From the NCBI GenBank assembly GCA_021771715.1, contig JAETOO010000004.1, positions 62,001 to 126,000 on the forward strand: 64,000 nt of DNA. Direction: 5' to 3'. Positions 1 through 64,000 of the stretch are shown piece by piece. This DNA is from Oscillospiraceae bacterium. Lineage in GTDB: Bacteria > Bacillota > Clostridia > Lachnospirales > Lachnospiraceae. The position numbers and the translations under genes were made by a program. Position 1 is the first letter of the stretch. Every line of letters begins with the position of its first letter. The notes beneath the pieces are model-generated. The model saw only the letters and a list, made by a program, of their open reading frames with translations. It was not told the origin of the DNA and made no database searches.

Positions 1-887
1 CGGACGGCAAGCTCGAGGGCTTCCCGAACCACACGAACTGCTTCGTCATGGCTTACAATAAGGACATGTTCGACGACGCGGGCGTCGCTTATCCGGAAGA
101 GGGCTGGACGCTCCAGGATATGGCAAACTGGGGCACCGCTTTCGTGAGCGGCGAGGGTGCGAACAAGACGTACGCACTCGCAAAGCACTGGGTCATGAAC
201 AATATCATGCTCTACTCCGGCGGCGGACTTCCGTATGAGGAGGATCTCTCCAAGGCAAACATGAGCACCGATAAGGTCGTGGAGGCACTCACACTTTACA
301 ATACCCTGATCAGCAACGGCCTCATCCCGGATGACACGGCTCAGGAGACCATCCCGGCCGAGACGCTTTTCGTATCCGGCAAGACGGCAATGTATCCGTG
401 CGGCGGCTTCGAGGCGATCACCGTCACGAACGACGCGGACGAGAACGGCATCAATATCGGCTTCACCAGCATGCCGAGCGATCCGGACGGCAAGGAAATC
501 AACGTGCAGTACGCTACCGGCTGGGCGATCACGACCACGAGCGAGAACCCGGATGCAGGCTGGCAGTTCCTGAAGGAAATCGCTTACGAGAACGACGCAA
601 TGGCTGAGGCGATCGCAGTGTGCGGCATCCCGGCAAACAAGAAGATCGCAGACACGACCTACGCAGAGACCACTTACCTGGGCGACGGCCTCGACAACAG
701 CTACTACGTAGAGCACCTTGGCAATTCTCATCTGAATCCGTGGGGCGGCACGCTCGCTTCCTCCGGAGATATCTGGGAGACAATGGTACAGTCTGTTACC
801 CTCGACGGGCAGGATCCGCAGGCAGTTGTTGACCAGTACGGTCCGCAGATTGACACGGAGTTTGCTTCTTACGGCTTCAATAACTAA
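1..887 (+). CDS. Sugar ABC transporter substrate-binding protein (5' end outside window)
   Basis: C-terminal ~294 residues of an extracellular solute-binding protein of the family-1 carbohydrate type. The frame is open from the window edge (in frame from base 3), so the signal peptide and lipobox lie upstream and are not seen. Typical features are the MAYNKDMFDDAGV segment, a GKTAMYPCGGFEA segment and a late GWAITTTSENPDAGWQFLKEI segment found in maltose/multiple-sugar binding proteins. It is followed by two MalF/MalG-type permeases on the same strand, so it should deliver a sugar or oligosaccharide to that importer. The substrate cannot be read from the sequence. No ATPase gene is adjacent, so a shared MsmK/UgpC-type ATPase encoded elsewhere is likely (inference). 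Confidence 0.93.
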   Translation, partial: DGKLEGFPNHTNCFVMAYNKDMFDDAGVAYPEEGWTLQDMANWGTAFVSGEGANKTYALAKHWVMNNIMLYSGGGLPYEEDLSKANMSTDKVVEALTLYNTLISNGLIPDDTAQETIPAETLFVSGKTAMYPCGGFEAITVTNDADENGINIGFTSMPSDPDGKEINVQYATGWAITTTSENPDAGWQFLKEIAYENDAMAEAIAVCGIPANKKIADTTYAETTYLGDGLDNSYYVEHLGNSHLNPWGGTLASSGDIWETMVQSVTLDGQDPQAVVDQYGPQIDTEFASYGFNN

Positions 888-903
888 TCAGATATTACCG
901 TAA

Positions 904-939
904 AATGCAGAGGAGGTCTTCCTCCTCTGCATTTTTATT
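904..939 (+). terminator. Strong hairpin and T-tract between binding protein and permease genes
   Basis: A perfect 13-bp stem (AATGCAGAGGAGG with its complement, loop TCTT) is followed by TTTATT. It sits 17 bases after the stop codon of the binding protein and just ahead of the AGGAGG ribosome site of the first permease. It looks like an intrinsic terminator that lets only part of transcription through, keeping the binding protein in excess. The inference rests on position and structure only. Confidence 0.85.
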
Positions 940-953
940 CAGGAGGAAACAAG

Positions 954-1859
954 ATGAAGGAAAAAAAGAAACGGAAACTCTCCGGCATCGAGCGCCGGAA
1001 CGCCATCAATTTTTATCTCTATATTTCACCCTGGCTCTTATTCTTTCTCGTGCTGACCGTCTATCCGATGATCAAATCCTTTTGTCTCGCGTTTACGGAT
1101 TCCGGCTTCACCGGGGAGGGAACCTTTGTCGGACTCGCCAATTTTATCCAGGCTTTCCAGGTGGATGCCCTGTTCTGGCCTGCTTTTAAAAATACAATCT
1201 GCTACGTGCTCATGTACGTTCCGCTCAGTCTCGTCATCTCCTTCGTGCTTGGCTGGCTGCTGAGCCGCAAGGTGAAGTTCCTGGGACTCTGGCGCACCAT
1301 TTTTTACCTGCCGTACATCACCGCAGGCGTCGCCGTCACCATCCTCTGGGGCTGGATCTTCAACGGCAGCTACGGCGTCCTGAACTATTTTCTCTCCCTG
1401 TTCGGCATCACCGGGCCGAACTGGCTGGGCGACAAGCACCTCGCGCTCGGCTGTATCGTTGTCATGTGCCTGTGGTCGCTGGGCAACCAGATCCTGATCA
1501 TGCTGGCCGGGATCCAGGACATCCCCGCATCGCTCTATGAGAGCGCACAGATCGACGGGGCGAGCACGCTGCGCCAGGTATTTTCCATCACGCTGCCGCT
1601 GTCCACGCCGACGATCTACTTCAACCTCGTCATCGGCACGATCTCTGCGTTCCAGCTCTTCAACCAGCCGTACATCCTGACGAACGGCGGCCCGGTCAAC
1701 TCCACGCTGACCGTCGCGATGCTGATCTTCCGGAACGCGTTTGAGTACGGCAAGATGGGCTACGCATCCTGTATCGCATGGTGCCTGTTCATCGTCATCA
1801 TGATCGTGACCGGCATCATCCAGACGACACAGAAGAAGTGGGTCTTCTACAACGACTGA
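954..1859 (+). CDS. Carbohydrate ABC transporter permease, MalF family
   Basis: 301-residue inner-membrane permease with about six membrane segments, starting with one at roughly residues 25-45. The EAA loop that docks on the ATPase is visible near residues 190-210 (YESAQIDGASTLRQVFSITLPL), the diagnostic motif of binding-protein-dependent sugar permeases. The start ATG follows AGGAGGAAACAAG. The second permease starts 16 bases after the stop codon, so the two are co-transcribed and form a heterodimer. Length is normal for the family. Substrate unknown. Confidence 0.96.
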   Translation: MKEKKKRKLSGIERRNAINFYLYISPWLLFFLVLTVYPMIKSFCLAFTDSGFTGEGTFVGLANFIQAFQVDALFWPAFKNTICYVLMYVPLSLVISFVLGWLLSRKVKFLGLWRTIFYLPYITAGVAVTILWGWIFNGSYGVLNYFLSLFGITGPNWLGDKHLALGCIVVMCLWSLGNQILIMLAGIQDIPASLYESAQIDGASTLRQVFSITLPLSTPTIYFNLVIGTISAFQLFNQPYILTNGGPVNSTLTVAMLIFRNAFEYGKMGYASCIAWCLFIVIMIVTGIIQTTQKKWVFYND

Positions 1860-1875
1860 CCGAAAGGAGCGCGCT

Positions 1876-2736
1876 ATGAAAAAGAAAAACCCAATGTCCA
1901 AATCTGCGGCGCACCGCCTGCAGATGACTGTCATCTACATCATCCTGATCCTCTGCGCGATCGTCTGCATTTTCCCGTTTCTGTGGATGCTGACCACGGC
2001 CTTCAAGTCCACCGCGGAGGCATACCAGTTCCCGCCGACGCTGATCCCGAAGAAATGGCTGTTCAAGAACTTTTCCAACGGACTGAAGCAGGCCGATTTC
2101 GCCCTGTTCACCAGAAACACGGTGTTTCTCGTCCTGTTCAACACAATCGCCACTGTATTTTCTTCGGCGTTCGTCGCCTACGGCTTTGCCCGTTTCCCGG
2201 CGAAGGGCTCAAAGTTCTGGTACACCTGCCTGATGGCGACCTTAATGCTCCCGGCACAGGTCACGCTGATCCCGCAGTATCTGCTGTACTTCAAGGCAGG
2301 CATGATCGACTCCTACTGGCCGTTGATGATCCCCTCTCTTCTGGGAGGCGGCGCCTACAACATCTTCCTCTACCGGCAGTTCTTCATGTCCCTGCCGAAG
2401 GAGCTCGATGAGGCGGCGATGATCGACGGGGCAAGCTCCTTCCAGACTTTCACGCACATCATGCTGCCCGCCGTCAAGCCGGTCTCGATGTGTGTCGGCG
2501 TGATGTCGCTTGTGTACAACTGGAACGATTTCTACCAGCCGTTGATCTACCTCAACTCCACCAAGAAGTTCACGGTGGCCATCGGCATCCAGTTCCTGAA
2601 TTCTTCTATGGGAACCACAAAGATCGGCCAGATGATGGCGGTCGCCGTCGTCATGACGATCCCGGTCCTGATCATCTTCTTCCTCTGCCAGAAATACTTC
2701 GTGGAGGGCATCAAGATGCAGGGAATCAAGGGCTGA
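1876..2736 (+). CDS. Carbohydrate ABC transporter permease, MalG family
   Basis: 286 residues, about six membrane segments, with the EAA loop near residues 180-200 (DEAAMIDGASSFQTFTHIMLP) and the C-terminal KYFVEGIKMQGIKG ending typical of MalG-like permeases. The start is preceded by AAAGGAG. It pairs with the upstream MalF-type permease. The operon stops here at a clear terminator, so no ATPase is encoded downstream. Confidence 0.96.
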   Translation: MKKKNPMSKSAAHRLQMTVIYIILILCAIVCIFPFLWMLTTAFKSTAEAYQFPPTLIPKKWLFKNFSNGLKQADFALFTRNTVFLVLFNTIATVFSSAFVAYGFARFPAKGSKFWYTCLMATLMLPAQVTLIPQYLLYFKAGMIDSYWPLMIPSLLGGGAYNIFLYRQFFMSLPKELDEAAMIDGASSFQTFTHIMLPAVKPVSMCVGVMSLVYNWNDFYQPLIYLNSTKKFTVAIGIQFLNSSMGTTKIGQMMAVAVVMTIPVLIIFFLCQKYFVEGIKMQGIKG

Positions 2737-2750
2737 CAAGCCCAAAAGAA

Positions 2751-2800
2751 AGCTGCCGCTTCCGCGGATCTCCATCCGCAGGGCGGCAGCTCTGTTTTTC
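2751..2800 (+). terminator. Bidirectional terminator between sugar importer and K+ uptake genes
   Basis: Stem AGCTGCCGC/GCGGCAGCT with an internal GCGGAT/ATCCGC stem, followed by CTGTTTTTC on the plus strand. On the minus strand the same stem is followed by TTCTTTT, so it can also end the convergent trkA transcript. Confidence 0.85.
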
Positions 2801-2839
2801 TGCTCTGTTTTGCGCTCCTGCGAGGCATCCTTCTGCCTC

Positions 2840-3487
2840 TCAGTTCTGAAAGCGCTCCAAATCTTCATTCTCCCCGACTACGATCAGCACCGCCTCCGCC
2901 GGGAGCGGATGCTTCGGGTCGATCTTTACCTCGAGCGTGTCCCCGTTCTTGATGCCGATCACATTCAGGTGATATTTTTCGCGGACCTTGAGCTCCAGCA
3001 GATTCCGCCCGCGCCACGCGGCCGGGACCGCCATCTCGACGAGGCTGTATTTCGGCGACAGCTCGATCCAGTCCGCAAAGTTGTCCGCCACGATAAACTT
3101 CGCGACGCGCTTGCCCATCTCTGCCTCCGGGTAGATCACCTTCGTCGCGCCGACGCTGCGCAGGATCTTCTCGTGCATCTCATTTTTCGCCTTCGCGATG
3201 ATCCTGGGGATTCCCATCTCGCGGCACATCATGGTCGTCACGATGCTCGCCTCGAGGCTCTCCGTGACCGAGACAAAGGCGCCGTCCAGATTCCTCATCC
3301 CCAGATCTTCAAAAATGTCCGGGTCCTCCACATTCGCACAGATCGCGTAGCTGACATCGTCCGAGATATCCTCGATCACCTCCGGATCCTTGTCCACCAC
3401 GATCACCTCACAGCCGCGGCTCTGCAGAGTCACAGCGATACTCCTCCCAAAACGGCCTGCGCCAAATACTACATACTGCTTTTTCAT
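2840..3487 (-). CDS. trkA: KtrA/TrkA-type potassium channel regulator (RCK protein)
   Basis: 215-residue cytoplasmic gating ring subunit. It begins with a Rossmann nucleotide-binding motif (VVFGAGRFGRSIAVTL, residues 5-20) and an acidic end of strand 2 (VDKDPE), then a RCK_N domain to about residue 135 and a RCK_C domain (residues ~140-215). A single RCK unit is the length of KtrA rather than the two-unit TrkA encoded at 25.9 kb. It lies 27 bases after a TrkH/KtrB-type channel gene, its obvious partner. The start follows AGGAGG. The ligand (ATP/ADP, NAD or c-di-AMP in relatives) cannot be decided from sequence. Confidence 0.93.
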   Translation of the reverse strand: MKKQYVVFGAGRFGRSIAVTLQSRGCEVIVVDKDPEVIEDISDDVSYAICANVEDPDIFEDLGMRNLDGAFVSVTESLEASIVTTMMCREMGIPRIIAKAKNEMHEKILRSVGATKVIYPEAEMGKRVAKFIVADNFADWIELSPKYSLVEMAVPAAWRGRNLLELKVREKYHLNVIGIKNGDTLEVKIDPKHPLPAEAVLIVVGENEDLERFQN

Positions 3488-3514
3488 CGAAGTCCTCCTG
3501 CATCATACTGCTTT

Positions 3515-4942
3515 TTATCCCACCATGATCCGCTCCTGCGGAAGCGTTCTGCCGCGCCCGCGCCGGCCGACCTTGCCTGCGAACAGGAGGGCCAGCGTCA
3601 CCGGACCCAGGCGGCCCATATACATGAGCAAAATGATCACGACCTTGCCGGCGGTCGAGAGCAGCGGCGTGAGCCCGGCGGTCAGTCCGACGGTGCCGAC
3701 TGCCGACACCACCTCATACAGCGCCTCCGTCAGCCCCGTGGGCTCTAGCGCCAGGATCGCGGTCGTTCCGACCAGCACTGCGGTCAGCGCCACCAGCACG
3801 ACGGAAAACGCCGTGCGGACATTCGCCGCCGGCACTTTCCTGCGGAAGCACTCAGTGTCCTCTGTCCCCTTGAGGACCGACCAGCAAGTCAGATACAGGA
3901 TCGCGATTGAGGTCGTCTTCACCCCGCCTGCCGTGCCGCCCGGACAGCCGCCGATAAACATCAGCACACAGCAGAGCAACTGTGACTGCGGTAGAAAGCG
4001 GTCCTGCGGGATCGTGAAAAAGCCTGCCGTCCTGGTCGTCACCGACTGGAAAAAGGCCGCCACCCACTTCTGCCCGGCCGAGAGCCCTCCGAGCGTCTCC
4101 GGATTCCGGTACTCCATCAAAAAGATCGCGACCGTCCCAAAAATCACCAGGCCGCCTGTCATCAGGAGCGCCAGCTTCGTGTGCAGCTTCAGCTTCCAGA
4201 GCACACGGCGCACCGGATACTCCTTCCGCTTTATACGCACAAATGCAAGTGTGACATCCCGCCACACCAGAAAGCCGAGGCCGCTCACGATAATCAGCAG
4301 CGCCGTCACCAGACTCATGTACGGATTCGTCACATACTGCTGCAGACTGCTCTCGCCGAGAATGTCGATCCCCGCATTGCAGAACGCGGACACCGCGTGA
4401 AACACGGCGTACCACAAGCCTCTCGCCGGTCCATACTCCGGCACAAACTGAAACGCGTACAGCACTGCGCCGATCCCCTCCACCAGGAAGGTCCCGCGGA
4501 TCACGTACCGCAGCATCACCACGATCCCGCTCATCGTGTGCAGATCGTAGCTGTCCTGGATCATCACGCGGCTGCGGATCGTGATCTGTTTCTTCAGTAT
4601 CAGAAAGGCCCCCATCGTGCAGGCGATAATCCCCAAGCCGCCGATCTGAATCAGCAGCAGCAGAATCACCTTCCCGATCAGGGTAAACTGCGTCGCCGGG
4701 ACAACCGTTACCAGCCCTGTCACACAGACTGCCGAGCACGCCGTAAACAGTGCGTCCACAAAGCGCAGCCAGCGCCCGTCGGCATTGCAAAACGGCATGG
4801 CCAGCAGGATCCCGCCGACCAGTATCACCAGCGCAAAGCCCGCAGTCATGATCTGCGACGCGGTCATATGTGCGCCCACCTGCCTGCCAAACGCGCGCAG
4901 CCGCTTCGGAACGCGCTCCAACATCCACAATTCTCTCTTCAT
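3515..4942 (-). CDS. TrkH/KtrB family potassium uptake channel subunit
   Basis: About 475 residues with eight or more membrane segments forming four M1-P-M2 repeats. Pore-loop-like segments can be seen (for example FTACSAVCVTGLVTV and GGCPGGTAGGVKTTSIAIL). It moves K+ together with the RCK protein encoded next. ATG at 4942 (MKRELWML) is preceded by GTGAGG. A GTG at 4990 would add 16 residues but lacks a good ribosome site and lies in degenerate repeat DNA, so I prefer the shorter form. The same window has a second TrkH at 24.5 kb. Confidence 0.92.
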   Translation of the reverse strand: MKRELWMLERVPKRLRAFGRQVGAHMTASQIMTAGFALVILVGGILLAMPFCNADGRWLRFVDALFTACSAVCVTGLVTVVPATQFTLIGKVILLLLIQIGGLGIIACTMGAFLILKKQITIRSRVMIQDSYDLHTMSGIVVMLRYVIRGTFLVEGIGAVLYAFQFVPEYGPARGLWYAVFHAVSAFCNAGIDILGESSLQQYVTNPYMSLVTALLIIVSGLGFLVWRDVTLAFVRIKRKEYPVRRVLWKLKLHTKLALLMTGGLVIFGTVAIFLMEYRNPETLGGLSAGQKWVAAFFQSVTTRTAGFFTIPQDRFLPQSQLLCCVLMFIGGCPGGTAGGVKTTSIAILYLTCWSVLKGTEDTECFRRKVPAANVRTAFSVVLVALTAVLVGTTAILALEPTGLTEALYEVVSAVGTVGLTAGLTPLLSTAGKVVIILLMYMGRLGPVTLALLFAGKVGRRGRGRTLPQERIMVG

Positions 4943-4984
4943 ACGCCTCACTTCGTATCGGCCAAAGCCTTCCCGCCGTACGCC

Positions 4985-5122
4985 TTCCACTCTCTTAGCG
5001 TACAGCTTCTCCGTTCCCTTCGGATTTCTTATACACCGCCGGGATCAGACTTCCGCCTTCCGTCCTCTCTGCACACAGCTTCTCCGTTCCTTCCGGCCTC
5101 TCTATACACCGTCCAGACTCGT
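4985..5122 (-). repeat. Degenerate ~73-bp tandem duplication downstream of rlmB
   Basis: Two imperfect copies of a block containing ACAGCTTCTCCGTTCC (plus-strand reading, at about 5005 and 5078), followed by CTATACACCG or TTATACACCG. The copies lie between the rlmB stop codon and the trkH start. They resemble the other 3'-end duplications in this window but are more decayed. Confidence 0.6.
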
Positions 5123-5998
5123 TCAGGCCTCAGCCTTCCATCCCCGCTGCCGCACGATCTCGTACGCGAGCACACCGGCTGCCACAGATGCGTTCAGAGA
5201 GTCAATCTCTCCCTTCATCGGAATCGCCGCCGTAAAATCACATTTTTCTTTCACGAGGCGGCTCACGCCGGAGCCCTCGTTTCCGATCACCAGGCCGATC
5301 GGGCCGGTCAGATTCTGGCGGTACATGACCTCACCGTCCATGTCCGCGCACACAAACCAGATCCCCTCTTTTTTCAGCTCGTCGATCGTCGCGCCGAGGT
5401 TCGTCACGCGCGCCACCGGCGTATAGTTCAGCGCTCCTGCCGAGGTGCGGGCCACCGTCGCCGTCAGGCCGACCGCACGGCGCTTCGGGATGATCACGCC
5501 GTGCGCCCCCGCCAGGTTCGCGGTCCGGATGATCGCGCCCAGGTTGTGCGGATCCTCGATGTCGTCCAGCAGGATCAGAAACGGAGGCTCGCCCTTCTCC
5601 TTCGCGCGCGCGAGGATGTCCTCCACCTCGGCGTACTCATACGCCGCAATGTACGCCAGCACGCCCTGGTGCGTCCCGGTCTGGGACAGCTGGTCCAGCC
5701 GCTCCTTCCGCACAAAATCGACCATCGTGCCGTACTTCTTCGCCTCCCGGCGGATCGTCTGGATCGGGCCGTCCTGCAGGCCGTCCTGGATCAGCAGGCG
5801 GTCCACCGTCTTCCCGGAGCGGAACGCCTCGAGGACCGCGTTGCGCCCTTCGATGATGCGGCCATCCTCCTCTGCCTCCTTATCGCGAAAGCCCTGCTCT
5901 CTGTCGATGCGCGCCTCACGGAATGTCCCGCCCGACCTTCTTCTGCCATACTCACTGCCTGAGCCGGCGCGTCCCCGCCGGTTATCTGCATTTTTCAT
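5123..5998 (-). CDS. rlmB: 23S rRNA 2'-O-ribose methyltransferase RlmB (TrmH/SpoU family)
   Basis: 291 residues. A basic, disordered N-terminus (~50 residues) precedes the SpoU substrate-binding domain (IIEGRNAVLEAF) and the knotted SPOUT methyltransferase domain, with the three family motifs: NLGAIIRTA, GLVIGNEGSGVS and IPMKGEIDSLNASVAAG. RlmB methylates G2251 of 23S rRNA in E. coli, and the family modifies the peptidyl-transferase P-loop. The start follows AAGGAG. It sits in the conserved order cysS-mrnC-rlmB of Firmicutes, which supports the call over other TrmH paralogues. Confidence 0.95.
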   Translation of the reverse strand: MKNADNRRGRAGSGSEYGRRRSGGTFREARIDREQGFRDKEAEEDGRIIEGRNAVLEAFRSGKTVDRLLIQDGLQDGPIQTIRREAKKYGTMVDFVRKERLDQLSQTGTHQGVLAYIAAYEYAEVEDILARAKEKGEPPFLILLDDIEDPHNLGAIIRTANLAGAHGVIIPKRRAVGLTATVARTSAGALNYTPVARVTNLGATIDELKKEGIWFVCADMDGEVMYRQNLTGPIGLVIGNEGSGVSRLVKEKCDFTAAIPMKGEIDSLNASVAAGVLAYEIVRQRGWKAEA

Positions 5999-6047
5999 AA
6001 ACTGCTCTCCTTATATCTCATCTCTGACGGCGGCCGCTTCCGCTCCG

Positions 6048-6469
6048 TCAGCCCTCAACTGCCTCGATCCCCCGCGCGATCAGCTCGTTCATCCGCACAA
6101 AATTTTTATCCAGGTACAGATATCCGATCAGCGCCTCGAAACCTGTCGCTTCCAGGTACTCGTCCATCGTCGCATTCTTGGCCTTCGTGTACGGCTTCGC
6201 GTTTCTGCCCCGCCGGTAGATCGCGGCCTCCTCCTCTGTCAGCTTTGCAAGCAGCGCCTGGATCATCCGCGCCTGCGCCTTCGCGCTCACATAGTGCGTC
6301 ACCTTCTGATGCAGCTTCTGCGGCTGCATATTCGCGCGCTTCACAATCATCGAGCGGATGACCAGCTCGTACGCCGCATCCCCGATGTAGGCCAGCACCA
6401 GCGGAGAGTACTGCTTCCAGTCTTTTGAGGACAGCCCGAAACAGGTGTCCAGGCTGTCCTCAAATGAAA

Positions 6470-6485
<16 letters not shown>
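6048..6485 (-). CDS. mrnC: Mini-ribonuclease 3 (MrnC)
   Basis: 145-residue RNase III-like catalytic domain without a dsRNA-binding domain, the hallmark of Mini-III. The signature [18 protein letters not shown] contains the catalytic Asp, and a second acidic cluster is at [14 protein letters not shown]. In Bacillus the enzyme matures the 3' and 5' ends of 23S rRNA. The gene overlaps the end of cysS by 16 bases and its GAAGGAG site lies inside cysS, so the two are translationally coupled. rlmB, also a 23S rRNA modifier, follows. Confidence 0.96.
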
Positions 6486-7876
<1,391 letters not shown>

Positions 7877-7921
7877 GTTCGTATCCTTTCCATCCGGCCT
7901 GCGCCGGAAAAACGAGTTCCG

Positions 7922-7989
7922 ATACTGCGGTTCCTGCCGTTCTGTCCACGCATATTCTGCCGTAAACAGCAGCACTCCAGCCGCAGTAT
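7922..7989 (-). promoter_or_regulatory. Inverted repeat in the cysS leader
   Basis: ATACTGCGG (7922-7930) and CCGCAGTAT (7981-7989) are perfect 9-bp complements separated by 50 bases within the ~120-nt cysS 5' leader. A second GC-rich stem (CCGGC/GCCGG) lies next to the ribosome site at about 7893-7908. The first stem could fold as an RNA and affect translation. No T-box consensus is present, so I only record the structure. Confidence 0.4.
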
Positions 7990-8000
7990 GCACTGCATTT

Positions 8001-8029
8001 AGTCTAAGCAAATACCGGGGCTTTGTCAA
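8001..8029 (-). promoter_or_regulatory. cysS promoter
   Basis: Minus-strand TTGACA (-35), 17-bp spacer, TAGACT (-10). It is the best promoter between the divergent cysS and azlC genes and places the start of transcription about 120 bases ahead of the cysS ATG. Confidence 0.75.
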
Positions 8030-8049
8030 TTACTTTTTCGCCGGTTGCT

Positions 8050-8080
8050 GTTACAGTTTGGCCGAGGGCTGAGCTGTAAC
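8050..8080. repeat. 31-bp palindrome with GTTACAG ends (operator or mini-element)
   Basis: GTTACAGTTTGGCC, a GAG centre, then GGCTGAGCTGTAAC form an imperfect 14-bp inverted repeat directly upstream of the azlC -35 box and behind the divergent cysS promoter. Nearly the same two arms bound a 148-bp insert at 12963-13110. It could be the minimal form of a small mobile element or a binding site for a regulator. Confidence 0.6.
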
Positions 8081-8083
8081 TGG

Positions 8084-8112
8084 TTGCTTCTTTTCGCGGA
8101 ACATGATATTAT
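8084..8112 (+). promoter_or_regulatory. azlCD promoter
   Basis: TTGCTT (-35), exactly 17 bp, TATTAT (-10) on the plus strand. It begins 4 bases after the 31-bp palindrome and leaves a ~97-base leader before the azlC start codon. Confidence 0.7.
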
Positions 8113-8215
8113 GATCTGTGCGGTCAACCGCAGAATTTTGGCAATGCTTTTCTTCTTAAAAAAGGCAGACCTGATAAGCCATAGATACTATACGAAAAAC
8201 GGAAGGATTGATTCT

Positions 8216-8923
8216 ATGAAACAGACAACACATTCACCCGGCTCAGGCCGCACTCTGACTTACGCCTTCCGGCAGTCGCTGCCGGTCATGGCCGGGTATC
8301 TCGTCCTGGGGATCGGGTTTGGAATTCTGCTGAACGCGAAGGGCTACGGCGTCGGCTGGGCGTTTCTGATGAGTGTGCTCATCTTCGCCGGATCCATGCA
8401 GTATGTGGCGGTCGGTCTTCTGGCCTCCGGCGCATCCCTGATCTCCGCGGCGCTGATGACTGTGATGGTCAATGCGCGCCATCTTTTCTACGGAATCTCG
8501 ATGATCGACCGCTACCGCAACACGAAGCCATACCGGCCCTATCTGATCTTTGCTCTGACAGACGAGACGTACTCACTGGTGTGCAGCGGCGATGTCCCGG
8601 AGGGCGTCGACCAGAACCGCTACTTTTTCTATCTCTCCTTGCTGGACCACTGTTACTGGATCACCGGGAGTGTGCTGGGCGCGCTGATCGGCAGCCTCTT
8701 CACCTTCGACACGGCGGGCATTGACTTCTCGATGACAGCCCTGTTTGTCGTCGTGTTCCTCGAGCAATGGCGCAGCACAGAGAATCACACCAGCGCGCTG
8801 ATCGGCGTGGGCGCATCCGTCCTCTGCCTGCTCCTGTTCGGGCCGTCGGATTTTCTGATCCCGGCGATGCTGCTCATCACGCTGCTGCTGACACTGCTGC
8901 GCGGCAGGCTGGCGCAGGCCTGA
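8216..8923 (+). CDS. azlC: AzlC family branched-chain amino acid exporter, large subunit
   Basis: 235-residue membrane protein with about 5-6 hydrophobic segments and the AzlC-typical stretch LVLGIGFGILLNAKGYGVGWAFLMS followed by FAGSMQYVAVGLL and NARHLFYGISM. AzlC with AzlD exports branched-chain amino acids (for example 4-azaleucine resistance in Bacillus). I choose ATG 8216 because GGAAGG lies 9 bases upstream. An in-frame ATG at 8045 would start upstream of the promoter. azlD follows 39 bases downstream. Confidence 0.93.
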   Translation: MKQTTHSPGSGRTLTYAFRQSLPVMAGYLVLGIGFGILLNAKGYGVGWAFLMSVLIFAGSMQYVAVGLLASGASLISAALMTVMVNARHLFYGISMIDRYRNTKPYRPYLIFALTDETYSLVCSGDVPEGVDQNRYFFYLSLLDHCYWITGSVLGALIGSLFTFDTAGIDFSMTALFVVVFLEQWRSTENHTSALIGVGASVLCLLLFGPSDFLIPAMLLITLLLTLLRGRLAQA

Positions 8924-8962
8924 CATGCTGCCCGAGAGACTCAATTTGGGAGGAATCTACCT

Positions 8963-9289
8963 ATGAATCAAATACATTCTATTCTTCTGGTCGCCGTGAT
9001 CGCGGCCGTGACAATGCTGCTGCGCTTCGCCCCGTTCCTGATCTTCGGAGGGAAGCGGAAGACGCCCGCCTTCATCACCTATCTGTCGGCCGTGCTCCCC
9101 TGCGCGATCATGGGGATGCTCGTCGTGTACTGTCTGCGGAACATAAATTTTCTGGCTGGATCACACGGGCTCCCCGAGCTCATCGCCTGTGCGGCCGTCG
9201 CGGGGCTGCACCTCTGGAAAAACAACACCCTGCTTTCCATTGCAGGCGGGACGGTGCTGTATATGGTGCTGGTGCAGGTTGTTTTTTAG
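8963..9289 (+). CDS. azlD: AzlD family branched-chain amino acid exporter, small subunit
   Basis: 108-residue protein with four predicted membrane segments and the AzlD pattern (RFAPFLIFGG near residues 22-31, AVLPCAIMGMLVVYCL in the middle). Partner of AzlC in a two-component exporter. The ribosome site is GGGAGGAATCTACCT. A GC hairpin lies just beyond (CTGCCC/GGGCAG, about 9304-9324) but lacks a T-tract. Confidence 0.93.
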   Translation: MNQIHSILLVAVIAAVTMLLRFAPFLIFGGKRKTPAFITYLSAVLPCAIMGMLVVYCLRNINFLAGSHGLPELIACAAVAGLHLWKNNTLLSIAGGTVLYMVLVQVVF

Positions 9290-9338
9290 AGCAACGCTTG
9301 TGCTGCCCTGACATTCCGGGCAGTCAGTCACACCTGAA

Positions 9339-10658
9339 TCAGAACGACCTCAACAAAAAGGCCATATACAGCGGGAGTGTAAGGATTTGCCCCGTCCGGC
9401 CCACATTGTAATCCCCTAATTTGATTGCGCTGTTTACATGATATTTTTCCGGATGCCGCAGAATTGTTTTCGTGCTTTTTGTGTTCCCGGTAGCCGCTTT
9501 TACTTCTACCAGCGTACATTCCCCTCTATACCGGATCACAAAATCCACCTCCAGCCCGCTGTCTTTGTGAAAATAATAGAGCTTTCGCCCCATTTTGGCA
9601 AAGATATCTGCAATCAGGTTTTCAAAAATAGCCCCTTTATATCCGCAAAGATTGCCCTGTAAAATGTCGTACTGGGTACCATCCTCCAGCATACTGACAA
9701 ACAGGCCGCAATCCCGCATGTATACCTTAAATGTATCCTCCTCGGCATTTCCGTCCAATGGAAGTTCTGTAATGGAAAGATTATAGCACCGGGAGATCAT
9801 GCCGGCATCCTCAATCCATTGCAGGCTGCCCGCATATTTGGTGGCGGTGGAGCCTTTCTTAACAACCGAATACTGGAATTTTTTATTCTCCTTGCTGAGC
9901 TGCTTGGGAATCGACTGAAAGCACTCTTTAATTCGGGATTTATCCTTTCTCTCAGCGTATTTTACCATATCATCCTCATAGGAGCGGACAATATCCCGCT
10001 GGATGCGCAATACCTCGTTCATCTGTTTTGTGTCCACAAAAGTCTGCACTGCATCCGGCATTCCTCCTACCACGGCATATTGCAGGAGGAGCTGTTTCAT
10101 GCGGTTGTGGAGTGCCTCTGGAACGGGAATCTCTGCTTCCAGATTTTTTTTCAGCAGTTCAATGACCGGCCCTGCAACCCCGTTGGCCCACAAAAACTCT
10201 TCAAAATCCAAAGGATACATGTCGATCACGGTTTCTGATCCCACCGGAATGGACTTCGGATCTTTCCCATACCCTTTTACCCCCAGCAGAGAACCTGTTC
10301 CAATCACATCATATCTTCCATCCATTCGGAAGAATTTCAAAGCAGTTCTGGCCTCCGGACAATCCTGAATTTCATCCAGCACCAGAACCGTCTCACCGGC
10401 TTCAAATACTGCTTCACCACCCAACAATGCAGACAACATCATTACAAGATTGTCGACCTCCAGGGAACCGGCAAAAACAGAAGCGTAATCCGGGTTCTCA
10501 AAAAAATTGAGATACACCACATGTTTGTAATTTTTCCTTGCAAAATCCAGAACAGAAAAGGTTTTTCCGCACTGCCTGCATCCTTTTATAATCAATGGCT
10601 TATGATTTGCCATATGCTTCCACTCGGTCAAACGCTGCTCGATTTTTCTTTTCAGCAT
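9339..10658 (-). CDS. AAA+ ATPase with DUF4143 domain
   Basis: 439 residues. The N-terminal AAA_14 domain has Walker A GCRQCGKT (residues ~26-33) and Walker B VLVLDEIQD. A C-terminal DUF4143 region (from ~residue 200) ends in a restriction-endonuclease-like fold with LEVDFVIRYRGECTLVEVKAA, matching the D...E-x-K pattern. Members are common as scattered single genes in gut Firmicutes and Bacteroidetes; the function is not established. The gene is visibly richer in A+T than its neighbours and has its own promoter, consistent with horizontal acquisition. No toxin or antitoxin partner is adjacent. Confidence 0.88.
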   Translation of the reverse strand: MLKRKIEQRLTEWKHMANHKPLIIKGCRQCGKTFSVLDFARKNYKHVVYLNFFENPDYASVFAGSLEVDNLVMMLSALLGGEAVFEAGETVLVLDEIQDCPEARTALKFFRMDGRYDVIGTGSLLGVKGYGKDPKSIPVGSETVIDMYPLDFEEFLWANGVAGPVIELLKKNLEAEIPVPEALHNRMKQLLLQYAVVGGMPDAVQTFVDTKQMNEVLRIQRDIVRSYEDDMVKYAERKDKSRIKECFQSIPKQLSKENKKFQYSVVKKGSTATKYAGSLQWIEDAGMISRCYNLSITELPLDGNAEEDTFKVYMRDCGLFVSMLEDGTQYDILQGNLCGYKGAIFENLIADIFAKMGRKLYYFHKDSGLEVDFVIRYRGECTLVEVKAATGNTKSTKTILRHPEKYHVNSAIKLGDYNVGRTGQILTLPLYMAFLLRSF

Positions 10659-10690
10659 CGCTTTTTTCTCCTTCTCTTATCATTACCTCT

Positions 10691-10719
10691 ATGGTACGCG
10701 AAAGCAGAAACTTTTTCAA
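10691..10719 (-). promoter_or_regulatory. Probable promoter of the DUF4143 ATPase gene
   Basis: Minus-strand TTGAAA, 17-bp spacer, TACCAT. It lies about 33 bases ahead of the start codon with an AAGGAG site between. The -10 is only a fair match. Confidence 0.5.
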
Positions 10720-10842
10720 GGGAGTTTTCTATAAAATAGTCAACTTTTTTAATGAAGTTTTTCAGAAATGATGCAACTTTTTCTCTGTTTTGCAATTATG
10801 CGTTGATCGAGTGCAAGCAAATGTTCCCGATGAACGCACAAA

Positions 10843-10940
10843 GAGGGTGTTGCAAAATTGCTGGCAACTACAGGGGCCGGTATGTAAAAAATCGCTTAAA
10901 TACCAGTCCTTGTAGATTTGCCGCATTTTGCGACACCCTC
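10843..10940. mobile_element. 98-bp palindromic MITE-like element
   Basis: The two halves are imperfect inverted copies. GAGGGTGTTGCAAAAT at the left is matched by ATTTTGCGACACCCTC at the right, and the similarity continues through GGCAACTACA/TTGTAGATTTGCC and CCGGTAT/ATACC to a ~16-base loop. It carries no gene and lies in the A+T-rich gap between the DUF4143 ATPase and the MBL hydrolase. The GGGTGTNGCAAAA ends resemble those I associate with insertion sequences of Lachnospiraceae, so it may be a non-autonomous derivative (inference). Confidence 0.7.
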
Positions 10941-10984
10941 ATCTTAATGATACCGACTATCAGTCCACAAAAGCTGCAGCACCT

Positions 10985-11836
10985 TTATAATTCAAACACC
11001 TCAAGATCCTCCGGGACGTACAGTCCTCCGCCAAAGTACTGCCGGCCCTCCGCGGTGTACCGCTCCTTGCGGTGCTCCATATCGTGGTCCTCCGTGTGGT
11101 AGAGGATCAGGTTGGTCACGCCAAGCTGATCGGCGAGCATGGCAGCGTCCCGAACCGTGGAGTGGTGCTTCTCGTACGGCTTGAAGATATCCGCCTGGCC
11201 GTGCAGGCAGAATGCCTCGTGCATCAGCCATTTGCTCCCGCGCGCGTACTGCTCCTCCTGCTCCTTGTAGGGCTCATCGCCGCAGCACGTCAGCCGCTCC
11301 CCGCCGCCGAGCGCGATCGTGAAGCCGTACTGCTGCGCCTTCGTCGAGTGGATGTCAAAGAAGGTGACCGGATGGCCGATGATCTCGCACGTCTGCCCGT
11401 CCTCCACGATGATCAGACGCAGACACGTCTCTTCCTGGATCATTTCAGCCGATTCTGCACGCTCTTCCAATGTCTGCACGCGCAGATAGTCGGCCTGATC
11501 CTTCTGCAGCAGCATCTCTCCGAGCTTCTGCAGGATCCCGATCACCTCCCGGTGCGCGTAGATCCTGGCCTCGCCCTCATACTTTCCCTGCTTCATGTTC
11601 TGGCAGATCATGCGCATCATCCAGACGATTCCGAGGATATGGTCGATGTGCTTGTGCGTCACGAAGATGTCGCGAACCTCCCGCCAGTCAGCTCCCGCCT
11701 CGCGCAGCCTCCCAAGGATCGTGTTGCCGCCCCCTGCATCCACCATGAAATACTGTTTCTCTTCCTCCAGCAAAAAGCAGGTATTGTAGCATTCTACTGC
11801 CTGTGCGTTTCCCGTTCCCAAAATTGTCAGCTTCAT
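10985..11836 (-). CDS. MBL-fold metallohydrolase, RNase Z-like
   Basis: 283-residue metallo-beta-lactamase fold protein. The N-terminal TILGTGNAQAVE segment and the metal-binding motif THKHIDHILG (HxHxDH type, residues ~60-69) are intact. Later ligands are suggested by LMHEAFC and LILYHTEDHD. Length and ends resemble RNase Z-like hydrolases, but the exosite of true tRNase Z is not apparent, so the substrate is open. The start follows AAAGGAG. It is the last gene of the rpmE-to-prfA minus-strand group. Confidence 0.85.
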   Translation of the reverse strand: MKLTILGTGNAQAVECYNTCFLLEEEKQYFMVDAGGGNTILGRLREAGADWREVRDIFVTHKHIDHILGIVWMMRMICQNMKQGKYEGEARIYAHREVIGILQKLGEMLLQKDQADYLRVQTLEERAESAEMIQEETCLRLIIVEDGQTCEIIGHPVTFFDIHSTKAQQYGFTIALGGGERLTCCGDEPYKEQEEQYARGSKWLMHEAFCLHGQADIFKPYEKHHSTVRDAAMLADQLGVTNLILYHTEDHDMEHRKERYTAEGRQYFGGGLYVPEDLEVFEL

Positions 11837-11866
11837 CCCGTCTTTGCTCCTTTACCGTTTGCTGTG

Positions 11867-12937
11867 CTATTCGTTCATCTTCGCCAGCTTTGCCGCCTGG
11901 TCGGCTGCAATGCAGTTGTCGATGATCTCCTGCAGATCTCCATCCATCACCTTGTCGAGCTTGTACAGCGTCAGATTGATCCGGTGGTCGGTGATGCGGC
12001 CCTGGGGGAAGTTGTACGTGCGGATCTTCTCTGAGCGGTCTCCCGTGCCGACCTGGCTCCGTCTCGCCTCCGCCTCCGCATCATGTGCCTTCTGCAGTTC
12101 GAGGTCGTACAGCTTGGCGCGCAGCACCTTCAGTGCCTTGTCCTTGTTCTTCAGCTGCGACTTCTCATCCTGACACGAGATCACGATTCCGGTCGGAATA
12201 TGGGTCAGACGCACGGCAGAGTCTGTCGTGTTGACGCACTGTCCGCCGTTTCCGGATGCGCGGAACACATCAAACTTACAGTCGTTCATGTCGATCTGCA
12301 CATCGACCTCCTCGGCCTCCGGCATGATCGCCACCGTGATCGTCGACGTGTGGATCCGTCCGCCCGATTCCGTCTCCGGCACACGCTGCACGCGGTGCAC
12401 GCCGGACTCATATTTCAGCTTCGAGTACGCGCCCTGGCCCGTGATCATGAAGCTGACATACTTCATGCCGCCGATGCCGATCTCCTCGACATCCATCGTC
12501 TCCACACGCCAGCGCTGGCTCTCCGCATAGTGCACATACATCCGGTAAATCTCCGCGGCAAACAGCGCCGCCTCATCGCCGCCCGCCCCGGCGCGGATCT
12601 CGACGATGACATTTTTCTCATCGTTCGGGTCCTTCGGGAGCAGCAGAATCTTCATCTCCTTCTCAAGCTCCTCAATACGGCTTCTCGCGTCCGAGAGCTC
12701 CTCCTTGAGCATCTCGCGCATCTCCTCGTCCGACTCCTCCTCCAGCATCGAGAGGCTCTCCTCCACCGTCTGCCGGCAGCTCTTGTACTCCCGGTAGGCG
12801 TCGACGATCGGCTGCAGGCTGCTCTGCTCCTTCATCAGCTTCTGAAACCGCGCCGCATCACTTATCACGGAAGGATCGTTCAGCATATTCAGCAGCTCTT
12901 CGAACCGTATCAGTAAATCCTCCAATTTGTCAAACAT
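11867..12937 (-). CDS. prfA: Peptide chain release factor 1
   Basis: 356 residues, normal for RF1, which ends translation at UAA and UAG. Seen: N-terminal helical domain, the stop-codon recognition PxT tripeptide (PET in [14 protein letters not shown], residues ~185), and the GGQ peptidyl-hydrolysis motif ([16 protein letters not shown]). PxT rather than SPF shows it is RF1, not RF2. GGQ is the residue modified by PrmC, whose gene lies just upstream. The start follows GGAGGG. Confidence 0.97.
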
Positions 12938-12962
12938 AGTATCCCTCCTCTATATACTGCCC

Positions 12963-13110
12963 GTTACAGTTCAGCCATGCATAAAAAACAGAAAGACAGT
13001 CCGTGCAAGCTTGTTTTCTAAGGATGCCGTGTGCCGGTGGCACACGTTTGGCATCGACCGAAGCGAAGCGTAGACCTGTATTACCATTTTTGAATGGGCC
13101 AAACTATAAC
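12963..13110. mobile_element. 148-bp element with GTTACAG terminal repeats and internal hairpin
   Basis: Bounded by GTTACAGTTCAGCC (12963-12976) and GGCCAAACTATAAC (13097-13110), an imperfect 14-bp inverted pair matching the arms of the 31-bp palindrome at 8050. Inside lies a strong hairpin (13023-13055): GATGC, then CGTGTGCC-GGT-GGCACACG, then GCATC. The right end overlaps the prmC terminus so that the prmC stop codon is inside the terminal repeat. It fits a small non-coding insertion in the prfA-prmC spacer. Confidence 0.6.
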
Positions 13111-14018
13111 AATTCACTATTCCGTTCCTTTTGCGACCCTATCCTGCCGGAGACGACGCGATCCAGCCCGGCCAGATCTTTTGTCACAGCGATCTCCTCG
13201 TACCCGCTCTCCCGAAGCAGGGCCGTCACCTCCGCTGCCTGATCGTACCCGATCTCAAGCAGGAGCCATCCGCCCGGTCTTAGGTATCCCGCAGCGTTCC
13301 GGATGATTCTCCGGTAAAAGTGCAGGCCGTCCTCTCTCCCGTCGAGCGCCAAATGCGGCTCATGCAGCCGCACCTCCTCCGACAGTTCCTCAATCACCGC
13401 GGTGCGGATATACGGCGGGTTCGACACAATCATATCGTACACGGCGGCATCCCCGAGTCCCTCAAAGAGATCGCTCTGCACCCAGCGCACCTGTGCGCCC
13501 AGACGTTCTCCGTTCTGTCTGGCGACGGCAAGCGCCTCGGGAGAAATATCTGACGCATCCATCCAGGTCCCGGGACACAGCTTCTGCAGGCTCACAGCGA
13601 TGCAGCCAGATCCGGTGCACAGGTCAAGCACGCGCATGCCAGGCCGCAGCCGTGACAGAGCCTCCTCCACAAGCGTCTCCGTATCCTGCCGCGGCACCAG
13701 CACATGCTCATTCACCGCAAACGGGAACCCCATGAACTCCTGCTCCCCGGTCAGATGCTGCAGCGGAATATGGCGCGCGCGAAGCCCAAGCAGCTCCTCG
13801 TAGCGCTCCTGGTCCTCATCCGCAAGCCTCTGACCTCTCTCGGCGAGAAAACGCGCGCGGCTGATGCCCGTCACATGCGACAACAGCAGCCATGCGTCCA
13901 CGGCCGCGTCTGCGACCTCATGCCCGCGCAGATACTGCTCGGCCGCATACAGCGCCTCCCCCAAAGAAACATCTCTTTCCAATATCTTCTCACACATAGT
14001 TTCTGCTGTTGGTATCAT
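13104..14018 (-). CDS. prmC: Release factor glutamine methyltransferase PrmC
   Basis: 304-residue SAM-dependent N5-glutamine methyltransferase that modifies the GGQ glutamine of RF1/RF2. Seen: N-terminal helical domain, the SAM motif VLDLCTGSGCIAVSL (residues ~113-127) and the catalytic NPPY motif in MIVSNPPYIRTAV. ATG 14018 has AAGGA at the right distance; ATG 14024 is also possible. It overlaps the end of the DUF1385 gene by about 29 bases. The last residues (NSELL) and the stop codon fall in the terminal repeat of the 12963-13110 element, suggesting a remodelled C-terminus. Confidence 0.95.
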   Translation of the reverse strand: MIPTAETMCEKILERDVSLGEALYAAEQYLRGHEVADAAVDAWLLLSHVTGISRARFLAERGQRLADEDQERYEELLGLRARHIPLQHLTGEQEFMGFPFAVNEHVLVPRQDTETLVEEALSRLRPGMRVLDLCTGSGCIAVSLQKLCPGTWMDASDISPEALAVARQNGERLGAQVRWVQSDLFEGLGDAAVYDMIVSNPPYIRTAVIEELSEEVRLHEPHLALDGREDGLHFYRRIIRNAAGYLRPGGWLLLEIGYDQAAEVTALLRESGYEEIAVTKDLAGLDRVVSGRIGSQKERNSELL

Positions 14019-15123
14019 GCTCATCCTTCAGCTCGTAGTGCGTCCCGAACTGCTCATTCTCGAACTTTCTCCAGTCGAACACCGCCTCGACCGACGCGAT
14101 CGCGACCTCGATCATCGAGTCGTCCGGCTCCTTCGTCGTCATGTGCTGCAGCGCCATCCCCGGCTTGCTCAGGAGATTGACGAGCTTGTTCTCGGAGCTG
14201 CCCGCCAGGCGGATGAACTCATACGAGACCCCCGCGATCAGCGGAAGCAGCAGCAGGCGCAGCACGATCCGCCAGAATGAGGTGTTCACATGGATCACCA
14301 TGAACAGCGGGATGCTGAACACCATGATAAACACGATGCTGATAAACATGACGATAAACAGAAAGCTCGTACCGCAGCGCTTGTGCTCGCGGGAGCTGAT
14401 GCGCACATTCGCGACGTTCAGCTCAAGGCCGTGCTCAATGCAGTTGATGCATTTGTGCTCCGCGCCGTGGTACATAAAGGTCCGCTGGATATCCTTCATC
14501 CGCGATACCAGCGCCAGATAGCCGAAGAAAATTGCAAGGCGCACAATGCCCTCCGCGATCACAATCAGGATCTCCGACGTGATCACCGTCCGCATCCAGC
14601 GGGATATAAAGTACGGAAGCATCATGAACAGCGCAACGGAGATCACCAGAGAAAAAGCGACAGTCAGCGTCATCAAAAGATCGTCGTCCTTCTTCTGCTT
14701 CTCCTTCTCCGCCTCAGCCGCCAGCGCTCCGGCCTCCTTCGCGAGCTTCTCCTCACACTTTGCGAGCACCTGCTCCGCCTCAGCCTGCTTGCCCTGTGCA
14801 CGCAGCTTCTCCGCCTTTGCCGCAGCCTTCTTTCGCGCCTTTCCCTCGCGCGCCGCCTTCTCCTCCTCGGACTCCTCCGCAAAGAGCGAAGCCGAGTACA
14901 TCAGAGATTTCATTCCCAGCACCATTGAGTCAAAGAAATTAATGACGCCGCGGATAATCGGGAGCTTTGCGAACTTCTTGCTCTGTATTTTATTGCTGCT
15001 GCATTTCTGTGTATCCACCATAATCTGCCCGTCAGGCGTGCGGACCGCGACAGCATATTCCCCGCCGTTGCGCATCATGACGCCCTCAATCACAGCCTGG
15101 CCTCCGATACCGGATGGTTTCAT
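13990..15123 (-). CDS. DUF1385 family membrane protein (YqhQ-like)
   Basis: 377 residues. It starts with the diagnostic GGQAVIEGVMMRNG, has an Ala/Lys/Glu-rich charged insert (residues ~85-145, probably helical or coiled coil), two or three membrane segments (residues ~150-215) and then a conserved HGAEHKCINCIEHG-x-REHKRCGTSFLF region with His and Cys that could bind metal. Function unknown in the family. It is regularly found beside rpmE, prmC and prfA in Clostridia, as here. The start follows GGAGG. Confidence 0.92.
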   Translation of the reverse strand: MKPSGIGGQAVIEGVMMRNGGEYAVAVRTPDGQIMVDTQKCSSNKIQSKKFAKLPIIRGVINFFDSMVLGMKSLMYSASLFAEESEEEKAAREGKARKKAAAKAEKLRAQGKQAEAEQVLAKCEEKLAKEAGALAAEAEKEKQKKDDDLLMTLTVAFSLVISVALFMMLPYFISRWMRTVITSEILIVIAEGIVRLAIFFGYLALVSRMKDIQRTFMYHGAEHKCINCIEHGLELNVANVRISSREHKRCGTSFLFIVMFISIVFIMVFSIPLFMVIHVNTSFWRIVLRLLLLPLIAGVSYEFIRLAGSSENKLVNLLSKPGMALQHMTTKEPDDSMIEVAIASVEAVFDWRKFENEQFGTHYELKDEHDTNSRNYV

Positions 15124-15222
15124 TCTGTATCCTCCATATCTGCTCTATCTTAGCCCATCTCGCCATTTTACGGCTAACATAAACTGCCGTGCCAAATGCA
15201 GGGAATGGCCTGTTACTTCGCG

Positions 15223-15257
15223 TAAAAAACAGGATGAGATTTTCACAAATCTCATCC
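15223..15257 (-). terminator. Intrinsic terminator after rpmE
   Basis: Minus-strand stem GGATGAGATTT/AAATCTCATCC with a short loop, followed by TGTTTTTT. It ends the rpmE transcript before the DUF1385 gene. Confidence 0.9.
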
Positions 15258-15271
15258 CTATCTTTCCTGCC

Positions 15272-15487
15272 TTATTTAGACTCGATACCGTACTTCTTAT
15301 TGAATCTCTCAATACGTCCGCGAGCGGTCGTAGCTTTCTGCTGGCCGGTGTAGAATGAATGGCACTTGGAGCAGATTTCTACGTGGATGTCCTTCTTCGT
15401 GGAACCTGTCACAAATGTGTTGCCACAGTTGCAGGTAACGGTCGCCTGATAATACTTCGGATGGATTCCTTCCTTCATGATATTCAC
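15272..15487 (-). CDS. rpmE: 50S ribosomal protein L31
   Basis: 71 residues with the zinc-type (C+) cysteines: CNCGNTF near residue 19 and [10 protein letters not shown] near residue 38. This is the zinc-binding bL31 form rather than the zinc-independent replacement. The start follows GAGGTG. It has its own promoter and terminator. Confidence 0.97.
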
Positions 15488-15701
15488 CTCTTCTTTTTTA
15501 TTTGTGAACTGCTGACTGCGCGTGATCGCGAAGCCGGTTCCCGGTCAATGCCGCTCCAGTGTAACCACGGCAAGCTACCCCGGGCTATCCCTGCAAGTCC
15601 CTGCAGTTCTTCTCAAATGATACCCCCGCAGCCGATCAGGCTGTGACGGTAACACTCCCGCCGCAGACGAATCTCCGCACTACGGCTAAAACAACGCTTG
15701 T
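15488..15701 (-). promoter_or_regulatory. Long 5' leader of rpmE
   Basis: About 205 bases separate the predicted transcription start (near 15695) from the rpmE ATG with no gene in between. Leaders of this size ahead of single ribosomal protein genes often carry autoregulatory RNA structures. I did not identify a known L31 leader motif here. Confidence 0.35.
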
Positions 15702-15730
15702 ATTCTACCACAGGAACTGACAAAATGCAA
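15702..15730 (-). promoter_or_regulatory. rpmE promoter
   Basis: Minus-strand TTGCAT, 17-bp spacer, TAGAAT. It lies immediately downstream of the pepC stop codon at 15749. Confidence 0.7.
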
Positions 15731-15748
15731 GAGAATCTTTTTTCAATT

Positions 15749-17080
15749 CTACGCCAGCGACCCCATCGGATCCCACGGGTTCAGCATGATCGGCTCGCTC
15801 TCGTAGGCCTCGAGCACTTCCTTCGGAAGATACTTCCGGTTCACGACTACCTGGTACATGTACTCGTCGAACCAGCGGTCGCTCATCACATAGTAGCCGT
15901 CCTTGCCCGGCTCGTCGCCCCAGCTGTTCTCGACTCTCCAGCGGTCCGGTCTGCCGTCCTCGGTCAGGTTGACTCCCTGAAAGACCATCGCGTGCGTCAT
16001 CAGGCTCTCGCCGTAATCGAGGCGCTCGGCCTTTGTCATGCCGAACTGTGTGCCGAACAGGTTCTCCACGTCGTACAGCCCGGTGTCCATCAGCCCGGCC
16101 CGGCTCGAGTACTGCCCCACGTCACAGCCGAACCACACCGGCTCGCCGTCCGAAAGCTGCGCGATCGCCGCCTTCTTCAGCTCGTCGACCGGCAGATTCA
16201 CGTAGCGCACGGCGCGGCCCTCCGCGACATTTCCGAGGTAGCTGACGCTGTAGCTGCGGTAGTACGGCTTGTCCGCGGTCGGCGCGTTGATCAGGCTGAT
16301 GTAGTCCGCAAGGTTCAGGCCGATGTACTTGTCGTAGAACTCCTTCGGCGTCAGGCCGCAGTCGCGGTGGAAGTTCTTATCCTTGTCTCTCCACTCAAAG
16401 TCAACCGTCTTCGGCGGCTTGCCAAGACAGATGCAGAGCATCCGGTAGATCGTCTCCAGCATCGTCTCCTTCTCGGCGCGCAGCTCCGATGCCGATTTCC
16501 CGGCCGCATGGCCCTTGCGCAGCATGCACGCAAACTCGCGCAGCTTCACGGTCAGGTACGTCGTCATCTCGCGGGTCGCGGAGGACGAGATCGTCTCCGG
16601 CATCGCGCTTTTTGGCACAAGTCCGTACTTATCGACAATGCTGCAGAGCATGTCCCACTGCCCGCCGTCGTTGAGCGGCGCCGTGAGCAGGAACGAGATC
16701 AGACGGCCGTCCGTCGGCTCGTCCAGCGTGCCAAGAATACTCTCCAGGAAATAGTTCGCCTTCTCCAGCTTGTCATAGAACAGCGTATAGTTCTGCGAGA
16801 GCTCGAAGTCCTCCAGGTTCAGCTTTTTGATCACCTGGAACCGCATCGTGTTCAGCGCCGCAAACATCCAGCAGCGGCCGCTCTGCTTCTGGTTCGTGAT
16901 CTTGCCCTGCTCCAGGCTGACGGAAAACTCCGTGCGCACCTCCCGCTCCGTCGCGTAGTTCGTCGCAACGACGTTGACTCCGTTCTTTGTCACCGCGTTC
17001 ATCGCCACCGCATTGCAGCGGTCTGCATCAAACCGCTCCTCAAACTGTGCGAGGAGCTCTTTTGTAACCTGCGTTTCCAT
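15749..17080 (-). CDS. pepC: Aminopeptidase C (bleomycin hydrolase family, C1B)
   Basis: 443-residue cytoplasmic papain-fold cysteine aminopeptidase that trims N-terminal residues from peptides. All three catalytic elements are present: Cys in KQSGRCWMFAALNTMR (residues ~66-81), His in THAMVFQGVNL, and Asn in WRVENSWGDEPGKDGYYVMSD. Length matches bleomycin hydrolases. It begins 30 bases after rho with an AAAGGAGG site, so it is probably read from the rho transcript. Confidence 0.96.
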   Translation of the reverse strand: METQVTKELLAQFEERFDADRCNAVAMNAVTKNGVNVVATNYATEREVRTEFSVSLEQGKITNQKQSGRCWMFAALNTMRFQVIKKLNLEDFELSQNYTLFYDKLEKANYFLESILGTLDEPTDGRLISFLLTAPLNDGGQWDMLCSIVDKYGLVPKSAMPETISSSATREMTTYLTVKLREFACMLRKGHAAGKSASELRAEKETMLETIYRMLCICLGKPPKTVDFEWRDKDKNFHRDCGLTPKEFYDKYIGLNLADYISLINAPTADKPYYRSYSVSYLGNVAEGRAVRYVNLPVDELKKAAIAQLSDGEPVWFGCDVGQYSSRAGLMDTGLYDVENLFGTQFGMTKAERLDYGESLMTHAMVFQGVNLTEDGRPDRWRVENSWGDEPGKDGYYVMSDRWFDEYMYQVVVNRKYLPKEVLEAYESEPIMLNPWDPMGSLA

Positions 17081-17110
17081 CTAATTATCCTCCTTTGTTT
17101 GAAAAAAATC

Positions 17111-19186
17111 TCAGACGTACTTCTGTCTCCTGACGCGCTGCACCAGCTCGCGGTTGTCCCGCGTGTGGACAAACAGGTTCAGGATGTTCTCGACCGCCTC
17201 ATCGCCCTTCATGCCGTTGAGCGCACGGCGCATGATATAGACTGCCTCCTGCTCCTCGCGGTCGAGCAGCAGATCCTCGCGCCTCGTCCCGGATTTCGGG
17301 ATGTCGATCGCCGGGAACACGCGCCGCTCCGAGAGCTTGCGGTCCAGCACCAGCTCCATGTTGCCGGTTCCCTTAAATTCCTCGTAGACAACATCGTCCA
17401 TCTTGCTCCCGGTGTCGACCAGCGCCGTCGCCAGGATCGTCAGGCTGCCGCCCTCGCGCATGTTGCGCGCCGCGCCGAAAAAGCGCTTCGGCATGTGCAG
17501 GGCAGCCGGGTCGAGACCGCCGGAGAGCGTGCGCCCGCTCGGCGGCACAGTCATATTGTAGGCCCGTGCGAGCCGCGTGATCGAATCCAGCAGGATCGTC
17601 ACATTCTCGTGGTGCTCCACCAAACGCTTCGCGCGCTCGATCACCATCTCCGACACGCGCTTGTGGTGCTCGGGCAGCTCGTCGAAGGTCGAGTAGATGA
17701 CCTCCACATTCTCGCCCTGAATCGCCTCCTTGATGTCGGTGACCTCCTCCGGGCGCTCGTCAATCAGCAGGATGATCAGCTTCATCTTCGGATCATTCTC
17801 GAGAATGGAGCGCGCCACATCCTTCAGAAGGGTCGTCTTTCCGGCCTTCGGCGGCGACACGATCATGCCTCTCTGTCCCTTGCCGATCGGGGAGAGCAGG
17901 TCGACGATCCGCATCGCGATTGCCCGCGAACCGCGCTCCATGCAGAGCCGCTCATTCGGGAAGATCGGCGTCATATCCTCAAAATTGCTGCGCTGCGCCG
18001 CCTCGGACGGCGTGCGCCCGTTGATCGTCTTTAAGTACAGCAGCGCGCTGAATTTCTCCTGCATCGTCTTGATCCGCGTGTTGCCGCCGATGATATCCCC
18101 GGTCTTCAGGTTGAACCGGCGGATCTGCGACGGGGACACGTAGACATCATTCTCTCCCGGCATATAGTTGTCGCTGCGGATAAAGCCAAACCCATCCGCC
18201 ATGACCTCCAGGATCCCGCTGACCTGCTGGCCGCTGTCGAGCTGCGCCAGATCGACCGGCGGGCGGTCCAGGCGGGTGTCCCCCTCACCGCCCTCCTGCA
18301 CGGAGACGGGTGACACGCTCTGACCGTTCAAACTGCTCTGCTGCGCGTAGCCGCCCGCCGCATTTGGCTGGATCGCGCTGCTCTCCGCGCCCTGCTCCAT
18401 CGCATTCACCGGTCCCGGAGCGTACGGCTCACCGGAGGAGCCATGCGCTCTGAATTCCTGACGGCTGCCGGAGTAACCGCCCTCATAGCTCTGCCCCTGG
18501 GAAGGCGCTGCCATCCCCGCACTCTGAGAAGCTGCCTGACCGCCCGCATTCCCGGATCCCTGCTGGCTGTTCGGATAATTCGAATAGCCGGTCTTCCTGG
18601 CATTGCGCTGCCGCTGCGCGTTCCCGTCCTGCTGTCCCGGCCTCGGAAGTCTGCGGCCCGCAGCGTTCACGCGGCCCGCGTTCCCCTGGCGCGCACCATT
18701 CCCGTCGCCGCGCTGCGGCCTCGCGCCCGGGCTCCCGTCGCTCCGCTGCATCCGGCCCTCTGGCCTCATGCGCTCTGATGTGCGCGGCGCGGCATCCGAC
18801 CTTACATGCTCCTGCGCACGTGAGGCACTCTCCTGCTTTATACTCTCTGCTGCCTGCGGCGCGCTCTCCGCCCTTGCATGCTCCTGCACACGTGAGGAAC
18901 TCTCCGGCCTCGCGCTCTCCGCCGTATGCGGCGCGCTCTCCATTCGCCCATGCTCCTGCACACGTGAGGAACTCTCCGGCCCCGTGCCGCTCTCCGCCGT
19001 GTGCGGTGCGCTCTCCGGCTTTGCACCCTCCTTCGCGCGATCCGCCGCCTGCTTCTCCTGCTCATCCAGGTACAGCATGCGCTCGATCACTTCACTTTTT
19101 TTCATGCCGGACAGTCCCTTCATGCCTCTGGCCTTCGCCAGATCCTTCAGGACTGCCGCAGATAACGATTCATATTTTTCTCTCAT
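17111..19186 (-). CDS. rho: Transcription termination factor Rho with a large disordered insert
   Basis: 691 residues against ~420 in E. coli. A Rho_N helical domain (residues ~5-40) is followed by about 270 residues of low complexity: 24-residue Ser/Glu/His repeats, then an Arg/Gly/Asn/Gln-rich stretch. After these come the cold-shock RNA-binding domain ([17 protein letters not shown]), Walker [11 protein letters not shown], Walker [14 protein letters not shown], the Q-loop [21 protein letters not shown] and the R-loop region. ATG 19186 follows AGAGGTG; longer in-frame starts lack ribosome sites. The insert resembles the N/Q-rich region reported to confer prion behaviour on Clostridium botulinum Rho. 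Confidence 0.96.
18805..19023 (-). repeat. Three 72-bp tandem repeats inside rho
   Basis: Copies begin at 18805, 18877 and 18949 (CATGCTCCTGC...CGTGAGG). They encode 24-residue units of the type ESxRVQEHxRxESAPxTAES. The unit length keeps the reading frame, so copy-number change would alter only insert length. Confidence 0.85.
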
Positions 19187-19664
19187 ATACACCTCTTTTG
19201 GTAAATGAAACATACAGATTCCATTGTATCTCTGTCGATCCGCCGTCACACACTTACGCAGCTTCTCCTCCCGGCATCCCCAACGGCACAGCTGCACAGC
19301 CCGCTCCGGCAGCCCAACTGACAGCACGTCCATGCAGTTACAGCTTCCCCCGGCAGCTCAGCCGGCTTCCCTGTCATGCCATCTGTGCCGGTGGCTCAGC
19401 CTCTGGCACATCGACGCATCCACTCCGGCACCCAGGTCAGCGGACACAGCCGCGCAAAGCCTGCCGTTGCACAAAGGATCCTGACGCTCCTTCCAGGACG
19501 CAGCCTGCCCGCCACACTCCGCCTGCCGTCTCAACTGCGAATGAGGACCACTTTTCCTGACTCCGTTCTCGTCATTCAATTTTCTTGCGCTCTCTTCTTG
19601 CTCATGAAATTACAGGGATACTTGTCTGAAACGACGAAGACTTTTCTCTCCATCTTCCAATATA
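19187..19664 (-). promoter_or_regulatory. Long rho leader and its extended -10 promoter
   Basis: A minus-strand extended -10, TGCTATATT (19659-19667 region, -10 hexamer at 19659-19664), is the best promoter upstream of rho. It would give a ~465-nt untranslated leader with no convincing gene but several GC-rich stems, for example TGTGCC/GGCACA near 19386-19412. Long leaders with premature termination are a known mode of Rho autoregulation in other bacteria; here it is inferred from length and structure. Confidence 0.45.
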
Positions 19665-19710
19665 GCACAGTTTCCCGCAAAAGGGAAGGAAAACTTTTCC
19701 GCTGTCCGCG

Positions 19711-20085
19711 TCACGACACCATTCCGCCAAGCATTCCGCCGAATGCGCACAGCACAAACGCCAGCGCCCCCTGCACCAGATCCGACTGCACCGCGCGGTC
19801 CCCGAGGCCGGAGATCAGAAACAGCAGCACAAAGTACAGGATGCCGACCAGCAGCCCCTGCAGAAATTTTCTCCGCCCTGCCTTTCTTCCCGCGTACCAG
19901 CCCCCCACAAAGCACGAAAGCACATAGACGGCGAGGATCGCCAGCTCCGCCGTCCGGCCGTCCGGCTGCAGTTTCAGCATCGCAAACGCCAGGATCAGCA
20001 GCGCCGCCGTCGTCATAAGATAACTAAAAATGAGTGCCCGAAGCAGCACCCCCGCCATTTTCCCTTTTCCCGTCAGATATTCCAT
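19711..20085 (-). CDS. TIGR04086 family membrane protein
   Basis: 124 residues with four membrane segments (about residues 13-33, 43-60, 70-90 and 100-122) and little else. It matches the small TIGR04086 family of Clostridia, of unknown function. I start at MEYLTGKGK because GGAGG lies 7 bases upstream of that ATG; an ATG six bases earlier is too close to the site. No terminator separates it from the rho promoter region. It is divergent from the CNNM gene. Confidence 0.82.
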   Translation of the reverse strand: MEYLTGKGKMAGVLLRALIFSYLMTTAALLILAFAMLKLQPDGRTAELAILAVYVLSCFVGGWYAGRKAGRRKFLQGLLVGILYFVLLFLISGLGDRAVQSDLVQGALAFVLCAFGGMLGGMVS

Positions 20086-20253
20086 GTGCATCCCTCCGCC
20101 GCCATACACCGAAAGGCGGCCGCTTTTTACCAATATCCTATTCCGCTCCTGCGGACTTTATGCCTGCGCGCCGCATACGCCGCCTTTTTCACCGTTCTTT
20201 CGCCATGCGACATTGTGACCGGCCTTACACCCGCCTGTTTATAAAATTTTCCG

Positions 20254-20282
20254 TTGCATTTTACCGCAATCTATTGTATGAT
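20254..20282 (+). promoter_or_regulatory. Promoter of the CNNM/CBS gene
   Basis: TTGCAT, exactly 17 bp, TATGAT. The ~63-base leader has a hairpin GCCGAC/GTCGGC (20304-20328) just ahead of the AAAGGAG ribosome site, which may influence translation. Confidence 0.75.
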
Positions 20283-20351
20283 TCTGCTAATACACTTACA
20301 TCTGCCGACGGCCCAGCCTGCTGTCGGCCTTATAAAAAAGGAGATGATCTT

Positions 20352-21647
20352 TTGGCTTCTGATGACGCCATACAACTACTGGCGCTGTTAATCCTCGTAA
20401 TTCTTTCTGCTTTCTTCTCATCAGCCGAGACCTCGCTGACGACTGCGAACCGCATCCGATTGCAGGCGCTTGCCGATGAGGGAAACAAGCGCGCTGCCGT
20501 CGCATTAAAGGTGAAGGAGAACCCCTCCAAAATGCTCAGCGCGATCCTGATCGGAAACAATCTCGTCAACAACTTCGCCGCATCCCTCGCAACCGCGCTT
20601 GCAATTAAGCTGTTCGGGAACGGCGCAGTCGGCGCTGTGACAGCGGTTCTCACCATTATCATTCTGGTATTCGGTGAGATCACGCCCAAGACCTATGCCA
20701 CAGCCAATTCCGAAAAGATGGCTCTTGCGTACGCCTCCATTGTGCTGCTTTTGATGAAGCTGCTGACCCCGGTCATCATCGTCATCAACACGATCTGCCG
20801 CTTCTTTCTGAAGCTGCTGCATGTCGACACAGACAGCGCCATGAATCCCATGACAGAAATGGAGCTGCGCACCATCGTCGATGTCAGCCACAAGGACGGC
20901 GTCATCGAGAAGGAAGAGCGGGAAATGATTTACAACGTAGTGGATTTTGGTGATTCCCAGGCCAAGGATGTCATGGTTCCGCGTGCGGACATGGTGACAG
21001 TCAGCGACACGGCCACCTACCAGGAGGTGCTCGACCTCTTCCGCGCGGAAAAATATACGCGGCTTCCCGTCTATCAGGAGGACCGCGCCAACATCATCGG
21101 TATTCTGAATATCAAGGACTTCTTTTTTTGTGGAAGCGACACAGATTTTAAACTGGCGGATATCATGTATGAGCCATACTTTACGTATGAGTTCAAGAAG
21201 ACCTCCGAGCTGCTGCTCGAGATGCAGAGAAATTCGGTCAGCATCTCCATCGTGCTGGATGAGTACGGCGCATCGGTCGGTATGGTCTCCCTGGAGGATC
21301 TGCTCGAGGAGATCGTCGGCGAGATCCGCGATGAGTACGACGAGGACGAGGAGGACTGGATCCGGCATCTGTCCGACCGCGAGTATCTGATCGAGGGCTC
21401 CGTCAAGCTCGACGACATCAATGACGCGCTCGAGCTGATGTTCGCCTCGGAGGAGTACGACTCGATCGGCGGCCTCATCATTGAGACGCTCGACCATCTT
21501 CCGACCGAGGGTGAATCCATCACGACAGAGGACGGCTGCGTGCTGACCGTCGAGAAGATGGATAAGAACCGGATCGAGACCGTGCGGCTGCTGCTGCCGG
21601 AGCGGACGGATATTCTCCAGACGGACTCCGAGAAGACCGAGGAATAA
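20352..21647 (+). CDS. CNNM/CorC-type hemolysin-family membrane protein
   Basis: 431 residues: N-terminal DUF21/CNNM transmembrane domain (about three or four membrane segments, residues 5-190, with SAFFSSAETSLTTANRIRL), two CBS domains (around VMVPRADMVTVS and IIGILNIKDFFF), and a C-terminal CorC/HlyC domain. Relatives act in Mg2+ or other metal transport. The start is TTG 20352, preceded by AAAGGAGATGATCTT. The frame is open further upstream, but that region holds the promoter, so an ATG start at 20034 is not credible. Confidence 0.92.
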   Translation: MASDDAIQLLALLILVILSAFFSSAETSLTTANRIRLQALADEGNKRAAVALKVKENPSKMLSAILIGNNLVNNFAASLATALAIKLFGNGAVGAVTAVLTIIILVFGEITPKTYATANSEKMALAYASIVLLLMKLLTPVIIVINTICRFFLKLLHVDTDSAMNPMTEMELRTIVDVSHKDGVIEKEEREMIYNVVDFGDSQAKDVMVPRADMVTVSDTATYQEVLDLFRAEKYTRLPVYQEDRANIIGILNIKDFFFCGSDTDFKLADIMYEPYFTYEFKKTSELLLEMQRNSVSISIVLDEYGASVGMVSLEDLLEEIVGEIRDEYDEDEEDWIRHLSDREYLIEGSVKLDDINDALELMFASEEYDSIGGLIIETLDHLPTEGESITTEDGCVLTVEKMDKNRIETVRLLLPERTDILQTDSEKTEE

Positions 21648-21707
21648 AGCCTCACTAAGAAACATCACTGAGAAAAGCTGAAAAACAAAATCTTTGCTGA
21701 AATGAGA

Positions 21708-21760
21708 CGTCCACAGACGGATTCGGCTCCTGGCCGCAAGTGTCTGTGGGCGTTTTGTTG
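21708..21760 (+). terminator. Terminator of the CNNM gene
   Basis: CCACAGAC and GTCTGTGG arms extended by CG pairs, internal GGCTCCTGGCC stem, then GCGTTTTGTTG. Sixty bases after the CNNM stop codon. Confidence 0.85.
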
Positions 21761-21831
21761 TGCAGCCCCCCTGCCACCGTATGTCAATCACTCACAGCTT
21801 TTTCTCCTCTGCGCCTCCGCGCCCGCGCCCA

Positions 21832-22020
21832 AAAAAGGGAGAAACTATTTTCTTTCGCATTCTTTGCATTCTGCGCTTTCCCCATCTGCCATCAGAAGAA
21901 AAGGATGAAACTGTTTCCCTTCCACATTCTTTATCCTCTGAAATCTCTCTATCTGCGCCTAGAAAAAAGAGAGAGACTGCTGTTCTTCCCAGTCTCTCCC
22001 TCTATCTATCCTTTTTCTCA
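21832..22020 (-). repeat. Three degenerate ~65-bp repeats carrying terminator-like hairpins
   Basis: Units beginning near 21832, 21899 and 21961 share AAAAnGGAGAAACT-like heads and TCTTT...CATTCTTT-like tails. In the minus-strand direction each unit contains a GAAAC/GTTTC-type or longer stem followed by T-rich sequence. The unit nearest the NlpC/P60 gene holds the full terminator; the others look like decayed copies. This fills the convergent gap between the CNNM and NlpC genes. Confidence 0.55.
21961..21998 (-). terminator. Terminator of the NlpC/P60 gene
   Basis: Minus-strand stem GAGAGACTG...CAGTCTCTC followed by TCTTTTTTC, about 60 bases after the stop codon. Confidence 0.88.
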
Positions 22021-22058
22021 GTATACGAACCGACTGTTTTCAGTCACCTCAGAACTGC

Positions 22059-24155
22059 TCAGCTCTGTATGATCCTCGTCGCCCACACGGCATTGCCGCT
22101 GATCCCGGACGTGATGATGCCGACTCTGCGGCCTGCGGCGTGCACCACCTGGCCGTTGCCTATGTACATGCTCACATGGTAGACGTAGCCGTTCTTGGCG
22201 TAGAAGATCAGATCGCCCGGCTCTGCCGAAGAGATCGGGATCTGCATGCCGTACACGGACTGCGCATCCGCGACGCGCGGCAGCGAGTAGCCGAAGTACG
22301 AGTAGATACTCTGCACGTAGCCGGAGCAGTCACAACCGTGCGTCAGGCTTGTCCCGCCCCAGACGTACGGATTGCCGACAAACTGCAACGCGAAATTCAC
22401 CATCGCCTCCCGCGTCTTTGCCTCCTGGGAGGCCTCCTTCACCGAAGTCAGGGTGTAGTAGCACGCCTTGTTGTCCTCCGGCTTCACCTTCAGGCTGGCA
22501 AGTGCCATGTTATTCTCGCCCTTCTCCGAGACACGCCGGTCCGCACCTTTCCCGGTGATCAGCTCGCTCTTCTTCACAAAGCCGCGCACATCCCCGGACT
22601 CGACAAAGATCCAGTCCTTGTCCTGATCCGCCAGCTGATAGCAGAGGCCGCCCTCCGCCAGCGTGCCTGTCACGCGCGAATCGTCCTTGCGCTGCTCGTG
22701 GATCTCGAGCGCCTTTACGGCCACAGCGTAGTCCTTCTTCGCCAGCACCTCCTGCACCGTCGTGTGCGTGTAGGTAAACGCAGCGTTCTCGCTGCGCGCC
22801 ACGATCAGATGCGCGATCGGCAGCTCCTTGATTCCTTTTATCTTCACGATCCGGTCAGCCGGATCACCTGTCAACACATCCTCCGCCTGCACGAAGCCGC
22901 GCACATTGCCTGACTCGACATAGTACCAGCCTTCCGACTCCTCCAGGATATAGCAGAGCCCATAGTACTCCAGAGAACCGACCTCGCGGGCGTCCGTCGA
23001 CTTCTTCTCGTAGACCGATGCGCCCTCCTCACTGCGGATGATCCCGTACTGCTTCTCCACCTGCGTGAAGCGGAACTCCAGCTCAATCTTCGGCGGGACC
23101 ACGATGTTCTGATGCGCAATCAGCTCCTCGTTCGAGTCGTACTCGGAGGTCTCCGACTCGGACTCCTCCTCGGACTCCGTCTCGCTCTCGCTCTCACTTT
23201 CGCTCTCCGAGCTGCTCTCTCCGGTCTCGCTCTCGCCTGTCCCGGTCTCGCTCTCACCGGTCTGCTGCTCCGTCCCCGGCTGCGTCTCCCCCGGCATCTG
23301 CGTCTCCGACTGTCCCGGTGTCTCCGACTCGGAGGGCCGCTCCGTCATCCCCGTGGAGGGCGTCTCCGTCTGGCTGCCGCCCGTGGAAGGCGACTCCGTC
23401 GAACTACCGCCCGTGGAGGGGGATTCCGTGGAACCGCTGCCTGTCGAGGGGGATTCTGTGGAACCACTGCCTGTCGACGGCGTCTCCGTCGAACTGCCGC
23501 CCGTGGAACCGCTGCCCGTCGACGGTGTCTCCGTCGAACTGCCGCCCGTGGAACCGCTGCCCGTCGACGGTGTCTCCGTCGAACTGCCGCCCGTGGAACC
23601 GCCGCCCGTCGACGGTGTCTCTGTCGAGCTGCCGCCTGAAGAACTACCACCCGACGACTCTCCCGAGCCACCTGAGGAGCTGCTGCCTCCTGACGACTCT
23701 CCCGAGCTGCCTGAAGAACTGCTGCCTCCTGACGACTCTCCCGAGCTGCCTGAGGAACTGCTGCCGCCCGACGACTCTCCCGAACCGCCTGAGGAACTGC
23801 CTCCGCCCGACGACTCTCCTGAGCCGCCTGTGCCTGCATCCGGGCCGCCTGACGGCTCCTCCGCCTGCGGTGCCGAACCGCTCTCCTGTTTCGGCTCCTC
23901 CGCCTGCGGCGCCGGTGCGCTCTCCTGCTTCGGCTCCTCTGCCTGCGGCGCCGGTGCGCTCTCCTGCTTCGGCTCCTCCTGCAGCGTCAGCTGGGCGCTT
24001 GCCGCCCCCGTCTCCTCGAGCCGGTCCATTGCCTCCACCTGCTCTACCGCATCAATCTTTACCGTCGCTTGATTGAAAGCGCCTCCCACTGTGCAGGAGG
24101 CTGCCGCAATCAGCGCGGCTCCCACCGTGATGGTCAATAATTTTTTCTTATACAT
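22059..24155 (-). CDS. Secreted NlpC/P60 peptidoglycan endopeptidase with long Ser/Gly repeat stalk
   Basis: 698 residues. Signal peptide (KKKLLTITVGAALIAAASCTVGG, with a possible lipobox-like cysteine), three 13-residue EEPKQESAPAPQA repeats, then a ~270-residue stalk of Ser/Gly/Thr/Glu repeats (GESSGGSSSSG, then STETPSTGGGS). Two SH3-like domains follow (around EKQYGIIRSEEGASVYEK and KDYAVAVKALEIHEQ), then the catalytic C40 domain with Cys in HGCDCSGYV and His in GYVYHVSMYIGNGQVVHA. It should cleave wall stem peptides, with the stalk spacing it from the membrane or wall. The start follows GGGGATAGG. Own promoter and terminator. Confidence 0.93.
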   Translation of the reverse strand: MYKKKLLTITVGAALIAAASCTVGGAFNQATVKIDAVEQVEAMDRLEETGAASAQLTLQEEPKQESAPAPQAEEPKQESAPAPQAEEPKQESGSAPQAEEPSGGPDAGTGGSGESSGGGSSSGGSGESSGGSSSSGSSGESSGGSSSSGSSGESSGGSSSSGGSGESSGGSSSGGSSTETPSTGGGSTGGSSTETPSTGSGSTGGSSTETPSTGSGSTGGSSTETPSTGSGSTESPSTGSGSTESPSTGGSSTESPSTGGSQTETPSTGMTERPSESETPGQSETQMPGETQPGTEQQTGESETGTGESETGESSSESESESESETESEEESESETSEYDSNEELIAHQNIVVPPKIELEFRFTQVEKQYGIIRSEEGASVYEKKSTDAREVGSLEYYGLCYILEESEGWYYVESGNVRGFVQAEDVLTGDPADRIVKIKGIKELPIAHLIVARSENAAFTYTHTTVQEVLAKKDYAVAVKALEIHEQRKDDSRVTGTLAEGGLCYQLADQDKDWIFVESGDVRGFVKKSELITGKGADRRVSEKGENNMALASLKVKPEDNKACYYTLTSVKEASQEAKTREAMVNFALQFVGNPYVWGGTSLTHGCDCSGYVQSIYSYFGYSLPRVADAQSVYGMQIPISSAEPGDLIFYAKNGYVYHVSMYIGNGQVVHAAGRRVGIITSGISGNAVWATRIIQS
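23345..23985 (-). repeat. In-frame tandem repeats of the NlpC/P60 stalk
   Basis: 33-, 36- and 39-bp families encoding the Ser/Gly/Thr stalk and the EEPKQESAPAPQA units (39 bp, three copies at about 23862-23985). All unit lengths are multiples of three. The region is prone to slippage and to assembly error. Confidence 0.85.
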
Positions 24156-24300
24156 CCTATCCCCTGATTCCTTTATCCGGCGCCGCGCTTGCGCCGCACC
24201 GAAGCTGCTTCTCTCCTCCTGTCCGCAGACTGCACACCTGCATGCTGCCCTTCATCCATCATCAGTCTCATCTCTGCGGATTTACTAAAATCATTTTGTT

Positions 24301-24329
24301 ATTCTAACACACCATACCACGCATTGCAA
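24301..24329 (-). promoter_or_regulatory. Promoter of the NlpC/P60 gene
   Basis: Minus-strand TTGCAA, 17-bp spacer, TAGAAT; about 140 bases of leader before the start codon. The rest of the gap up to 24466 is A+T-rich and I see no gene or clear terminator in it. Confidence 0.75.
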
Positions 24330-24466
24330 GTTTTTACGGAAATGTTTCGAATTTTTTTACTTTTTGTTACATACTGTATGCTACTTTTTTCTCATCCGAT
24401 ACCCATTTTATATATTATGCGATACCATTCCGCCATCTCCCGCTTCCGGAGCTCCCGCTTCGGTCC

Positions 24467-25903
24467 CTACTCCGCCCATGTACTCTTGGCAAACAGGATC
24501 AGCAGCGGAAAGATCTCCAGCCTGCCCGCCAGCATGTCAAACGTCAGCACCAGCTTTGAGAAGTCTGAGAACATCCCGAAGTTCTGCGTCGGGCCGACCG
24601 CCGCCAGTCCGGGGCCGATGTTGTTGATCGTCGCGGCCACCGCCGTGAAGTTCGTCGTAAAATCAAAATTGTCGATCGAGATCAGCAGCACCGAGGCCGC
24701 AAAGATCACGAGGTAGGACACCAGGAACACGTTAACCGCGCGCACCACAGAGTGCTCCACCACCCTGCCGTCCATCTTCAGCTTCTTGACGTTGTGCGGG
24801 TGCACGATCACGTCGAGCTCCTTGAGCACTGACTTGAACAGGATCACGATGCGGGACACCTTGATGCCTCCGCCCGTGCTGCCCGCACACGCCCCGATAA
24901 ACATCAGAAGCACCAGGATTGTCTTTGAAAAGCTCGGCCAGAGGTCAAAATCCGTCGTGGCAAATCCGGTCGTCGTGATAACCGAACCGACCTGGAAGGC
25001 CGCATGGCGGACCGCCGTCTGGATATTCGGAAACATCGCGTGGATGTTGATCGTGATCAGAAGCACCGCCGTCGCGATGATGCCGAAATACACGCGCACC
25101 TCCGTCGACGAGGCCGCGGCCTTTATTTTTTTCTTCATCAGCAGGTAGTAGAGGTTAAAATTCACGCCGAACAGGATCATGAAGACCGTGACCACCCACT
25201 GCAGGTACGGGGAGTACCCGGCGATACTGTCGTTTTTGATCCCGAAGCCTCCCGTGCCCGCCGTTCCGAACATCGTGACGAACGAATCGTACAGCGGCAT
25301 GCCGCCTGCCAGAAGGAAGATCAACTGCAGCACGCTCAGGGCGACGTACATCCCGTACAGAATCACCGCCGTCCGCTTCACGCGCGGGACGAGCTTGCCG
25401 ACCGACGGTCCCGGGCTCTCCGCCTTCATCATGTACATGTTCGTGCCGCCCGCGAGCGGAAGCACCGCCATCACAAACACGAGCACGCCCATGCCGCCGA
25501 TCCAGTGTGTAAAGCTCCGCCAGAACAGCAGACACTTCGCCATCGGCTCGACCTCACTCAGAATGCTCGAGCCGGTCGTCGTAAAGCCGGACACCGTCTC
25601 AAAGAGCGCGTCTATGTAGGACGGGATCGCACCCGAGAGCGCAAACGGCAGCGCGCCAAATGCGCTGAGCAAAATCCAGCACAGCGCCACCGTCACAAAC
25701 CCTTCCTTCGCATACATCAGCAGATCCTTCGGCTTTTTCCGGATAATCAGCAGGCCGAACGCAAAGCAGAGCACCGCCGTCACCGCCAGCGCATACCCCT
25801 CCTGCTCCCGGTACACCAGGCCGAGCACGCACGACGGCAGCATGAATGCCCCCTCAAAATTCAGCACCCAGCCGATCACGTACAGAATCATTTTATAATT
25901 CAT
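24467..25903 (-). CDS. trkH: TrkH family potassium uptake channel subunit
   Basis: 478 residues with about ten membrane segments in four M1-P-M2 repeats. Selectivity-type loops are seen at TVSGFTTTGSSIL, GGMGVLVFVMA and GACAGSTGGGIKVSRIVIL. It begins 8 bases after the trkA gene, with AGTAGGTG as ribosome site inside the trkA end, so the pair is coupled. It is the channel of the second K+ system in this window; the two TrkH proteins are clearly different in sequence. Confidence 0.95.
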   Translation of the reverse strand: MNYKMILYVIGWVLNFEGAFMLPSCVLGLVYREQEGYALAVTAVLCFAFGLLIIRKKPKDLLMYAKEGFVTVALCWILLSAFGALPFALSGAIPSYIDALFETVSGFTTTGSSILSEVEPMAKCLLFWRSFTHWIGGMGVLVFVMAVLPLAGGTNMYMMKAESPGPSVGKLVPRVKRTAVILYGMYVALSVLQLIFLLAGGMPLYDSFVTMFGTAGTGGFGIKNDSIAGYSPYLQWVVTVFMILFGVNFNLYYLLMKKKIKAAASSTEVRVYFGIIATAVLLITINIHAMFPNIQTAVRHAAFQVGSVITTTGFATTDFDLWPSFSKTILVLLMFIGACAGSTGGGIKVSRIVILFKSVLKELDVIVHPHNVKKLKMDGRVVEHSVVRAVNVFLVSYLVIFAASVLLISIDNFDFTTNFTAVAATINNIGPGLAAVGPTQNFGMFSDFSKLVLTFDMLAGRLEIFPLLILFAKSTWAE

Positions 25904-25911
25904 ATCAGCAC

Positions 25912-27270
25912 CTACTTTGCAAGAATGTCATCAATGTCATTGAGTCCGGTCAGCTGTGTGATGATGACCACGGTATCTCCCTTCCGGATCGAGTCGAGAC
26001 CGCGCGGTATGATAATCTTGCCCTTGCGGTTGATCGATGCCACCAGGATGCCCTTGCGGATCCGCAGCTCCTGCAGCGGCACATCCGTCACTCTCGACTT
26101 CTCACGGATGACAAACTCCAGCGCCTCCGCCTTGTTGTTGATGATCCTGTGCAGCGTCTCGACGTTGCTGCCCAGCGAGTTCTTCATCGACCGCACGTAC
26201 CGGATAATGTGCTCTGACGTGATGTTCTTCGGGTGGATCACCGTGTCCAGGTCGAGTTCCTGGATCACTTCGTCGAAGGTGATCCGGTTAATCTTCGTGA
26301 TCAGCTTCATCCTGCCGACCTTCTTGGCGTACAGGGAGAGCAGGATATTCTCCTCGTCGATATTCGTCAGCGCGGCAAAGCCCTCGTATCTCCCCAGGCC
26401 CTCCTCCCGCAGCAGATCGCGGTCCGTGCCGTCGCCGCAGACGATCGTCGCCTTCGGCAGGAGCTCACAGAGCTTCTCGCACCGCTTCAGATCCTTCTCG
26501 ACGAGCTTGACCCGGATCCCGGACGTCAGCAGCGTGCGCGCCAGATAGTAGGCGATCGTGCCGCCGCCGACGATCATGACGCTTTTGACCTGGTTGGTGA
26601 CAATGCCGACCTGGCGGAAGAAATCGTTCGCATCCGCTGTCGTCCCGACGATCGAGATCCGGTCCCGGGCCTGCAGCACCGTGTTGCCATCCGGGATGAT
26701 CAGCTCCTCCCCGCGCTCCACCGCGCAGATCAGGATGTCGCCCTTTGTCTTTGACGAGAGGTCGGCAAGCCGTATGTTGTCGAGGATCGACTGCTCCGGC
26801 ACGCGGAATTTCAGAAGCGCGACACGGCTCTTCGGAAACGCGTCCACATCAATCGCCGACGGGAACTTCAGCACGCGCGCGATCTCGCCCGCCGCCGCGA
26901 GCTCCGGGTTGATCACCATCGCAAGGCCGAGCTCCTCCTTGATGAAATTCAGCTCCGTGCTGTACTCCGGGTTGCGCACACGGGCGATCGTGTGGCAGTT
27001 GCCGGCCTTCTTCGCGATCAGGCAGCACAGCAAATTCAGCTCGTCCGAGCCGGTCACGGCGATCAGCAGATCCGCCGCCTCAATGCCTGCCTCCATCTGC
27101 ACCGAGTACGTCGATCCGTTTCCGACGACCCCCATAATGTCGAACTGGCTCGAAAAATCCTGCACGACCGCTTCCTTGTTGTCGATCACAGTGATATCGT
27201 TATTCTCCCTGCTCAGCTCTGCCGCCAGCGTCTGGCCGACTTTGCCGAGGCCTACGATGATGATTTTCAT
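25912..27270 (-). CDS. trkA: Trk system potassium transporter TrkA (two RCK units)
   Basis: 452 residues with two tandem RCK units: MKIIIVGLGKVGQTLAAEL at the N-terminus and a second Rossmann motif VMIVGGGTIAYYLARTLL near residue 232, each followed by RCK_C. Four RCK-type domains per pair fit classical TrkA, which gates TrkH in response to nucleotides. It starts after GGAGGAT and is transcribed from a near-consensus promoter 80 bases upstream. Confidence 0.96.
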   Translation of the reverse strand: MKIIIVGLGKVGQTLAAELSRENNDITVIDNKEAVVQDFSSQFDIMGVVGNGSTYSVQMEAGIEAADLLIAVTGSDELNLLCCLIAKKAGNCHTIARVRNPEYSTELNFIKEELGLAMVINPELAAAGEIARVLKFPSAIDVDAFPKSRVALLKFRVPEQSILDNIRLADLSSKTKGDILICAVERGEELIIPDGNTVLQARDRISIVGTTADANDFFRQVGIVTNQVKSVMIVGGGTIAYYLARTLLTSGIRVKLVEKDLKRCEKLCELLPKATIVCGDGTDRDLLREEGLGRYEGFAALTNIDEENILLSLYAKKVGRMKLITKINRITFDEVIQELDLDTVIHPKNITSEHIIRYVRSMKNSLGSNVETLHRIINNKAEALEFVIREKSRVTDVPLQELRIRKGILVASINRKGKIIIPRGLDSIRKGDTVVIITQLTGLNDIDDILAK

Positions 27271-27326
27271 AGCTTGTCATTTATCCTCCGGAAATTTACA
27301 CAAGTTTATCCGCTGAAATACAGAAA

Positions 27327-27353
27327 CGGTACATGCTGCCGGAGCATATACCG
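27327..27353 (-). promoter_or_regulatory. Hairpin at the 5' end of the trkA-trkH mRNA
   Basis: CGGTA-ATGCT and AGCAT-TACCG arms (one mismatch each side) around CCGGC begin within a few bases of the predicted transcription start. In the minus-strand direction the stem is followed by TTTCTGTATTT. It could be a transcript-stabilising 5' stem or an attenuator. Confidence 0.5.
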
Positions 27354-27359
27354 TCTTGT

Positions 27360-27388
27360 ATTATATAGAAGTGCGCAGTATTTTTCAA
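27360..27388 (-). promoter_or_regulatory. trkA-trkH promoter
   Basis: Minus-strand TTGAAA, 17-bp spacer, perfect TATAAT. One of the strongest matches to the housekeeping sigma consensus in the window. Confidence 0.85.
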
Positions 27389-27416
27389 GAGTAAACGTCG
27401 ATTTCTGTGGTTTCTG

Positions 27417-28613
27417 TCACCCCCGCGCTCCGAAATACTCCTCTGCCAGCTTTGCGAACTGCGGAAGGGATCTTGTGATCTTCTCGTAGGAGACGCAGTA
27501 GGCGAGGCGGACGTAGCCGGGGCAGGCGAAGGAGGTGCCGGGGACCATCAGGATGTTGTACTTCTTCGCGGCTGCGACGAAGTCCTGCTCGTTCGGGACC
27601 GGCGATTTCAGCCAGAGGTAGAAGGCGCCTTCCGGCTTCACGCAGGTAAAGCCCAGGGAGGTGAGGCCCTCATAGAGTGCCTTCCGGTTCCGGTCGTAGT
27701 ATGCGAGGTCGACCTTCGCGTCGACGCAGCGCGCGACGGCGAGCTGGATCAGCGACGGAGCGTTCACGCAGCCGCTGATGCGGTTCGCGATCGTCGCCGC
27801 GGCGATCGTGTCCGCGCTGTCCTCCACCTCATCCGGGATCACGACATAGCCGATCCGCTCGCCGGGAAGCGACAGGGATTTGCTGTACGAGTAGACCACC
27901 ATCGTATTCGCATAGTATTTTGTGACAAACGGCACCTTCGCGCCGTCAAACGCCAGCTCCCGGTACGGCTCGTCGGAGAGGAGGTAGATCGCATGGCCGT
28001 ACTCCTGCTGCTTGCGCTCCAGGATCGCGGCCAGCGCGCGGATCGTCTCCTCCGGGTAGACGACACCGGTCGGGTTGTGCGGGTTGTTGATGATCACGGC
28101 CTTTGTCTTCTCGCTCAGCTTCGCCTCGAAGTCCGCAAGGTTCGGCCGGAAGCTCCCGACATCCGGCGCTACCTCGACGAGCACGCCGTCATAGTTGCGC
28201 ACGTACGCGCCGTACTCGAGAAAATAGGGGGCAAAGACGATGACCTCCTCTCCCGGATTCACGAGCGTCTTCAGGCAGACATTCAAGGCGCTGCCCGCAC
28301 CGACCGTCATAATCAGATTGTGCTCCGCAAAGTGCGTGCCAAAGCGGCCGTTCAGCTCGTCGGCGATCGCCTTGCGCACCTGCTCGAAGCCCGCGTTGCT
28401 CATGTAACCGTGCACCACGACCGGGTCCTCCTCGTCGAGGATCTCCTTGATCGCATCCTTGAGCTTTGCCGGTGCCGGCACATTCGGGTTGCCCAGACTG
28501 AAATCGTAGACGTTCTCCGGTCCGTACTCGGCCGCCAGCCGCCTGCCCTCCTCGAACATCATGCGGATCGCGGAATTGTTCTTCAGGTACGGCTTCATCT
28601 TCTCTGCTATCAT
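27417..28613 (-). CDS. Pyridoxal-phosphate-dependent aminotransferase (class I, aspartate type)
   Basis: 398 residues of fold-type I aminotransferase. Seen: YDFSLGNPNVPAP at the N-terminus, NNPHNPTGVVYPEE (PLP-ring contact Asn), LSDEPYRELAFD (Asp for the pyridine N) and the lysine in VVYSYSKSLSLPGERIGYV. Closest to MalY/AspC-like aminotransferases used in aspartate or aromatic transamination; the exact substrate is not determined. ATG 28613 follows GGAGGAATACGAGT; an in-frame ATG at 28667 lacks a site. Confidence 0.92.
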   Translation of the reverse strand: MIAEKMKPYLKNNSAIRMMFEEGRRLAAEYGPENVYDFSLGNPNVPAPAKLKDAIKEILDEEDPVVVHGYMSNAGFEQVRKAIADELNGRFGTHFAEHNLIMTVGAGSALNVCLKTLVNPGEEVIVFAPYFLEYGAYVRNYDGVLVEVAPDVGSFRPNLADFEAKLSEKTKAVIINNPHNPTGVVYPEETIRALAAILERKQQEYGHAIYLLSDEPYRELAFDGAKVPFVTKYYANTMVVYSYSKSLSLPGERIGYVVIPDEVEDSADTIAAATIANRISGCVNAPSLIQLAVARCVDAKVDLAYYDRNRKALYEGLTSLGFTCVKPEGAFYLWLKSPVPNEQDFVAAAKKYNILMVPGTSFACPGYVRLAYCVSYEKITRSLPQFAKLAEEYFGARG

Positions 28614-28752
28614 ACTCGTATTCCTCCCTCTGTCCATTTCGGCGCTTACAAGCGAAATCCCGCGCAAAATGGCAAAATTCTTGCTTCCAGTTTATCCGGA
28701 TCAGGCTGCGCATAAGGAAACTGCGCTGCGCACGCTCCTGCGCGGCCGCTTC

Positions 28753-29190
28753 TTATCTGCACAGCTCCGCGACTACCTGGTTGATCACCTTACCGTCCGC
28801 CTTGCCCTTGAGCTCAGCCATGACCGCCTTCATGATCGCTCCCTTGTTCTTCGTCGCGAGCAGGTCCGCGAACTGCGCGGTCAAAATCGCCTTCACCTCG
28901 TCGGCGGAGAGCAGCTTCGGCGCATACGCCGCGATCACATCGTAGCGGAACTGATACTCCGCCTTCAGATCTGCGCGCGCGTCCGGGCAGGTGTCGATCT
29001 GCTCCTTCACGGTCTTCAGCTCTTTGAGGATCACGCGGTCCACCATCTCCTCCGGAATGTCGTCCCGGCAGCCTGCGTCGATCGCAGCCTTCTTCACCGC
29101 GGAGACCAAAGAGGAGATTGCCTCCTTCCTCGGCTTGTCCTTCGCCTTCATCGCTGCCACCATATCGGTTCTCAATGCTTCAATATTCAT
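28753..29190 (-). CDS. GatB/YqeY domain protein
   Basis: 145 residues, all helical, matching the stand-alone YqeY family (KAIDAGCRDD and AILTAQFADLLATKNKGAIMKAVMAELKGKADGKVINQVV near the C-terminus). It resembles the tRNA-binding tail of the GatB amidotransferase subunit; the role of the free form is uncertain. The start follows AAGGAGGAAG. It lies between rpoD and the aminotransferase on the same strand. Confidence 0.93.
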   Translation of the reverse strand: MNIEALRTDMVAAMKAKDKPRKEAISSLVSAVKKAAIDAGCRDDIPEEMVDRVILKELKTVKEQIDTCPDARADLKAEYQFRYDVIAAYAPKLLSADEVKAILTAQFADLLATKNKGAIMKAVMAELKGKADGKVINQVVAELCR

Positions 29191-29326
29191 CCTTCTTCCT
29201 CCTTACATATCATAATTCCTTTTCCCGGCGCTCACCACCGCCAAATATCGCTGCCTGGCTCGTTACCCGCGGGAATAAGGAATGCCCACAGATCGCTCCG
29301 CGGGCAAATTCCAAACAGGGCATGTA

Positions 29327-30454
29327 CTAATTCAGGAAATCCTTCAGCCGTTTGCTCCGTGACGGGTGGCGCAGCTTGCGCAGCGCCTTCGCCTCGATCT
29401 GGCGGATACGCTCACGGGTGACGTTGAACTCCTTGCCGACCTCCTCGAGGGTGCGCGCCCTGCCGTCGATCAGGCCGAAGCGCAGCTGGATCACCTGGCG
29501 CTCGCGGTCGGTCAGCGACTCGAGCGCGGCGCTCAGCTCCTCGCGCAGCATCGAGAACGCCGCCGAGTCCGCCGGGGACAGCGCGGTGTCATCCTCGATG
29601 AAATCTCCGAGGTGGGAGTCGTCCTCCTCGCCGATCGGAGTGTCCAGCGATACCGGGTCGCGCGAAATCTTGAGCACCTCGCGCACACGGCTGACCGGGA
29701 CGCCCAGACGGGACGCCACCTCCTCCGGGGTCGGCTCGCGGCCGAGCTCCTGCAGCAGCGTGCGCGTCATGCGCAGTGTCTTGTTGATCGTCTCGACCAT
29801 ATGTACCGGGACGCGGATCGTCCTCCCGGTGTCCGCGATGCCGCGGGTGATCGCCTGACGGATCCACCAGGTCGCATACGTGCTGAACTTGTAGCCCTTT
29901 GTATAGTCAAACTTGTCCACGGCCTTCATCAGGCCCATGTTGCCCTCCTGGATCAGATCCAGAAACGGCATTCCTCTCCCTACATACTTCTTGGCAATAC
30001 TTACTACCAGACGAAGGTTCGCTTCGGTCAGCTTTTTCTTGGCTTCTTCATCGCCCTGCTCTACTCTTTTGGCCAGCTCAACTTCTTCGTCACCGGACAG
30101 CAGCGGTACGTTGCCGATCTCCTTGAGGTACATTCTTACCGGATCCTCGGTGCTGACTCCTTCTAAAATGTCGACATCGTTGATCAGCTCGATTTCCTCA
30201 TTTTCCGACAGCAGAATATCCTCCTCGGACTCCAAAAGCATGTCATCCGGCATGTCCTCCGGGGATTTGCCCTGCAGAATATCGACGTGGTTCTTCTCGA
30301 GATATTCGAGCACCATGTCAATCTTCGCGTCATTCAGCTCCATCCCGTTAAACGCATTCAGAATCTCATCGTATTCCAATGTATTCCTCTTCGTCTTTGC
30401 CAATGCTTTCAGGCTTTCCAGAGTCTTTAAAAACTGCTCCTGTACTTCATTCAT
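29327..30454 (-). CDS. rpoD: RNA polymerase primary sigma factor (sigma-70/SigA)
   Basis: 375 residues, the usual length of Gram-positive SigA. Region 1.1 is at the N-terminus, then 1.2 ([18 protein letters not shown]), 2.1-2.4 ([43 protein letters not shown]), region 3, and the helix-turn-helix of region 4 ([30 protein letters not shown]). Two overlapping promoters lie directly upstream. dnaG, often beside rpoD, is not in the window. Confidence 0.98.
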
Positions 30455-30481
30455 GAATGCACTCTCTCCTCAAAAAAAATC

Positions 30482-30520
30482 ATTACACCCTAACATATCA
30501 TTTTTGTCAAACGCTGTCAA
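30482..30520 (-). promoter_or_regulatory. Two overlapping promoters of rpoD
   Basis: Two TTGACA boxes ten bases apart each have a -10 at exactly 17 bp: TTGACA (30515-30520) with TATGTT (30492-30497), and TTGACA (30505-30510) with TGTAAT (30482-30487). The starts of transcription would be ten bases apart. Confidence 0.75.
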
Positions 30521-30550
30521 TGCCCGCCGCGCAGCGTTGCCAATCTATCT

Positions 30551-32206
30551 TTACAGATCGCCCGATGTGCCCAGAAGCGGCGTCTCCATTCCGCGCAGGG
30601 AGATCACCGGGCCGCCCGTGTGCTCGATGTACGCACGGGTGATCCGGACCTTGCCGATGTTGTCGTCCTTTGGAATCTCATACATGATATCCAGCATGAA
30701 TTCCTCGAGAATCGCCCGCAGCGCCCGCGCGCCGGTCTTCTTCTCCAGAGCGCGCTCCGCGATCGCCTCGAGCGCCCCGTCGTCGAACGAAAGCTCTACC
30801 TCGTCGAGCGCGAGCAGCTTCTGGTACTGCCGGATAATCGCATTCTTCGGCTCCCGCAGAATCTGCACCAGCGATTCCTTCGTGAGCCCCTGCAGCGTGA
30901 AAATCACCGGAAGCCTGCCGATGAACTCCGGGATCATGCCGAAGCTCCGGATGTCCTCGACCGTCACCTTCGCGAGCAGATCCGGGTCGTCGTCGTACTT
31001 GTCCTTCAGATCCGCCAGGAAACCGATGGAGGCCTGCTTGTTCAGCCGCTCCTTGATGATGTCCTCCAGTCCCGGGAACGCGCCGCCACAGATGAACAGG
31101 ATGTTCTTCGTGTTCACCGTCGTCATCGGCACCATCGCATTCTTGTTCGTCGCCCCGACCGGCACCTCGATCTCGCTACCCTCCAAGAGCTTGAGCATCC
31201 CCTGCTGCACCGACTCACCGCTGACATCCCGCTGAGTCGCGTTCTTCTTTTTTGCGATCTTGTCGATCTCGTCGATGAACACGATTCCCTGCTCCGCGCG
31301 GTCCACATCGTCGTCCGCCGCCGCAAGCAGCCGCGAGAGCACGCTCTCGATATCGTCCCCGATGTACCCGGCCTCGGTCAGCGAGGTCGCGTCGGCAATC
31401 GCAAGCGGGACGTCCAGCAGCTTCGCGAGCGTTTTCACCAGGTACGTCTTGCCGCTCCCGGTCGGCCCGATCATCAGCATGTTCGATTTCTCGATCTCGA
31501 CCCCGTCCGACTCGTCCGCGGCGATCCGCTTGTAGTGGTTGTAGACCGCGACGGACATCACCTTTTTCGCGTGCTCCTGTCCGATCACGTACTCATCCAG
31601 GCTCGCCTTGATCCGGTGCGGCGCCGGGATCGACTTGATGTCAAATACCTTCTTCGGCCCGCCCTCCTGCGGCTTTTTCCGCTTCACCCGCTGCTGGCCC
31701 TGCATGCCGCCGAAAATGCTGCCCAGGTTGATCATGTGGATGTTCGGTATCCCGGGGCCGCTCTTTTTTCCGTCCGCGTCGTCCGGCTTCTTCTTGCCGT
31801 CCTCCGGCTCCTCCTGTTTCGACGCGCCTGCTCCGCGCTCTGTCGTCTGTCCCTGAGCCGGTTTCTGCGCCGACTGCACCTCCACCGTCATCCCCGCAAG
31901 GCCCATCCGCGAGAGCAGCTGCATCAGCTCCTCCATGCTGCCTGCGCCTGCCACATCCCCGTAGGAGATCCCCGCGGACTGCACCGTATCGAACGCCTTC
32001 TGCATGCAGTCCGGGCAGACGAGCAGCCCGCCCGGCAGCTCTACCAGCTTGCCCGTCCTGCTCTCCGGTCTCCTGCAGAGCACACAGAAGCGCTCATATT
32101 CCGTCTCCCCGTGCCCGCTTTGCGCCTCCTCCTGCGCAGTCACAGCCTGCCGCTCTCCGGCATCCGTTCCATCCGTCACCATTGTGTCCCTCGTCTTGTC
32201 GTCCAT
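30551..32206 (-). CDS. clpX: ClpX-like AAA+ unfoldase with extended N-terminus
   Basis: 551 residues against ~420 for typical ClpX. A zinc-binding domain (CVLC...CPDC, residues ~41-70) is followed by a long charged Gln/Glu/Lys-rich linker (to ~residue 180), then the AAA+ core: Walker A IGPTGSGKTYL, pore loop GYIG, Walker B GIVFIDEIDK and sensor/Arg finger EFIGRLP. The IGF loop that docks on ClpP is present (ASIGFLADL), so ClpP interaction is expected. The RKH loop of standard ClpX is not seen; that place reads GATNKNAMVP. It may be a second ClpX paralogue; no clpP or tig gene is adjacent. Confidence 0.88.
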   Translation of the reverse strand: MDDKTRDTMVTDGTDAGERQAVTAQEEAQSGHGETEYERFCVLCRRPESRTGKLVELPGGLLVCPDCMQKAFDTVQSAGISYGDVAGAGSMEELMQLLSRMGLAGMTVEVQSAQKPAQGQTTERGAGASKQEEPEDGKKKPDDADGKKSGPGIPNIHMINLGSIFGGMQGQQRVKRKKPQEGGPKKVFDIKSIPAPHRIKASLDEYVIGQEHAKKVMSVAVYNHYKRIAADESDGVEIEKSNMLMIGPTGSGKTYLVKTLAKLLDVPLAIADATSLTEAGYIGDDIESVLSRLLAAADDDVDRAEQGIVFIDEIDKIAKKKNATQRDVSGESVQQGMLKLLEGSEIEVPVGATNKNAMVPMTTVNTKNILFICGGAFPGLEDIIKERLNKQASIGFLADLKDKYDDDPDLLAKVTVEDIRSFGMIPEFIGRLPVIFTLQGLTKESLVQILREPKNAIIRQYQKLLALDEVELSFDDGALEAIAERALEKKTGARALRAILEEFMLDIMYEIPKDDNIGKVRITRAYIEHTGGPVISLRGMETPLLGTSGDL

Positions 32207-32353
32207 GTATGTTCCCCGTTTTATTCCATCTGTCTGTCAATATACTGTATCGCTCCGGGCGGTGCGAAGCCTGGCCCGCTGCTCACAAGAATCCATGCGC
32301 GCAATTTCCTGCCTGCCCGATTCCACAGGTCAGACGATCCGCCGCAGCCTGCG

Positions 32354-34180
32354 TCACTCCACCGTCACCGACTTCGCCAGATTCCTCGGCTTATCCACAT
32401 CGCACCCCTTTCCGAGCGCCACGTAGTAGCCGAACAGCTGCAGCGGAATCACGGCCAGCGAGTTCGTGAAATATTTGTTTGTCTGCGGAATGTAGATCAC
32501 ATAATCCGCCGCCTTCTCGACCGCGGTGTTGCCCTCATTCGTCACTGCCAGCAGAAAGGCTCCCCGCGTCTTGACCTCGACCATGTTGCTGATCGTCTTC
32601 TTGTAGAGATCCTCCTGGGTCAGCACCGCCGCAACCAGCGTCCCGTCCTCGATCAGCGAGATGGTCCCGTGCTTCAGCTCACCCGCCGCGTACGCCTCGG
32701 AGTGGATGTAGGAGATCTCCTTGAGCTTTAAGGAGCCCTCCAGCGAGATCGCGTAGTCGAGCCCCCTTCCGATAAAGAAGACGTCCTTCGCCGCCACATA
32801 GCGGTTCGCAAAGCGCTGCAGCTTCTCCTTGTGGTCGAGCAGCAGCTCGATCTGCTGCGGCAGACGCCGAAGGTCCAGAAGCATGCCCGCAAGCTCCTCC
32901 TCCGTCACGGTCCCGCGCGCCTTGGCAAACCGCATCGCGAGCAGGTACTCCGCGATCAGCTGCGTGCTGTACGCCTTCGTCGTCGCGACCGCGATCTCCG
33001 GCCCTGCCCAGGTGTACATCACATTGTCCGCCTCGCGCGCGATCGAGCTGCCGACCACGTTCACGATGCCGAGCACGCGCACACCGGCCTCCTTCGCCAT
33101 GCGCAGCGCCGCCAGGGTGTCTGCCGTCTCCCCGGACTGGCTGACCACGATCACCATCGTCCCCTCGTCCAGAATCGGATTGCGGTAGCGGAACTCGGAG
33201 GCCAGATCGACCTCGACCGGGATCCGCGCCAGCCCCTCAAACACGTACTTCGCCGTGACTCCCGTGTGGTACGCCGACCCGCACGCCACGATGTACAGCC
33301 GCTTCACCGCGCGGATCTCCTCGTCGGTCATCCCGAGCTCCTCGATCTCAATCCGGTCCTCCCGGATCCGCGGATTTAAGGTGTCCAGCACCGCCCGCGG
33401 CTGCTCATAGATCTCCTTCAGCATGAAATGCTCGTAGCCCGCCTTCTCCGCAGCGGAGACATCCCACTCGATCGTCGTCGCCTGCTTCTCGATCGGGTCC
33501 TGGTCAATCGTGAAGAATGCGAGCTCCTGATCCGTCATCCGGACGATCTCCTCGTTCTGGATGAAATAGACATCCCGCGTGTATTTCAGAATCGCCGGCA
33601 CATCCGACGCGATCAGGCAGCCGTGAGCCGAGCGCCCGGCGATCAGCGGACTGTCCTTGCGCACGGCGTACAGCTCTCCCGGATGATCCCGGAACAGGAT
33701 GCCGAGCGCGTAGGAACCCTCGACGCGGTGCATCATCTTCGTGATCGCCTCCATCGGATCCCCCTTATAGTAGTAGTCCAGCAGATGCGCGATGACCTCG
33801 GTGTCGGTCTCTGATGCGAACTTGTAGCCCTTGCCCGCGAGCATTTTTTTCAGCTTCAGGTAGTTCTCGATGATCCCGTTGTGCACGACGGCGATCGACT
33901 CCGCCTCGTTAAAATGCGGGTGGGCGTTTTTATCGGACGGAACCCCGTGCGTCGCCCAGCGCGTGTGCCCGATCCCGCAGACCCCCGGAAGCTTCGCCCC
34001 GTCGTGCGTCAGCTCGCGCAGGATCTTCAATCGTCCGCGCGCCTTGGCATACTGCAGCTTCTCTCCGTCGTACACTGCCATCCCCGCCGAGTCATACCCC
34101 CGGTACTCCAGCTTGTCGAGCCCGTCGAGCAGAATCGGCGCTGCCTGCTCTGTTCCGATATATCCAACAATTCCACACAT
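32354..34180 (-). CDS. glmS: Glutamine-fructose-6-phosphate aminotransferase (isomerizing)
   Basis: 608 residues, full length. The N-terminal nucleophile is Cys2 (MCGIVGYIG), with glutaminase residues in GIGHTRWATHG and HNGIIENY. Two SIS isomerase domains follow, including the sugar-phosphate motif VSQSGETADTLAALR, and the C-terminal PRNLAKSVTVE. It makes glucosamine-6-phosphate, the first step toward UDP-GlcNAc for peptidoglycan and amino sugars, and lies at the end of the polysaccharide locus. Its upstream spacer is filled by 34-bp repeats and has no glmS ribozyme that I can recognise. Confidence 0.97.
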   Translation of the reverse strand: MCGIVGYIGTEQAAPILLDGLDKLEYRGYDSAGMAVYDGEKLQYAKARGRLKILRELTHDGAKLPGVCGIGHTRWATHGVPSDKNAHPHFNEAESIAVVHNGIIENYLKLKKMLAGKGYKFASETDTEVIAHLLDYYYKGDPMEAITKMMHRVEGSYALGILFRDHPGELYAVRKDSPLIAGRSAHGCLIASDVPAILKYTRDVYFIQNEEIVRMTDQELAFFTIDQDPIEKQATTIEWDVSAAEKAGYEHFMLKEIYEQPRAVLDTLNPRIREDRIEIEELGMTDEEIRAVKRLYIVACGSAYHTGVTAKYVFEGLARIPVEVDLASEFRYRNPILDEGTMVIVVSQSGETADTLAALRMAKEAGVRVLGIVNVVGSSIAREADNVMYTWAGPEIAVATTKAYSTQLIAEYLLAMRFAKARGTVTEEELAGMLLDLRRLPQQIELLLDHKEKLQRFANRYVAAKDVFFIGRGLDYAISLEGSLKLKEISYIHSEAYAAGELKHGTISLIEDGTLVAAVLTQEDLYKKTISNMVEVKTRGAFLLAVTNEGNTAVEKAADYVIYIPQTNKYFTNSLAVIPLQLFGYYVALGKGCDVDKPRNLAKSVTVE

Positions 34181-34234
34181 AATTTCTATGATTCCTTTCT
34201 GACTTTCCGCCGCGGCCGCCTTCCCGCCTCACTG

Positions 34235-34443
34235 CGGATTGCTGTCGCTTCACCGCCTCCCAGTACCGCGGATTACTGTCGCTTCACCGCCTCCCAGTAC
34301 CCCGGATTACTGTCGCTTCGCCGCCTCCCGGCACCGCGGATTACTGTCGCTTCGCCGCCTCCCAGTATCCCGGATTACTGTCGCTTCGCTACCTCCCGCA
34401 CCGCGGATTACTGTCGCTTCGCCGCCTCCCAGTACCCCGGATT
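34235..34443 (-). repeat. 34-bp tandem repeats copied from the 3' end of a glycosyltransferase gene
   Basis: CGGATT marks unit starts at 34235, 34269, 34303, 34337, 34371, 34404 and 34438: five periods of 34 and one of 33. The unit nearest the gene is coding (PGYWEAAKRQ plus stop codon); the others repeat it in the spacer between that gene and glmS with a few substitutions. There are no spacers, so it is not a CRISPR array. Confidence 0.9.
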
Positions 34444-35349
34444 CATCGTGCAGCGGCGGATCAGCCATCCTGGCAGGCTCCGATACCTTCTGCCCAGCCG
34501 GTAGCCGAGAAATTTGCAGCCGCTCTGCCACACCAGCTTCGGCAGCAGGTACGGTTTTCCCGTCCTGCACAGATACCCGGCGGTCTGTTTCACCATGCGG
34601 ATCCCCTCGCTCTCGGATTTCACCCCGCCAAAGACCTCCGGGTGCTCCGCCTGCGAGACGCCGAGGTCAAAATTGCGGTGCAGCTGCTCGCGCCCGCTGT
34701 AGTTGTGCGAGTGCACTACCTTCGCATCCGCGCAGTACGCAACCGCCCGGCCCTGCGCGATCAGCCTCCCGGCAAAGATCATATCTTCATTAAATATGGT
34801 ATGCCGCACAAAGCCGCCCAGCTCCTTGTACGCGCTCCTGCGGTACATCGCACACACATTCGAGCAGAAAAACGTCTTGATCCCAAGCTGCGGCAGATCC
34901 TCCGCCGTCTTGATCCGGCTCTTGGGCCCGTAATTGAACGCGCGCGTGTACCGCTCGATCACATTGCAGTCCGGCGCGGCCAGCTGCCGCGCGTACGCGG
35001 CGTCAACCTCCTGCCCGGACGGCCCCTTCCCGGCAAACGCCCGGTGCAGCCGCTCGATCAGGCGGTCGTCCGCCGGCACCGCGTCCTGCGTCAGAAACAG
35101 CAGAAACGCTCCGTCAAGCCGCATCGCTGCCATGTGCCGCGTCCCGCCGTGGTCAAACTCCGCCTTCCGGATGTGCACGACCTCCACGCCCTCGGTGCCC
35201 TCCAGGCATGACTCGTCAAACAGCGCCTGCTCCGTATTCACAAGCAGAATCCGGTCCGCCCGCACCGTCTGGCGCATCAGCCGAAGCAGCAGCTCATGCA
35301 GCCGCTCATCCGGCCGGTACACCGGAATGATCACATCAATTCCATTCAT
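34408..35349 (-). CDS. Family 2 glycosyltransferase, rhamnosyltransferase-like
   Basis: 313 residues with an N-terminal GT-A fold: DVIIPVYRPDERL at the start, a TQDAVPADDRLIE segment at the DxD position as in rhamnosyltransferases, and the acceptor-side GGFxxxxFNEDMIFAGRLI motif. The C-terminus is basic and may touch the membrane. ATG 35349 follows GAGGAG. Last gene of the polysaccharide run before glmS. Its stop codon lies in a 34-bp repeat that continues downstream. Confidence 0.88.
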   Translation of the reverse strand: MNGIDVIIPVYRPDERLHELLLRLMRQTVRADRILLVNTEQALFDESCLEGTEGVEVVHIRKAEFDHGGTRHMAAMRLDGAFLLFLTQDAVPADDRLIERLHRAFAGKGPSGQEVDAAYARQLAAPDCNVIERYTRAFNYGPKSRIKTAEDLPQLGIKTFFCSNVCAMYRRSAYKELGGFVRHTIFNEDMIFAGRLIAQGRAVAYCADAKVVHSHNYSGREQLHRNFDLGVSQAEHPEVFGGVKSESEGIRMVKQTAGYLCRTGKPYLLPKLVWQSGCKFLGYRLGRRYRSLPGWLIRRCTMNPGYWEAAKRQ

Positions 35350-35445
35350 CTCGCCAGCTCCTCTTTCGCCGCGCTCCTGCGGCTGTCCGCATCTGTCCAC
35401 CGCAGCTGCACATCAGCCACATCTGCCGCTCGCAGCCGTCCGCCG

Positions 35446-36993
35446 TCACTGGATCCCGGTGTTGCTGATGATCTGGTTGCTGATCGTCTGCACCGTCTCG
35501 GACGGCGTGTAGTCTGTGTCGCCGAACAGATACGCGTGCAGCTGTTTCACGTTCGCCGCCAGGTTCACCGGCACGACGCAGTCTCCCGCATCGACGTTGG
35601 CCGCCAGCTTGTCATACGGGAAGCCCGACGTGTCCGCGATCGAGTATTTTCCCGCATTGGCTGCGAGGCCGAGGAGCTCTGTGTTGCTCAGGCTCGTATT
35701 CACGTAGTCCAGCATGGAATTTACGAGACCCGCAAGCCCGGTGATCCCCTGCTGCTTTGCCTTGTCGAACACCTTCTCCAGGACGATCCGCTGCCGCTCG
35801 GTGCGCTTGTAGTCCCAGCCCTCGGTGTAGCGGATCCGGCAGTACGCCATCGCCTGGATGCCGGAGAGATGCTGCATCCCTGACCCGCCTACGTCCTCGT
35901 AGGACACGCCCGTCACCTGCGACGTCTCCACGAGGTACGCGTTCAGCCATTTTACCTCCTCGTCCGTCAGCTCGATGTCGACCCCGCCCAGCAGGTCCAC
36001 GACCTTGATCACCGCGTTGAAATCCACGGTCACAAAGTCCGTGATGTCGAGATCGAGATTTTTGTTCAGCATATTGACCGCGCGCTCTGCGCCGCCGCCC
36101 GCGTACGCGGAGTTGGCCTTGCTGTAATGTCCGTCGTACACATCCAGATACGTGTCGCGGTACACCGAGGCCAGCTTAATCTCACCGGTCTTCTCATTGA
36201 TGCTGCACACCATGATCGTGTCGCTGTTCGTCCCGCTCTCAAGCTGCCCCTCGCGCGAATCGACGCCGAACAGCGCGATATTCCGGTAACCCTTCTTGGC
36301 GATCCCGCTGTTGACAATGACATCCTTCAGGTTCACACGCCCCATCCGGTTGAGCTGCGCAAACGCAAACAGCCCGAGCGACACGATCAGCAACAGCACA
36401 ATCTCGAGCGCAAAAATCAGCTTTCTGTGCTTCTTCTTTTTTTTCTTCTTCTTTTTTCCGCCGTCCGGCTCTCCGTAATAATCCGGTCCGCCCTGCCCCT
36501 GATAATAACCCGGATCGCCGTTCTGATAGTAATTCGGATCGCCCTGGCCCTGATAGTAGCCCTGGCCGCCGTTCTGGTAGTAGTTCGGATCGCCCTGGCC
36601 TTGGTAATAGCCCTGGCCGCCGTTCTGGTAGCTGTTCGGATCGCCCTGCCCCTGGTAATAGCCCTGCCCCTGCCGGCGTGTCTGCCCTCCGTTCTGATAG
36701 TACCTCGGATCCCCCTGGTAGCGCGTCTGGCCCTCGTTCGCGTAGTAGCCCGGTTCCCCCTGACTCTGCCCACTTCGCCCCTGCCCCGGATAGCGCCCCT
36801 GGCCGCCGTTCACATAGCGCCCCGCCTCACCCTGGCTCTGTCGGCGCGCCCGGCCGCCGTTCTCATAGCCGCCCGGCTCCCCCCGGCCCCGCTTGCTCCC
36901 GTTCGCGTAATACCCCGGATCTCCTTGTCCCCTCTGCTTCCCCTGACTCCCGAAAGCACTCTGCCCGGCACGTTTTCTCTTTTCTTCCATCAT
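35446..36993 (-). CDS. LytR-CpsA-Psr (LCP) family wall-glycan attachment enzyme with prion-like N-terminus
   Basis: About 515 residues. The cytoplasmic N-terminus (~190 residues) is unusual: rich in Gly, Gln, Asn and Tyr, with 17-residue repeats (YYQGQGDPNYYQNGGQG), ending in a run of lysines next to a single membrane anchor (LIFALEIVLLLIVSLGLFAFA). The external LCP domain follows (IALFGVDSREGQLESGTNSDTIMV with catalytic Asp/Arg, and YCRIRYTEGWDYKRTERQR). LCP enzymes move glycans from undecaprenyl phosphate to peptidoglycan or proteins. The start is one of two adjacent ATGs after AAAGGGTGAGA. Its position in the locus fits attachment of the exported polymer. Confidence 0.92.
   Translation of the reverse strand: MMEEKRKRAGQSAFGSQGKQRGQGDPGYYANGSKRGRGEPGGYENGGRARRQSQGEAGRYVNGGQGRYPGQGRSGQSQGEPGYYANEGQTRYQGDPRYYQNGGQTRRQGQGYYQGQGDPNSYQNGGQGYYQGQGDPNYYQNGGQGYYQGQGDPNYYQNGDPGYYQGQGGPDYYGEPDGGKKKKKKKKKHRKLIFALEIVLLLIVSLGLFAFAQLNRMGRVNLKDVIVNSGIAKKGYRNIALFGVDSREGQLESGTNSDTIMVCSINEKTGEIKLASVYRDTYLDVYDGHYSKANSAYAGGGAERAVNMLNKNLDLDITDFVTVDFNAVIKVVDLLGGVDIELTDEEVKWLNAYLVETSQVTGVSYEDVGGSGMQHLSGIQAMAYCRIRYTEGWDYKRTERQRIVLEKVFDKAKQQGITGLAGLVNSMLDYVNTSLSNTELLGLAANAGKYSIADTSGFPYDKLAANVDAGDCVVPVNLAANVKQLHAYLFGDTDYTPSETVQTISNQIISNTGIQ
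36482..36690 (-). repeat. 51-bp tandem repeats in the LCP gene
   Basis: TTCGGATC marks copies at 36533, 36584 and 36635, with partial copies on both sides. Each unit encodes 17 residues of the Gly/Gln/Tyr-rich tail. Reading frame is kept. Confidence 0.85.
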
Positions 36994-37150
36994 TCTCACC
37001 CTTTCTCTCCGACATCCCCTCACGCCGGATCATTTTGAATCTTACCATTTACGACCATATCACGATGTCGGGGCCCAAGATCATGTCTCTTCACGCAAGC
37101 ATGAAACGCATCCCCCTTTGCCCCTGATATCATATCCTTCCACTAAACAG

Positions 37151-37225
37151 CCTCACCCACGTATCAATACCTTGGGGAAGGACCTACAGGGGCGTCCACC
37201 CCAAGGTATTGATACGTGGGTGAGG
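37151..37225. repeat. Perfect palindrome with 27-bp arms
   Basis: CCTCACCCACGTATCAATAC plus CTTGGGG (37151-37177) is exactly complementary to 37199-37225, around a 21-base loop. It lies in the 326-base gap between the priming glycosyltransferase and the LCP gene, which otherwise holds nothing I recognise. No T-tract follows on either strand, so it is not a standard terminator. No coding sequence. Confidence 0.9.
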
Positions 37226-37319
37226 CGTCCGGATAACATGAACCTACCTGCCTGATTTACAGCACCCCCCGCGCCCAATCACAATCCCGCAATCCGCAAC
37301 CACATCACCTGAAGCACTG

Positions 37320-38720
37320 TCAATACGCATTTTTATTTACAAACCCCTTAAACACAGTCAGAAACAGAATCTTAATATCCAGCCCGACCGTCCAGTTCTC
37401 AATATAGTAAAGATCACAGTCAATCCTCTTTCGGATCGACGTGTTCCCCCGATATCCATTGACCTGCGCCCACCCCGTCATGCCCGGGCGCACCTGGTGC
37501 TTGACCATGTACCGCGGAATCTCCTCCCGGAACTTCTCCACAAACTGCGGGCGCTCCGGCCGCGGCCCCACCAGACTCATATCCCCCTTGAGCACGTTGA
37601 ACAGCTGCGGCAGCTCATCAATGCTCGTCTTCCGGATGAACCTGCCGACCGGCGTGACGCGCGGGTCATTTTTGACGGTCCACCCCCGCTTCTCGTCCGC
37701 CTGCGTCTGCACCTCCATCGACCGGAACTTGTACATCCGAAACGGCTCGTTGTGCAGCCCCACGCGCTCCTGCGTGAAGATCAGCGGTCCAGGCGAGGTC
37801 AGCTTGATCAGCGCGGCAGTCACGAGCATCACCGGGGAGAACAGCACAATGCAGACCAGCGAGCCCGCCACGTCCATCACACGCTTTACCATCATATTGA
37901 ACGTATTAGAGAGCGGAACGTGACGGATGTTGATGACGGCAAGCCCCAAAAGATCCTCCGTATACGGTTTCGTCGGGATAATTTTGCTGTAATCCGGGAT
38001 AAATTTCGTGTGCACGCCGGCCTTCTCGCACATCGCGACGATCTGCTCGAGCTTGTAATACTCCGACAGTCCGAGCGTGATCGCGATCTCGTCCGGGTGA
38101 TTGACCTCCAGAAGCGCGCTCAACGTGTTCGTCGCGCCGAGCACCTCGACATTCTTGTACAGCGTGCCGCCCGGCACATTGTCGTCGAGGATTCCCATGA
38201 TTTTGTAGCCCCACTGGGGATTCTGCGTGATCCGGTCGACGTACTCCTCCGCCGCGCGGCTGTAGCCGACCAGTATGATATGCTTCAGATTCAGCCCGAT
38301 CTTGCGGATCCGCATCAGCACGATCCGGACCACATTCCGCTCGATAAAGGTAAAGATCACATTCAGGATCAGGAACAGACCGATCTGCAGACGGGACACG
38401 TCCGGCAGCCGCAGCATAAAGTACGCCGCCATCAGCACCAGCCCGCCGACGCAGTTCGCCTTTACAATATTGCTGCCCTCGAGGCGGCGCCCCTGCACCC
38501 GCTTGGGCGTGTAGAGATTGCACGCATAGTACAGTAGCAAAAAAAATGGTACCAGTACCACAAGTACCATCATGTAAAATTCCGGCGGCAGGACACCGAC
38601 CTCCTTGCCCTCAACGCTGCGCAGCATCGCAAACCACGCAGTCAGATAGGACAAGATGATCATGAGGCCGTCCAGCACCACCTGGAGCCGATTAAAATAT
38701 CTCTGATTGTCCTTAATCAA
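37320..38720 (-). CDS. Undecaprenyl-phosphate sugar phosphotransferase (polyprenyl glycosylphosphotransferase)
   Basis: 466 residues of the WbaP/CpsE type. Four or so N-terminal membrane segments, a CoA-binding-like domain (IILVGYSRAAEEYVDRI), a re-entrant membrane helix before the catalytic domain (MVKRVMDVAGSLVCIVLF), then YKFRSMEVQT, the acidic pair region DELPQLFNVLKGDMSLVGPRPE and RPGMTGWAQVNGYRG. It starts glycan assembly by moving a sugar phosphate to undecaprenyl phosphate. The start is TTG 38720 after GAGGTGAAGGGTA. Confidence 0.95.
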   Translation of the reverse strand: MIKDNQRYFNRLQVVLDGLMIILSYLTAWFAMLRSVEGKEVGVLPPEFYMMVLVVLVPFFLLLYYACNLYTPKRVQGRRLEGSNIVKANCVGGLVLMAAYFMLRLPDVSRLQIGLFLILNVIFTFIERNVVRIVLMRIRKIGLNLKHIILVGYSRAAEEYVDRITQNPQWGYKIMGILDDNVPGGTLYKNVEVLGATNTLSALLEVNHPDEIAITLGLSEYYKLEQIVAMCEKAGVHTKFIPDYSKIIPTKPYTEDLLGLAVINIRHVPLSNTFNMMVKRVMDVAGSLVCIVLFSPVMLVTAALIKLTSPGPLIFTQERVGLHNEPFRMYKFRSMEVQTQADEKRGWTVKNDPRVTPVGRFIRKTSIDELPQLFNVLKGDMSLVGPRPERPQFVEKFREEIPRYMVKHQVRPGMTGWAQVNGYRGNTSIRKRIDCDLYYIENWTVGLDIKILFLTVFKGFVNKNAY

Positions 38721-38802
38721 TACCCTTCACCTCTTGCAGATGCACCGACTGTACTGCCCGTCATATCCTCCCCTGTGCCGCACGCACAAGTTCCCCGGTC
38801 AG

Positions 38803-39768
38803 CTATCTCTGCCAGTCCACTGCCCTCCGGATCGTATTCGCCCAGAGCTCCCACTGAATCCTCAGATAATGAGGGATGTGTCGGCTCTGAACCCGCACCT
38901 TCCTGCTCCTCTCACACAGTCCGATCCCCTTTTTCAGCCCCCGGATATAGACGATGCCGTACCCTTTGGCCGCGAAAAAGAGAAATTTGATCAGAAAGCC
39001 CGCCGCCAGAAACGGCAGATTCAGCAGGATCTGTAAAAACGGCATGTTCTTGTAAATCAGGTAAATACTGTTTCTCGAAGCATACCGCACCTTGAACTCA
39101 TTGTAAACGGAGCCGCTCGTCGCGCTCCCGACATGCCGGACCACCGCGCCCGGAATGTAGAGATTCCGGTAGCCGTAGATCCTCGCCCGGTAGCACAGAT
39201 CCACGTCCTCGAGGTACGCGAAGTGCACCTCGTCGAACAGCCCGATCTCGTCAAACACGCTGCGCCGGTAGATCGCCGCCCCCGCGCACGCGGAGAAGAT
39301 CTCCCGCCCCCGCGCATACCGGTCCGCCATCTTTCCCTTTGCCGGCGTAAAGGCCCAGCCGAGCGCACAGTAGAAATCCCCGCAGTTGTCCATCCGTTCA
39401 GGCTCCGCCATCTGAACCATCCGGGAGCTGCCCGCAAAGCAGCCGCGCTCGCGCTCCATCGCCGCGACCAGCTCCTCCACAAAGGATGTGTCGCAGACCG
39501 TATCGTTATTCAGAAGAATCACATACTTCGTCGTGCTCATGCGGATTCCCTCGTTCACCGCGCCGCAGAACCCGCGGTTCTCCGAAAAGCGCTTCACGCG
39601 CACATCCGGATAATGGCTCTCGACGTAATCCGCGCTGCCGTCCTGGGATCCGTTGTCGATCAGAATCACCGAAAAATCCTGACGGCTCTGCTCCATCAGG
39701 GAATCGAGACAACCCTTGAGGTACTTCATACCGTTCAGATTCGGTATGACAACCGTCGCTATCTGCAT
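38803..39768 (-). CDS. Family 2 glycosyltransferase
   Basis: 321 residues, GT-A fold: VVIPNLNGMKYLKGCLDSLMEQ, LIDNGSQDGSADYVES, the LLNNDT metal-binding region and GLFDEVHFAYLEDVDLCYRARIYGY. The C-terminus has a hydrophobic segment (LNLPFLAAGFLIKFLFFAA) for membrane contact. Resembles bacterial rhamnosyltransferases of WbbL/RfbN type. ATG 39768 follows GGGGGATTGT; the previous gene ends 14 bases upstream. Confidence 0.9.
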   Translation of the reverse strand: MQIATVVIPNLNGMKYLKGCLDSLMEQSRQDFSVILIDNGSQDGSADYVESHYPDVRVKRFSENRGFCGAVNEGIRMSTTKYVILLNNDTVCDTSFVEELVAAMERERGCFAGSSRMVQMAEPERMDNCGDFYCALGWAFTPAKGKMADRYARGREIFSACAGAAIYRRSVFDEIGLFDEVHFAYLEDVDLCYRARIYGYRNLYIPGAVVRHVGSATSGSVYNEFKVRYASRNSIYLIYKNMPFLQILLNLPFLAAGFLIKFLFFAAKGYGIVYIRGLKKGIGLCERSRKVRVQSRHIPHYLRIQWELWANTIRRAVDWQR

Positions 39769-39782
39769 ACAATCCCCCACTC

Positions 39783-41669
39783 TCAACCCTTCAGGGAATA
39801 ATTCCACTTTTTCAGAGAAAGGTTTCTGTTATAATAGGGATCCCCCTCTTTTAAAATGGAGATCCACCGGCCGCGCATGTACTCGATTTCGCTCTGAAAT
39901 CTCCGCACCTTCTCCTGCGTGTCCTCTGCGCCGCGCGTCTTCGACTCGTCGTGGTACAGCTCCGCGTAGGGGTCGTACACGACCAGGTATCCGGCCTCCC
40001 GCACCCGAAGGCACAGGTCCACATCGTTAAATGCGACGGCCAGCTTCTCCTCGAAGCCGCCGACCTCCCGGAATACCTCACTGCTTATCATCATACAGGC
40101 CGCCGTCACCGCGCTCAGGTCCTGCTGCAGAGACTCCCGGTGCATATAGCCGGTGTGCGACCGCTTCATCCCGACAAACACACTGCCCGCGATCCCGCCG
40201 ATCCCGACGATGATGCCCGCGTGCTGAATCGTGTCATCCGGATAGTAGAGCCGTGCGCCGACGATCCCGGTCCCCGCCCTCTGACAGTGGCCAAGCAGCT
40301 CGCCCAGCCAAGCACCGTCAATGACCTCCATGTCATTGTTCAGGCACACCAGATAGCTGCCCTTCGCGTGCCGCGCGCCGAAATTGTTGATCGCCGAATA
40401 ATTAAAGGCTCTGTCCCAATATACAACATGAACGCCGTTTCGTCCATCTATTTCTTTATAATAATCAAAAATTTCCTGCGTTTTACTGTTATTTTCTACG
40501 ATGATAATCTCAAAATTGCGGTACGTCGTCTTCTCCAGGACGGAAGTGAGGCACTTCTTTAACGTATCGCGCTCGTCCTTGTTCGGGATGATGATTGAGA
40601 CCAGCGGTTCCCCCTCGATGGGATACTGCACGCGGTAGAAGCCGAAATCCTTCTTGCAGGAGACCGTGCAGCCCGAAAGCCCCACCCGCTCCAGGTGGGC
40701 CTCGATCGCGCGCTTCCCCGCCTCGTACGCGTACTGCTTGGAGAGCGGGTTGTCCGCGGTCGACGCGCGGTGCGTGCGCCAGTGGTAGAGCACCCGCGGG
40801 ATGTGACAGATCCGCCTGGCCTGCTCGGTGCAGCGCAGCACAAAATCGTAGTCCTGCGCGCCGTCATAGCGGCTGTCGAAGCCGCCGACACGGTCCGCCA
40901 GAGCGCGGGAGAGCACCAGGAAATGACAGATGTAATTGTTGGAGCGAAGCAGATCCGGGTTGAAGTCCGGCTTCAGATTCGGTTGGAAATACTCCGACAG
41001 ATCCTCCGCGACCTTGTCCTCGTCGGTGTAGATCAGATCCGGGCGCGGCGTTTTTTTCGCGGCATCCGCATCTGGCCTGTCTGCGGCAGCTTTTGTCACG
41101 CAACGGTTTGCCGCACAACTCTGGCCGGAAATGACGCGCGCCACCTCATACAGTGCATCCGGCTCGAGCAGGTCGTCGTGGTCCAGAAGCCCGATGTACG
41201 TCCCGGACGCCATCGCGATCGCCGCATTCGTGTTGCCGGCAATTCCCTCGTTCTTTTCAAGCTGACGGACGCGGATCCGCGGATCCTGCGCCGCGTACTC
41301 CTCAAGCACCGCCGCAAGGCACTTGTCCTCCGGGCTGCCGTTCGCGAGGCAGAGCTCCCAGTGCGGGTACGTCTGCGCCTGCACCGACTCGATCATCTGG
41401 CGCAAATACACCTCCGGCGTGTGGTACAGCGGAACCGCGATGCTGATCGTCACCGGCTCCTTCCACCGGCAGGCGCGCTGGCGCGCCAGCTCCTCCCCGC
41501 CGGCCCGGTGCGCCTCAAACCACGGCCCGTACGGCACCTCCTCCGGCTCGAGCCGATCGGAAAGCCGCACGAAAAACTCCTTCACGCCAAAGTGTCTCAG
41601 ATAGCGCACACCCTTCTGGATATTGTAAGGATTCAGTTTTTTCAGAAAATTGAGTGCTTTCCCCGGCAT
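39783..41669 (-). CDS. Two-domain family 2 glycosyltransferase
   Basis: 628 residues. A short N-terminal helical region is followed by one GT-A domain (ISIAVPLYHTPEVYLRQM near residue 75, YIGLLDHDDLLEPDAL, DEDK) and a second (VSIIIPNKDERDTLKKCL near residue 360, YLVCLNNDMEVI, AFNDVDLCLRVREAGY). Tandem GT2 enzymes of this type build repeating rhamnan-like backbones. ATG 41669 follows GGGAGG. Same architecture as the larger enzymes at 45.2 and 47.9 kb. Confidence 0.9.
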   Translation of the reverse strand: MPGKALNFLKKLNPYNIQKGVRYLRHFGVKEFFVRLSDRLEPEEVPYGPWFEAHRAGGEELARQRACRWKEPVTISIAVPLYHTPEVYLRQMIESVQAQTYPHWELCLANGSPEDKCLAAVLEEYAAQDPRIRVRQLEKNEGIAGNTNAAIAMASGTYIGLLDHDDLLEPDALYEVARVISGQSCAANRCVTKAAADRPDADAAKKTPRPDLIYTDEDKVAEDLSEYFQPNLKPDFNPDLLRSNNYICHFLVLSRALADRVGGFDSRYDGAQDYDFVLRCTEQARRICHIPRVLYHWRTHRASTADNPLSKQYAYEAGKRAIEAHLERVGLSGCTVSCKKDFGFYRVQYPIEGEPLVSIIIPNKDERDTLKKCLTSVLEKTTYRNFEIIIVENNSKTQEIFDYYKEIDGRNGVHVVYWDRAFNYSAINNFGARHAKGSYLVCLNNDMEVIDGAWLGELLGHCQRAGTGIVGARLYYPDDTIQHAGIIVGIGGIAGSVFVGMKRSHTGYMHRESLQQDLSAVTAACMMISSEVFREVGGFEEKLAVAFNDVDLCLRVREAGYLVVYDPYAELYHDESKTRGAEDTQEKVRRFQSEIEYMRGRWISILKEGDPYYNRNLSLKKWNYSLKG

Positions 41670-41909
41670 AGTTCCTCCCGACTGACCGGACACATACGCT
41701 CCCAGTCAGCTGCATACTCTGATCACAATCCTGCGCAGATCACCGCCTGCATCCAGCTCGCGGCTGTCTGTCCAGATCACATCCGAATGGAACTTATAGT
41801 GATTCTGCGCGGCCACATCCGAATGCAATTTGTGCCTGTACGATCCACACCGCTGCCTGCGCTTGGCTGTTTGGCCAGTGCTTACAGGTCTCTGCGCTAT
41901 ATGCTCCAG
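41670..41909 (-). other. 240-base spacer with weak repeats
   Basis: No gene. CATTCGGATGTG occurs twice about 37 bases apart (around 41785 and 41820, minus-strand reading), with looser similarity nearby. It may be a decayed tandem repeat of the kind seen at three other spacers in this locus. Confidence 0.35.
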
Positions 41910-43061
41910 CTACCGGCAGTTCAGCGCCGGATCGTGCAGGATCTCGATCAGGCTGTCCGTGACGTACTTGACTTCCTCCATCGTCAGACTGTAGTACATC
42001 GGCAGGCGCATGAGGCGCTCGCTCTCCTTCGTCGTGTAAACGTCCTCCCCGGAGAAGCTGCCGTACTTCTGCCCGGCGGGGGAGATGTGGAGCGGGATGT
42101 AGTGGAAAACGCACTGGATCCCCTTCTCCTCCTTCATCCGCCGGATCACCTCCGTGCGTGTCTCGAGATCGCGCAGCTTTATGTAGAACATGTGTCCGTT
42201 GTGCACCGCATAGTCCGGGACAACCGGACGCTCGATCAATCCCGCCTCCGCAAGCGGCAGAAGATGCTCATAGTAGTAGTCATAAATCTGACGGCGCTTC
42301 TCATTGATCTTATCCATCTCGAGAAGCTGCGCATACAGATACGCCGCATTCATATCGCTTGGCAGATAGGACGAGCCGTAGTTGACCCAAGTGTATTTGT
42401 CGATCTGTCCGCGGAAGAACTTGCTCCGGTTGGTCCCCTTCTCGCGCAGGATCTCCGCGCGCTCCACGTAAGCGTCGTCCTGAAACAGCAGCGCGCCGCC
42501 CTCACCCATCGTGTAGTTCTTCGTCTCGTGGAAGCTGTAGCAGCCAAAATCGCCGATTGTGCCCAGCGCGCGCCCTTTGTAATACGCGTGAACGCCCTGC
42601 GCCGCATCCTCGACCACCTTCAGCCCGTGCTTCTTCGCGATCGCCATGATCGTATCCATCTCGCATGCGACGCCCGCATAGTGGACCGGGACAATCACCC
42701 TGGTCCGGTCGGTGATCGCCGCCTCGATCTTCGTCTCGTCAATATTCATCGTCTCGGGGTGCACATCGACGTAGACAATCTTCGCCCCCTGCAATACGAA
42801 AGCGTCCGCCGTCGACACGAAGGTGTAGGACGGCATAATAACCTCGTCGCCCGGCTGCAGGTCACACAGAAAGGCCGCCATCTCCAGCGCATGTGTGCAC
42901 GAGGTCGTCAGAAGAACGTGCTTCGTGTGAAACCGCTCCTGCATCAGCTGGGAGCACTTTTTTGTGAACGGGCCGTCACCGCAAAGCTTTGCGTTTGCGA
43001 TCGCCTGCTGCATATAGCCAAGCTCAGTCCCCAGAAACGGGGCGCGGTTAAAATCTATCAT
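41910..43061 (-). CDS. rffA: DegT/DnrJ/EryC1/StrS aminotransferase, WecE/RffA-like
   Basis: 383 residues, PLP enzyme that aminates nucleotide keto-sugars. DFNRAPFLGTELGYMQQAI at the N-terminus and CGDGPFTKKC are characteristic of dTDP-4-amino-4,6-dideoxygalactose transaminase. Catalytic lysine is in SFHETKNYTMGEGGALL and the PLP-contact acid in VVEDAAQGVHA. It would supply an amino-dideoxy sugar (dTDP-Fuc4N or similar) to the glycan. No matching acetyltransferase or dTDP-sugar synthesis gene is in the window. The start follows GAGGAGATCGATT. Confidence 0.9.
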   Translation of the reverse strand: MIDFNRAPFLGTELGYMQQAIANAKLCGDGPFTKKCSQLMQERFHTKHVLLTTSCTHALEMAAFLCDLQPGDEVIMPSYTFVSTADAFVLQGAKIVYVDVHPETMNIDETKIEAAITDRTRVIVPVHYAGVACEMDTIMAIAKKHGLKVVEDAAQGVHAYYKGRALGTIGDFGCYSFHETKNYTMGEGGALLFQDDAYVERAEILREKGTNRSKFFRGQIDKYTWVNYGSSYLPSDMNAAYLYAQLLEMDKINEKRRQIYDYYYEHLLPLAEAGLIERPVVPDYAVHNGHMFYIKLRDLETRTEVIRRMKEEKGIQCVFHYIPLHISPAGQKYGSFSGEDVYTTKESERLMRLPMYYSLTMEEVKYVTDSLIEILHDPALNCR

Positions 43062-43217
43062 AATCGATCTCCTCTCTGTTTCTCTCTATTTTCCTCTGCT
43101 TTTCTCCATTATTTCCTGTTTTTCTCCCGCCATCTCTCACTCTGTGTCCGCATTTTCAGATAACCTGTGCATTTGTGACAATCGACAGGCCGCAGATCTG
43201 CAGAGGGCAGCCTGCCA

Positions 43218-45158
43218 TCAGCCCGGTATAAACAGATACAGCAGCTTCACGAGCCAGCCGCGGTTCGAGAACCACGGGAAGCGCACCGCCGACAGATACG
43301 AGAGCGATTCACACCAGGCCGGAATGCAGACTGAGACAAATGCGCCCAGAAATACGTGCAGCACGCCGTACAGGAGCGGAATCATCAGAATCCCGATGAA
43401 CCACTTCCGGAAAAACAGCGTCATGATGCGTTCTGTCCCGGCCGCCGTGAAATACATCAGCGGGATGATGAACGGCATAAGATATCTCCCCTGCGGCTGA
43501 AAGTCATCCGTGTAGGAATACACCAGCGACAGGAGCACTGGTATTATCATACAGCAAACGAACGAAAACTGCAATAACAAGAAATTGGCCGGCTCCAGCC
43601 GGATGCCCGGAATCGTCATGGACGGCTTCGCGAGCACGGGCTCTCTCCCACACGCTCTCTCTGCTTCCCCCCGGCCATCGGACGATGACCTGCCGGGACT
43701 TGCTGACCGCCCGCCACCGGACGATGACCTGCCGGGACTTGCCTGCCGCCCGCCACCGGGCAATGACCTGCCGACACGTTCTGACCGCCCACTGCCGGAC
43801 GATGACCTGCTGACACGTTCTGACCGCACGCCGCCGAAATGCCTCGCCGAAGACAACCTGCCGCCGCTGGAATGTCCAGCCGATGAAGAGCTTTCCGCGG
43901 ACGACACACGCAGTGTCTCCGGCAACAGCCAATGCAATCCCGATTTTCGCAGGAGCCACACAACTGCCTCTTTTATATAGTAGAGAAAATACAATCCGAT
44001 GTGCAACAGCGTGCCGAGCAAACCCATCAGAAACAGCTTTTTGTGAATTTCGTAGATGTCAAGGCCGAGCGGATACTCGAAGAAGCCGAAATAACCAATC
44101 GTGCTGCGGTAGGTCGTGATCAGCCATTCCATGCCGCCCTCCCGCTCCGGGCGCAGCATCTCCTCCAACGAGACCCCCTGCTCCTCCACTGATTGTTTCA
44201 CGGACGGCTTGTACTCCTCCCTCGCATAGAGCTCGGCGCACTTTGCCGGCGCGCTCAGAGTCAGAAAATCGCCGTCATACAGCACGGCACAGCGGACGAA
44301 CCACCAGCCCGCGAGCAGCAGGACGAGTACCGTGATGTAGATTCCGCGCTTCAGAATCACAGCCGCACAGCACTTTGCCCCGCGCTTCCCGTAGAAGACG
44401 ATCAGCGAGCCGACAAAGAGGACAATCGAGAACAGCGCGTAGCCGTACGCATTGTAGTACGACAGCGCGCAGCAGGCGACGCCGACCGCGAGGCCCGTGC
44501 AGCTCCTCCGACTCCACGTCTCCTTGAGGCCGACCAGCCAGTAATTCACAATCATCGCGCTCGCAAACAGCGCGATCCCATCCGTGTTCACATAGACAAA
44601 CAGGTACAGCAGCTGCGGCAGCATGGCGAGCAGCGCGACAAAATAGACGCGGAAGATATTTTTCCGGAACAGCAGCTTCGCGATCTGCAGCACGTACCAG
44701 TAAAATCCCACACCGAGCACCACATTGACAAACCGGGCCGCCATCAGGAGCGCGTGCTCCGACGTGGTGAACAAGCCCACCAGCTTCATCAGATATCCGC
44801 CGAAAATGTAGGGAAGAATCGGGTGGAAGCCGTACGAAATCCCCCAGAGATCATTGCGGATCTCCGGGTCATAGCCCGCCGGGAGCGTCCCGTGCCGGTA
44901 GATATACTGCGGAATCAGGTAGCGCATCTTCTCGTCCGGTCCCCCGTTAAACGGGAGAATCCACGCGAGGAAAAACAGGAAGCATCCCATCAGAAAAAGA
45001 AATGCCAGCTCAAAGCGATGCGACGCCGCGGCCTCCCTGATCCGCGCGCCGCGCGTCTTCTCTTTCCGGCGCGCAGACGGCTGCGGCGCACCCTCCTCCT
45101 GCCAGATTCCATCCAGCCGTTCCCTCCAGCTGTTCAACGTCCTGCTCAATGTCCCCAT
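43218..45158 (-). CDS. Polytopic membrane protein, GT-C/DUF2142-like glycosyltransferase
   Basis: 646 residues with about 10-12 membrane segments. After the first there is PFNGGPDEKMRYLIPQYIYRHGTLPAGYDPEIR, a large outside loop with acidic residues as in GT-C enzymes that use polyprenyl-phosphate sugars. Between two late membrane segments lies a ~75-residue Ser/Gly/Arg insert made of 13-residue repeats. The role would be adding a side branch or modification to the glycan outside the cell (inference). ATG 45158 follows GGGAG; an earlier ATG at 45191 has a weak site. Confidence 0.8.
   Translation of the reverse strand: MGTLSRTLNSWRERLDGIWQEEGAPQPSARRKEKTRGARIREAAASHRFELAFLFLMGCFLFFLAWILPFNGGPDEKMRYLIPQYIYRHGTLPAGYDPEIRNDLWGISYGFHPILPYIFGGYLMKLVGLFTTSEHALLMAARFVNVVLGVGFYWYVLQIAKLLFRKNIFRVYFVALLAMLPQLLYLFVYVNTDGIALFASAMIVNYWLVGLKETWSRRSCTGLAVGVACCALSYYNAYGYALFSIVLFVGSLIVFYGKRGAKCCAAVILKRGIYITVLVLLLAGWWFVRCAVLYDGDFLTLSAPAKCAELYAREEYKPSVKQSVEEQGVSLEEMLRPEREGGMEWLITTYRSTIGYFGFFEYPLGLDIYEIHKKLFLMGLLGTLLHIGLYFLYYIKEAVVWLLRKSGLHWLLPETLRVSSAESSSSAGHSSGGRLSSARHFGGVRSERVSRSSSGSGRSERVGRSLPGGGRQASPGRSSSGGGRSASPGRSSSDGRGEAERACGREPVLAKPSMTIPGIRLEPANFLLLQFSFVCCMIIPVLLSLVYSYTDDFQPQGRYLMPFIIPLMYFTAAGTERIMTLFFRKWFIGILMIPLLYGVLHVFLGAFVSVCIPAWCESLSYLSAVRFPWFSNRGWLVKLLYLFIPG
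43680..43835 (-). repeat. Four 39-bp tandem repeats in the GT-C protein gene
   Basis: GGACGATGACC-like unit starts at 43680, 43719, 43758 and 43797. Each unit encodes 13 residues of the Ser/Gly/Arg insert. Confidence 0.85.
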
Positions 45159-45246
45159 ATCGCTCTCCCACGCTTTCTCGGTCTCATGCAAATTTCACCA
45201 CTGCTATTTCTCACAGCCCCAAACAAACCTCAACACCGCTGCCCTC

Positions 45247-47727
45247 TCACAGCTTCAGCGAAAAGTCCGCCTTGTCCAGCGACAGATTCGGGTTGTAGTA
45301 CGGATCGCCCGCCTTGACCTGGTCGCCCCAGCGCTCCAGAAACTGCGCCACCTCGCGGTTAAAGCGCTCGATCTTCTCCTGCGTGTTCTCAAGGCCCCGC
45401 GACTTCGACTCATAGTGATAGAGCTCCGCGCGCGGGTTGTAGACGATCAGATAGCCCGCCTGCCGCACCTTCATGCAGAAGTCAATGTCGTTGAACGCGA
45501 CGCGAAGGTCCGCCGACATGCCGCCGACCTCCCGGTACACGGACGCTTTGACGAGCATGCAGGCCGCCGTCACCGCGCTGTAGTCCTGCGCGCAGATGAT
45601 CCGCGAAAAATAGCCGTTATCGCCGCGCTTCTGCCCGATGAACGCGTGGCCCGCGATCCCGCCGAAGCCCAGCACCACACCCGCGTGCTGGATGATATCG
45701 TCCTCATAATACAGCCGCGCGCCGACGATCCCGACATCCGCTCTCTGGCAATAGCCGAGCAGCTGCCGCAGGCAGTCCGGGCGAATGATCTCCGTATCGT
45801 TGTTCAGCAGCAGATAGTAGTCCCCGGAGGCGTACTGCGCGCCGAAATTGTTGATATCCGAAAAATTGAACGCCCCCTTGTAATAGACGACCTTCACCTT
45901 CGGATTCTCGCGCTTCAGCTGCTCGTAGCCCGCAAACGTCTCCGGCTCCGTGCTGTTGTTTTCAATCACAATATACTCATAATTCCGGTAATCCGATTTC
46001 TCCTCGATCGACCGGATGCACGTCCTCAGATCCTCCAGGTGATCCTTGTTCGGGATCAGGATCGAGATCAGCGGCTCCCCGGTAATCTCGTAGTCGCTCT
46101 CGTACAGCCCCGGGTACTCGCCCATCCGCGCGCGGGCCGGGATTCCCAGCCTGTTATAGTGCGCCTGGATTGCGCGGCAGCCGGCCTCAAACGCGTACCG
46201 CTTGCTCTCCGGGTTCTCCGCCGTCGACTCCTGATGCGTCCGCCAGTGATAGAGAATCTTCGGGATGTGGCAGATCTGCGCCGGCGTCGTCTGCTCCGTG
46301 CAGCGCAGCACAAAATCGTAGTCCTGCGCCCCGTCAAACGACGGATCCAGCAGTCCGACCCGCTCCTGCAGCTCCTTCTTCACGACCACGAGATGGCAGA
46401 AATAATTCATGCTGCAGAGCAGATCCGGGTTGTAGTCCGACTTGAAATGCGGCTGGAAGTACCGCCTGCCCGCGCCGTCCACCTTGTCCTCGTCCGAGTA
46501 GATCAGCTCCGCATCGGGGCGCTCGTTCAGAAGTCGCACGCACTCGAACAGCGCATCCGGCGAGAGCACGTCGTCGTGGTCGCAAAACGCGAGAAATTCC
46601 CCCGTCGCGGCAGCGATCGCAGCATTCGTGTTCTCGGCAATCCGCAGCGGTCTCTCACTGCGAACCACGCGGATGACGCCGCATGCCGCAGTCCGCCCCA
46701 GAGGACCTGCCTCCGCCACAATCCGCTCGAGCAGCTCCGCAAGCGGCGAGTCCGGCCCGCTGCCGTCCGAGAGCACCAGCTCCCAGTTCCGGTACGTCTG
46801 CCGCTGCACCGACCGGATGAGTTCACGCAGATACCGCTCCGGCGTCCGGTAGAGCGGCACCACGATGCTGATCTTCGGCTCCCAGGCAAGCTGCGCCGCC
46901 CGCTGCCGCTCCAGCTCGCCCCTCGTGACGCCGTATTTCCTGCGCCACCGCTCATAGCTGATCGAGTCCACGCCCAGCACGACATCCGACACGCGCTTCG
47001 TGAACTGGCGAAAGCCCTTGCGCTTCAGGTAGAGGATGCTCTTTTTGCAGATCACATCGAGCCCTTCCTTGCCCGAGAGCATCTTTTTGCAGTTTATGAC
47101 ATAGAGCGCTTTCTTGCCGTTTCCTTTCAACGCCAGCCGCAGATGGTTCTCCTGCGGCTTCGCGAACGTCACCTCAAAGCCGCGCGTCTCCTCGATCGCA
47201 GCCTCCGGGAACTCCCCGAGAATGTCGACGCGGCTCGCGAGCACGCACTCGGTCTCCAGCTCCTCTCCGTGCCCGTCCAGCAGCCCGATCTGCGCACGGC
47301 CGCAGCCCATGTACCAGCCGCGCAGCTGATACCGCCCGTCCGGCAGCTCCCGCAGCCCCTCGACCCAGGACTCCAGATGGCGGCCGAGCTTCGCCAGCTC
47401 CCGCGCGGTCGCATGGTAAATGCAGGTGCGCGAATCGCCGTCCACATGGTAGAGACGAAGCACGTGGAACCCGCCCGAATCAAGCTCGCCCGCAAGCGGT
47501 ACCCGCAGAAAATATTCCACCATCACGTTCGTCTTGTAGCGGAGGTATTTCTTCGTCACCTCAACCCCTCGCTGCGTCTGCACACTCAGCTCGATGCGCC
47601 TGCCGTCCAGCTCCGCCTCAAACTGCCCCGCGCCGTCCTGATCCCCCTCGAACCAGCCCTGCACGACCAGCGTATCCGCCTGCCTCGTATCAAACCGAAT
47701 CCTCTCCCGGTTAAACCTTGCCTTCAT
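45247..47727 (-). CDS. Large multidomain glycosyltransferase (beta-sandwich domains plus two GT2 domains)
   Basis: 826 residues. The N-terminal ~250 residues contain two beta-rich units with GWFEGDQDG and RGWYMGCGRAQIG, probably accessory carbohydrate-binding or scaffold domains. GT2 domain one starts near residue 295 (ISIVVPLYRTPERYLREL, FCDHDDVLSPDAL, SDEDKVD) and GT2 domain two near residue 565 (ISILIPNKDHLEDLRTC, LLLNNDTEII, AFNDIDFCMKVRQAGY). It ends DPYYNPNLSLDKADFSLKL. Such enzymes polymerise two alternating linkages. The start follows GGGGGAAATGAG. Confidence 0.88.
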   Translation of the reverse strand: MKARFNRERIRFDTRQADTLVVQGWFEGDQDGAGQFEAELDGRRIELSVQTQRGVEVTKKYLRYKTNVMVEYFLRVPLAGELDSGGFHVLRLYHVDGDSRTCIYHATARELAKLGRHLESWVEGLRELPDGRYQLRGWYMGCGRAQIGLLDGHGEELETECVLASRVDILGEFPEAAIEETRGFEVTFAKPQENHLRLALKGNGKKALYVINCKKMLSGKEGLDVICKKSILYLKRKGFRQFTKRVSDVVLGVDSISYERWRRKYGVTRGELERQRAAQLAWEPKISIVVPLYRTPERYLRELIRSVQRQTYRNWELVLSDGSGPDSPLAELLERIVAEAGPLGRTAACGVIRVVRSERPLRIAENTNAAIAAATGEFLAFCDHDDVLSPDALFECVRLLNERPDAELIYSDEDKVDGAGRRYFQPHFKSDYNPDLLCSMNYFCHLVVVKKELQERVGLLDPSFDGAQDYDFVLRCTEQTTPAQICHIPKILYHWRTHQESTAENPESKRYAFEAGCRAIQAHYNRLGIPARARMGEYPGLYESDYEITGEPLISILIPNKDHLEDLRTCIRSIEEKSDYRNYEYIVIENNSTEPETFAGYEQLKRENPKVKVVYYKGAFNFSDINNFGAQYASGDYYLLLNNDTEIIRPDCLRQLLGYCQRADVGIVGARLYYEDDIIQHAGVVLGFGGIAGHAFIGQKRGDNGYFSRIICAQDYSAVTAACMLVKASVYREVGGMSADLRVAFNDIDFCMKVRQAGYLIVYNPRAELYHYESKSRGLENTQEKIERFNREVAQFLERWGDQVKAGDPYYNPNLSLDKADFSLKL

Positions 47728-47922
47728 CTCATTTCCCCCGCTGCCTCAGATTTCTCGTTATTCTGCCGCTCTTTCTTTGACTCTCTCATTCGGTGCGCCT
47801 GCCTGCGGCTTTAGCCTTCTCTTCTGTCATGCCTGCCTGCAACTTTGGCCAGCTCATCTGTCACGCCCGTCTGCAGGCTTTAGCCCTCTCATCTGTCACG
47901 CCTGTCTGCGGCTTTAGCCCTC
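47728..47922 (-). repeat. 34-bp tandem repeats copied from a glycosyltransferase 3' end
   Basis: The end of the upstream gene (GAGCTGGCCAAAGC...CATGACAGATGA) is repeated about four more times in the spacer, in units of 34, 35, 34 and 34 bases. Each keeps a GAGNNGGCNAAAG head and a GTGACAGAT-like tail, with the last unit most degenerate. The block fills nearly the whole spacer before the next glycosyltransferase. Confidence 0.88.
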
Positions 47923-50043
47923 TCATCTGTCATGGCTGCCTGCAGCTTTGGCCAGCTCTTCCGACGCTTCCGCCTCCGTCCGCAGCGAGCAGTCCGTCTT
48001 TTTCCGTGTAAAGTTCGGATTGTAGTACGGATCGCCCTTCGAGAGCACCTCGCTCCAGCGCTCGGCGAACAGGGCTGCCTCCGAATGCAGCCGCGCCTGT
48101 TTCTCCTGCGTGTCCTCCGGCCCGCGCGACTTCGACTCATAGTGCGTCAGCTCCGCGTACGGGGTGAAGAGCACATGTAAACCCATATTTTGCAATTTCA
48201 GGCAGTAGTCGATGTCATTGTACGCCACCGCGAGCGCTTCCTCCATGCCGCCGACTTGCTCATAGACCGCTTTTTTCGTCATCATGCACGCCGCAGTCAC
48301 CGCGCTGTAGTCCTGGACGGAGACCAGACGCCCGGCATAGCCGTCCTTATCCCCCGCCGAGCCGATCAGCAGATGGCTCGCCACGCCGCACAGCCCGAGC
48401 ACCACACCCGCATGCTGGATCGTGCCGTCCGGATAATACAGCTTCGCGCCCACCGCCCCAACCTCGCGCTTCTGGCACAGGCCGAGCAGCTCCTCAATCC
48501 ACGAAGGACTTCGGACCTCCGTGTCATTGTTCAGGAGGATCACGTACTCCCCGTCCGCGCGCGGCACCGCGAAATTGTGGATCGCAGAGAAATTGAACGG
48601 CCCCGCATACCGGAGAATCCGCACCGTTCTGCCCGCGTCCGCCTCCAGACTCTGATAGTACGATTCCGTCTCCGGCTCCACGCTGTTATTCTCGATCACC
48701 ACGATCTCATAGTTGTCGTACGTCGTCTTCTCCCAGATGGAGGTCAGGCAGCGCCGCAGGTCCTCCACATGGTCCTTGTTCGGAATCAGAATCGACACGA
48801 GCGGATGTCCCTGCAGCGCGAACCGCGTCCGATAGCGCCCGCGCAGTGAGGTGCGCTCCGTCACCGCCTCGATCCCAACGCGGCGATAGTGTGCCTCGAC
48901 CGCCCTTCGCCCCGCCTCAAACGCATACTCCTTGCTCGCCGGGTTGCCCGCCGTCGAAGCAGGATGCGTCCGCCAGTGGTAGAGCACCTTTGGGATATGG
49001 CGGATCCTCCTCGCCTGCTCTGCGCAGCGCAGGATAAAATCATAGTCCTGCGCCCCGTCGTACGCGGGGTCGAGCAGCCCGACGCGTCCGAGCAGCTCGC
49101 GCCGCACCGCGAACAGGTGACAGATATAGTTGTTGCAGCACAGCAGCTCCATACTGAAATCCGGCTTAAAATGAGGTCCGAAGTACGCGTTCCCGGCGCG
49201 GTTGATCTTGTCCTCATCGGTGTAGATCACGTCCGTCTCCGGATCCTCGTTGAGCAGGGACGCCATCTCGTAGAGCGCATCCGCCTCCAGAATGTCATCG
49301 TGGTCCGCAAACACGACAAACTCGCCGCGCGCCATCCGAAGCGCCGCATTCGTGTTCTCCGAGATTCCCCTGTTCTCCTTCAGTCTGTGGTAGCGCACGC
49401 GGCCATCCCTGCCATAGTGCTTCCGCAAAAACGTGTGCACCCGCTCGTCCGTGCTCCCGTCCGCCAGGCACAGCTCCAGCTTCCGGTACGTCTGATTCAG
49501 CACCGAATCGACGATCTCCCTTAAAAACGCTTCCGGCGTGTTGTACAGCGGAATCACAATGCTGAACAGCGGCTCCCGCTCAAACCGATGGCGGCGCTGC
49601 TCCTTTTGCCGCCTCGCATCCGGCATCTGCCTGCGCATCCAGAGGTCGTAGTCCTCCTGCTCACCGCACGGCCGCCCCAGACGCAGCTGCCGGAAACGCT
49701 TCCACGCCCCTGCGTTCACCGGAATCCGCACACGCTGCACCCGCGCGCCGTTTGTGAAGGTCAGATAGACCGACGGAGTGTTCACCACCGCCCGGTCGAT
49801 CAGAATGTGGATCCCGCTCTCGTAATCCGCCGCCTTCCCGACGGCAGCGTTCACATCCGCGCGCACCAGACGCTCGATATAGACGTGCAGCTCCTGCCCG
49901 TCTCCGTCCACGACCGAGACGCTTGTCCGCTCCTTCGGATCGAGATCTGAGACCCAGCCGCGGATCATGATATTCCCGTACTGGCTCTCAATCCGGTCAA
50001 TGTGATACAGGACGCACTGCGCCCCCTCCCAGAATCTCCTCAC
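47923..50043 (-). CDS. Large multidomain glycosyltransferase (beta-sandwich plus two GT2 domains)
   Basis: 706 residues. One N-terminal beta-rich domain (YGNIMIRGWVSDLDPKER, then IERLVRADVNAAVG), GT2 domain one from residue ~155 (FSIVIPLYNTPEAFLREI, FADHDDILEADAL, YTDEDK) and GT2 domain two from ~425 (VSILIPNKDHVEDLRRC, ILLNNDTEV, AYNDIDYCLKLQNMG). It is a close paralogue of the 826-residue enzyme next to it, which suggests gene duplication. The start is GTG 50043, with only a weak ribosome site, so the true start is uncertain. Its 3' end seeds 34-bp repeats. Confidence 0.86.
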   Translation of the reverse strand: MRRFWEGAQCVLYHIDRIESQYGNIMIRGWVSDLDPKERTSVSVVDGDGQELHVYIERLVRADVNAAVGKAADYESGIHILIDRAVVNTPSVYLTFTNGARVQRVRIPVNAGAWKRFRQLRLGRPCGEQEDYDLWMRRQMPDARRQKEQRRHRFEREPLFSIVIPLYNTPEAFLREIVDSVLNQTYRKLELCLADGSTDERVHTFLRKHYGRDGRVRYHRLKENRGISENTNAALRMARGEFVVFADHDDILEADALYEMASLLNEDPETDVIYTDEDKINRAGNAYFGPHFKPDFSMELLCCNNYICHLFAVRRELLGRVGLLDPAYDGAQDYDFILRCAEQARRIRHIPKVLYHWRTHPASTAGNPASKEYAFEAGRRAVEAHYRRVGIEAVTERTSLRGRYRTRFALQGHPLVSILIPNKDHVEDLRRCLTSIWEKTTYDNYEIVVIENNSVEPETESYYQSLEADAGRTVRILRYAGPFNFSAIHNFAVPRADGEYVILLNNDTEVRSPSWIEELLGLCQKREVGAVGAKLYYPDGTIQHAGVVLGLCGVASHLLIGSAGDKDGYAGRLVSVQDYSAVTAACMMTKKAVYEQVGGMEEALAVAYNDIDYCLKLQNMGLHVLFTPYAELTHYESKSRGPEDTQEKQARLHSEAALFAERWSEVLSKGDPYYNPNFTRKKTDCSLRTEAEASEELAKAAGSHDR

Positions 50044-50157
50044 GCTCCGTCACACTCCTTCCCCTCTGCTCTCACGCCTCCGGTTTCCGGCAGACTTTCC
50101 ACACTCTCATCTGCTCACGTCTCCGGCTCCAGAAAGGCCTTCCACTCCTTCATTTGC
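50044..50157 (-). repeat. 43- to 49-bp repeats copied from the kinase-like gene 3' end
   Basis: Minus-strand reading: the gene's last ~49 bases (GAGCAGACGAAGGTGTGGAA...GGAGGCGTGA) are followed by two shorter 43-base copies (GAGCAAATGAAGGAGTGG..., GAGCAGATGAGAGTGTGG...). Each ends with GGAG(A/G)CGTGA, so each carries the stop codon. Confidence 0.85.
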
Positions 50158-51405
50158 TCACGCCTCCGGCTTCAGCTTCCGGTAGGCCTTCCACACCTTC
50201 GTCTGCTCCATCCACTGAATGCGCCCGCACTGGTTCAGCAGCACCTCGCGCGTCAGCCCGCCGACCGGCTCCGCGCGGTATGTGATCTCGACCGCCCCGC
50301 TCCCCGGAAGCGCATCTATGAGCAGCTGCGGATCCTCCGTATCAAAAATCAGATCGCCGTTTGGCGCGGCCGCCCCGTTCGTCCGGAACTCGAGCGTTTT
50401 CCCCTCCTGCGCGAGCCGCTCCACCCGCACGACGCTGCGCGCGGCGCACGGATCAATCCGCAGGGCCTTCGTCCCCTCCGGCAGCTCAATCCGCAGGGAA
50501 ACCCTGCCCTCCGGCTCGACCTGATACCGCCTGAAATTCCAGGTGCCGTAACCTCGCCCGTCGTCAAAATAAACCTCCACCGTGCGCATCGCCCGCAGCC
50601 TGCGGTTCTGCTTCTGCACAAGCGGCTGCACCGCAATCACGCCCTCCGAGATGTCCCCGTACAGCGCCCGCAGCGGTTTGTAGTCCCCGAGCATGTACGC
50701 CTGAAAATGGCGCTCCATCTTCTCAAACTGCGCGCGCTCCTCCTCGTTGATGTCGAACAGCTCATACAGGTTCTGGTGCACCAGCACATCCCGCTTCGTG
50801 TTTCCCAGGATATAGTAGTACAGGCAGCGGTACCGCAGATACCGCACCGGCACCGGAAACGCGAACGTCCACTCGTAGTCAATCAGCTCGTAGCCCTCGT
50901 CCGTGTGGATCGCGTTCGAAAAGATCATGTCAATATCCGAGATGCGGCGGCACGGCTGCGGCCGCGAAAATTCCACCGCGCCAAACACCTTCCGGAACTC
51001 CTCTGTCTCCTCAAAGGCCACTGCACCCTCGTAAAACATCGCAAAATACTGGCGGATCGCCCGCAGCAGCTCCTCCGCCTTTCCTTTTTTCAGAAGCCCG
51101 TCCAGCTCCTCCTCCAGCGTACAGCCCTCCTTGTACGGAAAGCAGACCGCCACAGCCGCCCGGCCCTTCGCCTCCTGCTCCCCGTCTGCCTCACTCAGCT
51201 CACACGAATTGACGCGCAGCCCGGTTCCGTCCAGATCCTCGACAAGCAGGCGGTATTTTTCCGCGATGCTCCGAACATGCGCGGCTGCCTCCCGGAAAGC
51301 AGCCAGCTTCCGAACGGTCTTCCGCCCCTGCTCATCCACGGCGATCTCCGTGCGGATGCAAAACTCTTTTCTGCGCTCATTGGAATATTTTGTATATATG
51401 ACCAT
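50158..51405 (-). CDS. Kinase-like protein with C-terminal beta-rich domain (WbdD-kinase analogue)
   Basis: 415 residues. The central region has a kinase-type catalytic loop SDIDMIFSNAI (D...N) and a metal-binding segment ELIDYEWTFAFPVP in place of DFG, as in aminoglycoside/LPS-kinase-like folds. Residues ~270-400 form a beta-rich domain ending in an Arg/Lys tail. The gene starts one base after the methyltransferase stop (TAG inside its ribosome site), so the two are coupled. A methyltransferase and kinase beside an ABC glycan exporter recall WbdD, which methylates and phosphorylates the end of the E. coli O9a chain. The function is inferred from context, not proven. Confidence 0.6.
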   Translation of the reverse strand: MVIYTKYSNERRKEFCIRTEIAVDEQGRKTVRKLAAFREAAAHVRSIAEKYRLLVEDLDGTGLRVNSCELSEADGEQEAKGRAAVAVCFPYKEGCTLEEELDGLLKKGKAEELLRAIRQYFAMFYEGAVAFEETEEFRKVFGAVEFSRPQPCRRISDIDMIFSNAIHTDEGYELIDYEWTFAFPVPVRYLRYRCLYYYILGNTKRDVLVHQNLYELFDINEEERAQFEKMERHFQAYMLGDYKPLRALYGDISEGVIAVQPLVQKQNRRLRAMRTVEVYFDDGRGYGTWNFRRYQVEPEGRVSLRIELPEGTKALRIDPCAARSVVRVERLAQEGKTLEFRTNGAAAPNGDLIFDTEDPQLLIDALPGSGAVEITYRAEPVGGLTREVLLNQCGRIQWMEQTKVWKAYRKLKPEA

Positions 51406-51410
51406 CTATC

Positions 51411-52331
51411 CTACCCCCGCACAATTACCAGAAATGAATTTGAGAACTCCGGAAACATCCCGCCCTCGATCAGGGAATCGTACACGCGCTCCTCCTGGAA
51501 CACCTGCATCCGCTCACGGTCAAAATTCTGCCGGTTCAGGTTCAGCTCCCCTTTTTTCGGCAGATACCGGTCCGAGTAGATCCGGTCCACAAACTTATAG
51601 TCCGGGTACGGATAGTAGAATTCCACCTGCTCCATCCCGGCCTCCGCGAACACCCCCGTCAGCTCCTTTTTCGAGAAGGTCCGCACGTAGTTGGTCGTCG
51701 GATAGCCCTCGATCCCCTCAAAGTAGACCCCCGTATGGTCCTCCGTCGCGCCCGCCCAGTACTTCAGCCCCAGCCGGTTCTCGATCGCAATCACGATCCG
51801 CCCGCCGGGCGCCAGATGACGCCGGATCCGCACGAGGTAGTCGACAAACGGGTTGTCGGAGTGGATCGAGAACTGCGCATACTCGAACACGCCGATCAGC
51901 GTAATCAGGTCGTACTGTTCGGTGAGATTCTCCTCTATGTCCTGGAAGTTCCCGACGAGAATGTTCAGATTGCCGCAGTCCCTGTGGCGGTACGCGTTGA
52001 TGAGACAGCGCTTCCGCGACAAGTCGACACAGGTGACCTGCGCCCCCTTCCTGCAGAGCGCCCCCGTAATCGCTCCCGGCCCGGCCCCGATCTCCAGGAC
52101 ACGCTCCCGCCCGGTCATCGGCAGCCAGCTGATAATATTCTCCCGCAGGTAGGAAAAATGATACAGAACCGGCCAGCTCTTTTTCTCTGCAATCACCTGC
52201 CCATACGCGTCCGGCTCACACGTCCTGGCGATCTCCAGCATCTCATCCTCCACCGTGCCGTCCGTGTAGCCGTCCTCCCCCGGATAAAACCGATAGTCAA
52301 GTACCACCTTCCCGATCTGCTCGTTCTCCAT
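51411..52331 (-). CDS. Class I SAM-dependent methyltransferase
   Basis: 306 residues. SAM motif I VLEIGAGPGAITGAL (residues ~85-100), an acidic motif II VTCVDLSRKRC, then YDLITLIGVFEYAQ and LAPGGRIVIAIEN. ATG 52331 follows GAGGAGGAGCGT; ATG 52352 has no site. The gene directly precedes the kinase-like gene and follows the Wzt ATPase. The likely target is the glycan or its terminal residue (inference from context). Confidence 0.88.
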   Translation of the reverse strand: MENEQIGKVVLDYRFYPGEDGYTDGTVEDEMLEIARTCEPDAYGQVIAEKKSWPVLYHFSYLRENIISWLPMTGRERVLEIGAGPGAITGALCRKGAQVTCVDLSRKRCLINAYRHRDCGNLNILVGNFQDIEENLTEQYDLITLIGVFEYAQFSIHSDNPFVDYLVRIRRHLAPGGRIVIAIENRLGLKYWAGATEDHTGVYFEGIEGYPTTNYVRTFSKKELTGVFAEAGMEQVEFYYPYPDYKFVDRIYSDRYLPKKGELNLNRQNFDRERMQVFQEERVYDSLIEGGMFPEFSNSFLVIVRG

Positions 52332-52380
52332 ACGCTCCTCCTCAAAATCCATTTTCTTATGTACGCCGACAGGTGCACAG

Positions 52381-53661
52381 TCAGATTTCCGACTCCCTCT
52401 CTACCTTGATAACGGAGTTCATGTCGTAGAATCCCACCGTGTTCTTGGCCGACACCACCACCAGGCTGCACGCGTCGTACAGTCTGTGGTACACGACAAA
52501 GTCACCGCCCCGGTAGCCCGTCAGGCCGAACGAGATCAGATACTCGCCGCCCTGCAGATCTGCCCTTTGCGTGTAGGTGACGACAAACGTATCCCCCTCC
52601 TCGCCGGCCTCCGTCGTGATCCGCTCGAACATCGTATTCGTCCCTGTGATCTCGGTCCCGCGCATATCCTTGATCGTGAACGCGAAGATCGGGTCCTCGA
52701 TCCGCTCGTGGAACCGCACCCGCACCTTCATCGTGAACTCGCTGCCCTTCTCGATCGTGTTCGTCGGCAGCCCCTTCGCATCGAGCACCATAAACCCGAG
52801 CATCTCCGCGCGCTTGTCCCCGTACTCCAGCGCCGCGGGGTTCATCTCAAACGGCGTAATCCACCCGGCCTTCTTCACCACTTCACCCTTGGACACGCTC
52901 TCCTTCTCCTCGCTGCCCGGCCCCTGGCCGACGAGCAGCTGCTTGTAAAGGTCCACCATCTCCTTGGGCGCTCCCGTCGCTATGACCCGCCCGTGGTCCA
53001 GCAAAATCACACGGTCACAGTACCGGCTGATGCTGCCCAGATCGTGGCTGACGAACAGGATCGTCTTTCCTTCCTTCTTGAACTCCTCGAATTTCCGGTA
53101 GCATTTTGCCTGGAAAAAGACGTCCCCGACCGACAGAGCCTCGTCGACGATCAGGATCTCCGGGTCAATATTGATCGCAACCGCAAAAGCCAGCCGGACA
53201 AACATACCGCTCGAGTATGTCTTGACCGGCTGGTTCACAAACTCACCGATATCCGCAAAGGCCAGAATCGCGTCCAGCCTCTCGTCAATCTCCTGCTCCG
53301 AAAAACCGATCATCGTCCCCTGCAGGTAGACGTTCTCGATTCCGGTATACTCCATGTTGAAGCCCGCGCCCAGCTCCAGGAGCGCAGAAATCCTCCCGTC
53401 CACGGTGACCTCTCCTGCGGTCGGGTTCAGCACCCCGGTGATAATCTTGAGAATCGTCGACTTCCCGGCCCCGTTCGTCCCGATGATGCCGATCGTCTCT
53501 CCCCTGGCCACCTCAAAATTCACATCCGTCAGGGCGTAATGCTCCCGGTAGCACTTTTTCCGCGTCAGCCCCAGGCTCTCCCTCAGTCGGTCGGAGGGCC
53601 TGTCGTAGAGCTTATACATTTTACTCACATGATCCACCCGGATCGCAGCTTTCTTCTCCAT
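52381..53661 (-). CDS. wzt: ABC transporter ATPase, Wzt type with C-terminal sugar-binding domain
   Basis: 426 residues. N-terminal ABC domain: Walker A GTNGAGKST, signature YSSGMFVRLAFA, Walker B ILIVDEALSVGD, H-loop VSHD. From residue ~270 there is a beta-sandwich extension (GFMVLDAKGLPTNTIEKGSEF, ADLQGGEYLISFGLTG) like the Wzt_C domain that reads the modified end of the polymer in E. coli O8/O9a. Transporters without this domain, such as teichoic acid TagH or O2a Wzt, do not need a terminal cap. It works with the permease encoded upstream. Confidence 0.92.
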   Translation of the reverse strand: MEKKAAIRVDHVSKMYKLYDRPSDRLRESLGLTRKKCYREHYALTDVNFEVARGETIGIIGTNGAGKSTILKIITGVLNPTAGEVTVDGRISALLELGAGFNMEYTGIENVYLQGTMIGFSEQEIDERLDAILAFADIGEFVNQPVKTYSSGMFVRLAFAVAINIDPEILIVDEALSVGDVFFQAKCYRKFEEFKKEGKTILFVSHDLGSISRYCDRVILLDHGRVIATGAPKEMVDLYKQLLVGQGPGSEEKESVSKGEVVKKAGWITPFEMNPAALEYGDKRAEMLGFMVLDAKGLPTNTIEKGSEFTMKVRVRFHERIEDPIFAFTIKDMRGTEITGTNTMFERITTEAGEEGDTFVVTYTQRADLQGGEYLISFGLTGYRGGDFVVYHRLYDACSLVVVSAKNTVGFYDMNSVIKVERESEI

Positions 53662-53745
53662 ATCCTATCCTCATCCCCAGCGGGCCCGGCAGCCCTTTTT
53701 TGCATGCAGCCCATGCGGCGCATTTCTCATCCGGACTGTGCGCTT

Positions 53746-54558
53746 CTACAGTACATCCGCGAAATGCACTCTGAGACGTTTAAAGACTGTGCCTCCCAGC
53801 CAGAGAGACCCGGCCACAAAGCACCAGAAGTACAGCGTCCACAGCGGCCTCTCCCAGAACCAGTTTTTGTAGATAAATGCATCGCGATAGCCCGTCACTA
53901 CGTAATAGATCGGATTCAGCTTCAGAATCCTGTGTATCACCGGGTAATTGACCAGCTTGTCCTGGGCCACCCACATGATCGGTGTCAGCCAGACGCCGAT
54001 CTGCAGCCCGATATTGATCATCTGTGAGAGATCGCGGAAAAAGATCACAACCGCACATGTCGCATACGACAGCCCCAGAATCAGCAGGCACAGCCCCGCC
54101 CAGTAATACACAAGCTGCAGATAATACAGATCCGGGAAATACCCGTAAAAGCAGTACAGAACCGTGATAAAGCACACAAAAAACAGGTGGACAAACGCCG
54201 CCGAGATAATCTTCACGATCGGCAGCACGCTGATATTAAAGACGACCTTCTTGACAAGATAGCTGTACTCCAGCATCGCGTTTGTGCCTCCGGTCAGCCC
54301 GTCCTGGAAGAAAAACCACGGCACAATCCCCGCGATCAGATAGAGCACGAACGGCACCGGCAGCGTGTCCTCCCCGCCGCGGAAGCCAACCTCAAAGACG
54401 AACCAGTACACGAGCACCGTCACCACCGGCTGGATGAACGCCCAGACAATCCCGAGGTAAGAGCCCGCATACTTCGTGCGGAAGTCATTTTTTGCAAGTT
54501 TATAGATCATTTTCCGGCTTCTCGCGATCTCCGCCGGAAGTGATGTCTGCTTTTTCAC
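53746..54558 (-). CDS. wzm: ABC transporter permease, Wzm/TagG type
   Basis: 270 residues, six membrane segments, ABC-2 fold with the N-terminal interface helix KMIYKLAKNDFRTKYAGSYLGIVWAF. It forms the channel for export of a lipid-linked glycan. The start is GTG 54558, preceded by AAGGAGATACGGT; no good ATG exists and the longer in-frame reading would run into the promoter. First gene of the polysaccharide operon. Confidence 0.93.
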   Translation of the reverse strand: MKKQTSLPAEIARSRKMIYKLAKNDFRTKYAGSYLGIVWAFIQPVVTVLVYWFVFEVGFRGGEDTLPVPFVLYLIAGIVPWFFFQDGLTGGTNAMLEYSYLVKKVVFNISVLPIVKIISAAFVHLFFVCFITVLYCFYGYFPDLYYLQLVYYWAGLCLLILGLSYATCAVVIFFRDLSQMINIGLQIGVWLTPIMWVAQDKLVNYPVIHRILKLNPIYYVVTGYRDAFIYKNWFWERPLWTLYFWCFVAGSLWLGGTVFKRLRVHFADVL

Positions 54559-54636
54559 ACCGTATCTCCTTCTCCAGCCCGCACAGCGCTCCGCATCCCG
54601 CGGGCACGGCAGCTGTCTGTCAAAAATCTGTGTCTC

Positions 54637-54665
54637 AGTATAGCATTTCCCGCCGTGAAATTCAA
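54637..54665 (-). promoter_or_regulatory. Promoter of the polysaccharide operon
   Basis: Minus-strand TTGAAT, 17-bp spacer ending in TGC, then TATACT (extended -10). The ~70-base leader leads to the wzm GTG. The rest of the gap to 54941 holds GC-rich imperfect stems (for example around 54790-54830) but no clear gene or terminator. Confidence 0.8.
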
Positions 54666-54941
54666 CTGTTCTCTGATGAGGCATTTCTATCAGCGCCAAA
54701 TCCACTGTACTTTCGCCCGTGACGGTTCAGGAAATAATCGCTACCCGGACAGCAGGGACAGTCCTTCTGTTCATTATGAAAAATGTAAGATGCTCTCCTC
54801 GGAGAATCTTTTCCAAGAAGAGCACTCTCTGCTTTTATGCGAATCTGTGACACCAGCCGATTCCTCCGCCACTTCTCCATCCGCAGCAGACAGCCTGATC
54901 TGCCGCCTTCGCATCTGCGGCGTCAACTGACTCCGCCGCCG

Positions 54942-56450
54942 CTACATCTGCGGTACCGGCGTCGGTCTGCTGCTATCCCAGACTGCGTTGACATCGAAGA
55001 GGTCGCTGACCATATCCGGGTTGTAGTACATGCGGTAGCCGTCGAGATTGCGCCGGCCCTGACGCATGTAGTCATTGCCAAACTGCACCCAGCACTTGGA
55101 CGAGTCGACGTTGCAGAAGATGTTAAAGCCCTTACTCTTCATATACGAGAAAAATGCATTTTCGCTCGTGTACGGCTGCCAGTCGCCGATATCGGCCCCG
55201 AACGCGAAGATAATCACGTCCGTATTTCCAACCACCGTCGCCACATTGTCCAGCCAGCGCTGCGTATCCTGCTGTGTCCCGTCAAACCCTTTCACCTGCG
55301 GTGCAATATGCCCCCACGTATGGCTTGCAAATTCCCAGCCCGACGCTTTCATCGCATTTGCCACCGCAGTCGCCTGGTCGACTTCATTCTGCCATGCCGC
55401 CTCATCAAAATCGGGGTGCGCGTCGAAAAACTTCTGCTGGTACTCCGTCACGCGGCCCGGCTCTTTCGTGCGGTACACCTCGTCCGTGCGATACCCGAGC
55501 ACACCCTCGTAGCCGGTCAGCGCAATAATGCCCTTGTGCCCGTGGTAGGAGAAATCCGGATGCTCCTTCACAAAGGTGTCAATCCACGGAACCATGTCGT
55601 AATCTCCGACCGAGATGCTTCCGTCAGCCTCGACGTACGTGTTCTTCACATCCCCGTTTTCGTCGACGATCAGCTTCTGCGCGAAACCGTCACCGTCCAT
55701 ATAGTGGTAATAGCTCACGTCATCCTGCGACAGCACAAACGGTGTCTTGCCCGGCGGCAGCAGAATCTCTCCGCGCGACACGGTGCCGTCCTCGTTGACC
55801 TTGCACATATCATGCAGGCTGACCATCACATAGCCCTTCTCATACATCGACCGGATGATTCCCTCAAACTCACTCATCGTCGTCATGACCTGATTATAGC
55901 CGCCCTCTTTTGCATCTCCGTCGAAGGCCTTCGCCGTATCCTTGATCATCGTGTGAAAAAATACATGTGTGATCTGGTCGACCGGATACGCCGTACACGT
56001 CTGCCGCGTCGCCTCGTATCCTGCCGCTGCGTTCTGCATCTCCTGGCTCCCTGTGTACAGAGAAGAGCTCTTCAGATACTCGATCGCACCCGTGTAGTCA
56101 TACTGCGCCGCCATCTGATCTGCCTGCGCAATCAGCCCCTCAACGCCCGTGCTCCCCGCAGTGCCTGATACGGAAGCCGCGCCTTGTGCTCCCTGCTGTC
56201 CGTCCGTCCCCTCTGCCGGATTCTGCCCCAGCGTTCCGGCATCTCCGGTCTCGTTTTTTACGAGCTGCTGCACCTGCTTCTTTTTGTTCGCGCGATACCG
56301 CTCAAAGCCCGGAATCGCCGCATCCTTGATCAGCACCACCGTTAAAAATACAACGATCAGCACGAGCAGGCAAATGATACACTTCATGATCAGCTCATTC
56401 TTTCGCCTTCTGGCACGCCGCTGCTGCAGCCGTGTCTCTCTTTCGTCCAT
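54942..56450 (-). CDS. Membrane-anchored polysaccharide deacetylase family protein
   Basis: 502 residues: basic cytoplasmic N-terminus, one membrane anchor (MKCIICLLVLIVVFLTVVLI), a disordered Gly/Ala/Gln linker (residues ~70-105), then a NodB-like domain. Metal-site motifs are FVLSQDDVSYYHY (Asp-Asp) and ASHTWGHIAPQ (HxxxH type), both consistent with a CE4 deacetylase, although the sequence is divergent at its C-terminus. It may deacetylate wall glycan or the exported polymer. It lies just upstream of the exporter operon with its own start after AGAAGGGT. Confidence 0.85.
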   Translation of the reverse strand: MDERETRLQQRRARRRKNELIMKCIICLLVLIVVFLTVVLIKDAAIPGFERYRANKKKQVQQLVKNETGDAGTLGQNPAEGTDGQQGAQGAASVSGTAGSTGVEGLIAQADQMAAQYDYTGAIEYLKSSSLYTGSQEMQNAAAGYEATRQTCTAYPVDQITHVFFHTMIKDTAKAFDGDAKEGGYNQVMTTMSEFEGIIRSMYEKGYVMVSLHDMCKVNEDGTVSRGEILLPPGKTPFVLSQDDVSYYHYMDGDGFAQKLIVDENGDVKNTYVEADGSISVGDYDMVPWIDTFVKEHPDFSYHGHKGIIALTGYEGVLGYRTDEVYRTKEPGRVTEYQQKFFDAHPDFDEAAWQNEVDQATAVANAMKASGWEFASHTWGHIAPQVKGFDGTQQDTQRWLDNVATVVGNTDVIIFAFGADIGDWQPYTSENAFFSYMKSKGFNIFCNVDSSKCWVQFGNDYMRQGRRNLDGYRMYYNPDMVSDLFDVNAVWDSSRPTPVPQM

Positions 56451-56644
56451 ACCCTTCTCTTCTTCCTTTCACGCATTCATCCTAACCTCGCCCCTGTTAC
56501 TTTACCCCATCCATGAACTCTCTATTCCCGCATACAACGAACCAGGCAGCCATGCCTGCATAGATATTCGGCAACTGCTGCGAAGATCAAATACCCTGTC
56601 GCTTGCAGCGGGATATTGTATTCCAAGCGGTCAGCTGGATTTGT
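56451..56644. other. Spacer without recognised gene
   Basis: About 190 bases upstream of the deacetylase gene. I see a short CAGGCA/TGCCTG stem (about 56550-56565) and no convincing promoter or gene. Confidence 0.3.
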
Positions 56645-56960
56645 CCAGTCACCCTGTCACTCCGGTCTGCGATTGACCTGCTCCGTCACTCTGCGACTGA
56701 TCCGATACTCAAATCTGCGGCTGACCTGCTCCGTCACTCTGCGCCTAATCTGATGCTCAAGTCTGCGACTGGCCTGCTCCGTCACTCTGTGACTGACCTG
56801 TCCCGTCACTCTGCGGCTGACCTGCTCCGTCACTCTGCGGCTGGCCTGCTCCGTCACTCTGCGCCTGGCCTGCCCCGTCGCTCTGTGGCTGGCCTGCCTC
56901 GTCACTCTGCGACTGACCTGCTGCTCCTGCCTGCGATTGATCCGCTCCGTCACTCTGAGG
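56645..56960 (-). repeat. 24-bp repeats: coding tail plus decayed copies beyond the stop codon
   Basis: GACGGAGCAGGNCAG-type units encode the Gln/Ser/Asp/Gly C-terminal tail (QPQSDGAG). The same units continue for about 110 bases past the TGA at 56757, in the same frame but interrupted by TGA and TAG codons. This indicates that the tail was once longer. Confidence 0.8.
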
Positions 56961-57809
56961 CTGAGTTGACACTCCGGTCTGCGGCTGACCAAGCTGCCGC
57001 TCTGTCTGCGCTGCCATGCGCTCAGAGCCGGTCTGTTTTTTCCCGTTTCCGAGCACCAGCTCATAGATAATGGCCGCAATCAGCAAAACCACCAGCACAC
57101 CCAGAGCTCCCCAGAGCAGTCTGAGCCTTGCCTCATTTTCCTCTCCTCTGCGCCGCTGCGGCTCAGCCTGAAGCCGCGTTCGATCCGGCTCTGCCTCCCG
57201 GCGCGGTCTCCGGTTCCCCTGCTGCGCGCCCGTGTCAGATCTCCGCCCCGGCTGCGGTGCACCTTTCGCTGCGGTGCGCCGCTCCGCGCCCTCCGCAGAC
57301 ACCGCCGGTCGTTTCATGCCCTCCGATGCCACCGGCCGTTTCATGCCCTCCGATGCCGCCGGCCGTTTCATGCTTTCCGATGCCGTCGGCCGTTTCATGC
57401 CTTCCGATGCCATCGGCCGTTTCATGCCCTCCGATGCCGCCGGTCGTTTCATACTCTCCGATGCCACCGGTCGTTTCATGCCTTCCGATGCCGCCGGCCG
57501 TTTCATGCCCTCCGATGCCGTTTTCGACCGCTCCAGAGCTCTCCCCTGTCGCTCCGCTCTCCCCGCTGATCTCCCCGGTGCCTGATCCTCACGTCTCTGT
57601 GACCCGGCAGGCTGTTCCGGCATCCGGTTCTCGCGCCCCTGGAATCCTGAAGGCCGCTCCGGCGCCTGCTGCCCTTCGACCTGGCTTCTCCGCTCGGCGC
57701 CGTCCTTCTGTGTTGCTCCCGGCGCTCCGGTCAGCCCTCTGACCGAGCCGCGGCGTCTGCCGGTATCTTCCCCGTATATCGTAGGCCGTCCTGTACGTCT
57801 CTCCTCCAT
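56757..57809 (-). CDS. Repeat-rich single-span membrane protein of unknown function
   Basis: 350 residues, no family recognised. Residues 1-97 are Arg/Gly/Gln-rich. Residues 98-170 are eight 9-residue repeats MKRPxASE(G/S). Residues ~171-229 are highly basic. One membrane segment (LLWGALGVLVVLLIAAIIYELVL) follows. After it comes an external tail of 8-residue QPQSDGAG repeats. The layout (basic cytoplasmic part, one span, disordered outer tail) resembles wall or division scaffold proteins, but no function can be assigned. The start follows GGGGAGCAGGATT. Confidence 0.75.
   Translation of the reverse strand: MEERRTGRPTIYGEDTGRRRGSVRGLTGAPGATQKDGAERRSQVEGQQAPERPSGFQGRENRMPEQPAGSQRREDQAPGRSAGRAERQGRALERSKTASEGMKRPAASEGMKRPVASESMKRPAASEGMKRPMASEGMKRPTASESMKRPAASEGMKRPVASEGMKRPAVSAEGAERRTAAKGAPQPGRRSDTGAQQGNRRPRREAEPDRTRLQAEPQRRRGEENEARLRLLWGALGVLVVLLIAAIIYELVLGNGKKQTGSERMAAQTERQLGQPQTGVSTQPQSDGADQSQAGAAGQSQSDEAGQPQSDGAGQAQSDGAGQPQSDGAGQPQSDGTGQSQSDGAGQSQT
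57300..57518 (-). repeat. 27-bp tandem repeats encoding MKRPxASEG
   Basis: Eight units of 27 bp, recognised on the plus strand by GTTTCATGCCCTCCGATGCC with few changes. In frame. Confidence 0.88.
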
Positions 57810-57898
57810 AATCCTGCTCCCCTTGTCCTGTCATCCGGCCTTCTGCCTGTCCGTCTCCGGCCGCTCCATCGCTTCTCCTGTACATTCTTCCTAAACTA

Positions 57899-58095
57899 AC
57901 ATGCCTGCTTCGCAGGCACCACTACGCATGAAAGTCGATTGCTCCATGCTTCGCACTCCCGCAATCGCCCCCCAGTATTCGCAATCTGACCTACCGGTCT
58001 GCTTGCTCATACCGGGGGTGCGCCAAATGTCCATAGCCGCTCTCGTGCAAGCACGTCGCAGCTATGCCCACTTGGCTTACTTTCACAGTAAATGA
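57899..58095 (-). ncRNA. Candidate structured leader RNA upstream of the repeat-rich membrane protein
   Basis: Read on the minus strand, nested stems can be drawn: an outer GAAAGT/ACTTTC helix closes (1) GCCAAGTG/CATTTGGC with an inner CATAGC/GCTATG stem and a CGTGC-TT-GCACG hairpin, (2) CCCCCGGTAT/ATACTGGGGG, and (3) CGATTGC/GCAATCG. A separate TGCCTGC-GAA-GCAGGCA hairpin follows. A consensus promoter starts transcription about 10 bases before it. I do not match it to a riboswitch class I know. It could be a regulatory leader, an independent small RNA, or an interspersed structured repeat. Confidence 0.5.
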
Positions 58096-58113
58096 CATTT
58101 TTTGCATACAGTA

Positions 58114-58142
58114 AGCATAGTAGATTGCCCTCTTTTTGTCAA
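58114..58142 (-). promoter_or_regulatory. Promoter for the structured leader and membrane protein gene
   Basis: Minus-strand TTGACA, 17-bp spacer, TATGCT; predicted start near 58107, giving a ~300-nt leader. The stretch 58143-58323 beyond it is A+T-rich and I see no gene in it. Confidence 0.75.
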
Positions 58143-58323
58143 TCTCACCGCCCCTGGCTTTTCTTAAGAATCCATTATTTTTCCTGCCGTTTTTTTATAA
58201 TTTTGTCCACCGAAGACGATCCTTATGATTTCTTTTGTTCAAGTCTCCCAGCAAATGAACCGCTTATTTTTTATGGATTTTGAAAACGCGGAAATCAGGG
58301 AATTAGAACAGTAAATTCTTGAA

Positions 58324-60819
58324 TTACTCAACCGTTTCAATCGAATCTACAATGCTCATTCGGGCTATTTTTCTTAAAGGAATACAAGTCGCCAGCAAAC
58401 AGGCTCCTACGGAAAGAACTGTGGCCTCGGCAATCGGGATAATGGGAACAGATACGAATTGGATTGTATCGGTGGCAGCAGCGTCCACAAAGATTGTGCA
58501 GATATAGCCAACCATATTTCCAATTACCGCTGCAATGATGCCGTAGTAAGCTCCCTCCCACAAAAAGGTTCTGTAGAGGCTTCCTGCATCCATACCAATC
58601 GCACGCTGCACACCGATTTCCATTACCCGCGTGTGAATATTTGTATAGACGGTATTGACGATATTCAAAAGCCCGATCAACCCGACAAATAAAATAAGTC
58701 CCCATGCCAATAATCGAATTTGCTCGAAACTTTCTTCTAATTGCTTGTCTGTTTCCTCATAAGACAGGTAAGTTGTCCCGGGAATATCCTGACAAAGTTT
58801 CTCTACCACAGCGTCAAATAATTCCCTGTCAACATCCTTGTTTAATGTAAGACACATTTCATTGTAAACAGCGCTGCCGGTCAATTCAGGGTAAACACAA
58901 TCTGACACAATCACCTGAACGCCATTTATAAAACCGCTGTTGCCTACACTTACATAACCATCGTACCCATCCAATGTTCTGATAATCGGAATATCCCGGC
59001 CCGCCACAGAAACGGTTTCACCAGACACAAACTTTGTTCGTTTTATTTCCGTATCTCCGTAGCTCAATGCCAGCGGATTTCTCACAATACAGGCAGTCCC
59101 GGATTTCAGGAGGGATAAATCTTCCGCTGAAAGTTCCCCATCCATAAAATAGTCCCAGTATTCCTCATTAAGCCCAGCTACCTGAAATGTTTCTCCAGGC
59201 TGCAGTGCAAATCCGAGTGCAATGTCGGATATTTTGCCCGCATCGTCCGGCTCATAAAGTGAAAACTGTATCGCAGCCACAGAGTTTACAGCATTGTCCT
59301 GACGCAATTCGTTCAAGTCGTCGGCAGAAAATCCCACGGTTTCATTTATTATTGAATAATCACCCAAATGACTATCCTCCATACCGCTTGCCGCGTTTAG
59401 CAAGGAGGTAAAACCTTGCAAGGCTATAAATACAGCGATGCTCATAACCAGCGAAAGAATGGTAATTGCTGTACGCCCTCGGTTACGCTTCAAATTCAGC
59501 CTGGCATAATGCGCCTCAAAGCTGCGGATTTTTTTAGCCTTACGATTTCTGCGTTTGATTTTTGTATTCTGGCCCGACATGGCGACTGTAGGTGATACCT
59601 TAGCGGCATATCGGGCGGCCGGGATCGCTGCAAGGAAGGCAAAAAACAGAGTAATGACTGCGCTCGCCACAAGGAATGGCAGTTTTCCGGAACGATTGGC
59701 CGCAATCAGGCTCTGCAATTCGGATGTGCTCTGCACCATAAATAGTTCAGGGGACAGCAGACTTGTTGCTGCAGTAACAATGCCTTTTGTTGATAAGATA
59801 CCGACAAGCATACCAACCGGAATGCCAATCAGGCACAGAATCAATATCTGTAAGGAAACAATACGATAAAGCTGGCCTTTTTCACTTCCGATAGCCCTCA
59901 ATACACCGTATTCTTTGATTCGCTTTGACACGGATATCTTGAGAATATTATAAATCACTAATCCAGCCGCCAGAAGAATAAGGACACCTACCATGACACC
60001 TGCAAAAACCATAAGCGAAAAACCTGAACTGCTGCTCTCAGAGCTTTCCTGAGCGTCGAACGGTACTTTGCAAGCCTGTAAATAAACCTGATTGTAGGAT
60101 GTGTCCAGCTCATGTATTTGGAATTTATCAATGAAATCATTGACTGTGTCTTGAAATGATTTCTTGTCCGCAGTACGAAAATCAACATTGTAATACAGAT
60201 ATTCCTCTGGCAATAACTGATTGGCCGTGCCGTTTCCGACAATTCCGGTAATTCTGCCATAGGCATACCCAAGGTAATTGCTTTTCGTAATGCCGACCAG
60301 AACAAAATCAGCCGTAAACTCAATGGATGGAGCAATATCATGGCGCAGGGTTTTTGACACAGACAAAGAGATCGTATCACCCACTTTGCCGTCAAAGCCG
60401 AGAAATTGAAGGACATCTTTTGAGAGCGCGATTTCCATCGCAGCCTCCGGTAATCGGCCTTCCTGAATTTGTGAAATTGCCGGATAGGTTTCGAGGCTAT
60501 GATCCACATACTCCGTCAGGCCAAGAGTAAGTTGATTCCCTAAATCCACCGTACCCAAACTGATCTTAGGCCCGATATACGAAAGTCTGGGATCCTCTTT
60601 CAGCTCCGAAAGCTGTTCTCTGGACATTTGCAGGAACGTAGCATACGCTTCACCATTCAAGTTGATCGCCTGCTGTACCCTCATAGCGTTCAAAATACCG
60701 ATCGATTGTCCGACTACAGTGGTTGTAATGGTAGAAAGAATGACCGCAATTAAAATCAAAATGGAAGTGACTTTTTGCGCCAGCAACTCCTTCCATGCGA
60801 GAACACGATAGGATTTCAT
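58324..60819 (-). CDS. FtsX-type ABC transporter permease
   Basis: 831 residues. Ten predicted membrane segments in the arrangement of large FtsX/MacB permeases: one at the N-terminus (~18-40), external domain, three in the middle (~275-400), one at ~450, a second external domain, and three at the C-terminus ([38 protein letters not shown]). The start follows GGAGGTGACTGCAAA and overlaps the ATPase stop codon (ATGA). With the adjacent ATPase and two-component system it probably detects or removes antimicrobial peptides or lipoproteins (inference). It is richer in A+T than the main window. Confidence 0.93.
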
Positions 60820-61490
60820 TTTGCAGTCACCTCCGAAAGAACACCATCCACGATCATAAACTGCCGGTCTGCCATTCGCGCAATCCGACTGTCATGCGTA
60901 ATGACAACAAGCGTTTTGCCCATCTTCTTCCAGATATGTTGCAGCATTTCCATAACTTCTCCGCCGCTCTTGCTGTCCAGGTTGCCCGTCGGCTCATCGG
61001 CAAAAATAACATCCGGCTTTGCGATCAAAGCCCGCGCAATGGCAACACGTTGTTGCTGGCCGCCGGAAAGTTCATGGGGCAGGTGTGTCAGCCGTTCACG
61101 GATTCCCAACAAGTCTGTGAGTTGCTTTAGATACGTTTCATCCGGCTGCCGTTTGTCCAACAGCAAGGGCATGACAATATTCTCCTCTGCGGTCAGGACG
61201 GGAAGCAGGTTGAATTGTTGAAAGATAAAACCAATGCGCTGACGCCGAAAAGCAGATCGTTCTTTGTCGTTAAAGCGATAGATGTCTTTCCCGTCATACG
61301 TCAGGCTGCCGGAAGTTGGCCGGTCCAATCCGGACAATAAATGAAGCAGGGTACTCTTCCCGCTTCCTGACGGCCCCATGATGGAAATAAAATCGCTTGC
61401 TGCAATTTCAAGGTTGGCTTTATCAAGCGCAACAACGCGGCTCTCACCGCTGCCGTAGATTTTGGACAATTCTTTTGCCTCAATGTTCAT
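60816..61490 (-). CDS. ABC transporter ATP-binding protein, LolD/MacB type
   Basis: 224 residues with Walker [11 protein letters not shown]-loop [10 protein letters not shown], signature [15 protein letters not shown], Walker [13 protein letters not shown] and H-loop THD. It partners the FtsX-type permease, with a 4-base ATGA overlap. ATG 61490 follows AAGGAG. A longer in-frame ATG at 61565 lies upstream of the promoter. Confidence 0.95.
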
Positions 61491-61523
61491 AAAAAGCACT
61501 CTCCTTATCTGTGTGATACGGAG

Positions 61524-61555
61524 AGTGTAAAACAGAAATCTCAAAAAACGCTCAA
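61524..61555 (-). promoter_or_regulatory. ABC operon promoter with response-regulator box
   Basis: Minus-strand direct repeat TTGAG-N6-TTGAG (61540-61555; 11-bp period), 10 bases, then a -10 TACACT (61524-61529). No good -35 is present, as expected for an activated promoter. The block overlaps the last codons of the histidine kinase gene. An identical 20-base stretch stands before the response regulator gene. Confidence 0.75.
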
Positions 61556-62661
61556 GGTTTCTCATTTATTTGGAACGATGCTGTAGCCGCTGCACCGTGA
61601 TCTGTTTTGTTTTCTAATTTGAGTGTCCCTCCATGCTTCAGGCACAGCGTTTGGCTACTGTATAAGCCCATTCCGAAGTGTGCCGCATTTTCTTCCATTT
61701 TTCCAAACGGCTTCGGCCCATGCTGTACCAACTCCGCCGGATAGCCGGGGCCATCATCCATAACCGTCAGGAATAGAACGCCTCCCTGGTTTTCAACGCC
61801 AACGGTAAGTTCGCTTCTCGCAAAACGCGCAGCATTTCCGATTAAGTTTTCCGCGACGGTCAAAAACAGTCCATGATCTAACTTCACAGTTCCGCGATCC
61901 GGCACAGAAATGGAGAACCGCAATGCCCCGGCAAGAAGTTTCATCGTATCTTCTAGTTCCGATCGCAGCATAGCGTATGGACATTCGCTTATCCGAACCG
62001 GCAGCTGCTCTAATCGCTGGATCCTGCTCATGGCCTCCACATACTGTTCCATCCGCAACGTGTAGCGTTCCAGCCGATCAAGCGCCTGTTCATCTGAAAT
62101 GCCTTGCCGCAACAATTTTACTGTCCCTTTCAGCACAGTAATGGGATTGCGTAAATCGTGGGAAAAAGCTGCATTTAACCGCTTGCGTTCCTCTGCCTGC
62201 CGCCATAACTCCTGATTGGTTTTAAGAAGTTCCATCCGCATTGTTTCAAACGCCGCACAAATTTGACCAAGTTCATCCGATGAAACGGCCGGAGTCGTAA
62301 AATCAAGGTCATGCTTCAAGATGCGCTCTGTGCCAGCCTGCAAAACGGAAATAGGTGTTTTCAGCTTTATGCGGTAAAACAAAATGCCTGCCACACCCAG
62401 GCCGCAGACAGGGAGAAAAAGACAGGAAAGCCATTGAACAGCAGTCAATATGGTTAAGATCCGTTGCTGTCCTGATGTTGGCTGTTCTAAAGGTATCACA
62501 GCGCCATTTGCGCCCAGTTCCACACCACCGGATGGATAGCTGCCGCTGATCGCATGGCAGACAAGAAACACCAGCAAGACAAGCAACAGCGAGGAGCATA
62601 CACAGCATACGGACAAGAGGAAAAAAGACTTCTTCAGTCCCATGTTTTTCAAGCGTTCCAT
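61552..62661 (-). CDS. Sensor histidine kinase
   Basis: 369 residues. Two membrane segments (about 13-36 and 77-98) flank a short external region, then HAMP, the H-box AAFSHDLRNPITVLKGTVKLL, N-box NLIGNAARFA, and G-boxes MDDGPGYPAEL and HFGMGLYSSQTL. The short sensor loop fits kinases that sense through a partner ABC transporter. It overlaps the response regulator gene by 13 bases and is followed by the ABC operon it probably controls. Confidence 0.93.
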   Translation of the reverse strand: MERLKNMGLKKSFFLLSVCCVCSSLLLVLLVFLVCHAISGSYPSGGVELGANGAVIPLEQPTSGQQRILTILTAVQWLSCLFLPVCGLGVAGILFYRIKLKTPISVLQAGTERILKHDLDFTTPAVSSDELGQICAAFETMRMELLKTNQELWRQAEERKRLNAAFSHDLRNPITVLKGTVKLLRQGISDEQALDRLERYTLRMEQYVEAMSRIQRLEQLPVRISECPYAMLRSELEDTMKLLAGALRFSISVPDRGTVKLDHGLFLTVAENLIGNAARFARSELTVGVENQGGVLFLTVMDDGPGYPAELVQHGPKPFGKMEENAAHFGMGLYSSQTLCLKHGGTLKLENKTDHGAAATASFQINEKP

Positions 62662-63320
62662 TTATATCCACACCCCCAGACCGTATCAATATAGCTGTGG
62701 AGTGTACGCGCAGCCAGTTTCGCTCGAATTTTCCTGATATGTTCCATGACCGTATCGCTGTTTCCGTCCCCATCAATCCCCCATACCGTTTCATAGATTC
62801 TTTCACGGTCAAACACCTGCCCGGCATGAAGAGAAAGCAATTCTACAATATCAAATTCTCTCTTTGATAAAACAACGGGTTCACCGGCTACTGTAATGGT
62901 ACGTGCTGAATAATCAATCGTCAAATCACCAAAGAAGCGTGCTGTTGTATTGTTTCTATGCCGTTGCTCTCTCCGCAAATGTGCGGCAACCCGCGCTCCT
63001 AATTCATCCAGATCAAAGGGCTTACTAATATAATCATCCGCCCCAACCTGGAATCCATTGATTTTGTCAGCGGATTCCACACGCGCCGTAAGAAAAAGAA
63101 TGGGGCAGGTAATGAACTCCCGTATCTTCCGGCAGAGGGTCAGCCCATCCATTTCCGGCATATTGATGTCCAGCAAAATCAGGTCAGGCTTATTCGCTAC
63201 CTTTTGCAGTGCATCGTTGCCATCATAGGCAGTGAATACTTCATAATGAGGGGAAAAATAGCTTGCCATCATATCTACAATGCCGTGTTCATCGTCCACA
63301 ATCAGTATCTTTTGCTTCAA
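62649..63320 (-). CDS. Response regulator, OmpR/PhoB family
   Basis: 223 residues: receiver domain with acidic pocket (VDDEHG), phospho-Asp in LILLDINMPEMDG, and Lys in YISKPFDLDEL; C-terminal winged helix (LSKREFDIVELLSLHAGQVFDRERIYETVWG, then HIRKIRAKL). The start is TTG 63320: GGAG lies ten bases upstream and a TAA stop directly precedes it in frame. It should bind the TTGAG direct repeats found before its own gene and before the ABC operon. Confidence 0.94.
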   Translation of the reverse strand: MKQKILIVDDEHGIVDMMASYFSPHYEVFTAYDGNDALQKVANKPDLILLDINMPEMDGLTLCRKIREFITCPILFLTARVESADKINGFQVGADDYISKPFDLDELGARVAAHLRREQRHRNNTTARFFGDLTIDYSARTITVAGEPVVLSKREFDIVELLSLHAGQVFDRERIYETVWGIDGDGNSDTVMEHIRKIRAKLAARTLHSYIDTVWGCGYKWNA

Positions 63321-63352
63321 TTATGATCATCTCCATTCCCTGCATATACGAT

Positions 63353-63384
63353 ATTATATCAGCTAAATCTCAAAAAACGCTCAA
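63353..63384 (-). promoter_or_regulatory. Response regulator promoter with autoregulatory box
   Basis: Minus-strand TTGAG-N6-TTGAG (63369-63384), 10 bases, TATAAT (63353-63358). Same sequence and same spacing to the -10 as at 61524-61555, so positive autoregulation is likely. Confidence 0.78.
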
Positions 63385-63425
63385 AACAACGTTTTCTTTT
63401 TTCCCAAATTTTCCGAACGAAACCT

Positions 63426-63454
63426 TTACTTAAACGGCTCCCGATGATATACTT
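63426..63454 (+). promoter_or_regulatory. Promoter ahead of the radical SAM gene
   Basis: TTTACT, 17 bp, TATACT on the plus strand. The ~155-base leader contains imperfect ~36-base repeats (GGCAGAGAG/CGCAGAGAAG with ATAGGA and TTCTGCG). Confidence 0.5.
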
Positions 63455-63617
63455 TTTAACATATGCGGACAGACGATCCTGAACGGACTCTAATTTGCAT
63501 CATGACGGAGAAGAGACTACTTCTGTATTGCGGCAGAGAGTATAGGAAACCGTTTCTGCGTCGCCGCAGAGAAGATAGGAGACAGATTCTGCGCTCGGCA
63601 GAAGGAAAGGCGGGCTC

Positions 63618-64000
63618 ATGCGCTGGGGAGACAAGCCGTATCACGCTCTTGATTTTGAGATGAAGCGCCGTTTCGGCGAGAAGGTGTACCGGCTCGCGCT
63701 GAACGGCGGCATGACCTGTCCGAACCGCGACGGCACCGTCGGAAGAGGCGGCTGCATATTCTGCAGCGCGGGCGGCTCCGGCGATTTCGCGGCCCCGGCC
63801 TCTCTCTCCATCCCGGAGCAGCTTCGGCAGCAAAAGGCCGGGATCCGGCAGAAACGGCCGGTGCGCAAGTTTATCGCCTATTTTCAGGCCTACACAAACA
63901 CGTACGCACCCGTCGAGTATCTGGAGCGGATTTTTACGGAGGCAATCCTCGATCCCGAGGTCGTCGTCCTCTCGATTGCCACGAGACCGGACTGTCTCGG
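63618..64000 (+). CDS. Radical SAM protein, TIGR01212/YhcC family (3' end outside window)
   Basis: First 127 residues only. MRWGDKPYHALDFEMKRRFGEKVYRLALNGGMTCPNRDG is characteristic, and the [4Fe-4S] cysteines occur as C-x11-C-x2-C (CPNRDGTVGRGGCIFC), the spacing of the YhcC/TIGR01212 group. Function is not firmly known; relatives are radical SAM enzymes with an Elp3-like core. ATG 63618 follows GGAAAGG. The frame runs open off the end. Confidence 0.92.
   Translation, partial: MRWGDKPYHALDFEMKRRFGEKVYRLALNGGMTCPNRDGTVGRGGCIFCSAGGSGDFAAPASLSIPEQLRQQKAGIRQKRPVRKFIAYFQAYTNTYAPVEYLERIFTEAILDPEVVVLSIATRPDCL

What the first reader, a model, noticed from the sequence alone, without database searches (positions are those of the whole stretch)
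50158..54558. Gram-positive glycan exporter with a split WbdD-like capping pair
Order wzm, wzt with a C-terminal beta-sandwich, methyltransferase, kinase-like protein. In E. coli O8/O9a, WbdD (methyltransferase plus kinase in one chain) caps the polymer and the Wzt C-terminal domain reads the cap before export. Here the two activities would be separate coupled genes in a bacterium that presumably attaches the product to its wall through LCP. That would be chain-length control by capping in a Clostridium-type wall polymer.
Basis: partly seen in the sequence, partly recalled or inferred. Interest (0 to 1): 0.8.

Follow-up and report, generated by a model that had tools for sequence, protein, structure and literature searches.

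The report
Gram-positive glycan end-capping enzyme pair
A gut-type bacterium carries, beside a sugar-chain exporter, two enzymes that very probably put a methylated phosphate on the tip of its cell-wall sugar chains as an export ticket, a trick known from the surface sugars of some Gram-negative bacteria.

The parts
53746..54558 (-). wzm, permease of the glycan exporter
   Evidence: NF050109 galactan exporter permease E 3.2e-12, below its cut-off; stands before wzt in most of the 40 loci shown
52381..53661 (-). wzt, ATPase with C-terminal cap-reading domain
   Evidence: Wzt_C E 1e-41; A. aeolicus full-length Wzt E 4.4e-81; profile of the family hits E. coli O9 Wzt at 4.8e-112
52420..52830 (-). 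Wzt C-terminal carbohydrate-binding domain, residues 278-414
   Evidence: residue columns
52483..52485 (-). codon of Wzt Arg393, the position of A. aeolicus Trp362 that stacks on the methyl cap
   Evidence: alignment, codon checked; role of Trp362 from PMC9445017 section 9
51411..52352 (-). class I SAM methyltransferase, terminator half 1
   Evidence: Pfam; conserved residues in A2; aligned to the P. asturiensis O7-layout protein
50158..51405 (-). kinase-like protein, terminator half 2
50596..51405 (-). kinase domain, residues 1-270; Asp159 (catalytic), Asn164, Asp176
   Evidence: D159 in 114, N164 in 113, D176 in 116 of 116 distinct sequences, window included
50266..50583 (-). beta-sandwich after the kinase, residues 275-380, in the place of the Ig-like CBM of O7 ORF6
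   Evidence: strands in the model; profile of this part in relatives; fold not compared on its own
47923..50043 (-). two-domain GT2 glycosyltransferase, probable polymerase part; such domains are fused to the kinase protein in some relatives
   Evidence: Pfam; kinase-GT fusions
45247..47727 (-). second two-domain GT2 glycosyltransferase
   Evidence: Pfam
41910..43061 (-). WecE-type dTDP-4-amino-4,6-dideoxyhexose transaminase
   Evidence: TIGR02379 614.7 bits, above its cut-off
37320..38720 (-). WcaJ-type initiating undecaprenyl-phosphate sugar transferase
   Evidence: TIGR03023 505 bits, above its cut-off
35446..37023 (-). LCP-family glycopolymer transferase, candidate for wall attachment
   Evidence: TIGR00350 91 bits, above its cut-off

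Best explanation
The locus makes a lipid-linked wall glycan whose growing, non-reducing end is closed by a two-enzyme terminator. The APH-type kinase (50158-51405) phosphorylates a hydroxyl of the last sugar. The methyltransferase (51411-52352) then methylates that phosphate. The C-domain of Wzt reads the methylphosphate tip, with Arg393 taking the place of the Trp that reads a plain methyl cap elsewhere, and only capped chains leave through Wzm/Wzt. An LCP enzyme then probably joins them to peptidoglycan. Shown here: gene order, predicted folds and motifs, homology to the O7-type terminator, repeated fusion of the two genes, near one-to-one pairing with one kind of Wzt_C, and the Arg signature. 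Inferred: the reaction, that it is terminal, the sugar, the export gating and the wall linkage.
Against: No assay and, in what I saw, no polymer structure bears on it. The O7 ORF6 sequence itself was not at hand; the link runs through a Pseudomonas protein. There the kinase part alone scores weakly (24.5 to 44 bits), the Citrobacter one hardly at all (2.5 bits), and the window's Lys33 faces His. One kinase-bearing system outside the family (L204) has His, not Arg, in Wzt. VIA rows for the fused model show only MT folds, WbdD not among the 50 shown. The 130-bit cut was set after seeing a gap between 121 and 134 bits. The relatives are not independent samples, and the control Wzt are divergent, so their column rests on one alignment method.
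Confidence: 0.72

Rival explanations
1. The pair adds methylphosphate (or phosphate) to internal or side-chain sugars of every repeat, as a decoration, not as a chain terminator.
For: Phosphate substituents are reported in Gram-positive surface glycans (PMC12413058 passages). The kinase is fused in some relatives to polymerase-type GT2 domains. No ruler was found.
Against: Tight pairing with one kind of Wzt_C and with an Arg in the pocket that reads the chain end; the characterised relative of this enzyme type is a terminator (PMC11231755).
Confidence: 0.12
2. The cap is a bare phosphate made by the kinase, and the methyltransferase acts on a sugar hydroxyl (or both act, on different atoms).
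For: The MT is only generally similar to known MTs; split genes would allow separate acceptors.
Against: The two are one chain in 54 of 80 relatives, and the O7 enzyme was shown to methylate the phosphate.
Confidence: 0.09
3. A true WbdD-family terminator that split in two.
For: Same gene order as E. coli O9 (wzm, wzt, then the WbdD-type gene); WbdD is Foldseek's best match to the fused homologue; single fused homologues give weak blastp hits to WbdD in the MT part, lowest E 6e-5 in the part of the output shown, against one sequence.
Against: No sequence similarity of the kinase profile to WbdD (-1.4 bits; three of 20 shuffled WbdD and two of 18 other E. coli proteins score higher); TM-scores 0.19/0.29; far better match to the O7-layout Pseudomonas protein.
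Confidence: 0.03
4. The two enzymes make a small molecule (for example a phosphocholine-like group) that is later attached to the glycan.
Against: Shared folds only; the GT fusions point to a glycan substrate; no nucleotidyl- or phosphocholine-transferase was recognised among the window proteins scanned, which are not all of them.
Confidence: 0.04

Closest known systems
Klebsiella pneumoniae O7 ORF6, N-terminal methyltransferase-kinase (PMC11231755)
   Same: MT, then an APH/AmiN-like kinase unlike WbdD's, then a beta-sandwich; same SAM-site residues; beside a Wzt with C-domain; compared here through the O7-layout protein of P. asturiensis
   Different: here two genes instead of one chain, no coiled-coil ruler found, not fused to the polymerase, Gram-positive host with an LCP gene
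E. coli O9/O9a WbdD
   Same: order wzm, wzt, MT-kinase; MT before kinase; Wzt with Arg at the cap position
   Different: kinase of eukaryotic type in one chain with a coiled coil (PMC3482155); no sequence similarity of the kinase
Geobacillus stearothermophilus WsaE (S-layer glycan, PMC2943079, passages)
   Same: Gram-positive, Wzm/Wzt export, methylated chain end proposed as terminator
   Different: plain 2-O-methyl cap, no kinase mentioned; product goes to S-layer protein
Aquifex aeolicus Wzm/Wzt (PMC9445017)
   Same: nearest solved full-length Wzt by sequence; Asn313 of the cap site conserved
   Different: reads a 3-O-methyl sugar with Trp362; Arg here

Membership tests
O7-type methyltransferase-kinase terminator | N-terminal MT with the SAM-site residues Y28, Y66, G91, G93, E112, Y158 | tested here: met
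   window Y29, Y64, G89, G91, D110, Y158 aligned through P. asturiensis; Glu is Asp here
O7-type methyltransferase-kinase terminator | APH/AmiN-like kinase domain with catalytic Asp (D441 in O7) | tested here: met
O7-type methyltransferase-kinase terminator | Ig-like CBM after the kinase | tested here: inconclusive
   a beta-sandwich is predicted at 275-380 and profile A3 runs on through it into the P. asturiensis protein, but its fold was not compared on its own
O7-type methyltransferase-kinase terminator | extended coiled coil (molecular ruler) after the terminator | tested here: not met
   the model ends in helices of 11 and 17 residues at pLDDT about 65-73; a crude heptad scan marks WbdD 557-594 and P. 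asturiensis 721-748 but nothing in the window's tail; it also marks window residues 31-59 inside the kinase and misses the Citrobacter tail
O7-type methyltransferase-kinase terminator | both activities in one chain | tested here: not met
   two genes 5 bases apart here; fused in 54 of 80 relatives
O7-type methyltransferase-kinase terminator | phosphorylates and then methylates the non-reducing end | not testable with these tools
   needs assay or NMR
WbdD family | sequence-related eukaryote-like kinase domain | tested here: not met
   profile A1 against WbdD of E. coli HS: -1.4 bits, three of 20 shuffles higher
WbdD family | MT domain N-terminal to a kinase domain | tested here: met
   in gene order and in the fused homologue; Foldseek best match 4azt, E 1.4e-9
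cap-reading Wzm/Wzt exporter | Wzt C-terminal carbohydrate-binding domain | tested here: met
   PF14524 E 1e-41
cap-reading Wzm/Wzt exporter | conserved cap-site Asn (A. aeolicus Asn313) | tested here: met
   Asn in 110 of 110; also in 16 of 18 Wzt without the kinase nearby, so not specific
WsaE-type terminator | methyltransferase without a kinase | tested here: not met
   kinase present and conserved; that WsaE lacks one is taken from PMC2943079 passages

The most novel reading that the evidence does not exclude
About half of Lachnospiraceae genera end their wall glycans with an unreported methylphosphate, made by an O7-type kinase-methyltransferase whose two parts have split or fused many times. 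The exporter reads it with one Arg, so the chemistry of a glycan cap (methyl: Trp; methylphosphate: Arg) can be read from a Wzt sequence. In these Gram-positives the cap works as an export ticket without a molecular ruler.
Probability: 0.55. Interest if true: 0.77.

Novelty: new variant of a known kind. Interest (0 to 1): 0.64.

Why it matters
It would bring the cap-and-export logic of Gram-negative O antigens, in its phosphate form, to the cell wall of common gut bacteria, and add a charged chain end that a recent review of gut surface glycans does not seem to mention (no word beginning with 'methyl' in its main text). The Arg/Trp switch would make cap chemistry predictable from genome sequence and testable by binding assays on isolated Wzt domains.

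Tried and rejected
WbdD kinship of the kinase was tested with the E. coli HS protein and rejected. Single-sequence and profile searches of the PDB with the kinase gave nothing of note. WbdD did not appear among the rows shown for the kinase alone, nor among VIA's rows for the fused homologue; that absence proves nothing. The beta-sandwich as a domain shared with the neighbouring GT2 protein 47923-50043: no hit. Plasmid searches found only two Gram-negative relatives, so the O7 ORF6 sequence itself was never compared. An apparent exception to the Arg rule, L214 (Arg but no kinase found by profile), dissolved when the next gene was read by eye: kinase-like motifs, a beta-sandwich-like stretch and a coiled coil. 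L204 remains an exception: kinase-like motifs by eye, His in Wzt. In one search, 7 of 14 fetched loci gave a Wzt with C-domain; the other 7 were not scored. Of the E. coli exporters listed I took one or two of each kind (O9, O99, O8, O60); the RfbB hits were not examined.

My first count of 112 Wzt had taken in the Pseudomonas and Citrobacter Wzt a second time; one search gives 110 (the window and 109 of 120 loci; 11 loci had no full-length Wzt scored; one of the 109, L098, ends before the place of the kinase). Four loci stand in both the 40 and the 80. The heptad scan is home-made and crude. The tree is a quick one.

Literature seen: PMC11231755 (abstract; sections 11 and 13, first part each; passages), PMC3482155 (abstract; section 4, first part), PMC9445017 (section 9 whole; passages), PMC2943079 and PMC11127046 (passages), PMC12413058 (section 12 whole; passages); of all other papers only search listings. 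The survey that could already list such loci (Mann 2019, Glycobiology) and the O9a Wzt binding paper are not held.

Full report
What is there. On the minus strand the window holds, in order of transcription, wzm (53746-54558), wzt (52381-53661), a class I methyltransferase (51411-52352) and a 415-aa protein without any Pfam or NCBIfam match (50158-51405), the last two 5 bases apart. Downstream follow several GT2 glycosyltransferases, a WecE-type transaminase, a WcaJ-type initiating transferase and an LCP protein. The window's nearest methyltransferase among the tree rows is 78% identical and from a Lachnospiraceae MAG. The own genome shows one copy of the 415-aa protein.

It belongs with the methyltransferase. 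Of 150 family genomes 81 had a hit in the first search. I fetched 40 wider loci of these, the 29 best and 11 others. There the two are one chain in 23 (two of these also carry GT domains), the kinase is fused to GT domains alone in 5, and neither applies in 12. It has the kinase fused in 54, next in 25, and missing in 1 that ends at the contig edge. A Wzt with C-domain stands directly before the methyltransferase in 74 of 80; two of the other six start at a contig edge. A quick tree of 113 methyltransferases needs at least 14 changes between fused and split, 11 on well-supported branches. Across the phylum 18 of 398 genomes match the fused profile.

Which terminator. WbdD, taken from E. coli HS, shows no sequence similarity to the kinase profile (-1.4 bits; three of 20 shuffled copies and two of 18 other E. 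coli proteins score higher) and only a trace in the methyltransferase (7.0 bits, with one shuffle at 7.4). The fused homologue L061 has WbdD as its best Foldseek match (4azt, E 1.4e-9, 439 columns), but with TM-scores of 0.19 and 0.29, so the order of domains is shared rather than their packing. In 2024 a second methylphosphate terminator was described, Klebsiella O7 ORF6: methyltransferase, an unannotated AmiN-like kinase of 223 residues, an Ig-like module, a coiled coil and two GT2 domains (PMC11231755). A plasmid protein of Pseudomonas asturiensis (1457 aa) has that layout as far as seen: our profiles for the first three parts, a weak heptad segment, and GT2-like sequence read by eye. It carries all six SAM-site residues of O7 at identical numbers, and its aligned catalytic Asp is two residues off. 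Our methyltransferase-kinase profile matches it from 22 to 664 with 260 bits. Most of that is methyltransferase: the kinase part alone gives 24.5 to 44 bits, and the Citrobacter relative is weaker still. So the pair is related to the O7 type and only works like WbdD.

The exporter is matched to it. In 150 genomes of the family, one per genus, Wzt_C hits fall into a strong group (134 to 151 bits) and a weaker one (121 and below). All 76 genomes with a strong hit also have the kinase, 4 have the kinase without it, and 70 have neither (Fisher 1.7e-38, though the cut was chosen after seeing the gap). In 73 of 76 the two lie within 8 kb on one strand, Wzt first in 72; the other three are on different contigs. 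Of 37 weaker hits one is near a kinase. Two genomes with a strong Wzt_C but no kinase in the first search (G072, G088) proved to have one in a long fusion when searched with the profile.

A cap code. In A. aeolicus Wzt, Trp362 stacks on the methyl of the cap, and changing it to Leu essentially abolishes binding (PMC9445017). In the alignment this residue is Arg393 in the window and Arg in 110 of 110 scored Wzt from these loci (106 distinct), in E. coli O9 and in the Pseudomonas and Citrobacter MT-kinase systems. Tested next on comparators not used in that alignment: E. coli O99, whose terminator aligns to WbdD along its whole length, has Arg. E. coli O8 and O60 have Trp; their methyltransferase genes (425 and 289 aa) match no kinase part of WbdD. 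Of the 37 weaker family hits 18 were fetched; none has Arg (13 Tyr, 4 Phe, 1 Trp), among them the second Wzt of the window's own genome. Outside the family four of five scorable Wzt have Arg; the fifth, L204, has His; two more of the family have Arg. O8-type caps are plain methyl and O9-type caps methylphosphate (PMC11231755 for K. pneumoniae O5 and O3; the equation O5 = O8 is recalled).

What is not shown. I found no assay or polymer structure that bears on it. The ruler that couples capping to chain length in WbdD and O7-type proteins was not found here, although a split Bacillota relative, L214, does seem to have a coiled coil when read by eye. Hence capping as an export ticket is favoured over length control. 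Wall attachment through LCP is inferred from one gene.

Novelty. Gram-positive methyl caps with Wzm/Wzt are known (WsaE). Ten literature searches in an open-licence library listed no paper on a Gram-positive methylphosphate cap; only the top rows were seen. The review of gut surface glycans PMC12413058 holds no word beginning with 'methyl'. The 2019 survey of terminators is not held and may list such loci, so priority cannot be claimed.

Noticed in passing
L033, L041, L102, L138, L140 (Wzm ORFs of 455-465 aa): Some Wzm carry an N-terminal extension of about 190 residues that weakly resembles the beta-sandwich after the kinase; L041 and L140 hold the same sequence.
   Followed up: partly
L189, L191, L194 and other loci of family genomes: Proteins matched in the beta-sandwich part but not the kinase part sit near 7 of 37 weaker Wzt_C hits; perhaps another kind of terminator with Tyr in Wzt.
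   Followed up: partly
G000:C52:72856-73257 (L193): The window's own genome has a second, longer Wzt (545 aa) with Tyr at the cap position and no kinase found in the 9 kb fetched.
   Followed up: partly
L205, L206, L207, L214: Other Bacillota families have methyltransferase proteins with a weak kinase match (L205, L207; L206 with GT2-type domains in the same 1555-aa chain), and one (L214) a split methyltransferase plus a kinase-like protein with a coiled coil.
   Followed up: partly
window 43218-45191 and 56757-57809: A membrane protein holds a Ser/Gly/Arg-rich repeated insert, and a nearby 350-aa protein is built of KRPAASEGM-like and SDGAGQ-like repeats.
   Followed up: no
window 54942-56450: A 502-aa protein with an N-terminal membrane-like stretch stands upstream of wzm; NCBIfam gave only weak collagen-like hits far below cut-off.
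   Followed up: no
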